Assembly: GCF_009905375.1 (NCBI RefSeq)
Contig: NC_133656.1
Location: 228,311,739-228,375,738 of the forward strand
Direction of reading: 5' to 3'
Origin: Apium graveolens
Taxonomy: Eukaryota; Streptophyta; Magnoliopsida; Apiales; Apiaceae
DNA: 64,000 bases
Part shown: positions 1-64,000 of the stretch, in pieces
Numbering within the stretch: position 1 is the first letter of the stretch
How the letters are laid out: the number at the start of each line of letters is the position of its first letter
Program-made: the position numbers and the translations under genes
The notes under the pieces: generated by a model
The model's input: only the letters and a program-made list of their open reading frames with translations
What the model was told of the DNA's origin: nothing
Databases searched by the model: none

Positions 1-2681
1 ATTTATTGCGCAGGTTCGTAACATATCTCCAATGGTCTGAATTATCCTTTCACTTTGTCTGTCCATCTGCGGATGGTACGCCATACTCATTTTCAGCTGA
101 GTTCCCAAATGATCATGGAATTATCTCCAAAATCTTGAGTTAAACCTTGGATCTCTATCAGACACGATAGATACAGGGACTCCGTGACGCATCACAATCT
201 CATCCAAATACAATTTGACCAACTTTTCCAATGAAAATCTTTCATTTATCGGCAAGAAATGTGCTGACTTCGTCAACCGATCGATTACCACCCAAATCGC
301 ATCATGATTGGACTTGGTTTTAGGTAATCCTACCATGAAATCCATCGCTATATGTTCCCATTTCCATTATGGTATATCCAGTGGCTGAAGCAATCCGCTT
401 GGCATCTGATGTTCCGCTTTGACTCTTTGACACGTATAACATTTATTTATCCATTCCATAATTTCCTTTTTCATGCTTGGCCACCAATAACTTTCTTTTA
501 AATCCTGGTACATTTTCGTACTTCCAGGGTGAATTGAAAATCTCGAGTTATGCGCTTCTTGCAAAATCTCGTGCTTTAGTTCCACGACATTAGGTATCCA
601 AATACGTGAGTTAACACGGTATATTCCTTTTTCATCCTTTTGAGCTTTAATTTCTTCTCCTGTCAACTTATCCTTTTCGTGATTCATCACTTGCTCTTGA
701 CAACATCAAATCTTTTCCAAAATTTCGGGTTGAAATGACATCGCATATATGGCTTCACCTCCAAATTCTGGAGTCTGCACTTCTATTTCCATCTTTTCAA
801 AATCCTTGATCAATTCTTCCGATGACGTTAACCTATTCAACCTTTCCTTGTGACTTAGAGCGTCTGCTACCACATTTGCCTTTCCAGGATGATAGTTTAT
901 CGCACAATCATAATCTTTGATCAACTCTAACCATCTCCTTTGTCTCATATTCAATTCCTTTTAAGTAAAGATATACTTTAAACTCTTATGATCTGTATAA
1001 ATCTCGCAGTTTTCCCCGTATAAATAATGCTTCCAAATCTTAAGAGGAAACACAATTGCTGCCAATTCCAAATCATGCGTTGGATACTTTTGCTCGTGCG
1101 GCTTGAGTTGTCTTGACGCATATGCTATTACCTTCCCGTGTTGCATTAACACACATCCAAGTCCTTTATACGAAGCATCAATGAATATTACAAATTCTCC
1201 TTTTTCATCAGGTAACACCAACACTGGGGCAGTTACCAGTCTCTTCTTTAACTCTTGAAAGCTTCCTCGCACTTTTCCGTCCATATAAACTTCTCGTTCT
1301 TCTTTGTCAACTTTGTTAATGGGACAACAATCTTAGAGAAATCTTGCACAAACCTTCTGTAGTATCCAGCTAATCCCAGAAAACTTCTGACTTCTGTAGG
1401 AGTCTTGGGCCTTTCCCAATTCATTACAGCTTCTATCTTGACGGGGTCCACTTTGATTCCTTCTTTATTAACTACATGACCAAGAAATTGCACTTCCTTT
1501 AGCCAAAATTCACACTTCGAAAACTTAGCGTATAGCTTCTCTTTCCTCAGAGTTTCCAAAGAAATCCTTAAATGCTCCTTATGATCTTCTTCCGTCTTGG
1601 AGTAAATCAGTATATCGTCAATAAACATAATAACGAACTTATCCAAATATTGCTTGAACACTCTGTTCATAAGATCCATAAATGTGGATGGCGCATTCGT
1701 CAAACCAAATGCCATTACCAAAAACTCGTAGTGTCCATATCTCGTTCGAAACGTTGTCTTGGGTATATCTTCCACTTTAATCTTTAATTGATGATACCCA
1801 GATCTTAAATCAATCTTGGAGAAACACGAAGCTCCTTTTAACTGATCAAACAAGTCATCGATTCGCGGTAAAGGATACGTATTCTTAATCGTCAACTTAT
1901 TCAATTCGCGATAATCAATGCACAACCTCATACTTCCATCCTTTTTCTTTATAAACAACACCGGTGCGCCCCACGGGGATACACTCGGCCGAATTACTCC
2001 TTTATCCAACAATTCTTGCAACTGAGCGGCCAATTCCTTCATCTCGACTGGTGCCATACAATAGGGAGCTTTTGATACTGGTTCTGTTCCGGAAGCCAAA
2101 TCAATCGTAAACTCGATCTCTCTATCTGGAGGTAGTCCAGGCAATTCATCAGGAAATACATCCGGAAAATCTCTTACTATTGGGATATCCTCTATCCTCA
2201 CGGATTCTTTCTCCACATCCATAACATGAGCCAAATAAACTTCGCATCCCTGACATAATAATCTCTTTGTCTCGATAGCCATTAGGAATTTCTTCTCTTG
2301 CCTCTTTCCTCTAAATATCACTTTTTCACCATCCTTGGTCCTCAACTTCACCTTCTTACTTTTGCATTCTATTTGCACCTCATGGTTTGACAACCAATCC
2401 ATTCCTAGTATAACCTCAAACTCTCCTAACTTAAAGGAAATTAAGTCAGCAGAAAAGTGCTGACCTTCTATAGTCACATCACAATCGGGACAAATCTTAT
2501 TAACAATAACTTTCTCTTGATTTTCTACCTCTATAATTAAATTAGGTTATAGAGGGTACGCAACATAATTTAACTTATCAAGAATACTTTCAGAGATAAA
2601 AGATCTAGTTGCTCCAGAATCCATCAATACTTTTACTTCTACTGAGTTAATAACAAGCATACCTGCTACCACGTCCACATC
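1..2681 (-). pseudogene. pol: Tekay-1 pol (PR-RT-RNaseH-IN), broken and truncated
   Basis: This encoded the polyprotein that cleaves, reverse transcribes and integrates the element. Minus-strand order: an aspartic protease with a D-S-G-A core near 2610, RT in the 409-codon open stretch 1248-2477 with catalytic FIDD near 1610-1630, RNase H ([16 protein letters not shown]) at 961-1284, the integrase zinc domain (H-x-H...C-x2-C) at about 410-560, and the integrase core with MDFMVGLP near 340 and SDRDPRF near 140. Defects are a stop in the protease region near 2547, a frameshift at about 1250-1284 between RT and RNase H, and stops near 961, 706 and 367 and at 121-123. The C-terminal part lies outside the window. 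Confidence 0.85.
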
Positions 2682-3812
2682 TTATACCGCATCTTTCATT
2701 ATCATATTAAAAGTCCTAGCTCTGGGTTGAGCTGATGGTGCTGGGAGAGACGGTGGTCCAGCAATCCTAAGAACATTGACCTTCTGAACAGGCTCCTTAC
2801 AATTCCTGGCCATATGGCCCACCTTCCCACACTTGAAACAAGCCAAGTCAGGCTTCCTTGCTCCATTTGGACACTCTGAAGAATAATGCCCTTTCTGGTT
2901 GTACTTGAAACAAGTCACATCCAACTTATTACACCTTCCCGAATGTCTCTTCCCACAATTCTTGCACTCTTGAATCTGAGGTTTGTTATCCTTCCCCGGT
3001 TGTCCTGCTTTCTGAAAACGGTTCTTCTGAGCTCCGTTACCGGGTTTAAACTTCTGAAACTTTTGGTTCCGACCTCCACCATTCTTGCCAAACTTCCCTC
3101 TAAACTTTGAACTTCCTTACTCTTGCTTTGAGCTTTCAAATTTCCTTTTTCTTCCTTCATTTTCTCTCCTCGCAACTTCACGCTCACCTTCCACTATCAT
3201 TGCCTTTTGTACCAAGGCAGCATAATTCTTGATTTCCAACAACGCTACTTGACTCCTAATTCATGGCTTCAGTCCCTGTTGGAACCTCTTAGCCTTCTTT
3301 GTCTCCGTATTCACATACTCAGGTACGAATCTAGACAGCTCTGAGAATTTCACTTCATACTCCGCTACCGACATATCCTCTTGCCTAAGGTCCAGAAATT
3401 TCATCTCCAACTGATCTTGCATATAGCTCGACAAATACTTCTCCAGAAACATCTCAGTGAACTTCTCCCTTGTTAAGTCCTTTCCTTCTAACAACGCTTT
3501 CGAAGACTCCCACCAGAAACTCGCTTCATCTTTAAGGTAATAACTCGCATACTGAGCTTTCTTGTCGTCTTTAACTTCTGCTAACTCAAAAGCTTTTTCC
3601 ATTTCTCTTAACCATGACTGTGCTTTAATCGGGTCTGGAAAACCTAAGAATTATGGGGGATGAACAGATTGAAAGTGTTTGAAGTTTCCAACTTTGGGGG
3701 CCACAGGTTGTTGCAAAAGCTGAGCAAGTCTGCTCATCATGGTGGTTTCTGGGTTTACTTCTGGGTCTTGGGTTGGTATTTCTTCTTCTTGGTGATCTGG
3801 TGAGTTGGCCAT
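2682..3812 (-). pseudogene. gag: Tekay-1 gag with two zinc knuckles
   Basis: This is the capsid/nucleocapsid protein. The start at 3812 is the first ATG after the leader and opens MANSPDHQEEE. The central retrotransposon Gag domain (WWESSKALLEG, FLDLRQEDMSVAEYE) covers about 3261-3602. A basic stretch and two zinc-knuckle-like motifs follow at about 2800-2930; the first reads CFKYNQKGHYSSEC, so Tyr replaces the second Cys. In-frame stops are at 3651-3653, near 3261 and near 3118. The reading frame continues towards protease, as usual for a Gag-Pol fusion. Confidence 0.8.
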
Positions 3813-4357
3813 TTCTTACAAACCTTATTGAGCAATTATTTAGCAATACGATAGCATGGCATATATATAATCAACATTTTATTATGAAATCTTTTTGTGG
3901 GTTTTAAGCTTTACCCAATTTTGCACATGCAATCCTAGTACTACATAATTCTCATATCAGTGTTGTTTTATCATGGCACAGAATAGGGTATTACGAATTT
4001 TAAACATGGTTGTACGGAAACATGATATTTAGAACAGTTTATGAGATATTTAGGGTGCATAATGGAAAACAAGAAAATGGATTTATTTAAACAAAGGGGT
4101 ACATAAAGGAAAGTCTGGTTATCACAGGTTCTGAAATAAGGTACAATAATATAGCAGGGTTAAACAGAGGAAAAACTGGAAAATATCCCCCTATCTACCC
4201 CTAACTTTTAACAACTACTGCCACAATGATCCGAAATACAACATAACAAATGAAAAAAAAGTGATCCCGGCATCTGACCAAGTATCCCAAAGCCTACCGG
4301 CGCTGAAAAACAACAATCTACGGGCTCAACCAACAGTCTCGTCTAATCATCCAGAAT
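3813..4357 (-). other. Leader between small ORF and gag, Tekay-1
   Basis: About 545 bp of AT-rich sequence between the leader ORF and gag. I see no ORF or conserved motif in it. Confidence 0.4.
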
Positions 4358-4897
4358 CTATCTCAACACAACCAACATCCAGCTAATGATCTTATGCAGC
4401 CTCCGAGCCTCAGCATCAGCATCACTAGTGGATGGTCACTCATCCAATCTCCTCCGGGCAACCTGCTCCACCACCTTAACCCGAACTCGCCACTCATCGT
4501 CCATAACTGAAGTGCTCTGCCTAGACTCTCGGGCTAGCCTATCCACCAAAGCTCCCAACTCAGGAATACGGGAGTAAACAAAATCTCGGTCCTGGGCTAA
4601 CTTTCCACCAACACTGACAGGTACTGTCTTAGGCATCTCAGACTCTGGCTCAGGGGCAGGGGTCTCTAAATCTGGCCTCAAGGGTGAAATCTGCATAGGG
4701 ATCTCACTACTCTCAGAAGGGTCATCCTCTGGATCTGAACTAACATACACAGGCTCCTCTAGAGAGGGTGGAATGGGGTCCACTGGGGTACCGGTCAAAC
4801 TAATCTCTGAATCTGAGTCACTACCACTACTTGGATCCTGAGAGAAAACATAAAACAACAACCAATAAACAATATTAGGGTTAAATAAAGCTTCCAT
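4358..4897 (-). pseudogene. Leader ORF upstream of Tekay-1 gag
   Basis: A 153-codon open frame (4436-4897), extended in frame to 4358 past one stop at 4436-4438, lies between the primer-binding site and gag. The N-terminus is hydrophobic (VYWLLFYVF), followed by a Ser/Asp/Glu/Pro-rich acidic middle and a charged C-terminus (VRVKVVEQVARRRLDE). I do not recognise a family. It could be an extra leader protein or chance coding in the leader; its clean composition bias favours a real, once-translated ORF. Confidence 0.4.
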
Positions 4898-5062
4898 CTA
4901 ACTCACACCCTAACTCTAGTTTCCACTTTAACTGATACACATCTTCCTTAGACTATACCTAATAGTCTAACTCAACTCTATACGAGTCGAACTCTCTCGC
5001 GATATAAATATACCCAAAATACCCTTTTAAAGCCTAAATTGTCTCAGGGACTAGATCCTGTA

Positions 5063-5075
5063 GCTCTGATACCAA
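5063..5075 (-). other. Primer-binding site of Tekay-1
   Basis: The minus strand reads TTGGTATCAGAGC two bases inside the LTR end. It is complementary to the 3' end of plant initiator-Met tRNA, the usual primer of these elements. It fixes the LTR inner edge and the strand. Confidence 0.9.
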
Positions 5076-5077
5076 CT

Positions 5078-8000
5078 TGTGACGTCCTCAATCTCGGGGT
5101 TAGGAAATGAGAACCCACACACCTTTAATCTAATAATTAAATAAGCATAAACCCCGATTAATTGCTAACAGGATCAAACAGGATAAAGTATGAGACAAGA
5201 TTACAACTACCAATCATAAAATATAACTTACAACCCTAAAATAATATTAAATAAACATAATCGATTTCGGCTTGGAACCGACAGATAACCCATTGTATCT
5301 TTACAACCTTCTAGCTAAGCGCTTTCTCACTCAAAAACACCACTACCTGCTCTGGCAACCGGAAGCCCTCAACACGGTAGGGACCACCAGGTACGCTCTT
5401 ACGAGCAGAGCGCCTAAGCCTGACCATCCTCTTGCCTAACTTCCATGGTTAGATTAAAACAAAACATATGAGTATAAAACTCATCAAGTAACTATAAAGC
5501 TGTTCTACGATATAAAATCCACAATATACTTTACCAATCTCAGGGCATTCTACTTTATTTGTTCTAGGTGGCAGATTTCCATCTTTCGGGTTATGAAAGG
5601 GTTAAGAAGGAGAAATGTGGGGCTTTCAAGGAACAAGGCTCGAAGCAGGGTGAAAGCCGACATTCATCACAAATCATTAAATGATCAAAACAGATCTTTC
5701 AGAAAAGGAAATCAACAATATTTCACTATATGGAATCAATTATATGATCAACAGATTTAAAATCAGGGTTCAAGAGCTTTTAAGCTTCACAATATCACAA
5801 TCAACTCCTTTCAAAGCAATATAAACCATTTACATTTTTTTCAAAGAATCAATTACTGAGTAGGAAGTTTTAATTCCTTTTTAAAATCAATATAGGACCC
5901 TTGATTGGACCACTTTCTCTTTTCATTTCATTATAATACGGGTGATCAGCCCGAACCGACCTCCATCCGGTCTTTAAGGTACCATACGGCATAATTTCAG
6001 CCTTAAACTGGACTAGCCCCGCTAGCCTCTTACAATGACTGGACTAGTCCCACTAGCCTCTTACGTCCAATCCAATCCATCGGGAATTCGTTTGGAAAAC
6101 CTTGAGTTGGAAAAAGTAGGTTTTCTAAATTCATTTTATCATTACCCAGAATATGAAATCATTCTGACTCTTTCAAGTCGAAACTCATTCTTAGATTCAA
6201 TTTCAAGAATTCAAAGTTAAGGAAATGAATCAAAGATAAACAAGATGAAATTCTAGGGGTTTTTGAATCAATGACAACAAGGTACTTAAGTCAAAAGAAT
6301 CAGACTGTTCCAAGGATCAATAGGGGATATGGTGATCAAAGAATATGGCATCATTACAAGGGGTTCATAAAGGAAATTATAGGGTTTATAACAATTCATG
6401 GCATAATCAAATAAGTTGAATAGAAAAGATAGGTTACCAAAGGGTTGAATCAATAAGCTTATCGGTAACAGTTTTACAAGATCAAAGACAGGGTATAATC
6501 GATATCAGGGGTTCATCATTTTAACAGTTCAATACTCTATATGGTATGAAGAACATTCTTTCTATAACCATTTACACAAGTAATTAGAGTTACTTGCCTG
6601 AATTCGCTTTCCTGTTTCACAAAGGTTGAACTACTGCCATCTAGTATATCTTTCCCTTTCCTAGCCTGAATGCCCTCACGATCCAAATCTACAATCAAAA
6701 CCAAAACCTCAATTAGTTTCTCAACTCTCGTTCCCGGAACCGTCACTCAATACGATAGCTCGAATATACTTCTGACTCGAACTATACGAGTATAGCTTAT
6801 ATACACACATGCACATAACACATTCTTTTCTCATAGCCTTTTATAACTTAAACTCGCTATATCATGACTATAACTTATACGAGTACACGATTTTATTCAT
6901 AGCTAATTACTTACGACCATAGCTATTACTTTATCAATCAACTTAATTACTTTTTTCCTTTTATCCTTAATTCGAACCAAAACCACAATCAAACAAACAA
7001 TTCCAAAGATTTTCACATATAAACACTCAATCATTCTATCGATTGCCAAAAATCAGATTTTGACCTTTAATTCATATGGCCTATTCGGCCTTAACACCTA
7101 TCATAATTAAGAATCAAACATGCAAAACCCTCATTTGACATGCATCAAGTATATCATCCCAAAATAGTTTAATTTCATTCTTACAACTCATTTAAACTCA
7201 TAATTCAAACGTAATCATGGATGATCACTCAATTTATCACTTAATTCAACTTAATCAAGTAGAAACATTCGAAATTTTCAAGAATCACAACATGCATGCA
7301 TCAATTTGGACTTTTAACCATTACTTATTCTCATTACACTACCAATTATAAAAATGATTATCAATAAGTCATTCACATCAACAAAACCAACATAATATTT
7401 CAAAAATATTAAGAGCCATTCGGCCTCTTCAAGAAATTCTCACATGCAAACTCAATTTCAAACCATTGCATCTTAATCACACTAATCTCTTAACATTAAG
7501 CTAGATTAACATTCACATCCAACAAAAATCAACTTATTAACTTGTAAACTACAAATCCATTCGGCCTTTCAAAAGAAACCACATACAAACATAAAATTAT
7601 TGATTAAATACTAGAGCTTAGTGTTTAACATCATTGCTCACCACCGGTTCACCGGAGTTCATCACCGGTGGCGGTGGCATCACGGTGGTGCCCCCATTCG
7701 GTGGTTTCAACCTTCAACCACCAATTTTCTCAAGTGATTACACACATGCAAGCACTCATCTTCACTTTAAATCATTCAAGAATCAAAGCCCTTTTGTTTC
7801 CATGAAAACCGAATTCAAAACCACCAAATCCAACTTTGGATTTTCTCAAAAACTTGAAGATAGTGACATGCATGTATGTATATAGGTAGATAACACAAAA
7901 TCTCACACAATCATGATTCTATAACCGAAAAAGAGTGAAGAACAAGCGAGAGATTGAAAAGAGAGAGTGTACCGAGAGTGAGAGAGAGAGAAATCCCGAG

Positions 8001-8999
8001 AGGGATGAAGAAATGAGAGAAAAAGAAAGAGAAGAGAGAAGCTCGGGTAAAAAGAAAGAAAAGAGGAGGTGGGTGGGATTATATACTACCAAGGGAGGGG
8101 TAATATGGTAATTGGATTATCTCGTTTCTGATTCACTTTTTATTCTTAAAAGAAAATGAATTTGATATGCAAATATCTCTCTCGGAAAAGATGAATTTGA
8201 TATGAATGAAAATTTTAAAATGTGAATCTCGAAATTAGCTTTCCAACCATTACGCATAATAAGATTTTGAGCATACGGTTAATTTTATATGATTTTTACA
8301 AGTTTGTGCTACTAATAACACTTTATCACATAAAAATCAATTTAAAATATAATGATCTCCAAATAAATCCGTCCATCATTTTTAAAAAGTCTATAGGATT
8401 ATTACGGAGATAACTGAACAAATCTCATGCAGTTATCTTACTCAGATAATTTTATAAAAATGCGCGAAGGTTAAATAAACCTTTATTTAAATCAAATAAT
8501 TCCCTTAAATCCATAAAAATATCAACAGATCACGTAATCATGCGTACAGACAGACAAACATACATATGAATACATCACAACTCATGTCTGATCAAAGAAA
8601 TTTTCTTTCTTTAATATTATTCCTTTTTACGCGTTCCGGGTCACATTCTGCCTGACGGCCCGACGCTCAACGTTTCAATTACGCTTCTCATTATCATTAT
8701 CGACCGACACGTCACTAGGACGCAATTCTTCATTTAAACATTCATTTCACACAATCATGCATATTTCACATTTTGTATACTTTAAACCCTTATTAGGACG
8801 GGTCCCGTTATACCTGACGGCCCGACAACACAGCTTAACTCCTAAGCTGACTCTTTAAATTGGAACGCTTTTACTTACGCTCCTAGATTCTAATATACAA
8901 TAAAGACAATTAATCAATACTTAATCACATAATTATAGTCACTTCACATAAATCACACTTTATTGACTTAAACACGTCACAAAATTCTCAGTCGTCACA
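5078..8999 (-). repeat. 5' LTR of Tekay-1 (3922 bp)
   Basis: Bounded by a 7-bp inverted repeat, TGTGACG at 5078 and CGTCACA ending at 8999, with the primer-binding site beside the left edge. The length is typical of Tekay LTRs. Inside are a TATA box at 8078-8087, a GA-rich stretch at 7920-8060 (CT-rich leader on the minus strand), a pair of CTGACGGCCCGAC copies near 8655 and 8815, and a short tandem repeat (CTGGACTAGYCCCRCTAGCCTCTTA type) near 6008-6063. Short ORFs inside are not convincing genes. Confidence 0.85.
8078..8087 (-). promoter_or_regulatory. TATA box of Tekay-1 LTR
   Basis: Minus-strand AGTATATAAT followed by a long CT-rich stretch (GA-rich on plus), the normal look of a plant LTR promoter and leader. 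Position only; no start site can be measured. Confidence 0.55.
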
Positions 9000-10933
9000 T
9001 TTCATGCTTGATTTCATCCACACTTTGACTATGTTGGAGAGCTTCAATCTTATACAGCTGGAGTGCTTCAAGATATGCTGTAAGTAGCCTCTTTGTGCTG
9101 GCATTTGTAGATACTTGAATGGCTGTTTGGGTGTCATGAATCAGCTTGAATAGTGTTGATTGAAGATGTGAGTAGGAACATTCTTTAGTTAGCATCCAGG
9201 CAGGAACATCTGCATCTCCCCCTATGCTCATGTTGTCTTCCTCATCATCCCCACCAGCATATTCACTGCCAGTAGTTGAAGGCATAGCAGTGATTGCATC
9301 ATTTGCTCTTTGTATAGATTGAGTAGTGTGCACCAAGTTGAGCATCTTTTCAGCCTCATCGTTTCCCTGTTTAGCTAGAGTTTGATAAGCTGTAGCAGGG
9401 TGAGTAAATGTCTCAGCATCTAGGGAAATAGAATCTATGACAGCTTGATATTCTTGCTGAAATAGTTTTTTCCTTTCTGCATCACTAACATCCATTGACT
9501 CACTAGCAATGGTGTCCATCCTTATCTCTCCAGTACCTGTATTTCTCTCAATATCTCTCTCTCTCTCTCTTTGCATCAAGGGCTCCCCTTGGCTTCTCAC
9601 CCTCACCTTCACCATCTAAGGTGGGACTCCTCTCACTCACTTTTGCGAAGAAATGGACTGCATTTGTTCACTCATATTCTCTCCTTTTGCCTGGGAGTAA
9701 TCCGGCCTCTTACTCAGTTCACTCCCTTCCCTCAGTCCTAAGAGTAATTGTACTACTACTATGTCCTCTGCACTTGTGATAATTGAAGAAATTTGAAGTT
9801 GTGCAGAGACTCCCAACGGATGAGGAATATCCATCGGGGTAGTAGTTTGGCTAGCCGACGGATGTCTGCTGTTAGGCACATCCATCAAGATACAATCACT
9901 ACTCGATGGATGAATGATATCACCGGGATTGAAGAAATGAATGAGTTTGGAGTGGAGACTATTGTAGAATCTGTGCAGATTGATGAAAATTTGGGCACAG
10001 ATGTCTCAATAGACTCAAAAAGGATTGGCAAGTGAGCCAACAAATCATCTAAAAGATGATGCTCACTTGCTTGGATTTTTGGCTTCTCCAATAGAGTTAA
10101 AGATGGAGAATTTAGAAGTGATGTATTGATCATGTCAACATCCAGTGAGTGTGTGGGTGAATTTGGTGTTTCAGGTGCTTCAATTATTAAAGATTTTGGC
10201 TGTGACTCCACATTTATTGGAGCCGCATCAATCTGACTTTGAGAAGGTGCAGTGATTGGATCTTTAGCATCAGTTTGCACTGTGTGTGTTCCCTGTGCAT
10301 CCCCAATGGGTTTTAATCTTTTCTTTCTAGCATAAGTCTGTGGTGAACTAGTGTCCCTAACCCTCTTGGCCTGTGCTCCTGGTTGGGAGCTTGTTTCAAT
10401 AGTAACATCCTTTTGGGAGGATGAAACTAGAAATGAGCTAATTTCCTTATTAACAACCACGATTTGTTGGGAAACTGTGGTATGGCCAGGCTTAGGTACA
10501 CTCATCTCACCAGCCTTATCCTTAGGGTTTCTTTGATTTTCACCCTATCCCTCACCTTGCTTACTCACCTCCACACTCCCCTCTTTGTGTTTAGAAGACT
10601 TTGCAACTGGTTTCTTTTGAGAGAAACCAAACGGGGCTTTCTTAGATTTGGATTTTGAAATTGTTAGTTTGGTAGCTTGGGTAGGCATCTGTCGGGTCAT
10701 TGACACAGATTCCATTGCTACACTAGAAGGCAAAGAAATGTGTGAGGTTGGAAGAGTGGAGACAATGTTGCTTACCTCACTTATCTGAGGTCCCTCCATG
10801 ACTGGAAAATAGAAGAGGGGCACCTCTTTGTGGTGATTTGCTCTATTAAGATCTGTAATAATTCTTCTTTCTTGAACCCAACAATTCAGCTTGTTGGATG
10901 GGTTCTCAATTGCAATGTCCTCAATAAGATGGT
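9000..10933 (-). pseudogene. Element A env-like (post-pol) ORF, C-terminal part
   Basis: The translated pieces at 8995-9615, 9637-9888, 9885-10505 and 10545-10823 align one after another with residues of about 230-900 of the intact ORF in element C. Shared blocks include a GEPLMQ block, ISLDAETFTHPATAYQ, LVHTTQSIQR and ALQLYKIEALQHSQ. There is a frameshift at about 9886 and stops near 9637 and 10545. The ORF is cut at 9000 by the Tekay-1 LTR and at 10933 by Athila. At 9815-9915 it carries diverged copies of the element motif (CCGACGGATG, CGATGGATG, ATCCATCG). Its function is unknown; the term env-like is positional only. Confidence 0.85.
10929..10933. repeat. Target-site duplication of Athila, left copy
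   Basis: ATGGT here is repeated at 22903-22907 immediately after the other LTR. This 5-bp duplication proves the two LTRs bound one insertion. Confidence 0.95.
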
Positions 10934-12415
10934 TGTTAGTCGCTAAACACGCGCTAATAATACACGCAAGTATACGAGTTCGCTAGTAGTATAAGATATA
11001 AATCAGATTCGATCCCATAGAGACTGTATAGGTTAACTATCTAAATTACGCACCTAAGCAACAATGTATGGTTATTATTCAATGCTAAGATGAGAACAAA
11101 TTGAGAATGTTTATAACTAAGACAAATTGAGAATGTTTAAAACTAAGAATTACGCTAACTATTATAACTACGAGAATAAGTTTGACTGAGTTAATATATA
11201 TGACAGATATGGGACTCTAACTTTATTAAATACTTCATTCAATAGCCTTATTATTCTCAACTTTAGCATTCAATGGTGATGACATTAATCAGACAATATG
11301 AAACTAATAAACGCCAACTTTCGTTGCACGGGTATCATTCTACCAGACATCCATAAAAGAGATAGAAGCTGAATAGGCACCAATTATATTGAGACCCTAT
11401 ATGTCTATAGAATTTGATAACATAACGGTTTAAGCACAAGTTATCTATCTTGATTACATAGGGCAAGTAAGATGGTTAAAATTACCTACGAATCATGCAT
11501 CACAATACATGAACCTATGCTAGCATGGCAAGTTCTAAATCCTTAAATTCACTTTCGCTTCATTAAGAATTAACACACTATCTTATAAGTTCGCGACGCT
11601 CACAAGACGAATACGCACAACCAATACTAGGATATTATACAATCACCACACACTAAGGCATCAAACAATTTAACTAAAGAAATCCATAAATAAATCCGCT
11701 AGAACCCCACGATAACGATTAGCCCATAATCGAACTCATCGCCAACGTGGGTTCCAATGAAAACATGATATAGCAAACATAGTCTCTATACGAATAAATA
11801 AACCAAAGTACAATCAAGAATATAGGTTCAGCAAAACAAGAAACAAGCATCCAAATTACCACTCAAAACAAAGATTCACAAGAATAAACTAGTTCATCTT
11901 CGCCTTTGTTGAATTGTGCCAAAAGGTCTCTTGCCGTCTTCTCCCTCCTTGATGTTTTGATAACTCTGAATCTCTTCTGAAAAATGACCTAAGTTATGTT
12001 TATATAGAAGTCCATGCATCCCAGGAGTCCAGCAATTTGAATTATAAAAGAATCGGGATTTTAATATCCCGACCCAGTGTGGCCGCGCGCTTCACCAGCG
12101 CGGGCGCGCTGCCTTTCTGTACTCCCGGCGCGGCCGCGCGCAACACCAGCACGGGTGCGCCTTCCTTCTGCCAAAACTTCATTTTTTCCTCTTCTTTATT
12201 CCTTGCAGCTTCAAGCCAATCTTTCAAGCTTTTATTCCAGCACATCCTAAACACCATATTTAGCATCAAAATAATGCTAATTCACCTGATTCACGAAATG
12301 AAGCCTGAAATGCAAAAACACTTAAAAACACGTTAAACCACAAATAACTTGAGTACAAATATACCAACTCAAAGCTTATTAGAGCATAAATAAGTGTCAT
12401 AAATGTCATTTAACA
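10934..12415 (-). repeat. 3' LTR of Athila (1482 bp)
   Basis: TGTTAG at 10934 and TTAACA ending at 12415 match the other LTR at 21500-22902. This copy has a ~27-bp tandem duplication near 11100 and a longer GC-rich block at 12075-12160. TATA box: minus TATATA at 12000-12006, about 70 bp downstream of the GC-rich block. Confidence 0.92.
12075..12160 (-). promoter_or_regulatory. GC-rich palindromic motif block in Athila 3' LTR
   Basis: Copies of GCGCGGCCGCGC-type sequence stand out in an AT-rich LTR, one perfect and others degraded by C-to-T or G-to-A changes. The same motif recurs in the other LTR (22613-22648) and before the post-pol ORF (15136-15255). It lies just upstream of the LTR TATA box. 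Confidence 0.6.
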
Positions 12416-12428
12416 CACCCCCAAACTT
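12416..12428 (-). other. Polypurine tract of Athila
   Basis: Minus-strand AGTTTGGGGGTG directly before the 3' LTR, the tract that primes plus-strand DNA synthesis in Athila elements. Confidence 0.85.
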
Positions 12429-13607
12429 GAATCGATACTTGTCCTCAAGCATAAACAGACTCAAAGAACAAGAAATAAAAATGCATGAATGCAACTAATA
12501 TGAATGCAATGATCCCCAAAGAATAACTAAACCAAAAAACTAGCAACACCTCAGCAAATGCAATTATTCGCATAAAGATCTGTCAAATCTCACAAATCAA
12601 TCTACACAACAGAGACGTGTGTGTGTGTGCAAATGCTTATAGATATACTATCGTAACTAGATCGACAATAATAACTCACTACATATCAAAACAATTGCAA
12701 GTTTCTAAACAGAATAAAAGCTAGACTCAAAATAACTTATAATACTTCAATTCTTATATCGGAGTTAACATGGATTCACGTTTTTATTCACAACAAAACA
12801 ACACAAATATGCTTATACAATAGTAACCATGTAGCGAGCGTTAGGTTAGTGGATCCCAGACTATAGAAGCCTTAGGTCACTAGGCACAAAGTCCCCTAAG
12901 AACTTAATAACTCGAGTATTAAAGAGCCCACCCGTGATCAATTATACATAACACTTATTCTTTTTTTCTCTTTTTTCTATATTCTTTTTTTTCTTTTTCT
13001 TTTCAATTTCTGAATGAGTGTGTTTCGCTCCATCTCATTCAACCCTAGACTACTCATAAAAATATGAGCCGGCTACTAGCCATTTGACACCTAGCCTCAT
13101 AACTAGCAATGAAATCCAATTTCTCCAATTTCTAAATATCCATATCTTTTATTATTAAGAGAATACCCTGCATTCTAAATATAAACAAGCGATTAAACCT
13201 CGACAAACCAACAAATCATGACTATGATCTAGCACTGTAGCAACCTATAAGACTTAGTGAAATACAAATGTCTCTAGCATGCAAATCAATCCAATAAGAC
13301 TCAACATTACTAAATACGACATCACTACACTAGCATCAATATCACCAATTAATCGGAAAATTATCTAAGGGAATAATAATATAATGTAAATGCATGAAAA
13401 TACATGAACAAACTATCATAAAAACTACCAAAAATAAAATAATAAAAAAACTACATGGAAAAATATGTGCAACTATATGAAATAAAACTATCATGATTAT
13501 GAAAACTATATGAGACTATTCACACAAACATATTCCTTCAACTACTACCCCCAAACTTAAAATATTCAATGTCATCGGTGAAGGTAATAGTAAGGAATCA
13601 GGCATAC
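12429..13607 (-). other. Athila non-coding 3' region with a second PPT-like tract
   Basis: About 1.2 kb of AT-rich sequence between the post-pol ORF and the 3' LTR. No convincing ORF. A second tract, AAGTTTGGGGGTAG on the minus strand, lies at 13546-13560 and nearly copies the real polypurine tract. A pyrimidine run (plus strand) occupies 12958-13005. Confidence 0.6.
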
Positions 13608-14843
13608 CTACTCTGAATCAGAATCCTCACCCTCAAAGGATGGAGTGTCAGGTGTGTCCGGAGGTGGATACACGGAATCCTCACCAAAAACTGGCCACTG
13701 AATGTCAACTCTGGTGGCTCTAAATGCAGTCCCAAGTGCCTAGGTGAGATCGCATGCAAACTGACTGTGGATGTCATGCATCGCATCCATCCTCCTCGCA
13801 AGACTCCTATACTACGTCGAACTCAAACCAGCTCTCATCTCTGCTCCTGCTGCCTCCCCATATTGCTTCTGTTGCGATGGACCGACCTCATCTCCATACT
13901 GAGCTCTCCAAACTGCTCGGTTTGCCTGCTGCATACCACCAACATACATCTGATCGCGGGGCACACCACCTGGCAGATGATCAAATGTGTAACCAAGCCC
14001 CTTAGGATTGGGCTTTCCTCATCCCCACTCTTGCATGTTGTGCAGCGTAGAACTGTCAATAGGAGTACTGGAAATCTGAAGCTGCTCATGTGCGGGTCAA
14101 TGAACACCAACTTCCATGCACAACTTCGTCACAATGGACGCATACGAAATCACCCCGGTATTACCTCATCTCAAAAACCTCAGGATCCCCTGATATATCA
14201 CCATCCCCAAATCAATGTAATCACCCTGCAGAATACCCCAAAGCAGACGAGCACGCTCCACCGTAATCTCATGCACATGCGAAGATGGCATGATATTAGG
14301 ACAAATAAACGAGTTCCAAGCCCGTGCATACCTGTTCATGCATGAAGCAGGGAACGTGGAGTAATCAACAGTGCCTCTCTTGAACTTCCAATGAGTCTCA
14401 GGCACACAGAGAGTAGCAACGATGAGATCCAAATCGAAGTCCTCAGGATTCTTATCGTTCCAAATGTCCTGGCCCACCTTTCTCGCAAGCTGCTCAATCA
14501 CTGTCCTGATAGCCTCAACACTGTACTCAACAGTCCTCCCCATCACCATCGTAAAACCATTCTTCTCCGCCTTGGCGTTGGCGTAGAACTCCCGCACAAC
14601 ACTCATGGGCACAACAGCAGGAGCCTCACAAAAAGGAACCCAGCCCATCTCCAAAATCATCTCCAACAGCCTACCATCTTTTCCCGATGGCAGAAATCCT
14701 CTCTCCTTAGCAATAGGCTTCGAGAGAAGCCTCATGTACTCCTCCTCAGCCTCAGGAGTAGAGAACATGGGCCTCACACCACTTGTAGTAGAAGAATTGG
14801 TGGCGCTGCTTCCAATTTGAGTTTTATGTCTTTTGGGTGCCAT
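13608..14843 (-). pseudogene. Athila post-pol ORF (putative plant transposon protein domain)
   Basis: A 412-codon frame from ATG 14843 to TAG 13608-13610, intact for 225 codons and then broken by several in-frame stops (first at 14166-14168), most explicable as CGA-to-TGA or CAA-to-TAG changes. The N-terminus is Lys/Ser/Thr-rich. The domain at about residues 55-225 contains VVREFYANA, then a V-x-GR-V-x-(Y/F)-S element, and W and aromatic anchors. This resembles the family found in Athila and other retrotransposon post-pol ORFs (Pfam putative plant transposon protein, from memory). I see no signal peptide or membrane segment, so an envelope role is doubtful. The ORF has its own TATA box 95 bp upstream. 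Confidence 0.8.
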
Positions 14844-14937
14844 CGGATTGAAAAAGAGCGAATAAAAGCTTAAGTGTTTAGAGAGAATATGTATTTGAGA
14901 GTTTGTGAATTGGTGGAGAAGATGTATGCAAGTGTAT

Positions 14938-14945
14938 GTATTTAT
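14938..14945 (-). promoter_or_regulatory. TATA box upstream of Athila post-pol ORF
   Basis: Minus-strand TATAAATA 95 bp before the ATG at 14843, followed by a CA/CT-rich leader and placed just downstream of the GC-rich motif array. It suggests a separate transcript for this ORF; inferred from sequence only. Confidence 0.55.
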
Positions 14946-15135
14946 AGGTGGAGGGGTGTGAATTTTATAAGGAATAGAAGTGGGAATTGATTATGGGAAT
15001 CGTGGGAATAATGGAATTGATTAGGAGAGGGAATTATGGGATGTGGAAGAGTAAAAATCGGGTTAAAATTGATTTTGGAATTAAAATCCCGATTTTCTCT
15101 AATAAAACAGCTGTTTTTTTCTGAACAGGGACTTG

Positions 15136-15255
15136 GCTCGCGCGGCCGCGCTCACATTCTGGAAAACCGGCGCGACCGCGCGCTAGGACAGCGTGAGCGC
15201 GCTTGGTTACTGGAAAACGGCGCGGCCGCGCGGTTGGCCAGCGCGGCCGCGCCCA
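15136..15255 (-). promoter_or_regulatory. GC-rich palindromic array between Athila pol and post-pol ORF
   Basis: Five or so copies of GCGCGGCCGCGC-type sequence in 120 bp, separated by CTGGAAAAC-type linkers, inside otherwise AT-rich DNA. The same core appears in both LTRs next to their TATA boxes. The core is its own reverse complement, which suits a dimeric DNA-binding protein. Confidence 0.65.
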
Positions 15256-15339
15256 GGTTCTGTACTTGGCCCCGAATTTTTTCCTTTTTCTGATATTTTT
15301 TTTGTGTGTTTTCTCTTTTCTTCTTACTTCCTCTACCTA

Positions 15340-18300
15340 CTAATGTATAACAAACTTGGGTTGCCTCCCAAGAAGCGCTTCTTTTACGTCGCTAGCTCGA
15401 CGTAGAGTCTTGAAATCAAGTGGAGAATAAAATGGCACTAACCATCTCGCGGTTTTCCGTATCACCATAATAATGCTTCAACCGTTGACCATTTACCTTG
15501 AATGCTTGGCCCGGATCATTCTCAAAAATTTCCACCGCTCCATGTGGAAACACAGTTTTGATTATGAAGGGCCCTGACCATCTTGACTTCAACTTTCCAG
15601 GAAAAAGACGGAGACGAGAGTTGAATAAAAGAACTTGTTACCCCGGCACAAATTTCTTAAGCACTAGACCCCGATCGTTCCACCCTTTTGACTTTTTCCT
15701 TGTACATTTTGTTGTTCTCGTAAGCTTGAAGTCGAAATTTGTCAAGTTCGTTCAATTGAAGCATCCTTTTCTTTCCAGCTGCATCCAAATCCAGATTCAA
15801 TTTCTTCAAAGCCCAATAAGCCTTATGCTCGAGCTCCACCGGAAAATGACACCCCTTACCATAAACTAACTGAAATGACGACATTCCCAATGGAGTCTTA
15901 TACGCCCAAACAGCTTTATCAAGCTTTAAAGACCAATCCTTCATTGATGGACATATCATTTTCTCTAAAATACGCTTTATCTCTCTGTTAGATACCTCAA
16001 CTTGACCATTTGTCTGAGGATGATAAGCCGTAGCAATGCGATGATTCACATTATACCTCTTCATCATGATGGTGAACTTGCGGTTTCAAAAATGCGACCC
16101 CTCATCACTGATTATGACTCTTGGAGTCCCAAACTTTGTGAATATCTGCTTGTGAAGAAAATTAAGCACGACTTTCGCATCGTTCATTGGCAATTCCTTA
16201 ACTTCAACCCATTTTGACACGTAATCAACCGCCAACAAGATGTACTGATTGTTGCAAGATGAGACAAATGGCCCCATGAAGTCAATTCCCCAAATATCGA
16301 AGACCTCAACCTCGAGAAGCACATTAAGAGGCATCTCATCCTTCTTAGACATATTACACACACGTTCACATCGATCACATTTCAAAATGAACTGATGCGC
16401 ATCTTTAAACAATGTTGGCCAAAAGAAACCTGCTTGAAGAACACGAGCTGCTGTCATTTCTACACCATAATGTCCTCCATAAGTCGTTAAGTGGAAATCT
16501 CGCAAGATTCCCCCCGTTTCGCTGTAAGGAATACATCTCCTGATGATTTGGTCAGCTCCCTGGCAAAAAAGAAATGGCTCATCCCACATATACCACTTCA
16601 CTTCATGTAGAAACTTCTTCCTTTGAGCATAAGATAAGTCGGAAGGCATGATGTTACTCACAAGGTAGTTCATAATGTCTGCAAACCATGGCTCTTCTTC
16701 TTACACTTCAAACAGCTGCTCATCGGGAAAAGACTCATTTATTAAGGTTTTATCCAATGAAGTAGCATTAGAATTCTCTAAACGCGAGAGATGATCAGCG
16801 ACTTGATTTTTAGTTCCTTTTCTGTCCTTGATCTCTAGTTCAAATTCTTGGAGCAAAAGAACCCATCGAATCAATCTAGGCTTCGAGTCCTTCTTCGAGA
16901 CGAGATATTGAATGGCGGCGTGATCAATGAAAATTGTCACCTTAGTCCCAAGTAGATAAGATCAAAATTTCTCAAAACCAAAGACAATAGCCAAAAGTTC
17001 TTTCTCCGTAGTAGTGTAATTCAGTTCGGCACCATTTAGAGTCTTACTTACGTAGTAGACTACATGAAATATGTTGTTCTTCCTCTGCCCTAGAACTGCC
17101 CCAACTGCATAATCACTTGCATCACACATCATCTCAAAAGGTTCATTCCAATCAGGTGCAGTTATGACCGGTGCCGAGATTAGACTCTTCTTTAATGTGT
17201 CAAAAGCCACAAGGCACTTGTCATCAAACTTGAAAGGGATATCTTTCTCTAGTAAACTGCACAATGGCTTTGAATTTTTTGAGAAGTCTTTGATGAAGCG
17301 CCTGTAGAAACCCGTGTGACAAAGAAAACTGCAAATTCCCTTAACAGAAATAGGTGGGGGAAGATTCTCAATGACCCCCACCTTGGCCTTATCTACCTCA
17401 AAACCCTTACTAAAAACCTTGTGCCCCAGAATTATACCTTGACGCACCATTAAGTGAGATTTCTCCCAATTAAGAACCAGATTGGTCTTAACGCACCTCT
17501 TGAGAACGTGTCCAAGATTTTGCAAGCATTCATCAAAAGAATTGCCAAAGACTGAGAAGTCGTCCATGAACACTTCCACATTCTGGCCAATCATGTCAGA
17601 AAAGATGGCCATCATACATCATTGAAATGTGGCTGATGCACCACACAGACCAAAAGAAACTCGTCTAAAGGCGAACATACTGAATGGACAGGTGAAGGTA
17701 GTTTTCTCTTGATCTTCTGGAGCGATACAAATCTGATTATAACCCGAATCCAGAAGACAATAGTACTCATGACCAGCCAACCTATCAAGCAATTGATCAA
17801 TGAAGGGCAAGGGAAAGTGATCCTTCCTAGTGGCCTTGTTTAGCTTCCTGTAGTCCATACAGACTCTCCACCCCGTGACTGTCCGTGTAGGAATAAGTTC
17901 ATTCTTCTCATTTGCTACCACAGTAATACCACCTTTCTTTGGTACACATTGAACCGGGCTTACCCATGAACTGTCAGAGATGGGATAAATGATCCCTGCA
18001 TCTAGCCACTTCAGAATTTCCTTCTTTACTACTTCCTTCATGATTGGATTAATTCTTCTTTGTTGCTCGACTGTAGGCTTGCTACCTTCTTCTAGCAGAA
18101 TTTTATGCATGCAGTAAGAAGAGTTGATTCCCTTGATATCTACTATAGTCCATCCAATTGTCGGTTTTAACTCTCTCAGAATTCTCAAAAACTTTTCCTC
18201 ATCGCTACCTGAAAGGTTAGATGCAATAATAACAGGAAGAGTAGATGCATCACCTAAAAAAGCATACTCAAATGTTCAGGTAAAGGTTTAAGCTCAAGAG

Positions 18301-19060
18301 TAAGAGCTTCCTCAATAGAAGGCTTGAGGCATTTGGGAGCTTTGCTCAATTCTTCCATTCCAAGAGATTCAAAAGCATATCGATCTTCCTATTCCATGGA
18401 GACGCATTCAAATATTGCAATTGCTCATCACCTTCGTCATCTTCACTATCTGAATTTCCCAACAAGGCTTTTTCTAAGGTATCAGACCTTAGCATTTGAT
18501 CAAGTTCCGATGTGACCACCAAATTGACCAACTCGACTTTTAAACACTCCTCATTATCAGTAGGAAATTTCATAGCATTGAACACATTGAAAGTTACATC
18601 CTGATCCAATACTCACATTGTAAGCTCACCCTTCTGCACATCAATCAAAGTCCAGCCAGTTGTCAATAAAGGCCTTTCCAAGATTATGGGAATCTTCTTA
18701 TCCTCCTCGAAATCAAGAATGACGAAATCAGCAGGGAAGATGAGTTTATCCACCTTGACCAAGACATCCGCCACAATAGCTCTTGGATATGTAATAGAAC
18801 AGTCGACCAATTGTAAGGTCATGTAAGTTGGTTTGGGATCAGGTAAGTCCAATTGCTTGAAGATTGACAAGGGCATCAGATTGATGCTAGCTTTCAAGTC
18901 ACATAAGCATCTGTCAAAAGACACTTTCCCAATAGTACATGGAATAGTAAAGCTTCCTGGATCTTTAAGCTTCGGAGGCAACTTCTGCTGCAGCACAACA
19001 CTGCATTCCTCCTGTGACAGCGCCAGTCTCTAAATCAACTATCTTCACCTTCCGAGAGAG
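15340..19060 (-). pseudogene. pol: Athila pol (PR-RT-RNaseH-IN)
   Basis: Protease lies at about 18613-18996; the usual D-L-G-A-S core reads DLKASINLMP, so the conserved Gly is Lys. RT covers 16962-18188, with FMDD near 17560. The first catalytic-Asp region reads LLDSGYNQ, two residues short of the family LDGYSGYNQ form. RNase H is at 16701-17160, the integrase zinc domain (H-H, CDRCERVC) near 16340-16480, and the core (DIWGIDFMGPF, SDEGSHF) at 16086-16330. The last codons, matching the Athila DVKEALLGRQPKF tail, end at 15340. Stops are at 17619-17621, 16962-16964, 16701-16703 and 16086-16088, with a frameshift near 15660. Clearly inactive. Confidence 0.9.
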
Positions 19061-20754
19061 AATACCTTTCATAAACTTTGCATAATTAGGCATCTGCTCG
19101 AGAGCCTCAGCGAAAGTTATGCCGATATGAAGTTTCTTGAACACCTCTAGAAACTTCTCGAATTACTTGTCCAACTTTTTCTTCTGCAGCCTTTTCGGAA
19201 AAGGCGGTGGCGGATAGATCTGTTTCTCTCCTGTATTACCCTCAGGCAGAGTGTGCTCAACAATAATCTTTCTTGGTTCCACTTCTTCATCCTGCTGCTT
19301 TACTTCTTCCTCAACCCCAGCTTCTTCAGTCAGCTCTTGAGTTTGATCGGGATTTGCAACCTTCCCAGGCCTCAAAGTGATTGCCTTTACCTGCTCCTTA
19401 GCTTCCTTCTTTCCTGGCACTTAGTGTCACTAGGTAATGTACCAGGTTGACGATTTAGCAAGGCATTGGCAATTTGCGAAATTTGATTTTCCAAGGTCTT
19501 GATAGAAATATCTTGACTCTTGCACATGAGCTTCAACTCCTCTAATTCAGATTTTTCATTAGCTTGTTGCAGCTGGAGTTGTTGTTTTGGTGCATACTGC
19601 GGTTGCTGAAAACCAGGGTGGTTGTACTGCTTAGCTGGATACTGCTGATAAGGCTTTTGAACCGCATTCGGAGCGTTGCTCCAGCTGAAATTGGGATGAT
19701 TGCGGTTGTTAGGATGATAGGTGACTGGCACAGGTTGCTGCGATCGCTAAAAGTTGCTCACGAACTGAGCTGATTCATTAGAAATTGCGCACTGATCAAT
19801 CTCATGGGCACCAACACAAAGCTCACAGACACTAAGGATTTGATTAACCCCATAATTAGCCAAAGTGTTCACCTTCATTGTCAAAGCCTTAAGTTGAGCA
19901 GCTATAGCAGTTGCTGCATCCAACTCCAGAATTCCTGCTACTTTTCCCTGAGTCAGTCTCTAGGAAGGATTCTGGTACTCATTAGCATCTATCAGTTCAA
20001 TAAGTTCACAAGCTTCATCGTAGCCCTTAGCCCACAAGGCTCCTCTTGATGCTGCATCAAGCATGGGCCTAGAAGTAGGATCCAATCCATTGTAGAAATA
20101 GTTGATAATCATCCAATCAGGCATGTCATGGTGTGGGCACTTCCTTAGAATCTCCTTATATCGATCCCAAGCCTCACACAGAGATTCTCTAGTTTGCTGC
20201 GCGAACTGGGTAAGAGCATTCCTGATTGCTGCAGTCTTCGCCATGGGAAAAAATTTAGTGAGAAACTTTTGAGCAAGATCTTCCCAAGTTGTGATAGACC
20301 CTGCCGGTAGAGAGTGTAACCAACACTTAGCCTTGTCCCTCAAAGAGAATGGAAAGAGTCGCAGCTTGATGGCATCTTCAGTCACACCATTGAACTTGAA
20401 AGTGTCGCAGATCTCGATAAAATCCCTGATGTGCATGTTGGGGTCTTCGGTAGGAGAACCCCCAAACTGAACTGAGTTATCTATCATCTGGATCGTGCTT
20501 GACTTGATCTCAAAAGTGTTAGTCGCGATGGCTGGTCTAATGATGCTATACCGGATGTCGTTAATCTTGGGCTTAGAATAGTCCATCAAAGCCTTCGGAT
20601 TTTCTGCTTGATCACCCATAGCTACTATAATTGGCTCTTCAACTTTCTCTTCTTCTACCTTCTTTTCTTCCTCAAAAACTTCCCTACGAATTACCACAAG
20701 TTCTTCCTCGGCTTTATCCAGTGTTCTCTTATGAGTACGCGAACGAGTATGCAT
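19061..20754 (-). pseudogene. gag: Athila gag
   Basis: Starts at ATG 20754 (MHTRSRTHKRTLDK). The Gag domain (DFIEICDTFKFNGV, LFPFSLRDKAKCWL, W-x-LAQKFLTKFFP) lies at residues of about 95-265. After TAG at 19960-19962 the same frame continues through a C-x2-C-x4-H-x4-C zinc knuckle (CELCVGAHEIDQC), a second TAG at 19747-19749, a Gln/Pro-rich stretch (YAPKQQLQLQQ) and a frameshift near 19425. It ends in the conserved EQVKAITLR segment that leads into protease. Part of its 5' end is duplicated at 20942-21301. Confidence 0.9.
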
Positions 20755-21520
20755 ACACCCTCGCTAGATCACCTGAAATAAAACAAGGAAACAAATAAGT
20801 AATAATGTCTGAGTCAATGAACTTAAACGACCACTGATGGAAAGCATATAAACTAGTAATTAACACTGCAGTCCCCGGCAGCGGCGACAAAAACTTGTTA
20901 GTCGCTAAACACGTGACTAACAAGTACTTAGCCTTGTCCCTCTAAGAGAATGGAAAGAGTAGCAGCTTGATGGCATCTTCAGTCACACCATTGAACTTGA
21001 AAGTGTCGCAGATCTCGATAAAATCCCTGATGTGCATGTTGGGGTCTTCGTTAGGAGAACCCTCAAACTGAACTGAGTTATGTATCATCTGGATCGTGCT
21101 TGACTTGATCTCAAAAGTGTTAGCCGCAATGGCTGGTCTAATGATGCTAGACTGGATGTCATTAATCTTGGGCTTAGAATAGTCCATCAAAGCCTTCGGA
21201 TTTTCTGCTTGATCACCCATAGCTACTATAATTGGCTCTTCAACTTTCTCTTCTCCTTCTACCTTCTTTTCTTCCTCAAAAACTTCCCTACGAATTACCA
21301 CAAGTTCTTCCTCAGCTTTATCCAGTGTTCTCTTACGAGTACACGAACGCGTATGGATACACCCTCACTAGATCACCTGAAATAAAACAAGGAAACAAAT
21401 AAGTAACAATGTCTGAGTCAATAAACTTAATCGACCACTGATGGAAAGCACATAAACTAGTAATTAACACTGCAGTCCCCGGCAGCGGCGCCAAAAACTT
21501 GTTAGTCTCTAAACACACGC
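20326..21520 (-). repeat. ~600-bp tandem duplication spanning LTR edge, PBS, leader and gag start
   Basis: Segments 20326-20918 and 20927-21520 are near identical and in the same orientation, offset by 601 bp. Each holds the first ~20 bp of LTR, the primer-binding site, the leader and the first ~180 codons of gag. The inner primer-binding site is mutated (GGCGACAA for GGCGCCAA). At the junction CTTGTTAGTC (20895-20904) faces GACTAACAAG (20915-20924), a 10-bp inverted repeat. Confidence 0.9.
21477..21493 (-). other. Primer-binding site of Athila (tRNA-Asp type)
   Basis: Minus-strand TGGCGCCGCTGCCGGGG, six bases inside the 5' LTR, is the form used by Athila elements and matches the 3' end of plant tRNA-Asp. 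Confidence 0.85.
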
Positions 21521-22902
21521 TAATAATACACACAAGTATACGAGTTCACAAGTAGTATGAGATATAAATCAGATTCGATCACACAGAGACTATATAGGTT
21601 AACTATCTAAATTACGTACCTAAGCAACAATGTATGGTTATTATTCAATGCTAAGACGATAACAAATTGAGAATGTTTATAACTAAGAATTACGCTAACT
21701 ATTATAACTACGAGAATAAGCTTGAATGAGTTAATATATATGAAAGATATGGGATTCTAACTTCATTAAATACTTCATTCAATAGCCTTATTATTCTCAA
21801 CTTCAGCATGCAATGGTGATGACACTAGTCAGATAACACGAAACTGATAAACGCCAACTTTCGTTGCACGAGTATCATTCTATCAGACATCCATAAAAGA
21901 GATAGAAGCTGAATAGGCACCAATTATATTGAGACCCTATATGTCTATAGAATTTGACAACATAATGGTTTAAGCACAAGTTATCTATCTTGATTACATA
22001 GGACAAGTAAGATGGTTAAAATTACCTACGAATCATGCATCACAATACATGAACCTATGCTAGCATGGCAAGTTCTAAATTCTTAAATTCACTTTCGCTT
22101 CATTAAGAATTAACACATTATCTTATAAGTTCGCGACGTTCACAAGACGAATACGCACAACAAATACTAGGATATCATACAATCACCACACACTAAGGCA
22201 TCAAACAATTTAACTAAAGAAATCCATAAATAAATCCGCTAGAACCCCACGATAACGATTATCCCATAATCGAACTCATCGCCAACGTGGGTTCCAATGA
22301 AAACATGATATAACAAACGTAGTCTTTATACGAATAAATAAACCAAAGTACAATCAAGAATATAGGTTCAGCAAAACAAGAAATAAGCATCCAAATTACA
22401 ACTCAAAATAAGGATTCACAAGAATAAACTAGTTCATCTTCGCTTTTGTTGAATTGTGCCAAAAGGTCTCTTGCCGTCTTCTCCCTCCTTGATGTCTTGA
22501 TAACTCTGAATCTCTTCTGAAATGACCTAAGTTATGTTTATATAGCAGTCCATGCATTCCAGGAGTCCAGCAATTTGAATTATAAAAGAATCGGGATTTT
22601 AATATCCCGACCCAGCGCGGCCGCGCGCAACACCAGCGCGGCCGCGCCTGTCTTTTGCCAAAACTTCATTTTTTCCTCTTCTTTATTTCTTGCATCTTCG
22701 AGCCAATCTTTCAAGCTTTTATTCCAGCACATTCTAAACACCATATTTAGCATCAAAACAATGTTAATTCACCTAATTCACGAAATGAAGCCTGAAATGC
22801 AAAAACACTTTAAAACACGTTAAAACACAAATAACTTGAGTACAAATACACCAACTCAAAGCTTATTAGAGCAAAAATAAGTGTCATAAATGCCACTTAA
22901 CA
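21500..22902 (-). repeat. 5' LTR of Athila (1403 bp)
   Basis: TGTTAG at 21500 to TTAACA at 22902, flanked on the right by ATGGT. TATA box (minus) at 22539-22545. The GC-rich block at 22613-22648 holds two GCGCGGCCGCGC cores and is shorter than in the 3' LTR. Confidence 0.92.
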
Positions 22903-22907
22903 ATGGT

Positions 22908-23069
22908 AGCAAGCATCATAAAGAATCTAGCATAATAGACACTTTTACCTCTCTTATTTAGTTCTCCTAACTTAAAACCTAACTCAAATATGATTAGGTC
23001 ACTGGAGTTAAAGTACTTATCAGTAACTATCATATAAAGCATGTTAAGCATGAAAATGTTAACAGGATC
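22908..23069 (-). pseudogene. Element A env-like ORF, middle fragment
   Basis: The 162-bp piece between Athila and B translates on the minus strand into residues matching C env-like residues of about 170-225 (MLNMLYMIVTDKYFN, ELG, YYARFFM). It links the 10933 and 48378 fragments and shows both insertions hit the same ORF. Confidence 0.85.
23065..23069. repeat. Target-site duplication of element B, left copy
   Basis: GGATC here recurs at 48378-48382, directly outside the other LTR of B, 25 kb away. Confidence 0.95.
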
Positions 23070-24424
23070 TGTTAGGTCCCAATTTGTTTGTAGAAGGGGG
23101 GGTTGAATGCAAACAATACCGTTTAGTCGAATAAAATGCGGAATAAAATTGTGAAATAAAATTCAAGTTAAATAAAACTTTTATTAAACTTGAAAGGTGT
23201 TACAACTACGGTATCGGTTACAAGGGATTAATCTCAAATCAATTATTACAAATCTAGAATAAATTCGACATGAACTTTTTCTATTTTTGTAATTAAAAAA
23301 TCAAATGCTAAATGCGATTTGAGATTAAGTTCTAGGGATTTTAATCCGCTAGATTGATACACAAGAACAAGATAAGTATTTCTAGTTGATTGGATTTAAC
23401 TTTACAATCTAGAAATTGATCTTGAAGTTGCAGATGAGATGAAATATTTTTCTGCTCCTTTTTCTTTTGTTCTTGAGTTTTTGTTCTGTTTTTGATTGAT
23501 TTTGAAATAATAGACTTCTGCTCCTTTTTATCAAACAGCCGAATGTAAACATGTACTGGCATGACAATCTTCTTTGGCCAGCAAGACTTTCGGTATGACA
23601 AAATTTACAACTAGCAAGACAATTAAAATGAGCTAGCAAGACTTTCGGTATGACTATTGATTGTCATACCGATTGTCATATTAGTTCAAATAAATTGTCT
23701 TGCTGAATTAATAACAGATTTTAATCTAAACAGAAATTCTAATAAGACAATTAAATGTATTGGCATGACTTTCGGTATGACTATCAATTGTCATACCGAT
23801 TGTCATACTAGTTCAAATGAATTGTCTTGCTGAATTTAAGCAGATTTTAAACCAATTAAAATCTTGTAAATCCTTAATATTAATTCTAAATTAATTAATC
23901 AATTTAATTCAATTAATCAATAAATTAATCTTTGCAGATATAATTTATTTTCTTAATTAAATTATATGACTTAATTAATTAATAGAGAATTAATACTAAC
24001 CCTGAGCAGCATCCATTCTTCTGACAATCTTCTGAAAGTCACTGAGACTTATGAATCAATTCCGCCACTTCAATGCTGACACTCGATGTACTGTATGGTT
24101 CATGAGTGACTAACTTCCGTGACGTTTCTTCATGTCTTGACTTTGATATTCTGATTGAATCCTTGTAATAAATGATACCCTGACGAGATCTCTGTCACTT
24201 GATTAAATCCACGATCTTGATTTATATCACTGAGGCATGATCAAATTCTTGAACTTCTTCCAGTGAATCTTCAAGTCTGCAGATGAACAATGTTTCTTTA
24301 TTCTTTGACAGATGTTACATTGTGAGATCTCTCTGACGATTGATCCACTATTTACTTATTACATTCTTATTTGAGTTGAGTTAAATACTCGAATAAACGA
24401 GTAGGCTATGACATATGCCTTTCA
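23070..24424 (-). repeat. 3' LTR of element B (1355 bp)
   Basis: TGTTAGG at 23070 to CTTTCA at 24424, matching 47023-48377 with about eight substitutions. A TATA-like GATAAAAAGG (minus) lies at 23523-23532, right below the motif array. Confidence 0.95.
23553..23833 (-). promoter_or_regulatory. GTCATACC/GGTATGAC motif array in B 3' LTR
   Basis: In about 280 bp there are more than ten copies of GGTATGAC, GTCATACC, GGCATGAC, GCAAGACAATT or ATTGTCTTGC, many in facing pairs. The same set recurs at 28572-28900 before the env-like ORF. Positioned just upstream of the LTR TATA-like box. Confidence 0.65.
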
Positions 24425-24437
24425 ATCTCCCCCTATT
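24425..24437 (-). other. Polypurine tract of element B
   Basis: Minus-strand AATAGGGGGAGAT adjoining the 3' LTR, the same tract as in element C. Confidence 0.9.
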
Positions 24438-24686
24438 TGCTTGTTAGACAATAACAACAAATACCTAGAGGATAACTCAACTAACAAATAAGAAAAAGAT
24501 ATAAACAGTAATGTAAAGTAAATAGCAGAAAAGTTCTGGATTATATTTAACATTTTCCAGATTCCAAATGAAATTTACAAGTGAATACAAGATAGATGTT
24601 CCTCTAGCCTGAACATATAACTACATTAGACTATCTTGATTCATAAAGCTCTAATCATATTACATTGAGTTTTGAGCTAATTGACT

Positions 24687-27600
24687 TCAGTTGTCTTCTC
24701 TTCTGACTTCACCTTCTTCTAAATCTTGAAGCAATTCCTTGTCAAAGACACGATCCTTTTCTGAAGTGAAGCTTGCTGGTCTGACTGGTTGAACTCCAAC
24801 TGACTTCAGCTTATTCTTGAGTTGATTGTATCTTTTAACATTCTTTTCATAATAAGCTTGAATCAAGTCAGCAGCTTGAGTCTTCAACATGGATGAATAT
24901 CCAGCAGTTCTCAAATGATGTTCCATTCAGACCAGATGCTTAGCTGAGTAGTCTTTAAGAGATTGTACATCTAGCTGACAGATTTGAAGACAATCAGACT
25001 TTAAGAATCTCACCTGATGAGGATTGTTGACCACTTGAGGACTAGCCCTGCTGGCAAACTCTTTAAGCCTTTCTCGAAGAACTTCATTCAATTCTGAGCT
25101 TCTTTTAACTTTGTTTAAAAGAACCCAAATCTCTGACAAAGAACGATTCTCAAATAGATGAAGTGACACCTTGAATGATCCTTCACTCTGACAATATACA
25201 AAAATGCTCATCTCATTTAGGGATCTATCAAAAGCAGCTGTGATCCTTGAGACTTCAGTCTTGATAGCATTCATGTACATGTCATTGTTAGGATTTGAGA
25301 TTTCCAGCTTGTCAAGAAGATGTAAGAACTGCCTATCATTGTTAGTGCTCAGCTGAGGCATATCAAGTACTCTCCTAGCTTCATCCCATTTTCACCAATC
25401 TTTAGTCTGACATCTCTTCTCCTTTCTTGAGCCTTAATGTCATGAAGACGTTGCTTTTGAAGAGTTTATGTTCTTTGAATGTCTTTTCTCATGTCAATGA
25501 TCTGAGAGACCTTCTTGAGTTCAGCTTCTTTTCTTTTCATCTCTGACTGCTCCTTCTGAAATTCTTTCTCAAACATAGGATCCACTTGAGCTTCTTCTTC
25601 CCATTCTCCAAAATCACTTTCCTCTTCAGCTTCAAATAACCCATCTTTATCTTCCTGAACTGGTTCAGTGGGAATGTCAAAAATATCAAAGTCATCCTGT
25701 TCTCCACTGTAGTAGACATCATCAGCCTTTCCTTTGTTTCCAGCAGAGGTATCTTTTTCTTTCCCTTTGGCACTACTTCCTTTCTTCTCCCCCTTAGTTG
25801 AGGGATCCTCTACTGACTTTCCTTTGGAACCTCCATCACCTCCAGAGCCTGATCCTCCACCAGACGGTCCTTCAAAATAAGTTCTTTGTTCTTCATTAGG
25901 GCAATGAGAATTCTTGATCATGAAATATAGGTGCTTCATCCCTTCATTGAGATGTTCCATGCCCGTCTCTATCTTTAGAAATCTTGAGGAGTCCAGTGAA
26001 TGATTCATCTCAACGAGGTCTTCAAGAGAAGTCATTCTTGTGTGTAGAGAGCAGAAGTTGGATATGTCATCAGCTGATAAAGTTGGAGTGTCCTGAATAG
26101 AATTGAGCTTTGGTATTACAGTGGTCTTTAGATCTGAGATGTCATTCCTTATGATTGCAAGCTGATTGTTGACAGAGGTGGAAGAAGAAGACCGTTCAAC
26201 CACTTGTGCTTTGAATGCTTGAGCTTCAGCTTGGCTTTTAGCAAGTTCTTCTTTTAGGGCAGCTATCTGAGCTAACAGGTTTACAGTATCAGTGTTTGTG
26301 TGTGCTCTCACCTGAATTTCACTCGTGTTTGGTTCACTCACCTCACGTGCATGTGTTTCTCTCAATATAATTGCTCGTGAGGAGTCTTCCTGTTGCTGTT
26401 CTTCTGTACCTGCATTAAAAATCACCCTAGCCTCTTCAAGAGAGGTCAGTGGTGGTGCAATGGGAATTCGCGAGTCCCGATCCTCAGTCAATACTATCAA
26501 ATCTTTTGGAATAGATGTCTGAATTGCTTCAGGGATAGATTGACCGAGTTGCCCTCCACTTTCTCCAGATAAATCTGCGAGTGGAGAATCCCATAAGGGA
26601 GCCAGAGGTGTTGGATCTGGGAGGGGAGAAAATGACTCTATTAAAGATGGCGGAGAGTCAGATTTTCCCTCTGAAGCATGTGACTGCTCTTCTGCCATAA
26701 CTATGGCAGGCACTGTAACCGACTCTACGTGCACTCCTCGCTGTGTGTCCTGAGTATGATCTGGGGAAGTGTATGGTTCCATTGTGAGTAATGGAATTGT
26801 GCTTGACTCAGTACAAGATGCCATGGCCCTATGGCAAATTTCAATAGATGCATGCTGTTGAGAGAATGCCTCTAGTAACTGTTCATTGGCCATTTCAAAG
26901 TCCATGTCTTGTTGGGAGGACAAGGATGGGCTTTCAGATGCCTCAGAATATGTTCTTCTTTTCTTAGGAGGAGGCAGAGCTGAGGGTTCACTCATATTTA
27001 ACAATGTACTACTTCCTAGTAATCTTCTTGGTAACATTTTAGACAGTGGGGGAGAGGTTGAGATAGAATGTGACTCTGTGTTTGGCTTTATGACCTGGGA
27101 TTGAAGCTGTGGTTCTACAACTTCATGGTCAGCCCTATCAACCACTGGGGGTCTTTCAACAGAAGTAGGAAGGGAGTGAGAGTGAGGAATTACTACCTGT
27201 AATGGAAGAGCATCTGATGTTGGAGGAGCCTGGGTGGCTTGAACCACTGGAGGTTGAGGTTGCTGTTCATGGCCGGGAAGATTGAAAATAGGTAAAGGAA
27301 TATAAGTGGCCATGAAAGCAGATACAAGTACTGGAACTTGCATGAATTTGAAGGTTGTGTCTTGGCGAGTGTAAATCTTTTTGCTAACTGGAGGGGGTTC
27401 GGTTACTGCAGAGTTAGCAAAAAGGGCTTTGTGTTCAGGTGTGAGAAGATGATCTGCTATAAGCATGAGAAAACGAGCATAGTAACATGATACCCTACGA
27501 TTTGTAGAATGATCACGTAAAGCAGAAGTTAGACGTCTCAAGAGAATGGGAAAAAGTAGTTTGCCAAAATTGATCCTTTGATTGAAAACAACCGCCAGAC

Positions 27601-28087
27601 CAATATACTGCAGAGTGGAAGCGATGTTATGAAAATTGGATTTTGTGCAGTTGGCAAACACTTTGGAAAGTGTATCGAAGAAAATATCCCATTCAGACAC
27701 CAAATTTGATTTAGAAAGTTTGGTTAAATTGATCACCCCCTGATAGTGAATAGCATTGAAAAAATTTGTGATATCATTTTCAGAGGGTAAATTACAGAAA
27801 TTGTCTAGTGGAAAATTTAACGCACGATTGACGACTGTTTCATCAACTACATACTGTGTGTTTGCGACGGTGAATGAAAAAGATTTTGAATCATCGGCCA
27901 CAGTAGAGGTTGTGCAAATCAGTCTAAGTAGATCGACGTTTAAAATCACATTTGATTTAATAGCAGAGCTAACAATCGAATGGTCATTTAAAAATCTAAT
28001 CCATGGCTTAAATTTTTCAACATCACATTTTTCCGGATTAAAATAACCAACCTGATTATGCGCGACAATTTGGAAATTGAGAGCCAT
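24687..28087 (-). pseudogene. Element B env-like (post-pol) ORF
   Basis: About 1130 codons from ATG 28087. The first 873 are open to a TAA at 25466-25468; the frame then resumes after a one-base loss in an A run near 25395 and a TGA at 24927-24929. The N-terminal domain of about 230 residues has aromatic and Leu-rich segments ending YYARFLMLIADHLL, matching YYARFFMLLANH of element C. Then come a Pro/Ser/Gln-rich middle, a bipartite basic stretch (PPKKRR), a coiled-coil stretch (LLAQIAALKEELAKSQAEAQ), a Gly/Ser-rich linker and a Lys/Glu-rich C-terminus. There is no signal peptide or membrane segment. It looks like a soluble, possibly nuclear protein rather than an envelope. Confidence 0.8.
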
Positions 28088-28556
28088 TTAAAATAATAAG
28101 AAGACACACGCTTTTCAGAATTTTAAGAATAATATTAAGAAAATTCGAATTAATTAAATTAATTTAATAATTCGAATTAAATTAATTATAATCGAAAAAT
28201 TTAGACAGAAATGTATCTCGTTAAAATTCTTAACTCACAAACGCAGTTTTGAAAAACCAAAAGACACAAATCAGAAATTAAAATAAAAATAAAAAGTTCA
28301 AAATCAACAAACTCAAATTGAATTTGAAGGGGCAAACTGATATATAAAAAAAAATTTGAAAATTTTGACAGCACTCCTGTATGTATATATATGTAAGTAT
28401 ATATCACAGGAGTGAAGATTCAGTTTGCTGAGTAAAAACTCGAGCAAGGAAGGAAGCAGTTCGAAGAGAGAGAAGAGAGAAACTGAAGACAAAAACTGTT
28501 CGAATTTTTGAAAAGAAATGAACTGATGAGAATGGTTTAAAACAAAACAAACAAAC

Positions 28557-28567
28557 TCCTTTATATG
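28557..28567 (-). promoter_or_regulatory. TATA box upstream of B env-like ORF
   Basis: Minus-strand CATATAAAGGAG directly below the palindrome array and above a long CT-rich leader. The ATG is about 470 bp downstream, and GT and AG sites in the leader would allow an intron. Inferred promoter. Confidence 0.5.
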
Positions 28568-28571
28568 ACAG

Positions 28572-28900
28572 CTGGTATGACAATCCTGGATTGTCATACC
28601 GATTGTCATACCAGGCAAAAGAAGGAAAAGAAAAAAAAACAACAGAAATAAAGGAAATAACAAAATAAACACTGAGTATATATAACTGGTATGACAATCT
28701 GATAGTCATACCGATTGTCATACCAGTATAAAATAAAAGAAAATATATATATATATTGTTTATAACTGGCAAGACAATTGATAGTCATACCGATTGTCTT
28801 GCCAGTATAAACTATACTGAAAAACACTAATATGACAATTATATAGCTAAATGACTTTCAGCAAGACAATTTCAATTGTCTTGCCGATTGTCATTTTAGT
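28572..28900 (-). promoter_or_regulatory. Palindromic module array between B pol and env-like ORF
   Basis: Four ~40-bp modules, at 28572-28614, 28686-28726, 28766-28805 and about 28826-28900. Each starts CTGGYAWGACAAT or a variant, contains CCGATTGTC and ends in the inverse (CCAG). Each can fold as a hairpin. The motifs match those in the B LTRs. ORFs seen across them are by-products of the repeat. Confidence 0.7.
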
Positions 28901-29282
28901 AGAAATACAATCAAATATGTACAGACTCTATAAATGTACTAAAATTATATTACAACATGGTAAAACTGAAATACAGACCTATAATATTTACAGAAACAAA
29001 GGCAATATATCAGAATTTATTATTTTTTATTCCAAAAATAGATTTCTATTGAATTTTAGCAAATAAAATTCATAGTAAAATATTTTTAGAGGAAATAAAA
29101 TATTCTGAGATATTTTAAATTAACAAGTAGGGAAAATAAAAATAGATAAGATAATATATATATTACATAGAAATAAGCAAGAAATATGATAAAATGATAA
29201 AATAAATTTGCAAATGAATTTTTCATTTATGAAAAATTCATTTGTAAATTCATTCAAGAACAGATCCCAGATATTAACTAAA
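28901..29282 (-). other. AT-rich spacer downstream of B pol
   Basis: About 380 bp, very AT-rich, with a small inverted repeat (ATGAATTTTTCAT and ATGAAAAATTCAT) near 29213-29240. No gene seen. Confidence 0.4.
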
Positions 29283-31012
29283 TTAATCACTAAAACTATT
29301 CAACATGCCCAATTTACCAACTAATCTGGTAAATGTGGATTCGTCAAGTGGTTTAGTGAAAATATCTGCTATTTGTTCTTCTGTTGGAACAAAAAATAGT
29401 TCAACAGTACCATTCATGACGTGCTCTCTAATAAAATGATACCTGATGTCAATGTGCTTTGTCCTCGAGTGCTGCACAGGGTTGTTGGTGATGGCTATTG
29501 CACTTGTATTGTCACATAAAATAGGAATCTTGTTCAATACAGAGCCATAGTCTCGTAGTTGGTTCCTAATCCACAAGATCTGAGCACAGCAGCTTCCAGC
29601 AGCAATATATTCAGCCTCGGCCGTTGAGTTGGAAACTGTTTGCTGTTTCTTGCTGTACCATGAGACTAGCCTGCTTCCTAGGAATTGACAACTTCCTGAG
29701 GTGCTTTTCCTATCAACAACACTTCCTGCGTAATCTGAATCTGTATATCCAACAAGGTTAAAACCAGATTCTTTAGGGTACCAAATACCTAGATTTGGTG
29801 TTCCCTTAAGATATCTTAAGATTTGTTTAACAGCAACGAGATGAATATCTCTAGGATCCGCTTGGAACCTTGCACATAAACATGTAGCATACATAATATC
29901 TGGTCTACTTGCAGTAAGATAGAGTAACGAGCCAATCATACCTCTGTAGCTTGTGACATCTACCTTAATGGAGTTTTCACATGGTCCAAGCTTGACAGCT
30001 GTAGTTGATGGAGTCCTTGCTGATGCAGAATCCTCTAGATTGTACTTTTTGAGGAGTTCCTTGAGATACTTGGATTGATAAATAAATGTTCCATCTAACC
30101 TTTAATTTACTTGTAATCCAAGAAAGAACTTCAGCTCTCCCATCATGCTCATTTCAAACTTGCTGTGCATTAACTTAGCAAATCTCTTACAGAGATTATC
30201 ATTAGTAGACCCAAATATTATATCATCCACATAGACTTGGACTAATATAGTATCCTTCTTATGTGTTTTAGAAAAGAGAGTTTTGTCTATGACACCTCTA
30301 ATAAAGCTATTTTCAATAAGAAATTCAGAGAGAGTGTCATACCATTTTCTTGGAGACTGTTTTAGCCCATAGATAGCCTTGAAAAGAAAGAAGACAAAAT
30401 CCAAATGATCTGGATCTTCAAAACCAGGAGGTTGCTCTACATATACCTCTTCATCCAGCTTTCCATTCAGAAAGGCGCTCTTGACATCCATTTGATAAAC
30501 TTTAAAGTTTGAAAATACTGCGAATGCCAGAAATATCCTGATGGCCTCAAGTCTAGCCATTGGAGCATAGGTTTCATCATAATCAATGCCTTCAGCTTGA
30601 GAATACCCTTTAGCTACCAGTCTTGCCTTGTTTCTTGTAACCACACCATCTTCATCTAGTTTATTCCTGAATACCCACCTAGTACCAACAACTTTCTTGT
30701 GTACAGGCCTAGGTACCAGTTTCCAGACTTGTTGACTTTCAAACTGATTGAGTTCATCTTGCATAGCAATCACCCAATCTGGATCAGTCAGTGCTTCTTC
30801 AATTTTCTTAGGTTCCATCTCAGAAAGAAATCCTGAGAACAGACACTCATTTTGAGTAGCACGTCTAGTTCTGACTCCAACATCTGGATCACCAATAATC
30901 AACTCAAAAGGGTGAGCTTTATTCCAGACAGTCTGTCTTGGAAGATTTGATCTTGATGATTCGCCTTGAAATTCATTGTGATGTTGTGTCCTACTAGATG
31001 ATCCTTCAGCAT

Positions 31013-31029
31013 CTCCCCCTGAGTTGTTG
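31013..31029 (-). other. Internal polypurine-like tract in B IN-RT linker
   Basis: Minus-strand CAACAACTCAGGGGGAG is identical to 38728-38744 of element C, although the surrounding linker protein is poorly conserved. It copies the core of the real polypurine tract (AGGGGGAGAT). It may be a central priming site. Confidence 0.45.
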
Positions 31030-33599
31030 CCATGTTGACTTGAAGATTCTCCATCAGTAGCAGTGGTATCTCCATTGTTGCCAAAGTTTCCATCACTATT
31101 ACCTTGAGTATCATCAGGATTAACAGGTTCTTCACCAGCAACAACCTCAGGTACTTGACCATGTTCTGATTCTGAATCTGACGTATCATCAAACTTTAGT
31201 TTCTCAGAAGGATCTTCAGTTTGGATACTAGGGAGTTTAGTGTCATCAAATGTAACATTGACACTTTCAGTTACTTTGTGTTGATCAATGATATACACTC
31301 TATATGATCTTCTTCCATATCCAACAAAAATACCCTCATATGCCTTTGCCTCGAACTTACCATGACGATCATCTCCATCCTTGAGCACGAAGCATCTGGC
31401 ACCAAATACATGAAAGTATTTGATAGAAGGTTTCTGTTCATTCAAAATCTCATAAGGAGTTTTCATGAAGTCTTTGTTGATTAGAGTTCGATTCTGAGTA
31501 TAACATGCAGTATTGACAGCTTCAGCCCAAAAGTACATTGGAAGACCTGATTCACTTAACATCGTTCTTGCAGCTTCAATCAATGTACGATTCTTCCTTT
31601 CTACCACTCCATTTTGCTGAGGGGTTCTAGGAGCTGAAAATTGTCTGGTAATCCCTTTGTCTGTACAGAATCCATTGAGAAGTGCATTCTTGAATTCTGT
31701 CCCATTATCTGACCTTATTGCTCTAACAGGGACGTTAGAATCTAACTCAATCATCTTGATATGATCAATCACAACTTGTGGTGTTTCATCCTTAGAGTGA
31801 AGAAATAAAACCCACGTATACTTGGAATAGTCATCAACTATCACAAGACAGTAACACTTCTTTGACATAGAAAGGATATTAACTGGACCAAATAAATCCA
31901 TGTGCAATAATTGCAGAACACCAGTTATGGAAGATGTGTCAGTGCCTTTGTGACTTGCTTTCTTTGACTTTCCTTTCTGGCAAGCCTCACATAGTCCTTC
32001 TGGAGAGAATTCCAGCTGAGGCAGACCTCTTACCAATTCTCTTTTGACAAGAGAACTCATTGTTTTGAAATTGAGATGAGAAAGTCTCTTGTGCCATAGC
32101 CAACTCTCATCTGACGATGCCTTTGCATAGAAACAATTGACTTCAAGATTGCTTCCAGAGTTCATGTCAGCTACGAACAGATTTCCTTTCCGGATTCCCA
32201 TTAAGGAGGGTTTTTCACTTTTCTTGTGCAGAATCTGACACTTCAGCTTGTCGAATAAAACATTGTAGCCGTTGTCACAGAACTGACTAATGCTAAGCAG
32301 ATTGTGTTCAAGTCCTTGCACAACATACACATTTTCAATGATAACATTTCCAGCTAGCAAACAACCATATCCCTCCGTTAAACCTTTGCTGTTATCTCCA
32401 AAGGTAACCACTGGGCCAGCTTTCTCAACCACATTTGATAGCAGGGCTCTATCTCCGGTCATATGTCTTGATGATCCGCTGTCAAGAATCCACACTACCG
32501 GTTGTACCTGTTTAATGCCCTCTTTTCTTGACGATGAGGTGCTTGCATTACTAGCCATGAGAGCAAGATTCCCAACTTCTTCATCTTCACTGTCAGTATC
32601 ATCCCAGCTTCTTCCCTTTGCCAGGTACGCCCTTTCAGATTTACTCTTCTGATTAGAATCGTAAGAGTTCTTCCTAGCTTGTTTTGGCTTCCTGCATTCT
32701 GTGGCAAAGTGTCCCAACTCATTACAGTTGAAGCATCGAATGGTGCTTCGATCAACCATCCATGTTTTATACCCACCACTGCTGGTGTTAGAGGATGAAG
32801 ATCCACCTTTCTGGAATCTGTTGTAGTTGGACTTGTACTTGAACTTGGGATTCCTTTTGAATCTGACATTTGAGAATCTCTTGACAATCAGGGCCATTGA
32901 CTCATCCTCCAATTGCTCCAGTTCTTCCAAGGAATAATAATCATCTCCTGATTGATTTGAAGTAGGAGAATCAAATTCTGCTACTATCACATTATCTTCA
33001 ACCTTGGAAGACTGTACCATTCTTTCTGACTGTTGAGATTGTTGTTGATATTGTGTTGTTGTTGTTGTTCATCAGCTACTAGAGCAGTAGACGTGCTGAC
33101 CACTCTTCCTTTCCCGTAAACTTCCTTCTACTGAATCTGCTCCAACTCATAAGTCTTTAACACACCATAGAGCCTTTCCAAAGAAATCTCACTCAGATCT
33201 CTTGCTTCTCTTATGGCAGTGATTCTATGTTCGAGATGAGTTGGCAGTGTTAAAAGGAACTTTTTGTTGACCTCCCTGATGGAATAGTATTTACCAAAAA
33301 TGTTCAGGTTGTTGATCAATGCATTGTACCTCTCAAACACTTCAGTGATTCCTTCTCCTGGATTGGATTTAAAGTATTCATACTCAGAGGTTAGGATTTC
33401 TAGTTTGTTCTCCCTAACTTCCTCTGTGCCTTCATTAATAATCTCAATAGTTTCCCAGATATGTTTGGAATCTTTACAATTCATCACATGTCTATTCATC
33501 AGGGGATTTAGGGAATCTACTAAGATTAATTGAAGGCTAGCATCCAGGGAAGCTTCTTCTATTTCAGCAGGAGAGAAGTCCTCAGGATCCTTCACATAA

Positions 33600-33604
33600 G
33601 TTCT
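33600..33604. repeat. Target-site duplication of element C, left copy
   Basis: GTTCT here and at 46726-46730 flank the two LTRs of C. Confidence 0.95.
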
Positions 33605-33680
33605 TGTTAGGAATATATGTGCATTAGTTTGATGATATGTTTAACAAAACACTTAAGTAGAAATTCAGTGTCTGTAGCCT

Positions 33681-34037
33681 CAACGGATAAGACCACTTTG
33701 GCTATCCGTTGATGGTGTAGCTTTACTTAGAAATAAGTCTAGTGTTGTAGCATATTTCAGTCTCTGTATTTAAGATGTAATTCTTAGAAGTTGAGAGAAA
33801 CTATGAGTCATGTTGACTACTAGAAGATATGCAGATAGGAAGGCCAATTGTAAATATTTCATGCCTTGTAATTTTGTATAAATGAAGTGGTATCAACGGA
33901 TGACTTAAAGACCTTCAACGGATGAGAAGCTAAGCTTCAACGGATGTCTCTAAAGCTTCAACGGATAACATCCTTCAACGGATGAGTGCATCAACGGATG
34001 AAAGCTTCAACGGATGTTCTGTTGATTAACCGTTGAT
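33681..34037 (+). promoter_or_regulatory. CAACGGAT motif array in C 5' LTR
   Basis: Nine exact copies: eight CAACGGAT (33681, 33894, 33916, 33938, 33959, 33976, 33992, 34008) and one inverse ATCCGTTG (33704), plus a degenerate inverse at 34028. The seven clustered copies are 22, 22, 21, 17, 16 and 16 bp apart. The array ends about 105 bp before the TATA box, where an upstream activating region would lie. Confidence 0.75.
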
Positions 34038-34143
34038 AAGTGGTAGTTGTACCTACAAACAGAGGCACGTGGGTGAACAGAGATAACTGAAATGTGGCAG
34101 CCTAATTTCAGGAACATCAGAAAAAGCAGCCGTTCTACTCTAG

Positions 34144-34150
34144 TATAAAG
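34144..34150 (+). promoter_or_regulatory. TATA box of C 5' LTR
   Basis: TATAAAG within the LTR; the same site is at 46250-46256 in the 3' LTR. Confidence 0.6.
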
Positions 34151-34621
34151 AGACATTAAGTCAACAAAGTACTGGAGTGAACTGGAGAAGAAACAAGTGG
34201 AGATCTTACTTTATTATTTTATTATATCCTAGTCTTCACTTGTAAACTTGGTAATATATAAACCAAGTAGTAGCTAGTAATTAGATAAGAATTTTTCCAG
34301 AGCTGTTTAGAAAAATCTTGAGAGAAAAATTATCTAGTTTGTACTAGGATGCAGCTGTGATCAAATTCTTAGATCACAGAATTTCTGAAATACCATCTCT
34401 CATGGAACAACAAATCCACCAGAAAAGTTTTTAAAGGTTTATTGTGTTCTTTACATTTGTGTTTGAATATATATCTGTCTGTATCAGCTTAAAGCAATTC
34501 ACACACTTGTTCATCTTGAACACACAGTCTTTATAAACTGCTCAAAACTTGAAAAAGTTTTGAGATTTACATTCAACCCCCCTTCTGTAAATCTCAGTGT
34601 TAGTTCTCTAGAAATAACAAT

Positions 34622-34633
34622 TGGTATCAGAGC
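34622..34633 (+). other. Primer-binding site of element C
   Basis: TGGTATCAGAGC two bases after the 5' LTR, complementary to initiator-Met tRNA. Confidence 0.92.
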
Positions 34634-34680
34634 AGGCTCTTGACAAACAAAGAGTTTAAAGATCTTGGAATCTAACAAAG

Positions 34681-37107
34681 ATGAGTAAGAAGGATATTGG
34701 AGTAAAAATCCCAGTTCTTGACAGAGACAGTTATCACCACTGGAAGGTGAAAATGCACCTTCATCTACTCTCCTAAGATGAAGGTTATGTAAACTGTATT
34801 GAGAATGGTCCTCACATTCCCCACAAAGTAGCCACAGTTGCTACGGCCACAATTGCTGTTGGTCAATCCATTCCAAAACCTAGAGCAGAATGGACAATGG
34901 AAGACACAGAAGAAGTCCACAAGGATAAGAAGGCTATGAACATTTTGTTTAATGGTCTTGACAAGGATATGTTTGATAATGTGATAAATTGCTCAACTGC
35001 CAAAGAGGTTTGGGACACAGTCCAGCTGCTGTGTGAAGGTACAGAACAAGTAAAAGAGAACAAGATGCAGCTTCTCATTCAACAGTATGAGTATTTTCAT
35101 TTTGAAGAAAATGAATCTTTAAATGACACATTTAACAGATTCCAAAAGCTGTTGAATGGATTGAAGCTGTATGGTAGAGTGTACCAGGTGAAGGATTCAA
35201 ATCTTAAATTCTTAAGATCCTTGCCAAAGGAATGGAAACCCATGACTGTCTCCTTAAGAAACTCTCAGGATTATAAGGACTTCACTCTTGAAAGATTATA
35301 TGGAATCTTGAAGACTTGTGAACTAGAGTTGGAAAAGGATGAGGTATTGGAGAAGGGGAGAAAGAAAGGAAGTTCAGTTGCATTGGTAGCTGAAAATGAG
35401 AGGGAATGCAGACAAGAAACTGTGAGATCTACATCAAACTCCAAAGATGGTACAAGATATCAGGAATCAAGCAAAGGAAAAGAACAAGTTGCTGAGAATG
35501 AAGACAACTCCAGTCAAGATGACTCTGATAGTGTTGATGAGCATCTTGCATTTCTGTCCAGGAGATTTGCAAAGATGAAGTTTAAGAAAAACACTAGAGC
35601 CACTAAACCTCATAAGAACATGGTGGACAAATCAAAGTTCAAGTGTTTCAATTGTGGTATAAGTGGACACTTTGCAAGTGAGTGCAGAAAGCCAACCTCT
35701 GAAAAGAAGAAATTTGACCAAGTAGATTACAAGAAGAAATATTTTGATCTACTCAAGCAAAAGGAAAGGGCTTTCATTACTCAAGAAAAAGATTGGGCAG
35801 CTGATGGAGAGGAAGAGAATGAAGATGTGGAGTATATCAACTTAGCTCTCATGGCTGATTCTGAGGAAAATGAAGTTAGTTCATCAAGCAATCAGGTAAC
35901 AACTCAGGTAATCACTACTGATGTAACACAACTTACTAAAGAAGAGTGCAATGATGCTTTTAATGACATGTCTACTGAATTGTATCATTTGCGTGTGTCT
36001 CTTAAATCTCTTGCTAAAGAAAATAGTAGGATTAAAGAGAACAATCTGTTTTTAAGTAATAGAAATGCTATGTTAGAAGATAAGTTGATTGACCTAGAGA
36101 AAACCAAGCTGCATTGTATATCTGTTGAGAATGAACTAGCTGAATCTATTAAGAAAGTAGAAATACTTTCTAATCAATTAAAGAGAGAGCAAGAGGTGAT
36201 TAAAGCCTGGAAAACATCTAGGGATGTTAGTGCTCAAATTGCCAAGGTCCAAGGAATTGAATCATTCTGTGAAACTGCCTGGGATAAAAACAAAAAGAAA
36301 CTGGAATTAATTGATGGGCTGTCAACGGATGTGGAATCAACGGATGATGAAGGTTATCCGTTGAAGGAAGAAAATGAGCATCCGTTGAAGGTTCCTCAAT
36401 TAAAACAGGCAGATGTTTCTATTAGTGAAAATCTAAAGAAACTCAACAAAAAGTTTGGTTCAACTTCCAAGAACTTTGTTAAAGAAGAAGCAAGCACATC
36501 CAAAGATGTCAGTAAGGTGAATATAGGGCACATGACCTTAGAACAGTTAAATAATAGGCTCAAGATGGTTGAGGATAAAAAGGAAACTAAAAGAAAATCT
36601 AACAGAAATGGGAAGGTAGGTGTTAACAAACATAACAATTACACACCTGATAGGTATGCTCCTAGAAAAAGCTGTGTGCATTGTAGTAGTGTTAATCATC
36701 TATCTGCTAATTGCAAATCTATTAAGAAAACCCCCATAACTGTACCCTCTTCCATGCCTAACATGTCTGCATCATCTCTACATGCTATGCCTACTATGTC
36801 TCAACAGAATCCTTATGCACATTTTGCAAACATGCCATATTTTAACAATCCTTATCTTGCTGCATTTAGTATGCCTCAAATGCCATACAATATGCCTATG
36901 TGGAATAACATGTATGCACAATCCATGCCTTATCATATTCCAAATGTGCTAAATGATTCTGTGACTAACCCTACACCTCAACCAACTACATCCAAGACCA
37001 AGGTTGACTCAAAGTTACCTAAGTCTAGAGATGCAGGAGGAATGAAGTCTAGGAGAAAGGCTAACAAGAATGGACCCAAGGAAACTTGGGTACCAAAATC
37101 AAATTGA
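34681..37107 (+). pseudogene. gag: Element C gag
   Basis: 809 codons from ATG 34681 (MSKKDIGVKIPVLDRDSYHHW) to TGA 37105-37107, with a single in-frame TAA at codon 32 (34774-34776), probably from CAA. The UBN2-type copia Gag domain lies at residues of about 70-225 (NCSTAKEVWDTVQLLCEGTE, TLERLYGILKTCE). A first zinc knuckle CX2CX4HX4C begins at Cys322. A long Lys/Glu-rich coiled-coil-like region follows at about 370-530, then a second knuckle CX2CX4HX4C at 665-678, a Met/Pro-rich stretch and WVPKSN at the end. Four motif copies are embedded at 36323-36387 (STD and HPL codons). Gag is longer than in most copia elements. Confidence 0.9.
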
Positions 37108-38553
37108 TTGATTTTATGGTGTGCAGGGAAATAGAAGAAATCTATGGTACTTGGACAGTGGCTGTTCAAGACACATGACAGGAGATTTCTCCCTGCTCAC
37201 AGAGTTTAAGGAAAGAGCTGGCCCTAGCATAACCTTTGGAGATGACAGCAAAGGGTTTACTATGGGATATGGCTTGATTTCAACAAGGAATGTCATCATT
37301 GATGAAGTTGCATTAGTTGATGGTCTCAAACATAACTTACTGAGCATCAGTCAACTATGTGATAAAGGGAATATAGTTTCCTTCAATTCTGAAGCCTGTG
37401 TTGTCACTAGTAAGAAAGACAACAAAGTGGTTCTAACTGGAGTTAGAAAAGGAAATGTGTACTTAGCCGACTTCAACTCTGCAAATGCAGAATCTATTAC
37501 TTGTCTCTTCAGCAAAGCAAGTTCAGTTAAGAGTTGGCTATGGCACAAGAAGTTATCCCATTTGAATTTCAAGACAATGAATGATCTAGTCAAAAAGGAC
37601 CTAGTAAGAGGAATTCCTCTTGTTGAATTCTCAAGGGATGGTTTGTGTGATGCTTGTCAGAAAGGCAAATAAAGGAAAGCATCATTCAAAAAGAAGCTTG
37701 AAACAACAATTGATGAACCATTACAGCTGCTACATATGGATTTGTTTGGACCAGTCAATGTATTGTCAATTGCAAGAAAAAGATATTGCTTAGTGATTGT
37801 AGATGATTTCTCAAAGTTTTCATGGGTCTATTTTCTTGGATCAAAGAATGAAGCAAGTGAAATCATTATCAATCACATCAGGCAAGTCAATAATCATCCT
37901 GACCTGAAGGTTAGGAATATCAGGAGTGACAATGGAACTGAGTTCAAGAATTTATCAATGAGGCTGTTCTGTGAAGAAAATGGAATCATGCATGAGTTCT
38001 CAGCTCCAAGAACACCTCAGCAAAATGGGGTAGTTGAAAGAAAGAACAGATCTTTAATTGAGGCTGCCAGAACAATGCTTGAAGAATCAAAGTTACCAAC
38101 ATATTTCTGGGCTGAAGCTGTTAATTGTGCCTGTTTCACTCAAAATATCTCTTTGATCAATCAAGCTAAAGGCATGACTCCTTATCAGTTATTCAAGAGA
38201 AGAAAACCAACTCTAAACTTTCTTCATGTCTTTGGATGTAAATGCTTTATACTAAGGAATCAATCTGACCATAAAGGGAAGTTTGATGTAAAGGCTGATG
38301 AAGGGATATTTGTTGGTTATTCAGCTGGAAAATCTTATAGGGTCTACAATCTAAGAACCAACATTGTTATGGAATCTGTGCATGTTGTGTTTGATGATAA
38401 AAAGATTGATGGACTAACAGATGAGGGACACTATGAGAGACTCAAATTTGACAACATTGAGATATATTGTGATGATAGTGAAGAGGAGACTGATGGAGAT
38501 AACACTTCAAAAGGGATTCAAAACATGCCCTTGGATAATGCACAAAATACTGC

Positions 38554-38677
38554 ATCCGTTGAAAGTCAGAATTCTGCATCCGTTGATAGAGGCAATGCAG
38601 TATCCGTTGAAAGACATGGTGTATCATCCGTTGAAGTACTAAATGAAGCATCCGTTGATCATAGTTTATCAACGGAT
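38554..38677 (+). repeat. 24-bp coding tandem repeat built on the element motif
   Basis: ATCCGTTG recurs at 38554, 38578, 38602, 38626 and 38650, exactly 24 bp apart, with an inverse CAACGGAT at 38670. In pol it encodes five 8-residue units of the form N-x-A-S-V-(E/D)-x-x. The linkers of A and B lack it. Confidence 0.8.
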
Positions 38678-38727
38678 AATCGATTTACATCATCAGTTGA
38701 TAGAACTCCAAGTTCCCTGCAAAGGAC

Positions 38728-38744
38728 CAACAACTCAGGGGGAG
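38728..38744 (+). other. Internal polypurine-like tract in C IN-RT linker
   Basis: CAACAACTCAGGGGGAG, identical over 17 bases to the same place in B. Confidence 0.45.
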
Positions 38745-40552
38745 TTTCAACTAGTCAACACTCTGTCTCACATCATGACAATACTGAGGCCACCTCATCT
38801 AGAGCACATCTTCCACTTCAAAGGAAATGGACCAAGAATCATCCCTTTGAACTGATCATTGGTGATGCATCATCTAAAGTGCAAACAAGAAGAGCTACTC
38901 AAGATGAATGTCTGTATAGTAGTTTTCTATCTCAGGAGGAACCTAAGAAAGTGGAAGAAGCCTTATTGGATCCAGATTGGATATTAGCTATGCAGGAAGA
39001 GCTAAACCAATTTGAGAGAAACCAAGTTTGGAAGCTGGTACCCAAACCAAAGAACAAGAGTCCTATTGACACAAAATGGGTATTCAGAAACAAGATGGAT
39101 GAAAATGGCATTATCATAAGGAATAAAGCCAGATTGGTTGCTAAAGGCTATTCTCAGCAAGAGGGAATAGATTTTGATGAGACATATGCTCCTGTTGCAA
39201 GACTTGAAGCCATCAGAATTTTTCTAGCCTATGCAGCTCATGCCAATTTCAAAGTCTATCAAATGGATGTCAAGAGTGCATTTCTAAATGGGAAATTAGA
39301 GGAAGAAGTCTATGTGAGTCAACCTCCAGGATTTGAAGATCCAAATTTTCCAGACTATGTATATTATCTGTTGAAAGCACTCTATGGACTGAAGCAAGCA
39401 CCTAGAGCCTGGTATGAAACCTTATCAAAATTTCTTTTGGAGAATCACTTCACTAGAGGTACTGTTGATAAAACTCTCTTCTTTAGGAATGTTAATGGCT
39501 CTAGTATACTTGTTCAAATTTATGTAGATGACATAATATTTGGTTCTAAAGATGATAAACTTTGTAAAAAGTTTGCTAAGCTAATGCAAAGTAATTATGA
39601 AATGAGCCTTATGGGAGAACTAACCTATTTTCTTGGTTTACAAATTAAACAAGTTAGTAATGGAATTTTCATTAGTCAAACTAAATATATTCATGATCTT
39701 TTAAAGAAGTTTGACTTAATGGAATGTTCATCTGCAAAAACTCCCATGGCCACTGCCACCAAACTTGAAGTAAATAAGACTGAAAGGTCTGTGGACATTA
39801 CAAGTTATAGAGGCATGGTTGGTTCACTTTTATATTTAACTGCTAGCAGACCAGATATAATGTTTGCTACATGTCTGTGTGCTAGATTTCAAGCTGATCC
39901 TAGGGAGTCTCACTTAATAGCTATCAAAAGGATTTTCAGATATCTCAAGGGTACAACAAATTTAGGTATTTGGTATCCTAGAGAATCTGGCTTTGATCTA
40001 ATTGGTTATTCAGATGCAGACTATGCAGGTTGCAAAATAGACAGGAAAAGTACAACAGGCTCCTGCCAATTCCTGAGGAACAAGCTTGTATCATGGTTTA
40101 GCAAAAAGCAAAATTCAGTCTCTACTTCTACAGCTGAGGCTGAATACATTGCTGCTGGAAGTTGCTGCTCTCAAGTGTTATGGATGAGAAATCAACTCCT
40201 TGACTATGGACTTCATGTTGATAGAATTCCTATCTTTTATGACAACACAAGTGCCATAGCCATAACAGAGAATCCTGTACAGCACTCAAGAACCAAGCAC
40301 ATTGATATCAAGTACCACTTCATTAGGGAGCATGTCATGAATGGTACAGTGGAACTACATTTTGTTCCAAGTGAACAACAAATTGCAGACATATTTACCA
40401 AGCCACTTGATGAATCAACATTCACAAGATTAGTAAGTGAGCTAGGTATGCTTAATTACTCTTAAAATTCATGTCCTTATTGCAATTTGAATTGAAGCCT
40501 GAAATATATTAGTTGCTAGAACAAATTTGACTTTTAACAAAGTTTATACCAT

Positions 40553-40704
40553 CAACGGATGTTTCCTATCCGTTGAAAGTCAAAATTGCTCTATCAACGG
40601 ATATTCATTATCCGTTGAAAGACAAATACATTTCTGGAATTTTTATCCGTCAACGGATAAAACTGAAGTACCTTTCAACGGATGACAATTTGCCTTATCC
40701 GTTG
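40553..40704 (+). promoter_or_regulatory. CAACGGAT array between C pol and env-like ORF
   Basis: Seven exact copies, mostly as facing pairs (40553/40568, 40595/40610, 40676/40697) plus 40651. They lie 200-350 bp before a TATA box and the env-like ATG, paralleling the LTR arrangement. Degenerate copies follow to about 40765. Confidence 0.75.
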
Positions 40705-40898
40705 AAATGTCACATCAGTCGATTCAGGTGTTTCACAGCCGTTGATTCTATTTTCTTAACCGTTAATACTCATACATACATCTGTATGTATTGGTTTTAA
40801 AGGTAGTTGTTAGAATACTTACAGTTTATTCTTAAACGGCTGAAATTCACTAACATATACTTATTGATTAATCTTTTACTAATTTTTTTTTTTAAAGC

Positions 40899-40907
40899 AT
40901 ATAAGCC
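40899..40907 (+). promoter_or_regulatory. TATA box upstream of C env-like ORF
   Basis: CATATAAGCC about 110 bp before ATG 41014, followed by a pyrimidine-rich leader and a good plant start context (AACAATGGC). Suggests separate transcription. Confidence 0.6.
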
Positions 40908-41013
40908 CTTCTGATTTTTCATTTTTACTTTACGCTTTCTTAAAATTTCAAGCATTTACCATTTTCTCTCTGCAAAACCTTCAAGTTATTCTCTGCAATT
41001 TCTACTCACAACA

Positions 41014-44000
41014 ATGGCACCAGTCGTGAAAATTATGTCTCAATCTGGGTTCATCTATGAGAAGAACAATTTCATAGCTTTGGTAGAAAAGAATGAAGCC
41101 CATTCAGACTATCACAAAATGATGGACTTCATCAAAAACTGTAAACTTAGCTATGCAATGCTGGAAGCCCCAACGATTTACTGTGAAGTAGTTGAGGAGA
41201 TTTGGACAACTGCTGAGTTCAACTCCATAGATATGACTATCTCCTTCACTCTCAAAGGTAAAAATCACTGTATTAACTGTGATGATTTACAAGCATGTTT
41301 TAAATTACCTGAGAACAATGCCATGACACCACACACTGATAATGATGTATCCAGCATGTTAGATTCCATAGGTTATTCTCTTAACTCTGCTAGTTTAGGG
41401 AGTATTAGAAGAAAAGGCCTTAGGAAAGAATGGAGCTTTCTTGGGGATGCCTTTATAAAGGTTTTCTCTGGGAAAATTAGTAATTTTGATGCCATAACTT
41501 CATCTCTTGTTAATATGCTCTATATGCTTGTTTCTGATAGGTATTTTAACTTTAGCAACTATGTGATGCTAGAATTGGGTACTAGATTAGGTAACAAAGT
41601 TAATAGACCTAATAACATCTATTATGCTAGATTCTTTATGTTATTGGCTAACCATGTTGCTGAAGGTTTGGTCATAATCAATGAGAATAATAAACTCAAG
41701 TGCTGGGCACAAGAGAAAAGAGTTCTTGCAGATTTATTGAGAATGGATCTCAACAGCAGTGTGCCATTGGTATATTTACCAATCATGAATGCACCTCAGG
41801 TAGGTGAGGTAATTGCTTCTACAACTCCTACTTCTTCCAACCCCTCTATTTCTTTATCTTCTAGTATGGCCATGAAATCTGTGACAATGCCCCAACAGAT
41901 TTCTACCAAGGTCACCAAAACTAAACTTTCAAAATCAAAGACAAAGAAAACCACCTCTGTTGTTTCTCAAAAGACAACAGTTGTAACACCAACCATTAAC
42001 CCTGAGGGGAGTGAACAGGGTGTGAGTGGTGAGGGGAGGGGTGAACATCAAAGAAACCCCCAGGATAAGGAAGGAGAGTTAAGTGTTTCCCAAGCTAGCC
42101 AAGCCACAGTTTCTCAAAAAGCTGTGGTGGTTGAAAAGGTATCTAGCACATCCCTAGTTGCATCCTCCCAAAAGGATGTTACTATTGAAAATAGTTCCCA
42201 ACCAGGAACACAGAACAAACGAGGGAGGGACACTGAAGCCAAACACTCACCAACAAAAGATTTTATTAGAAGAAAGAAGGCTAGAACCCAATCTTCTACA
42301 CAGGGTGCACACACTGCACAGATACATCCATCTGTATCTATGCCTTCTCAAACTCAGTTTGATGTGGCTCCAATAAATGTGGAGTCACAGCCCCATTCTC
42401 TCACAATAATCACACATCAATCACCAAACACTTCATCACCATCTCTGGATGTGGATATGTTATTCCCATCAATTCCTGATTCTCCCTCTTTACAGCTCAG
42501 GGAGGAGCCCCACTCAAATACAGGTGATCATCATCTCTTAGATGATTTGTTGGATCACCCGCAAATTCTTTCAGATATAATTGAAGGATCTGTGTCACCA
42601 TATCTCAAATCAATCTACACAGATTCAACAGTTATATCACTTTCAATTTCAACTTCTTTTCCTTCTTCAACGGATATCACTCATCCGTTGACAAGTGGTT
42701 GCTCTTCAATGGATAAGCTTAACAGCAGTTATCCGTTGATAACATCAGTTTCACCTTCAACGGATATTCCACATCCGTTGATAGTCTCTCCACACATAAC
42801 TGAATCAATTCCAAGTGTAGAAGACATGAATACTGTGCAATCACTCTTAGGATTGAGGGAAGGGAGTGAAAATTTGAGTGAGAGGCTGGGTTGCTCCCAG
42901 GCAAAAGGAGAGATTGAGAGCTCAAAAATGCATGCTATTTCTTCCAGTATGGCAAAAGTAAGTGAGAGGAGTACCACCTTAGTAGGTGAAGGTGAGGGAG
43001 TGAGTTGTGTGAGCCAGGGGGAGCCCCTGATGCAAGAAAATAGAGAAAAAGAGAGAAAGGCAGGTACAGTAGATATAAGGGTGGAACCAGCCATTGTTAG
43101 TGAGTCAATGATTGTGGATGATGCTGAAAAGGAAAGACAATTTCAGCAACATTACAAAGCTGTAATTGATAACATTTCCTTGGATGCTGACACTTTTACT
43201 CATCCTGTGTCAGCCTATCAAATGTTGGCTGCTCAGGGCAATGAGGAGGCAGAAAAGACACTACATCTAGTACACACAACAGAATCTCTTCAAAGGGATA
43301 AAGCTGCTATTAACAAGATGTCTTCTACAGCTGGTGAGCCATCTGAGGAATTTGGAGTAAATTCTGATGATGATGACTCTGTTTCTTTTGATGGAAGCAT
43401 GAACTTAGGGGGAGATGAAGGCCCTAGTTCAATTCCAAATCTACCTGAATGGGCTTTGACAAAGGAGTATAGATCAGGGGAATTCAATGTCTCCTTAGTC
43501 AAACAAATCAACACTATTCAACAGGCCATTCTGAACACTTCACATGCAAGTATCAAGGCTATCCTTCAAGCTCACCTGGACTCACTGCATCTCATGAAGT
43601 TGCAGCAAGTAAAGCAGAATCTGAGTATGGATGATCTCAGGAAGGATATTGCTGACTTGAAATCCTACAGTTCTGAAAAATTGGATTCAGTCATGCCCTA
43701 TGGTACATTGCAGGACTTGGTTTTGAGATTGAAAAAGGAATCAGTTACTGAGAAAAGGCTGGCCAAGTTGGAAGACAGAGTTCAAGTTATTGAAGATTCT
43801 GTGGCCACCATTCTTCACAACCAACAATCTCAAACCAGTCTCCTAATGCAGTTGGCAAAAGCACAAGGCTTGACCCCTCTTCTTGATGATAACAAAAAGG
43901 GGGAGAGTAAAAGGGAAGGGGAAGGAGAGCCATCTACAAAAATCAAAATATCTAAAGTGCTAGTTCCTGCCATCACTACTTCTCCAATCATTCAAATCAA

Positions 44001-45522
44001 AGGAAAGCCTGATGGAATTGATTTGATTCAGCTAGCAGCAGCTGAAATTCAAGTGAAAGAGCAAAGGAGGAGAATTGATGAAAGGTTGCAACTGTTGTTT
44101 GGCTCTACACAAGATAAATCAACATCTGTGAAATATAGCACAAAGATTGAACCAATCAACATGGAGCTCAAGCCAGTAGGGAGACATAAGGATGGAGAAG
44201 CTTCTTCCAAAGAACTACAAGCTATAATTCTCAAGCCCAATAAAAGATCCAATAAGGACTCTACAAAGAATCCTTTAAAAGAAGTGGACTTTCCTCCTCC
44301 AAAAGCTGATGAGAACAAGCTTTTAGGTAGGAGTATTGCTTATCTCAAAGAGACCATGGATGAGGCTGTAAGGAGAAATAGGGCTATTATCTCTAGAGAG
44401 GGAAAGAGCATATGTGTGATGCAAGGACATCCCAAATTCTCAATAGCCAAGAAGGAAGAAGTCAAGCAACTAAAGGCTGACAAAAGAGCACAAGCAAAGC
44501 TTGAACAACAGCTAAAGTCAAGTCAAGTTGAAGAAGAGAAAGGAATTGAAGTCAGGGGTGAAGACAAGATTGCAAACCTAGATGAGGTTTTTGGGAGTAT
44601 ATTTGGTGAGAGTATGGAAGAAAGAGAGGAATGGCAGAAGGGAAACAGAAGAAAGGCCAAGGCACATAGAAGGAGTGAAGATAATACTGAAGTAACCAAA
44701 TCTATATCTAAACCACTACCTTCCATACCTGAACCTCTTGTTGTTAATCCCACTATAAACATCCGTGGTGAACCAATCATTCCAAAAGAGGAACCTATTG
44801 ATTGGGACACCATCAAATTGCCTACCTTTCTAACCACTCTTCCACTACCAAAGAAACAGAAAAGAAAACCCAAATCTACACCTCCCATAACCTCTAAGAA
44901 ATTCACTCAAAAACAAAAGCCTAAGCCTAAGCCATCCATTTCTAAAGATGATTATGTTCACATCTGTGACATAAAAGAAATTTCAGACATTGAACTCTAT
45001 CTGGATGAGCTGGAGGATGTAAGAGGAATAGCTGCTTACAGACAGCTACCAGAGAGATTAGTGTTCAGATACAAAGGAGTTGGGGAAAGAACATGGCCTC
45101 TCCACAGGATTCTGAATGAAGGCTACTCTACCTTGATTAGAGTCTTTTCAGCTATAAAAAAGGATTCTGGCTTTACCAGAACTGCCAAGACTGAAATTCT
45201 CAACAAGATTGCCAATATAAGGAAAACTTGGAGGGAGCCCAATGCTTTACCCAGGACTTTACTCATTCAAGAAAGGGGAATTACAATTCACAAATCACCT
45301 CATTGGTTGATGGAATTTAGAGATGATAAAGGAGTCAGAAGATTTTTCAGACTTGAAGACCAACTCAAGATTGCCAGCAATGAAACTCTCAAGGAAATGC
45401 AATCTAAGTTGGATATCAGTGTTGAAGATGAAGCTGAATTCTTCAGACAACTCCAACTCCAAATTGAGGAAAATGACAAAGGGCTAGGAAAGAAAACCAG
45501 GGAACAAAGAAGAAAAAGATGA
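41014..45522 (+). CDS. Element C env-like (post-pol) ORF, intact, 1502 aa
   Basis: The longest intact ORF of the window. The N-terminal domain (about residues 1-235) shares order and anchors with the ORFs of A and B: MAPVVKIMSQSGFIYEKNNF, EEIWTT, and YYARFFMLLANH near 208-219. Residues 270-760 are Ser/Thr/Pro/Gln-rich and probably disordered. Residues 860-960 are helical with coiled-coil character. Residues 1100-1200 are Lys/Glu-rich, and PKKQKRKPKS near 1290 is a likely nuclear signal. A C-terminal domain (about 1310-1470; LYLDELEDVRGIAAY, RTWPLHRIL) looks globular. No signal peptide or membrane helix is visible, so a true envelope is unlikely. Five motif copies lie inside at 42668-42780. 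The biochemical role is unknown. Confidence 0.88.
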   Translation: MAPVVKIMSQSGFIYEKNNFIALVEKNEAHSDYHKMMDFIKNCKLSYAMLEAPTIYCEVVEEIWTTAEFNSIDMTISFTLKGKNHCINCDDLQACFKLPENNAMTPHTDNDVSSMLDSIGYSLNSASLGSIRRKGLRKEWSFLGDAFIKVFSGKISNFDAITSSLVNMLYMLVSDRYFNFSNYVMLELGTRLGNKVNRPNNIYYARFFMLLANHVAEGLVIINENNKLKCWAQEKRVLADLLRMDLNSSVPLVYLPIMNAPQVGEVIASTTPTSSNPSISLSSSMAMKSVTMPQQISTKVTKTKLSKSKTKKTTSVVSQKTTVVTPTINPEGSEQGVSGEGRGEHQRNPQDKEGELSVSQASQATVSQKAVVVEKVSSTSLVASSQKDVTIENSSQPGTQNKRGRDTEAKHSPTKDFIRRKKARTQSSTQGAHTAQIHPSVSMPSQTQFDVAPINVESQPHSLTIITHQSPNTSSPSLDVDMLFPSIPDSPSLQLREEPHSNTGDHHLLDDLLDHPQILSDIIEGSVSPYLKSIYTDSTVISLSISTSFPSSTDITHPLTSGCSSMDKLNSSYPLITSVSPSTDIPHPLIVSPHITESIPSVEDMNTVQSLLGLREGSENLSERLGCSQAKGEIESSKMHAISSSMAKVSERSTTLVGEGEGVSCVSQGEPLMQENREKERKAGTVDIRVEPAIVSESMIVDDAEKERQFQQHYKAVIDNISLDADTFTHPVSAYQMLAAQGNEEAEKTLHLVHTTESLQRDKAAINKMSSTAGEPSEEFGVNSDDDDSVSFDGSMNLGGDEGPSSIPNLPEWALTKEYRSGEFNVSLVKQINTIQQAILNTSHASIKAILQAHLDSLHLMKLQQVKQNLSMDDLRKDIADLKSYSSEKLDSVMPYGTLQDLVLRLKKESVTEKRLAKLEDRVQVIEDSVATILHNQQSQTSLLMQLAKAQGLTPLLDDNKKGESKREGEGEPSTKIKISKVLVPAITTSPIIQIKGKPDGIDLIQLAAAEIQVKEQRRRIDERLQLLFGSTQDKSTSVKYSTKIEPINMELKPVGRHKDGEASSKELQAIILKPNKRSNKDSTKNPLKEVDFPPPKADENKLLGRSIAYLKETMDEAVRRNRAIISREGKSICVMQGHPKFSIAKKEEVKQLKADKRAQAKLEQQLKSSQVEEEKGIEVRGEDKIANLDEVFGSIFGESMEEREEWQKGNRRKAKAHRRSEDNTEVTKSISKPLPSIPEPLVVNPTINIRGEPIIPKEEPIDWDTIKLPTFLTTLPLPKKQKRKPKSTPPITSKKFTQKQKPKPKPSISKDDYVHICDIKEISDIELYLDELEDVRGIAAYRQLPERLVFRYKGVGERTWPLHRILNEGYSTLIRVFSAIKKDSGFTRTAKTEILNKIANIRKTWREPNALPRTLLIQERGITIHKSPHWLMEFRDDKGVRRFFRLEDQLKIASNETLKEMQSKLDISVEDEAEFFRQLQLQIEENDKGLGKKTREQRRKR

Positions 45523-45697
45523 TTTGCTCAGGCTAAAGGAGTATCCTTGGAAATACTGTAAATCTTCAATTTCCTCCTAGTACATACATTTTTGCAGCAT
45601 TTTCAAATTTCTACTTAGTTTCAATTCATATATCTGTTAAGTGTTTTGTTATCATCAAGTTAACCCTGAATTTATGCCTACAATTCTTATAGACATA
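45523..45697 (+). other. 3' untranslated region of C env-like ORF
   Basis: A 175-bp AT-rich stretch between the ORF and the polypurine tract; no gene seen. Confidence 0.6.
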
Positions 45698-45710
45698 AAT
45701 AGGGGGAGAT
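45698..45710 (+). other. Polypurine tract of element C
   Basis: AATAGGGGGAGAT immediately before the 3' LTR. Confidence 0.93.
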
Positions 45711-46725
45711 TGTTAGGAATATATGTGCATTAGTTTGATGATATGTTTAACAAAACACTTAAGTAGAAATTCAGTGTCTGTAGCCTCAACGGATAAGACC
45801 ACTTTGGCTATCCGTTGATGGTGTAGCTTTACTTAGAAATAAGTCTAGTGTTGTAGCATATTTCAGTCTCTGTATTTAAGATGTAATTCTTAGAAGTTGA
45901 GAGAAACTATGAGTCATGTTGACTACTAGAAGATATGCAGATAGGAAGGCCAATTGTAAATATTTCATGCCTTGTAATTTTGTATAAATGAAGTGGTATC
46001 AACGGATGACTTAAAGACCTTCAACGGATGAGAAGCTAAGCTTCAACGGATGTCTCTAAAGCTTCAACGGATAACATCCTTCAACGGATGAGTGCATCAA
46101 CGGATGAAAGCTTCAACGGATGTTCTGTTGATTAACCGTTGATAAGTGGTAGTTGTACCTACAAACAGAGGCACGTGGGTGAACAGAGATAACTGAAATG
46201 TGGCAGCCTAATTTCAGGAACATCAGAAAAAGCAGCCGTTCTACTCTAGTATAAAGAGACATTAAGTCAACAAAGTACTGGAGTGAACTGGAGAAGAAAC
46301 AAGTGGAGATCTTACTTTATTATTTTATTATATCCTAGTCTTCACTTGTAAACTTGGTAATATATAACCCAAGTAGTAGCTAGTAATTAGATAAGAATTT
46401 TTCCAGAGCTGTTTAGAAAAATCTTGAGAGAAAAATTATCTAGTTTGTACTAGGATGCAGCTGTGATCAAATTCTTAGATCACAGAATTTCTGAAATACC
46501 ATCTCTGGTGGAACAACAAATCCACCAGAAAAGTTTTTAAAGGTTTATTGTGTTCTTTACATTTGTGTTTGAATATATATCTGTCTGTATCAGCTTAAAG
46601 CAATTCACACACTTGTTCATCTTGAACACACAGTCTTTATAAACTGCTCAAAACTTGAAAAAGTTTTGAGATTTACATTCAACCCCCCTTCTGTAAATCT
46701 CAGTATTAGTTCTCTAGAAATAACA
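45711..46725 (+). repeat. 3' LTR of element C (1015 bp)
   Basis: Matches 33605-34619 with about four substitutions and no indel. Carries the same nine CAACGGAT/ATCCGTTG copies and the TATA box at 46250-46256. Confidence 0.95.
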
Positions 46726-46925
46726 GTTCTCGCTTTGGTGATCACCACATCATTTTCTATTACCTCTGGTTCCATAACCATAGGAATTTTTGGACCCTTC
46801 TTCAACACTTGCAAATATTTGGGATTAGCAACCTGTAAAAACAGTAGCATCTTCTTCTTCCACATAACATAATTTTCTTTATCGAAAAGTGGAATTTTAA
46901 CGGTTCCAACTTTTTGTGTAGTCAT
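46726..46925 (-). pseudogene. gag: Element B gag, N-terminal part
   Basis: ATG at 46925 opens MTTQKVGTVKIPLFDKENY, a copia Gag start, and runs into the right TSD of C at 46726. The frame resumes at 33604 (VKDPEDFSPAEIEE), so C split this gene. Confidence 0.9.
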
Positions 46926-47007
46926 TATGAATTTTTGAGTGAATAAAAAATTCAAGAAGTGAAAGAAACACAAAAGTCTAGGATCTAGATTTGTACGTTA
47001 ATCAGAA

Positions 47008-47020
47008 GGCTCTGATACCA
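47008..47020 (-). other. Primer-binding site of element B
   Basis: Minus-strand TGGTATCAGAGCC two bases inside the 5' LTR; initiator-Met tRNA type. Confidence 0.92.
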
Positions 47021-47022
47021 AT

Positions 47023-48377
47023 TGTTAGGTCCCAATTTGTTTGTAGAAGGGGGGGTTGAATGCAAACAATACCGTTTAGTCGAATAAAATGCGGAATAAA
47101 ATTGTGAAACAAAATTCAAGTTAAATAAAACTTTTATTAAACTTGAAAGGTGTTACAACTACGGTATCGGTTACAAGGGATTAATCTCAAATCAATTATT
47201 ACAAATCTAGAATAAATTCGACATGAACTTTTTCTATTTTTGTAATTAAAAAATCAAATGCTAAATGCGATTTGAGATTAAGTTCTAGGGATTTTAATCC
47301 GCTAGATTGATACACAAGAACAAGATAAGTATTTCTAGTTGATTGGATTTAACTTTACAATCTAGAAATTGATCTTGAAGTTGCAGATGAGATGAAATAT
47401 TTTTCTGCTCCTTTTTCTTTTGTTCTTGAGTTTTTGTTCTGTTTTTGATTGATTTTGAAATAATAGACTTCTGCTCCTTTTTATCAAACAGCCGAATGTA
47501 AACATGTACTGGCATGACAATCTTCTTTGGCCAGCAAGACTTTCGGTATGACAAAATTTATAACTAGCAAGACAATTAAAATGAGATAGCAAGACTTTCG
47601 GTATGACTATTGATTGTCATACCGATGGTCATATTAGTTCAAATAAATTGTCTTGCTGAATTAATAACAGATTTTAATCTAAACAGAAATTCTAATAAGA
47701 CAATTAAATGTATTGGCATGACTTTCGGTATGACTATCAATTGTCATACCGATTGTCATACTAGTTCAAATGAATTGTCTTGCTGAATTTAAGCAGATTT
47801 TAAACCAATTAAAATCTTGTAAATCCTTAATATTAATTCTAAATTAATTAATCAATTTAATTCAATTAATCAATAAATTAATCTTTGTAGATATAATTTA
47901 TTTTCTTAATTAAATTATATGACTTAATTAATTAATAGAGAATTAATACTAACCCTGAGCAGCATCCATTCTTCTGACAATCTTCTGAAAGTCACTGAGA
48001 CTTATGAATCAATTCCGCCACTTCAATGCTGACACTCGATGTACTGTCTGGTTCATGAGTGACTAACTTCCGTGACGTTTCTTCATGTCTTGACTTTGAT
48101 ATTCTGATTGAATCCTTGTAATAAATGATACCCTGACGAGATCTCTGTCACTTGATTAAATCCACGATCTTGATTTATATCACTGAGGCATGATCAAATT
48201 CTTGAACTTCTTCCAGTGAATCTTCAAGTCTGCAGATGAACAATGTTTCTTTATTCTTTGACATATGTTACATTGTGAGATCTCTCTGACGATTGATCCA
48301 CTATTTACTTATTACATTCTTATTTGAGTTGAGTTAAATACTCGAATAAATGAGTAGGCTATGACATATGCCTTTCA
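47023..48377 (-). repeat. 5' LTR of element B (1355 bp)
   Basis: TGTTAGG to CTTTCA, same length as the 3' LTR. Contains the GTCATACC/GGTATGAC array at about 47506-47786, with one core changed (CCGATGGTCAT) relative to the other LTR. Confidence 0.95.
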
Positions 48378-48721
48378 GGATCAAAGTTACTAATCTTACC
48401 AGAAAATACCTTAGTTACCACATCACACAAATAGCTCCATTTCTTTCTAAGACCTAACCTCCTAATTTCACTTAACTTAGAAGTGAAAGTTATGGTTTTG
48501 TCAGTAGAGTTGTACACAATAGTTGTCCATATCTCCTCTACAACCTCACAGTAGATTGTGGGAGATTCCAGCATCGCATAATTAAGTTTACAGCCTTTCA
48601 CAAAATCCATCATTTTGTGATAATCTCCAGACTGTTGAATCTCCTTGTTCACAAGAGTTGTGAAATTGTTCTTTTCATAGATAAATCCAGACTGGGACAT
48701 GATTTTGACAAGTGGTGCCAT
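48378..48721 (-). pseudogene. Element A env-like ORF, N-terminal fragment
   Basis: ATG at 48721 opens MAPLVKIMSQSGFIYEKNNF, nearly identical to element C. It shares YHKMMDF, LNYAMLESPTIYCEVVEEIWTT, and VFSGKISNFD, where B interrupts it. A segment of about 50 residues present in C (after FTLKGKNHCIN) is missing here, an internal deletion. Confidence 0.9.
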
Positions 48722-48827
48722 TGCTAAAGATTTGAAATTTGCAGAGAGAGTATTTGCTTTTGAGGAAGAACGAAGTTAGAGCAATTGATTCTTGAGAATG
48801 ATAAAAGAGTAGAATAAAAATGAATTC

Positions 48828-48840
48828 TGCTTTTATACTA
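48828..48840 (-). promoter_or_regulatory. TATA box upstream of A env-like ORF
   Basis: Minus-strand TAGTATAAAAGCAG about 110 bp before ATG 48721, the same spacing as in element C. Confidence 0.55.
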
Positions 48841-48980
48841 TCTGAGAAATAAACTGACAAAAATAATAAGGTGAAATAACGTAACCAATTAAAATTGCCC
48901 AAAATAGTCGTTTGAAAATAAATAAACTGTAAAAATTCTTTCAATTATCCATCGTGTTATGCTTACAAACTGTAAGTATA

Positions 48981-49150
48981 CTCAATGGATAATGTCTAGA
49001 ATTCCGACGACTAAGATTGAGACAATTCGACGGATGAGGATAAAACAATTATCCGCCGAGTTATAAAATACTCCAGAAAAATAATTGATTTTATTAACAA
49101 ACAATATACCGACGGATGACCAAACTCGATGGATAATGAGCATCCGTCCA
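48981..49150 (-). promoter_or_regulatory. CGACGGAT/CGATGGAT motif array in element A spacer
   Basis: Six or so related copies (TCAATGGAT, CGACGGATG twice, ATCCGCCG, CGATGGAT, CATCCGTC), in both orientations, at the same place as the CAACGGAT array of C. A variant of the C motif rather than random decay, since CGACGGATG also recurs inside the A env-like ORF at about 9862. Confidence 0.6.
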
Positions 49151-49245
49151 GATGTAAATTTTGACTTAGCCAAAATTTCATCCAAAACTAAAAAATCATT
49201 TAATTTTCTGGCTGCATTATAACTTGCAAAAATATCTGAAATGGT

Positions 49246-50852
49246 TCAAGAATAATTAAGCATACCTAACTCACTTACCAACCTTAAAAAGGTGGATTCA
49301 TCAAGTGGCTTGGTAAAGATATATGCAAGATGCTTTTCACTTGGAAGTTCCACAATACCATTCATCACATGTCCCCTTATGAAGTGATACTTGATGTCTA
49401 TGTGCTTTGTTCTTGAATGTTGTACTGGATTTTTAGTGATGGAAATTGCACTTTGTTATCATAGAAAATGGGAATTTTGTCCACTTGTAGACCATAGTCC
49501 AACAATTGGTTTTTCATCCCCAAAATCTGTGCACAACAACTGCCAACAGCAATATATTCAGCTTCAGCTGTAAAAGTAGAAACTAAATTTTGCTTTTTAC
49601 TGAACCAGGACACAAGCTTGTTCCCTAGAAATTGACAGGTTCTTGCTATACTTTTTATGTCTATTTTACAACCTGCATAATCTGCATCTAAATAACCAGT
49701 TAGATCAAAACCAGAATCTCTAGGGTACCAAATGCCAAGTTTTGGTGTTTCCTCGAGATATCTGAAAATTCTCTTAATAGCTACTAAGTGAGATTCTCTA
49801 GGATCAGCCTGAAATCTAGCACAAAGACAAGTAGCAAACATTATATTTGGCCTACTAGCTATTAAGTATAGAAGTGAGCCAACCATGCCTCTATAGCTTG
49901 AAATATCCACAGACTTTTCAGTAGTGTTTAACTCAAGCTTAGTTGCAGTGGTCATGGGAGTTTTTGCTGATGTGCAATCCATTAGATCAAACTTCTCTAA
50001 AAGATCATGAATATACTTAGTTTGACTAATGAATATTCCATCACTAACTTGCTTAACTTGTAAACCAAGAAAGTAAGTTAGTTCTCCTATCATGCTCATT
50101 TCATACTTACTTTGCATCAATTTGGCAAACTTTTTACAAAGTTTTTCATCTGTAGAGCCAAATATAATATCATCTACATAAATTTGAACAAGTATACTAG
50201 AGCCATTAACATTTCTAAATAATAAAGTTTTATCAACAGTACCTCTTGTGAAGTAATTTTCCAAAAGAAACTTTGATAAAGTGTCATACCAAGCTCCAGG
50301 TGCTTGCTTCAGTCCATAAAGTGCTTTCAAAAGATAGTAGACATATTCTGGAAAATTTGGATCTTCAAAACCAGGAGGTTGACTGACATAGACTTCCTCC
50401 TCCAAATCTCCATTTAGAAAGGCACTTTTGACATCCATTTGATAGACCTTGACATTGGCATGGGCTGCATAGGCTAAGAAGATTCTGATGGCTTCAAGTC
50501 TTGCAACAAGAGCAAAGGTTTCATCAAAATCTATTCCTTCTTGTTGACAATAACTCTTAGCAACCAATCTAGCTTTGTTCCTGACCACAATGCCATTTTC
50601 ATCCATCTTGTTTCTGAACACCCATTTGATGTCAATTAGATTCTTTCCTTTAGGTTTGGGTACCAGCTTCCATACCTTGTTCCTTTCAAATTGGTTTAGC
50701 TCCTCCTGCATAGCTAAAATCCAATCAGGATCTAACAGAGCTTCTTCTACCTTCTTTGGTTCTTCTTTGGATAGGAAGCTGCTGTATAGACATTCTTCTT
50801 GAGTTGCTCTCCTTGTTTGAACTCTAGAAGATGCATCACCAATGATGAGCTC
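49246..50852 (-). pseudogene. pol: Element A pol: RT and RNase H part
   Basis: The 437-codon open part (49398-50711) holds RT with YVDD ([17 protein letters not shown]) and most of RNase H. A small deletion near 49455 shifts the frame after FYDN; the remainder ([17 protein letters not shown] to LGMLNYS) ends at 49246-49248. Upstream the same frame reaches [20 protein letters not shown] and stops abruptly at about 50852, where unrelated sequence starts. Very close to element C pol. Confidence 0.9.
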
Positions 50853-52481
50853 ATTTATGTTCTATCGTTTATTCCTTTTATAATTTATTAATTCTTAATT
50901 TACTGCGATATAAATGTTAGATTAATAAATGTCTTTGGAATATGATATGCAATTTATATCTCTAAGTATGTGACTTATAAATGAGATTATGAGAATAGTA
51001 TCAGTATTCGTAAAGGTCCCTAGTCGAGTATTATTATAGGGGACAATAATAATGCATTAAGACTAGTATGTTTATTGATCGATGATCACATCTCATTGAT
51101 CAAAGGTATGGTGATACTAAAGTCAAATAAAGGCACATGTATTAAATACATGGTGCTGGATTAACCCGTTGTGAGATACTACATGTTTATAGTGTCATAA
51201 GTTATTCTCACAGTGATAATGATGTAATGGTTCTTAGACCTGAAGTCATTATATTTCTATACGAGAATTAATATGCTTTGATTCCATTAAAAGTTATCCT
51301 TGACCGGGTAATGATAAAAATGGATATTAGGTATATTATAAATCGTATGAGAAATATGAATGATCTAGATGGGATTTAACCTTCCTATTTTAGAAATGAT
51401 ATTATTGGCCTCTTGTGTGAGCTAGACTATGAAATGCGTGGTCATGCTCAAATGATGATTTGATATGATAGTATACTCATTGATCAAGGAAACTTGGATT
51501 AAACTATAATGGGGATGACACATTACATGCCTCTAGTTTAATCTATAATAGTTGGTTAAAGAGATTATATTACATAGTACATTATCAGAAAAGGTTTAAT
51601 CAAATCATCGATTTAATTATTATTACCTGGGTTGCAATGATATATTACTAGATGCCGCTCATATTTTATAATTTTAATATGAGATATTAAAATTATTGTC
51701 AATGTAATAATAACCTACAAGGTCACACACAAAGAACGCTTGAAGGAGAAATTATTTAAATTATGAATTTAAATTAAATAAGTAATTTATTATATTTATG
51801 ATATTAATTAAGTATCTTAATTAATTAAATAAATAAAATAGAGAAATTACTTAAACTAATTCCAAAATACGTTATTAATTAATTAAATATGACTTAATTA
51901 AATAAGAAATTGGGATTTCAGATTAGTATTAATTATAATCAGATTATAATTAGAAAACTCATTATTCTCTCTTTATAAACTCTTTAAGGGCTGATTTATA
52001 TATTAAAAAAGGATACATGATTTACAAAACCCTAGTCGTTAAAGGAGAAAAAGGAAGAGATGTAGAGATGGAGTTTTTGGGTGCTAGTACACATCAATCC
52101 TTCAAGAAAAGCATTCGTGTGGATGTCGCAAAGCGTAGATCGCGAGAGCGAGATACGTGATAATTCAACAAGGTTTGGAACTCCATTAATCCTCCATTAA
52201 TGAACTCTTAAAGCTTATTTAAGGTAAAGATTCTTACTATAAATTAAATATCTATTTTTGCATGGATCATGCATATGGTTTCGATTTTATTCTTGTTTTA
52301 ATTTAATTTTACATCGTTTCCATTGCGTTTATGTGCTTGAAATCCTTCAAAGTGTAGGATACTCTAAAGTCTCCCAACGAGTACACTCGTTGACTACAGA
52401 GACAGAGCTCCCAAAGTAGACACAAGAATTCACCCTACATCCTCAATGGGGACACTCATTAACTACGGGAGGAAGCCTTCC
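50853..52481. other. Unclassified AT-rich sequence interrupting element A pol
   Basis: About 1.6 kb with no ORF of note. It starts TTTATGTTCTATCG right after A pol sequence. Near its right end it has imperfect repeats of the form ACACTCRTTRACTAC. It could be an LTR or leader of another retrotransposon, but I found no matching terminal pair, so I leave it unnamed. Confidence 0.4.
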
Positions 52482-55400
52482 TGTAACATCCGGGATATCG
52501 CGTGTAATTATTTTTATCAATAAATAATTTTTAAATGATTATTATGTAATTTTTGGTAAATTATCTGATAATTGGTGTGGATATGTGGATGCTTATATGT
52601 GATATATAATAAGTTTGTTAATTTTATTATGACCAGAATAAAATATAGATAATTATGGTATTATTCTGGTAATTTTTGGGCTCTTAAGTGATTTTATATT
52701 GATTTATGAATTTATTAATTATTTTCTGAATAATTACAAAATTATTTTATAAAGTCGGGAATCGTCCGACTTCAACCGTTTTTACATTTTTACAACCCGA
52801 AACTCTTCCGAAAACTCCTTCCTAACCTAATCTGGTAATTCCGGACATTTTCCGTGTTTTGACTTTTTCTATCCGGATTACGGTTTGACCCGTGCGCGGC
52901 CCAGCGCAAGATTTTCGATACGATAATCATTTCGGTGAACCAACAAAACCCGTATTTTCGAAAGACGGGATATTATTACGTTATTTTCATATATAGTGTT
53001 TTATAAGAATCCCGGTTTGGATAATTATCCAATACGGGTATCGAATCAGATCATTTTTGCAGTTACTTAGCGGCTAAGTAACTAATTTAACGAACCAAGA
53101 CGATCCAAGACGATCCAAAACGATCCAAAACGAGCCAATATTCCAGAAATATATATAGCCCTTTTATTATTTCATTTTATTCGTATAATCATAATTAGTC
53201 AGTAAAATCCCGTAAAATACAGAGAAAATGCCGAATTAAAACCGCGTTCTTGAAAATCAAATGCACGAACGAAGGCATTATCGAACTCCGATTCGGGCGT
53301 ATAATATATCAAAACGAAGCTCTCAAAATCTTCTTTCTGAATCAACCATTTGTTTTTGCCCAGAAATCAAGGTATTTTTTTGATTTAATTATTTTATTTC
53401 GAATTAATTATGGATTAAAATAAGAATTTTTGTTCTCGATGTTGTTTGTGTGATTTGATGGCATAATCTTGTAGATAATATCTTCCTGGTCATTTTGGTA
53501 TATTATATGATGAATTTGGAGTTCAATAACATGTAGAAAATTGTGTTTGATTATCGGAATTAGAAATTAGGGTTTATAATTGATTTGAATGTTTTCAATT
53601 GAATTTAGGCATTTCTTTGTTAGGGATTATCAGTTGCAATTGATTGTACCATCTTGTAGATCATCCAAGGACGATTCGAATGGTGTATTCGTAATAAACA
53701 AACGATAGCGGGAACGACATGGCCGGAAAATGAAAGGTCGGCGGCGTTCTTGAACTTCCAGCCAAAAATCCGGACAATCCGGTGTTTTTTGTAGAAATAG
53801 ATTGTTGGAATCGATTATGGAGATTATAAACTTGTGATCTGCACCTTTTAGAACCATCCTGACAAGCGTAGGACGATCTTCGACGAGCTTAGAGGCGGCG
53901 TTAATGGCCGCCGCCGCCGGAGCTCCGATGTGGGGAGGAAGCCGGTAACAAATTACTGTTTAATCCCTGTAATTTACAAAAGCTTACAAATTTCGTATTA
54001 TAGTTTTAAAAATCTGCAAGGAATGGATTCCTGTTTTAATTATTTTCAAAAATCATATTTCTACTTAATTTATTTTCAGAAAATCAGTTTTGATTATTTA
54101 AAATTCCAAAATTTATTATTTTAAATTCAGAAAATTATTTTAATTATTTATTTATTCAAAAATAAGTCAAAATTATTTTATTAATTTTAATTATTTTTTA
54201 ATTATTTTAATTAATTGATTAATTTATAATTAATTGATTAATTAATTTAATTAATTATTAATTAATTTTAATTGATTTAATAATTAGATTTAATTGTTTA
54301 AAATTGATTTAAAATTTTTAAAAAATAGTTTCGAGCTTTAAAATATAATTTAAAATTATTTCCAAGGCTCGATAATTATTATAAAATTATTTTAAAGTCA
54401 GATTCGGGTGTTCAAACCTTATTATTTAATTATAAAATAATTCGGGGTCCAATTTTAATTCTGAAAAATGTTCAAAAATTCGTATTAAATACCTGGAAAA
54501 TCATTTTGACTCCGAATCTTCTTTAAAAAATTATTTTGATCAAATATCTTACGTGCTACATGTTATATGTGACCTGATTGATGCATTATATGCCTATGTG
54601 GTTATGATTTGATTGTTTTCATCATAACTTTTAATCCGTAAATCGGATTTGGGTGAAACGAAGGGTAGATGAAAGCTCATGACGTCTATGTGACGATTAG
54701 AATGATATGAGATTGAGTATTGATCGATACTTGTGATACCTAGCAGAATCAACAAGGCATAGAAAAGGAAATCAGTGATCCATAAATAGAATCAAAGCGT
54801 AGAAAGAGAAGGAAAGTGATTGATAAATAAAAGCAAGGCGTAGAAAGAGAAGAAAAGTGGTTGATGAATAAAACTGTTAGATGAGTACAAGTAAAGTGGA
54901 AATCGTCGGTGATAAGGCAAGTATTTCTGAACTTCTCTTCAAGATATATTGCAAATATTTTCGAACTGTTTTCATAACATGTCGCTATTATTCAAAATAA
55001 TTCATGTTTTATATTGCAAGTGCTTTGAACTATTTAACTTTGAACCCTGATTCTTCTTAATCTTGAGCCATAAGCCTTGTTCTTCATAAACCATTGATTG
55101 TTGAATTCCCAGATACGAGCCATACACATACGATACTACTCCACAAATACATACCTACCATATACTGATTTCTGATATTGAATTGCTTGATATACCAATC
55201 ATTATTCCTTGTTTAACAGAAGACCAATTCTTGGAACCCTTGAACCCTTGGTCTTCTACTTTCTGATTCTTTCCTTGATTGAAAGCCAATCTTTTTGAAT
55301 TCCCTATTATGCCTTCATGGTGTTATGAATCACCATATGCTTCAAGATAAAGGATGTTTATGATTCAACTTATTGATTTACATTGGTTTTCATATTGAAA

Positions 55401-56029
55401 TGTTCTAGAATTGGATGGTTTTATACGTGTGGACCAGATTCGTGGTCATAATAGGCCAATGTGTGCCTTGGATCCAGTATATAGAGCAAAGCTGGGAGCC
55501 TTGCTCGGGGTTAGTGCGTGACTGATAACCTTGGTTTTTAAAATAAAAAGTGAATATCCAATTCTAATCATTGCTTATTCAGAAACTTGATTCTTCTGAA
55601 TCACTTCAATTGATGATTGATTAACCTCAATTATTGTTATTATGACTTGTTGAGCTAGTTAGCTCACTCTTGCAAAAAAATTTATGTTTTCAACAGTTGA
55701 AAAGGAAAATTTGTTGATAACAAGGATTCCCAGTCCAACGTACGAGCTAGGAATCCAAGTTAAGTTGGATCGAGCTAGCAGGAGCTTATATTGTAAATGG
55801 GTTATACGAGATTGTAAGAATGATATCATTATCAATTATAAGTTGAACTAGATGGGGTTTGCTACGATATAATAAAAGTTAAGGTTGTGGCTTGTTTTCA
55901 TACTTTAACCTGTTGCGATCTGTGGTTGTGTAAAAGGGTCAATGCATATAATACTTTATATACAGGTTTAAATATTGTGGTGTGTGTTGTGAGCCCCAAA
56001 CTTCTGACCCGGGTTTGGAGGGCGTCACA
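52482..56029 (+). repeat. Tekay-type LTR (3548 bp)
   Basis: Starts TGTAACATCCGGGA and ends GGGCGTCACA, the TG...CA form of long Ty3/gypsy LTRs. A TATA-like AAATATATATAGCCC lies near 53144. 54120-54300 is extremely AT-rich (ATTAATTAATT-type runs). The left flank CTTCC and right flank GGTTG do not match, so it is not a simple solo LTR. Confidence 0.7.
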
Positions 56030-56032
56030 GGT

Positions 56033-56508
56033 TGAAGACGGTAACAAATTACCGTTTAATCCCTATAATTTACAAAAACTTACAAATTTCGTATTATAAT
56101 TTTAAAAATCTGCAAGGAATGGATTCCTGTTTTAATTATTTTTAAAAATCATATTTCTACTTAATTTATTTTCAGAAAATCAGTTTTAATTATTTAAAAT
56201 TCTAAAATTTATTATTTTTAATTCAGAAAATTATTTTAATTATTTATTTATTCAAAAATAAGTCAAAATTATTTTATTAATTAATTTTAATTAATTTTTA
56301 ATTATTTTAATTAATTGATTAATTTATAATTAATTGATTAATTGATTTAATTAATTATTAATTAATTTTAATTAATTTAATAATTAGATTTAATTGTTTA
56401 AAATTGATTTAAAAATTCCAAAAAATTGTTTCGAGCTTTAAAATATTATTTAAAATTATTTTCAAGGCTCGATAATTATTATAAAATTATTTTAAAGTCA
56501 GATTCGGG
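56033..56508 (+). repeat. Second copy of Tekay-2 LTR middle segment
   Basis: About 475 bp starting GAAGACGGTAACAAATTAC repeat 53937-54412 with scattered differences. It ends at GATTCGGG where the D LTR begins; the first copy continues GTGTTCAAACC at that point. Confidence 0.85.
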
Positions 56509-57664
56509 TGTTAGTAATAATAATCATTTTCCTTCTTGAAGCATCCAAAGAATTCGTCCAAACAACATAATGAAGTTACATCCTAAAACCTTGTTTACCT
56601 ATTAGGGCGCGCCCTACCCCTTGTATAGGTCGGAACGCTCCTTATCACATAAGGCGCACCCTAATGTTTAGGGCGACTTGAGTTGCCAATTTATGATGGC
56701 GCGCTATTTTCTTTTTGGAAAAGAGGGCAAGACATAATTTTGATTGGATCTTGGTATCTTTACCCTAATTTCATTCAATTGACCAGACTTTGACCCATAT
56801 TATTATTGTATCAAATTTTGAGCATAACAGATTTGATGGCGGGAGGTTTTTTTTTTTTATAAAACATTGACTTAGGAATTAATTTGGCTAATAGTCCAAG
56901 AGCATTAATTTGTATTAATTTATAACGGTGCCATCTATAACAACCTGTCACAACAAGTTGGAATCAAGTGGCTTCTCCGACTAGCCGAGTCGTCATTCAT
57001 CGCCGCCACTGACATCGACACAAAGTTACCTTGCTACCTAGCCCACTGCTATTCCTTAGCCTTCTAGCTACCTTGCTATACTTTGAAATCAAGCTTTCCA
57101 CAACCCGGCACAAAGTTGATATGAATACACGAGTACAAGAATAAACTAATTGATTACAACTCAAACTAGGTTTCTTATTTTTCTGGATATGAATATCTCG
57201 GGTATGAAACAAGAAAATGATTTCAGATGATGAAAGATTCTCGTGAAAGTGTTAGCTACAAATCTGAAATGAAGAGTTGTATTTATAAGCAAAGTTCTAA
57301 CAGATTTATTTTCAAACACAAGATAAGGTTGGAAGATAAGTTTGTTTGAAAATATTCGAATGAAACTTTTAAACTGATCTGTTAGTACGTTGAAAAAGAT
57401 AAATCAAGTAAAGATAAGGCTTGAGAGATTTAAACTTGATTTATAAGATAAGGTGGTGTTTGAGATAAGGTTTATCCAGATAAACAAGATATACATAAAA
57501 CCCTAACAAACCTAATCCTGAGAAATAGTCTCCTGGAAAATCTGAATCAACTGCATTCTGCAATATCTGAACTCTATTATTCTGTTGCGTTGAATTCTGG
57601 AAATCATCATAAATCTTTGTATCGTTGAATTCTGGAAATCATCATAAATCTTTGTATTCCAACA
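56509..57664 (-). repeat. 3' LTR of element D (1156 bp)
   Basis: TGTTAG at 56509 to TTCCAACA at 57664, next to a polypurine tract. TATA box: minus TATAAATA near 57270-57280. Contains a perfect 14-bp palindrome TAGGGCGCGCCCTA at 56603-56616 and related GGGCG/CGCCC copies to 56705. The second LTR is outside the window. Confidence 0.75.
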
Positions 57665-57677
57665 TTCTCCCCCTTTT
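57665..57677 (-). other. Polypurine tract of element D
   Basis: Minus-strand AAAAGGGGGAGAA before the LTR. A near copy (AAGGGGGAGAAA) lies at 58095-58106 just after the env-like ORF. Confidence 0.85.
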
Positions 57678-58121
57678 ATGATGATGACAAAGAGAACATA
57701 AATGCTTCCCCTATCAAAAACACTAAAGGCCTGTAAAACAAAGTTAGATACAACAGAATATATTGCAGTTTATAATATGTGCAATTATTATGAGAATGAG
57801 ACAACTAAAGAATGAATGAGACACTAGATCAATATGCATAAAAGAGACAGTCTCAGAGACAGTCTCAAACATTAAACACTTAAAACAGAAGACAACCCAT
57901 CCATAAACCAGGATGTCCAGTTGCAATTGTTATCTAATCACATAAACGAATCCAGAATATCAGTTAAACACATAAAATCATCCATCAAAAAATTAAGTTC
58001 AAACACCAACACATAGTCTTAAAAACGAAACACCCATCAAAGAAACATAGTCTGAAAAACCAAAATGAAACAAACGTCTTAAAAACATCATAATTTCTCC
58101 CCCTTCATCATAAAAGGGTCC
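57678..58121 (-). promoter_or_regulatory. 3' non-coding region of D with GAGAC/GTCTC palindromes
   Basis: At 57795-57868 there are repeated AATGAGACA copies and two GAGACAGTCTC palindromes in tandem. The same motif recurs in the IN-RT linker of D pol (61855-61888 and 62046-62101). No gene seen. Confidence 0.55.
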
Positions 58122-59743
58122 TTAATCGGAATCGTCATCAACATGAACTAGAGCTTTGCCCTTGCCTGAACCAGAAGCCTTGTTCTGGGATGAAGGAAAT
58201 ACTGGAGCTGAGCCATACTCTGAAAATAACTTGTCAAAAGCTTCCTGAGCTGGTGCCTTTCCGTCCCTTTCACGAAGCCAGTCAAATATCTTTGCCTTGT
58301 ATTCTTCTCTGGTCATGCCAAAAATTGAAGGTGGAGAAATGGCAGGAATGGCAGAGGAGCAGTGATCTCTTCTAGAGTACAATCTCTAATCCAGTCTCGT
58401 TTCTTGTGCCAATACATCTTGCTCTTGTCTTGCATGGCTGACAACTGCTGAGATAAAAACTTAGTCTCGGACCCAAGCTTAAAAAACAACTTAACAAATT
58501 CCTTTTCCCATGCCTTAGCAGAGGAAACCATCCCTTCCTGTAGAGTCCCAAACTCAAAGTCTATGGTCTTAGACAACTTGACATCAGAAGTATGCAATAC
58601 AGAGAGTTTGGCATTGATATCATCCAAAGACGAACAAACATACTTTCTAAACAACTCAAAAGAAGCATTTAAAATACTAACTTCAGAAGTTAGTGATCCG
58701 AGAGTTTTGACAAAAGCAAAATGCTGATTAATTGAAGCTAAAGCAGCAGAATTCTCTTCTAACTTAGCAAACAATGAATTTAGAACAGTATTGGTGTTTT
58801 GATCATTTGGGTCTGACGCATAATGGGGGGATTTTGGCAAACCACCAACAGAACGGTGGGCATCATCAAAGAACAAATCATTTGATTCAGAAACTACGAG
58901 ACCATTCGCAGTTAAAACAGACAAGTCAAAAACAACATTCAATCTTTCTGATTTAGCAGACTCAAAAGGAACATGAAAATACTGAAAAATCTTTGTTAAC
59001 AAAGCAGGGTATGGAAGATGCATGGATTCATGTTTAGCACAATGATTCATGTTGGAAATAATCAATGAAGCCAAATTACAAGGGGTTTTCTTAACAAACA
59101 CAGACAGAAGAATAGAATCCTGAAATGTGACTCTATCACGACCAGATTTACGAGGCAAAACATTCGAGTGAAACAATTTAAACAATAATAAGCACATAGG
59201 AGTTAAATCAGTTACCAATGGTTTGACAGACACAGAAACAAAGTTGTCACCGAGAATAGCTTTGAGTTGTTCCTCATATTGCAATCCAGGAATCTCGTCA
59301 AAGGCCTGATGAGTGGTAAACGGGCAGGGGCCTTGATCAGATACGCCTGTGAGCCTGGCCAGCAAATCCGCCTTAAAGCAAACTGGACTTCCTTTCACCG
59401 AAGAGAACACAATATTGTCGGCCAAAATCGAAAAATTCGCATAGAACTCCTTCACCAAATCTGGATAGATCACATCTGACGACGACAATAACCCAGCACA
59501 CCCAACAGCTTCAAACAATGATGATACGCCAATCCTGGAGAGAAGATCAGTATCACACAACCTTTCTTTCAAAATGGACTTGTTCCACGCCTTAGTAGTG
59601 CTTTCCTTTGCATGACGTTCGGAAGAATTAGGAGATGCTTCACTAGATGCTTCGGAAACAACTGCGGCCATACGACGACGCTTCGAACCAGACGGACCAG
59701 GGGTCAGGGTTTGGTTAGCGGTGGATCTTGAACGGCGAGCCAT
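58122..59743 (-). pseudogene. Element D env-like (post-pol) ORF
   Basis: ATG 59743 opens a basic start (MARRSRSTANQ, GSKRRRMAAV, a likely nuclear signal). The domain at about residues 60-290 contains YPDLVKEFYANFSIL, VKGSPVCF and LLARLTGV, clearly like the Athila post-pol ORF (VVREFYANA). The first frame ends at 58313-58315; a one-base shift near 58345 joins it to 58122-58382 (FGMTREEYKAKIFDWLRE, acidic tail DDDSD). No membrane segment. Confidence 0.8.
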
Positions 59744-60147
59744 GGAAGAAAGACGATTTTAGGGTTAAGAGAGAAAGGATAGAATTTTGAGAGAATGAGA
59801 GAGTAGAATGAGAAAAAGAAAATGAAAAGATTAAGAAAGAGAGTTTAAAAAGAAGTAGAAACTGAAGAGTTAGAGATGGAAGAGGAGATGAAGAGGTGTA
59901 AAAATAGAAGTGGTGTATTGAATGAATGATACATGCACGAGTTTCAAGGATATGAAAAGTCTAATCAAAAGATTTACAAAATCTAATGCTATTTACACGC
60001 ATAATCACACGGACAAATAAAATAATAATAAAAAAAAATTCTTAAACAGGAACCTAATTACTCAAATAATAAATATACAACATATATTTAAGTATTATGA
60101 CATAATTCATATTTAAACACATAAATTACATAAAATCACGTAATAAA
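59744..60147 (-). promoter_or_regulatory. Spacer between D pol and env-like ORF
   Basis: About 400 bp; the part next to the ORF is a long CT-rich leader (minus strand) after a weak TATA-like CTATTTTTAC near 59900. No motif array, unlike A, B and C. Confidence 0.4.
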
Positions 60148-62137
60148 TTACAGAGAACACATACCTAATTCATGGCGCATTTTACAAAATCTATCTTCAG
60201 CTAAAGGCTTAGTGAAGATATCTGCACGCTGTTTCTCAGTAGAAATGTAAATAAGCTCAATATTACCTTTAGAAACATTATCTCGTAAAAAATGGTGACG
60301 AACATCAATATGCTTAGTACGAGAATGCATAACAGGATTTTTAGAGATATTAATTGCAGAGGTATTATCACAATAAATAGGAATATTTGAGTAAGAAATA
60401 CCAAAATCCTGCAATGTTTGTTGCATCCACAAAATTTGAGCACAGTAACTTCCAGCTGCAATGTACTCTCCTTCAGCGGTAGAAAGAGCTACTGAAGTTT
60501 GCTTTTTACTATGCCATGCAACTAAACAATCTCCTAAAAATTCACAAGCACCACTTGTGCTTTTTCTATCAACCTGTGACCCTGCATAGTTAGCATCTGA
60601 AAAACCGATTAAGTCAAAGGAAGAGGAGCTTGGATAAAATAATCCCAAGTCACTCGTACCTTTCAAATATTTAAAAATACGTTTAACGGCATTCAAATGA
60701 GATTCTTTAGGTTGAGATTGAAAACGAGCACACAAGCATACACTATACATAATATCAGGTCGTGAGGCAGTTAAATATAATAATGAACCAATCATACCTC
60801 GAAATTTAGTGACATCTACAGGTGTACCTTGTTCATCCTTAGTAAGCTTAACTGAAGTACTCATCGGAGTTGATTTAGGTGTGACATGATCAAGTGCAAA
60901 CCTTTTGAGTAAATCCTTTATGTACTTGCCTTGGTGAATAAATATTCCTGCATTAGACTGATTAATTTGCAAACCTAGAAAGTACTGCAATTCACCCATC
61001 AAACTCATATTGAATTCCTTATGCATGCAATCAGAAAACCATTTACACAAAGATTTATTAGAAGATCCAAATACTATATCATCAACATAAACTTGAACTA
61101 AAAGAAAGTTATCACGTTTATGAAAAATAAAGAGAGTTGGATCGAGTGTACCACGAATGAAACCATTGTTCACAAGAAATTGACTGAGACGTTCATACCA
61201 ACAGCGAGGGGACTGTCTCAATCCATAGACAGATTTCTTGAGCTTGTAAACATAGTTAGGGTACTTCTCGTGAATGAAACCTGGAGGCTGCTTCACGTAG
61301 ACTTCTTCCTTGAGATAGCCATTTAGAAATGCGCTTTTGACGTCCATCTGATAGAGCTTGAACTTCTTGTGAGTTGCAAAGGCCATTAAGATTCGAATAG
61401 CTTCTAAACGAGCTACTGGAGCATATGTCTCGTCGTAATCGATTCCTTCCTGCTGGTTGTATCCCTGAGCAGCCAAACGAGCTTTATTTCGAATGATATT
61501 TCCATCTTCATCTTTCTTATTCTTGAAAACCCAACGAGTACCAATGATCTTGGCATCCTGAGGAGGTGGGACGAGTTCCCAAACATCACAACGCTCGAAC
61601 TGGTTCAATTCCTCCTGCATTGCAATAGACCAGTATTCGTCTGCAACTGCTTCTTGAGCATTCTTTGGTTCGAATTCAGCAACAAAAGCACAGAATGCAC
61701 ATAGATTATGAAGTCTGCTTCGAGTAGAAATCCCTTGATCTAAATCAGTGAGAAGATTATCTGGTGGAAGATTCTTCACAGTCCTAGAAGACTTAGGAAG
61801 TTGAATATTACTCATTTCTTCCTCATTAGAATTATCTGCCTGGAAATGAATAGGAGTTGTCTCATTCAAAAGAGACTGCCTCATTTCCGCTTGTGAAGAT
61901 TTATCCAGAGGAGTAACAAAATTCACATTTGAAACACTATTGGGAGTCTTTGGAGAGCCGGAAGATTCATCTGAAGCTTGAGTAGATCCTGCAGAATTAT
62001 CAGAAGACTGAGATGGACCTGGAGAGTCTTGACCGTTTGATTTGTCAGAATGAGACTGACTCTTTTCAGAATAAGACTGTCTCATTTGGGAATGAGACGA
62101 TAGATCCGCAGTGTCTTCATCAATTTGAGATATATTC
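60148..62137 (-). pseudogene. pol: Element D pol: IN-RT linker, RT and RNase H (cut by E)
   Basis: An uninterrupted frame from the E insertion at 62137 to the stop at 60148-60150. The Ser/Gln/Asp-rich linker carries the GAGAC motif, here as MRQS and SQSHSDKS codons. RT has [20 protein letters not shown] and YVDD ([15 protein letters not shown]). RNase H has [27 protein letters not shown] and [11 protein letters not shown], ending ELGMCSL. No stop or frameshift is seen in this part, unlike A-C; it is called a pseudogene only because E interrupts it. Confidence 0.92.
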
Positions 62138-62736
62138 TGTTAGATATATTTGATAATGTCATGGCTAATATGTTTTATGTTTAGATTTCAGATCTTATTT
62201 GAACAGAACAAATCAGTACTTAACTGATCAGTACTTATACTGGAAGTCAGAACTTAAGGGATATCAGTACTTATGTTATCAGGAGATAGATATCAGAACT
62301 TAAGTGCTGAAGGACGATCAGATAAGGACAGTAGCTGATTAAAGTTAAGAAGATCAAGATAAACATAAGAAGAGATATGCATGAAGAAGGAATTCCGTGA
62401 AGAATGGAATACTTGGAATAGAAGATATCTGATTGATATATTTTAGGAAGCAGAATTATATTCCATATCAATTAGCGAATATCTTGTAACTGTGTAGTAT
62501 ATAAACACAGACATAGGGTTTACACTATAAGTGTTATCATTATCGAGAATATTATTTATTATAACCCTAGCAGCTCTCGTGATATTTTGTTCATCACTGA
62601 GAGATAACAGTTCCAGATTGTAACAGAGTTTATTGTTTAAATAAAGTTTGTTTTCTGTTACATAAGTTCTTGAAGTTTGATTTGATTGTAATAAACACTG
62701 TATTCACCCCCTCTACAGTGAAAGTGTGACCTAAAA
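62138..62736 (+). repeat. 5' LTR of element E (about 599 bp)
   Basis: Starts TGTTAGATAT; the end, near CTAAA just before the primer-binding site, is inferred because the final CA seems mutated. TATATAAA at 62498-62505. Confidence 0.75.
62211..62302 (+). promoter_or_regulatory. TCAGWACTTA array in E LTR
   Basis: Five copies of TCAG(T/A)ACTTA in 92 bp, about 200 bp before the TATA box. The inverse TAAGTTCTGA recurs in the spacer at 63360-63540. Confidence 0.65.
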
Positions 62737-62738
62737 AG

Positions 62739-62750
62739 TGGTATCAGAGC
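62739..62750 (+). other. Primer-binding site of element E
   Basis: TGGTATCAGAGC, initiator-Met tRNA type. Confidence 0.9.
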
Positions 62751-62791
62751 TATCTGTTAACACACATACAGTTAAAGATCCAAACACAATC

Positions 62792-63304
62792 ATGTCTGAC
62801 ACAGAAACTCCAACTAAGCCTACCAAAACTGAGGAATCATCAAAGACATCAACTCAGAGTCGATATGAGACTATCAGAGTTCCCATATTGAGACCATCTA
62901 AATATCCCATATGGAAGGTAAGGATGACCATGTTTCTGGAAGCAACAGATCCAGAATACCTTGATAGAATCAAGGAAGGGCCTCACAAACCTACCAAGCT
63001 CGCTGTTGTAGTTGCAGGTGAAGCAGCAATGACCGTACCAAAGGAAAAGAATGATTACACTGCTGAAGATATAGCATCTATTGCTAAGGATGCCAAGGTA
63101 CGTCACTTATTGCATAGTGCCATTGATAATGTAATGTCAAACAGGGTAATCAACTGCAAGACTGCTAAGGAGATATGGGATGCACTGGAGACAAGGTGTC
63201 AAGGAACTGAAACAGTTAAGAAGAACAGGAAGACAATACTCACTCAAGAGTATGAACACTTTGACTCTAGGACTAATGAGTCATTGACTGATGTATATGA
63301 ATGA
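62792..63304 (+). pseudogene. gag: Element E gag, N-terminal 170 residues only
   Basis: ATG 62792 opens MSDTETPTKPTKTEES; the copia Gag start (VPILRPSKYPIWKVRMTMFLEA) and UBN2 part (NCKTAKEIWDALETRCQGTE, EYEHFDSRTNESLTDVYE) follow, then TGA at 63302-63304. In C the homologous text continues for over 600 residues. Here a deletion joins it directly to the spacer, so there is no zinc knuckle, protease, integrase or RT. Confidence 0.85.
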
Positions 63305-63787
63305 TGAAATTTCTGTGGTGGTCTATGTTATTTTAGATCAACAGTCATTGTGTCACTTTTGCACAAATTCTGAGGACAAGTTCTAGTTACACGTTCTGAT
63401 GATTAAGTTCTGACGTTCATAACTAAGAACTTGTATGAGTATTTACTAAGATAGATATTCCTTGTTCGAGTTAAGACATTATGTTCTGATGACTGTTAAG
63501 TTCTGGTATAGGTCTAAGTTCTGACTTTTCAGTCTAACCCTTTACTTGACTTATCTGTGAGTAAAATTTGGTAACAGTCTCAGATTAATTTCGAAATGTT
63601 GAAGTGGAAGATTAATAGTCTATGGTTAAAACATAATGGCACTCGTCCTTGAACAGTTCACTCTTGTTACATGTGCACATTCCTTTTCCAATGACTGTTA
63701 TTCTTTTTCAAGGTCTAGGGAGACGAGGTAGAATTAATTCTACCTGTCTGCATTCAATATCTTTGTGTCTCTTGGCATTTTCTTGCC
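63305..63787 (+). promoter_or_regulatory. Spacer of E with TAAGTTCTGA motifs
   Basis: Several exact or near copies of TAAGTTCTGA (63403, about 63497, about 63513) and GTTCTGATGA (about 63393 and 63484) between the broken gag and the post-pol ORF; they are the inverse of the LTR motif. Confidence 0.6.
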
Positions 63788-63795
63788 TATATATG
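63788..63795 (+). promoter_or_regulatory. TATA box upstream of E post-pol ORF
   Basis: TATATATG 80 bp before ATG 63868, with a CT/CA-rich leader and start context CACAATGG. Confidence 0.55.
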
Positions 63796-63867
63796 CAACC
63801 ACTTCACATCAGTCTTTCCATCACATTCTTCTCACACACTTATCCTCCTTCTTCTGTCAAAAACACA

Positions 63868-64000
63868 ATGGTTCGATACAACATGTTTTTGAACACACAA
63901 ACCTTCACAATGGAGCTCAGTTGTGCTGAGTGGCAGCAGGAGTGGCATATAACAGCCATTCCTGAGGAGATCTGGGACTCTGTCCCACAGGAGGTGCTGG
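63868..64000 (+). CDS. Element E post-pol ORF, first 44 codons
   Basis: Open from ATG 63868 (MVRYNMFLNTQTFTMELS) to the window end. Position, own TATA box and leader match the other env-like ORFs; the sequence is too short to assign the domain. Confidence 0.5.
   Translation, partial: MVRYNMFLNTQTFTMELSCAEWQQEWHITAIPEEIWDSVPQEVL

Follow-up and report, generated by a model that had tools for sequence, protein, structure and literature searches.

RM boxes are a known feature of Sirevirus LTRs and also precede the extra ORF (Bousios 2010, PMC2829016). In the passages devoted to them, these boxes are a family-specific word of high copy number, mostly with a CGG/CCG core, found in the linker that precedes ENV and, within the LTR, upstream of TATA; the linker copies occur only in elements with ENV, the clusters are CpG-rich, and six ENV-bearing Sireviruses are given without RM boxes. 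In VANDAL elements a word of ~9 bp is distributed along one TE family, relatives have other words, and an extra TE protein, VANC, is encoded (Hosaka et al. 2017, PMC5735166; PMC10398659, parts on VANC); VANDALs are DNA transposons, and their words are mainly non-coding and evolve as tandem repeats. Plant LTR retrotransposons with a PF20167 ORF have it after pol, with a product predicted to be nuclear (PMC11728184, section on these ORFs).

The window, i.e., the whole stretch analysed (64,000 nt of Apium graveolens, GCF_009905375.1, NC_133656.1, 228,311,739–228,375,738, forward strand), contains element C, a young Sirevirus (Ty1/copia) of celery (Table 1). Like the RM-box elements, it has a CGG-core word in the LTR upstream of TATA and before the extra ORF; like the VANDALs, it has a family-specific short word at high density and an extra protein, ORF4, located as the PF20167 ORFs are. 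The differences are as follows: RM boxes are palindromes, whereas the unit in C, TCAACGGAT, is asymmetric, stands in both orientations, and forms inverted pairs with only some neighbours; RM boxes are reported from the LTR, the linker and, in two elements, the ENV start, gag and pol being unmentioned in the passages concerned, whereas in C further arrays lie within gag, pol and the middle of ORF4; a concerted word change, as between C and its sister family D, is likewise no part of those passages (PMC2829016). Binding and demethylation are proven for VANC, which has DUF1985/DUF287, whereas the case for C is built from sequence and neither domain was detected; unlike the PF20167 ORFs of PMC11728184, ORF4 of C gave no PF20167 match. 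Among open-licence PMC papers, none was found that describes word arrays in gag or pol or in the middle of ORF4; new here are these arrays, the change of word between sister families, and the confinement of CpG largely to the words.

Element C and its 9-bp word

Element C has the copia order gag-IN-RT and an extra ORF after pol, the gene order of a Sirevirus; target duplication GTTCT at 33600–33604; 5' vs 3' LTR, 4 mismatches in 1016 aligned bases. Directly after the 5' LTR stands TGGTATCAGAGCAGGC (PBS junction), and CAACCCCCC is found at 34577, near the LTR 3' end (polyC signal); both are taken as the Sirevirus forms. Several PPT copies ahead of the 3' LTR are a Sirevirus trait; in C one clear PPT, AGGGGGAGA at 45701, precedes the 3' LTR; two purine stretches further upstream fall inside ORF4.

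Table 1: Features in the window (positions counted from its first nucleotide; strand. where none is assigned).
Feature	Positions	Strand	Remarks
Element B, Sirevirus-like	23070–48377	-	C nested inside; own word GTCATACC, 5 per LTR
5' LTR of element C	33605–34619	+	9 words; TG...CA ends; GTTCT on both flanks
LTR inverted word pair	33680–33712	.	+ at 33680, - at 33704
LTR main array, 7 words, all +	33893–34016	+	~130 bp upstream of TATAAA at 34144
gag open frame (stop to stop)	34777–37107	+	Retrotran_gag_2, CCHC knuckle
gag array, 4 words (++--)	36322–36388	.	3/4 align to exact D word in locus L052
pol (Pol_BBD, pre-integrase, integrase, RT)	37112–40465	+	gag_pre-integrs, rve, RVT_2
pol linker array, 6 words	38554–38678	.	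five on - at 24-bp period; in L052 4/6 exact D, 1 one-mismatch D
pol-ORF4 spacer array, 7 words	40552–40705	.	two inverted pairs, 7-bp linker
ORF4, "env-like", 1502 aa	41014–45522	+	no clear TM segment; NLS-like stretches; Apiaceae homologues
ORF4 array, 5 exact words and one-mismatch site 42706	42667–42781	.	order +-+-+-
3' LTR of element C	45711–46725	+	9 words, layout matching 5' LTR
Sister family D fragment (RT, spacer, ORF4 start)	48359–50861	-	spacer YCGAYGGAT words partly decayed

An earlier note, made from the letters of this stretch, had counted about 40 exact copies of the 8-mer CAACGGAT in element C (9 in each LTR, 4 in gag, 6 in the pol linker, 7 in the spacer, 5 in the env-like ORF); exactly 40 were found in 33605–46725, in that distribution, and 41 in the window (100 dinucleotide shuffles of the window: mean 0.96, largest 4). 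The word is in truth 9 bp long, 40/40 copies in element C being TCAACGGAT; it occupies five contexts (LTR, gag, pol, spacer, ORF4) in both orientations. With the LTR counted once, 31 TCAACGGAT stand in 12,106 bp against 0.015 expected (first-order Markov; this value superseded an element shuffle, 0/200 with a copy). One-mismatch words: 8 in element C, 12 in the remaining window. A similar density in unrelated DNA, named in the note as counting against its reading, was not seen, the exact word being absent from the rest of the window and from one other 10-kb stretch (L039).

Counted from the 5' LTR, neighbouring arrays are separated by 2.0–2.4 kb as far as the ORF4 array, and the last interval, to the 3' LTR, is 3.3 kb; that the internal arrays are evenly spaced (min-gap P 0.0008, CV P 0.003) was noticed post hoc and is descriptive only. 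In the note the words cluster just upstream of both TATA boxes; the main LTR array has TATAAA (34144) about 130 bp downstream, and a second TATAAA (33877) lies just 5' of that array. The spacer was searched for TATA[AT]A and gave no match.

Enrichment of the word was seen in all copies of the family that were read, where its lack would have spoken against the note: 30/30 (29 and the window's own) keep the spacer and ORF4 arrays with at least 11 words per 3.9-kb stretch, and site 42706 of ORF4 is exact in 27/29 of the other copies (read from positions). Genome-wide, 22,187 paired word sites were obtained (control 0). In the 30 spacers, 1/49 non-CpG word columns was variable vs 18/109 flanking columns between words (Fisher 0.008); selection acts on the word. 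This signature argues against the view that the word is a functionless CpG-containing repeat spread by slippage in a CpG-poor element; the tandem layout of the LTR and pol arrays agrees with slippage, but 31 word CpGs survive where CpG is otherwise almost absent, and the word changed between families without homogenisation of the flanks (see below), so that such an origin is scarcely credible.

Four +- pairs, offset by 16 bp, can fold into stems of 9 bp closed by loops of 7 bases, and partners in family D that differ by C/T could still wobble-pair; the inverted pairs might thus be RNA hairpins for packaging or translation. The LTR and pol sites are, however, mostly direct repeats and orientation is free, which makes a signal at the RNA level very improbable.

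Change of the word in sister families

Family D (pol 81% identical to C) has the word YCGAYGGAT at many matching places in the same compartments. At word position 3, G replaces A in 63/66 aligned word-like site-copies (gag 6/6, pol 14/15, ORF4 23/24), with the reservation that aligners favour word-to-word columns. D words are 64–83% identical to C, the flanks 49–61% (intragenic flanks 51–61%). C holds no D word, and loci L052–L054 hold no C word; 5/23 C sites are without a D word at the aligned place; D loci L041 and L046 are without the spacer array, and L041 has one C word. Judged from these alignments, the word changed in concert between the sister families. The words are read in different frames, as the note had it (STD/HPL in gag and the env-like ORF, SVE/SVD in pol), and its proposal that the DNA word is kept, not a peptide, is strongly supported: family D holds many of the positions, and DNA is what is kept because the word change, at one base, alters the amino acids (HPL/HPS/HQL).

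In carrot, 2 proteins contain STD/HQL three times each; only TCAACTGAT encodes both in both orientations, and the proteins thus imply TCAACTGAT as a probable third word. Heracleum ORF4 homologues (51–52% identical) are without the paired peptide; ORF4 can therefore exist without that array.

These data bear on a host transcription factor site as the explanation, e.g., for a MYB protein: CAACGG contains AACGG, the MSA core bound by MYB3R and called MSA-like in the relevant part of PMC10905365; the element would be expressed in dividing cells, and the intragenic sites would be enhancers. The position of the main LTR array upstream of TATA suits such a factor, as does the match of RM boxes mainly to sites of stress-related factors, given in the RM-box passages of Bousios 2010 (PMC2829016). 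On the other hand, the D word lacks CAACGG at many matching positions in the same genome, and the carrot word deduced above lacks AACGG; a single fixed host factor predicts no concerted change, which a separate factor for each family would. A host factor is, on balance, an unlikely reader.

Alternatively, only the LTR and spacer arrays may function, as RM promoter boxes, the intragenic copies having arisen incidentally, through duplication or gene conversion, in linkers where the protein tolerates them. RM boxes in the LTR and upstream of ENV are already known (PMC2829016, as cited), the 24-bp period of the pol array is minisatellite-like, and the intragenic arrays lie, in our reading, in linkers and low-complexity regions; family D has nevertheless kept the intragenic arrays, with a changed word, despite the low identity of their flanks, and this explanation is considered decidedly improbable.

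CpG content, ORF4 and the proposed reading

CpG is retained in the words and nearly gone elsewhere in element C: 31/49 CpGs are inside words, and 18 in 11.8 kb are outside them (o/e 0.043). The 1,063 bases lying no more than 60 bp from a word hold 7 CpGs vs 11 in the 10,764 bases farther away, and the enrichment recurs in L052 and L053; as a sign of local protection it was set aside because several such CpGs sit in decayed words. In sunflower SIRE elements, CG methylation is described as falling strongly in the part enclosed by the LTRs, a fall that few CpGs could also explain (PMC12844716, in the part on these elements).

A retroviral-type envelope has a signal peptide and a transmembrane segment. 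ORF4 of C: best 19-residue hydropathy 1.33, N-terminus not hydrophobic, NLS-like stretches present; homologues P0010 and P0001 have a hydrophobic stretch (1.91 and 1.76). Pfam search with the N-terminal and C-terminal parts gave no match and identified no DNA-binding domain; 21 family members gave weak matches only, PF20167 in 4 (best E 0.013) and Myb/SANT-like in 1 (0.019). Structure models were of low confidence (mean pLDDT 50 and 64) and had no match in the PDB at E 0.001 or better; hhalign of ORF4 vs VANC DUF1985 gave a probability below 1 (shallow alignments), and Pfam no match to DUF1985/DUF287.

The reading preferred here, with a probability of about one half, is that a coevolving nuclear, sequence-specific DNA-binding protein recognises TCAACGGAT, ORF4 being the likeliest reader and anti-silencing or activation the likeliest effect. 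The note's binding-site system is in this form the best explanation of the data; the protein that reads the word, ORF4 in this role and an anti-silencing outcome are inferred. Counting against it are the lack of an identified DNA-binding domain in ORF4, the profile and structure results above, the hydrophobic stretch of some homologues, the Heracleum homologues, the ENV-bearing Sireviruses without RM boxes, the mixed words, the C sites and D loci without a matching word or array, and element E (below). The protein's sites would be the array ahead of the LTR promoter, the one in the spacer that precedes ORF4 and the three within genes; at the distances between arrays given above, no part of the element would then be remote from bound protein. 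The ORF4 product would mark and open cognate copies only, as VANC does for VANDAL transposons; as the specificity of the reader drifts, the word would change at most sites and sister families would separate. A fuller version, put forward tentatively and with more doubt than belief, is self-recognition: ORF4 would read the 9-bp word about every 2 kb and shield the element from CG methylation, CpGs would survive under the protein, and word and protein would change together to give mutually blind sister families. Concerted change at 17 dispersed sites, at an amino-acid cost in the intragenic ones, bears on the function of "env-like" ORFs. If each ORF4 binds its own word only, sequence-specific anti-silencing, known from DNA transposons, would be found also in one of the commonest groups of plant retrotransposons; if true, self-directed anti-silencing could help to explain the very high copy number of family C in celery.

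Related lineages and other elements of the window

Eight loci (L001–L008) were found through a search for the word. In L002–L005 the LTRs are diverged (80–87% identical) and the word is kept; in L001 and L006 ORF4 is ~70% identical to C, and the C word is mixed with the sister word; the word arrays of L007/L008 lie in DNA that could not be aligned with the C LTR. The phrase "dedicated to one element family" in the note is thus too narrow, the word being carried also by diverged and mixed-word lineages. Mixed pairs: 1,619 A/G vs 1,622 G/G; independence of the sites would give 4,398 A/G. Both HPS and HPL occur in each of the proteins P0025 and P0035.

The comparison of word and ORF4 across families covers C, D, B and carrot. 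Elements A and E of the window have PF20167 ORFs; in the spacer of element E, inspected by eye, no repeated word was seen. Element B has 7 GTCATACC in its pol-ORF spacer (28574–28791), and the spacer array of family B was present in 12/12 loci read, out of 147 matches.

Element C and the exactness of its word

Element C (33605-46725) belongs to the Ty1/copia retrotransposons, Sirevirus type, and is nested in the Sirevirus-like element B: LTRs, 1015 bp, with 4 differences over 1016 bases of the LTR-LTR alignment; target duplication, GTTCT; primer site TGGTATCAGAGC and polyC signal present; coding part, gag, integrase-RT pol and an extra env-like ORF of 1502 aa (ORF4). Its family is very abundant in the celery genome (78,444 first-look candidates), and the ORF4 N-terminus was 98-100% identical in 127/127 scored copies.

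The enrichment of one short motif throughout C, claimed in the earlier note, was confirmed: all 40 copies read TCAACGGAT, 31 were counted with the LTR taken once vs 0.015 expected, and one-mismatch neighbours were scarce (8 in C). The double site TCAACGGAT-N7-ATCCGTTGA was found at 22,187 places genome-wide (reversed control, 0). Arrays in ORF4 and in the spacer before it were kept in 30/30 C loci, a subset fetched from the 127 scored copies that includes the window's own C, with 11-19 words per 3.9 kb. Loci L002-L005, with LTRs 80-87% identical to those of C, still carried 10-14 words; they were picked by word-pair search and are thus evidence of persistence, not of frequency. In the spacer of the 30 copies, variable non-CpG columns numbered 1/49 within words vs 18/109 in the flanks between them (Fisher, 0.008); with a wider flank stretch, the edges of which align poorly, 48/211 flank columns varied (Fisher, 0.0004). 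CpG columns inside the spacer words do vary (4/14), flanking CpG columns being too few for comparison.

One LTR plus the internal part (33605-45709) contained 49 CpGs, 31 of them within words; outside words 18 remained in 11.8 kb (o/e 0.043; GpC 0.92; CpG o/e in the rest of the window 0.57, in the internal part of B 0.29), 4 of these over the 5.6 kb of gag and pol. Arginine codons of gag, pol and ORF4 were AGR in 155 cases vs CGN in 4. The loss of non-word CpGs is near-total in this young and very abundant element; since LTR divergence is only 0.4%, it would have arisen in the transmitted lineage, before insertion. The pattern fits a lineage long under CG methylation, with the words selected or shielded.

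Arrays of TCAACGGAT were also seen at L007:1477-1665 and L008:1501-1548, in DNA that could not be aligned with the C LTR; a different family may share the word. An ORF4-like fragment in the window (see the table), 71% identical in DNA to C ORF4, has an array homologue of mixed or decayed words, including the 41st CAACGGAT of the window at 9814.

Concerted change of the word in the sister family D

Family D is about 81% identical to C in pol DNA and 69% in gag; the LTRs align only as short pieces. Its word is YCGAYGGAT. Counting sites with at most one mismatch to TCRAYGGAT gave 121 in twelve D loci, including the window's own fragment (about 32 expected from composition shuffles), most commonly TCGACGGAT (26), CCGACGGAT (24), TCGATGGAT (18) and CCGATGGAT (12); L041 and L046 had no spacer array, and L041 had one C word. 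CpGs lay within words in 40/59 cases (L052) and 29/58 (L053). Three D copies (of 295 matches) were read further upstream: exact or one-mismatch D words occurred in LTR, pol linker and spacer, the LTR words flanking the C-alignable block on both sides; the gag array was present in both copies with alignable gag; the C word was absent from all three, as was the D word from C.

Site-by-site alignment covered 23 C sites (22 exact words and 42706). Word-like D sequence was found at 17, a D counterpart was missing at the aligned place for 5, and 40568 was set aside (gap). Over the 17 sites, word position 3 was G in 63/66 D site-copies (gag 6/6, pol 14/15, spacer 20/21, ORF4 23/24). Identity between C and D at aligned sites was 64-83% in words and 49-61% in flanks; the sixfold +-+-+- layout in ORF4 is conserved in D locus L043, offsets agreeing within 1 bp. 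As judged from sequence, the concerted change points to a coevolving trans factor.

Within ORF4 the word translates as STD (forward) or HPL (backward). Among the 48 codings of STD, HPL is obtained from TCAACGGAT only, HPS from TCGACGGAT only and HQL from TCAACTGAT only, a rule that retrieves the known C and D words; the D-like celery protein P0002 has HPS/YPS/HPS. Carrot homologues P0021 and P0022 each have STD/HQL three times, so TCAACTGAT is the predicted carrot word, as read from proteins, not DNA. Some cases blur the pattern: homologues P0025 and P0035 have one HPS and two HPL each, and Heracleum proteins P0012 and P0013 lack STD-type pairs. So does a third lineage in celery (L001, L006), where C words predominate and some D words occur; over the parts that align, its ORF4 is 69-71% identical to that of C and 71-74% to that of D. 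Genome-wide pair counts, inflated by copy number, were 22,187 A/A, 1,622 G/G (233 expected under independence of the partners) and 1,619 mixed (4,398 expected); the partners are therefore associated, imperfectly.

Candidate reader and known systems

The arrays of C are a Sirevirus RM system, more extensive than the form in the part of Bousios et al. 2010 (PMC2829016) considered here, and with concerted word change in addition. The earlier proposal of a dedicated binding-site system is borne out in part. No DNA-binding fold was found in C ORF4 by Pfam or by PDB comparison of predicted models. No 19-residue window of C ORF4 exceeds a hydropathy of 1.33, and its N-terminus is not hydrophobic; two homologues reach 1.76 and 1.91. 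NLS-like stretches are present (e.g. RRKKAR at about 419), and a KR-x-RDT ... RKK pattern is common to several homologues. The N-terminal domain is related to the ORF of B (hhalign 98.9), whose word differs. The same part of Bousios et al. limits linker boxes to ENV-having elements and mentions six ENV-bearing elements without boxes. On these ORF4 features, the relation to B and the ENV-linked boxes, the ORF4 product is the leading candidate for a putative reader of the word. By analogy, we infer as the best reading that the system may act like the VANC anti-silencing proteins of Arabidopsis VANDAL transposons, a likeness in mode of action that does not imply homology.

Words in other elements of the window

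The word of B, GTCATACC, is unlike that of C and lies in the LTRs and the spacer between pol and its ORF; the spacer array was present in 12/12 loci read (5-8 words each), and these held no C or D words. Inspection by eye revealed no repeated word in the spacer of element E.

Word sites and related ORFs in the window
Element	Position	Strand	Feature
ORF4-like fragment	9308-10811	minus	homologue of C ORF4
A	12081-12139, 15140-15252, 22615-22647		palindromes CGCGGCCGCG, within LTR-like repeats and immediately upstream of the additional ORF
A	14166-14990	minus	PF20167 ORF
B	23070-24424, 28574-28791, 47023-48377		GTCATACC with variants GTCTTGCC/GTCATGCC
E	58313-60147		PF20167 ORF after RT

Element A appears Ty3/Athila-like by eye from its ORFs; its palindromes are placed in a comparable way, apparently in another superfamily.
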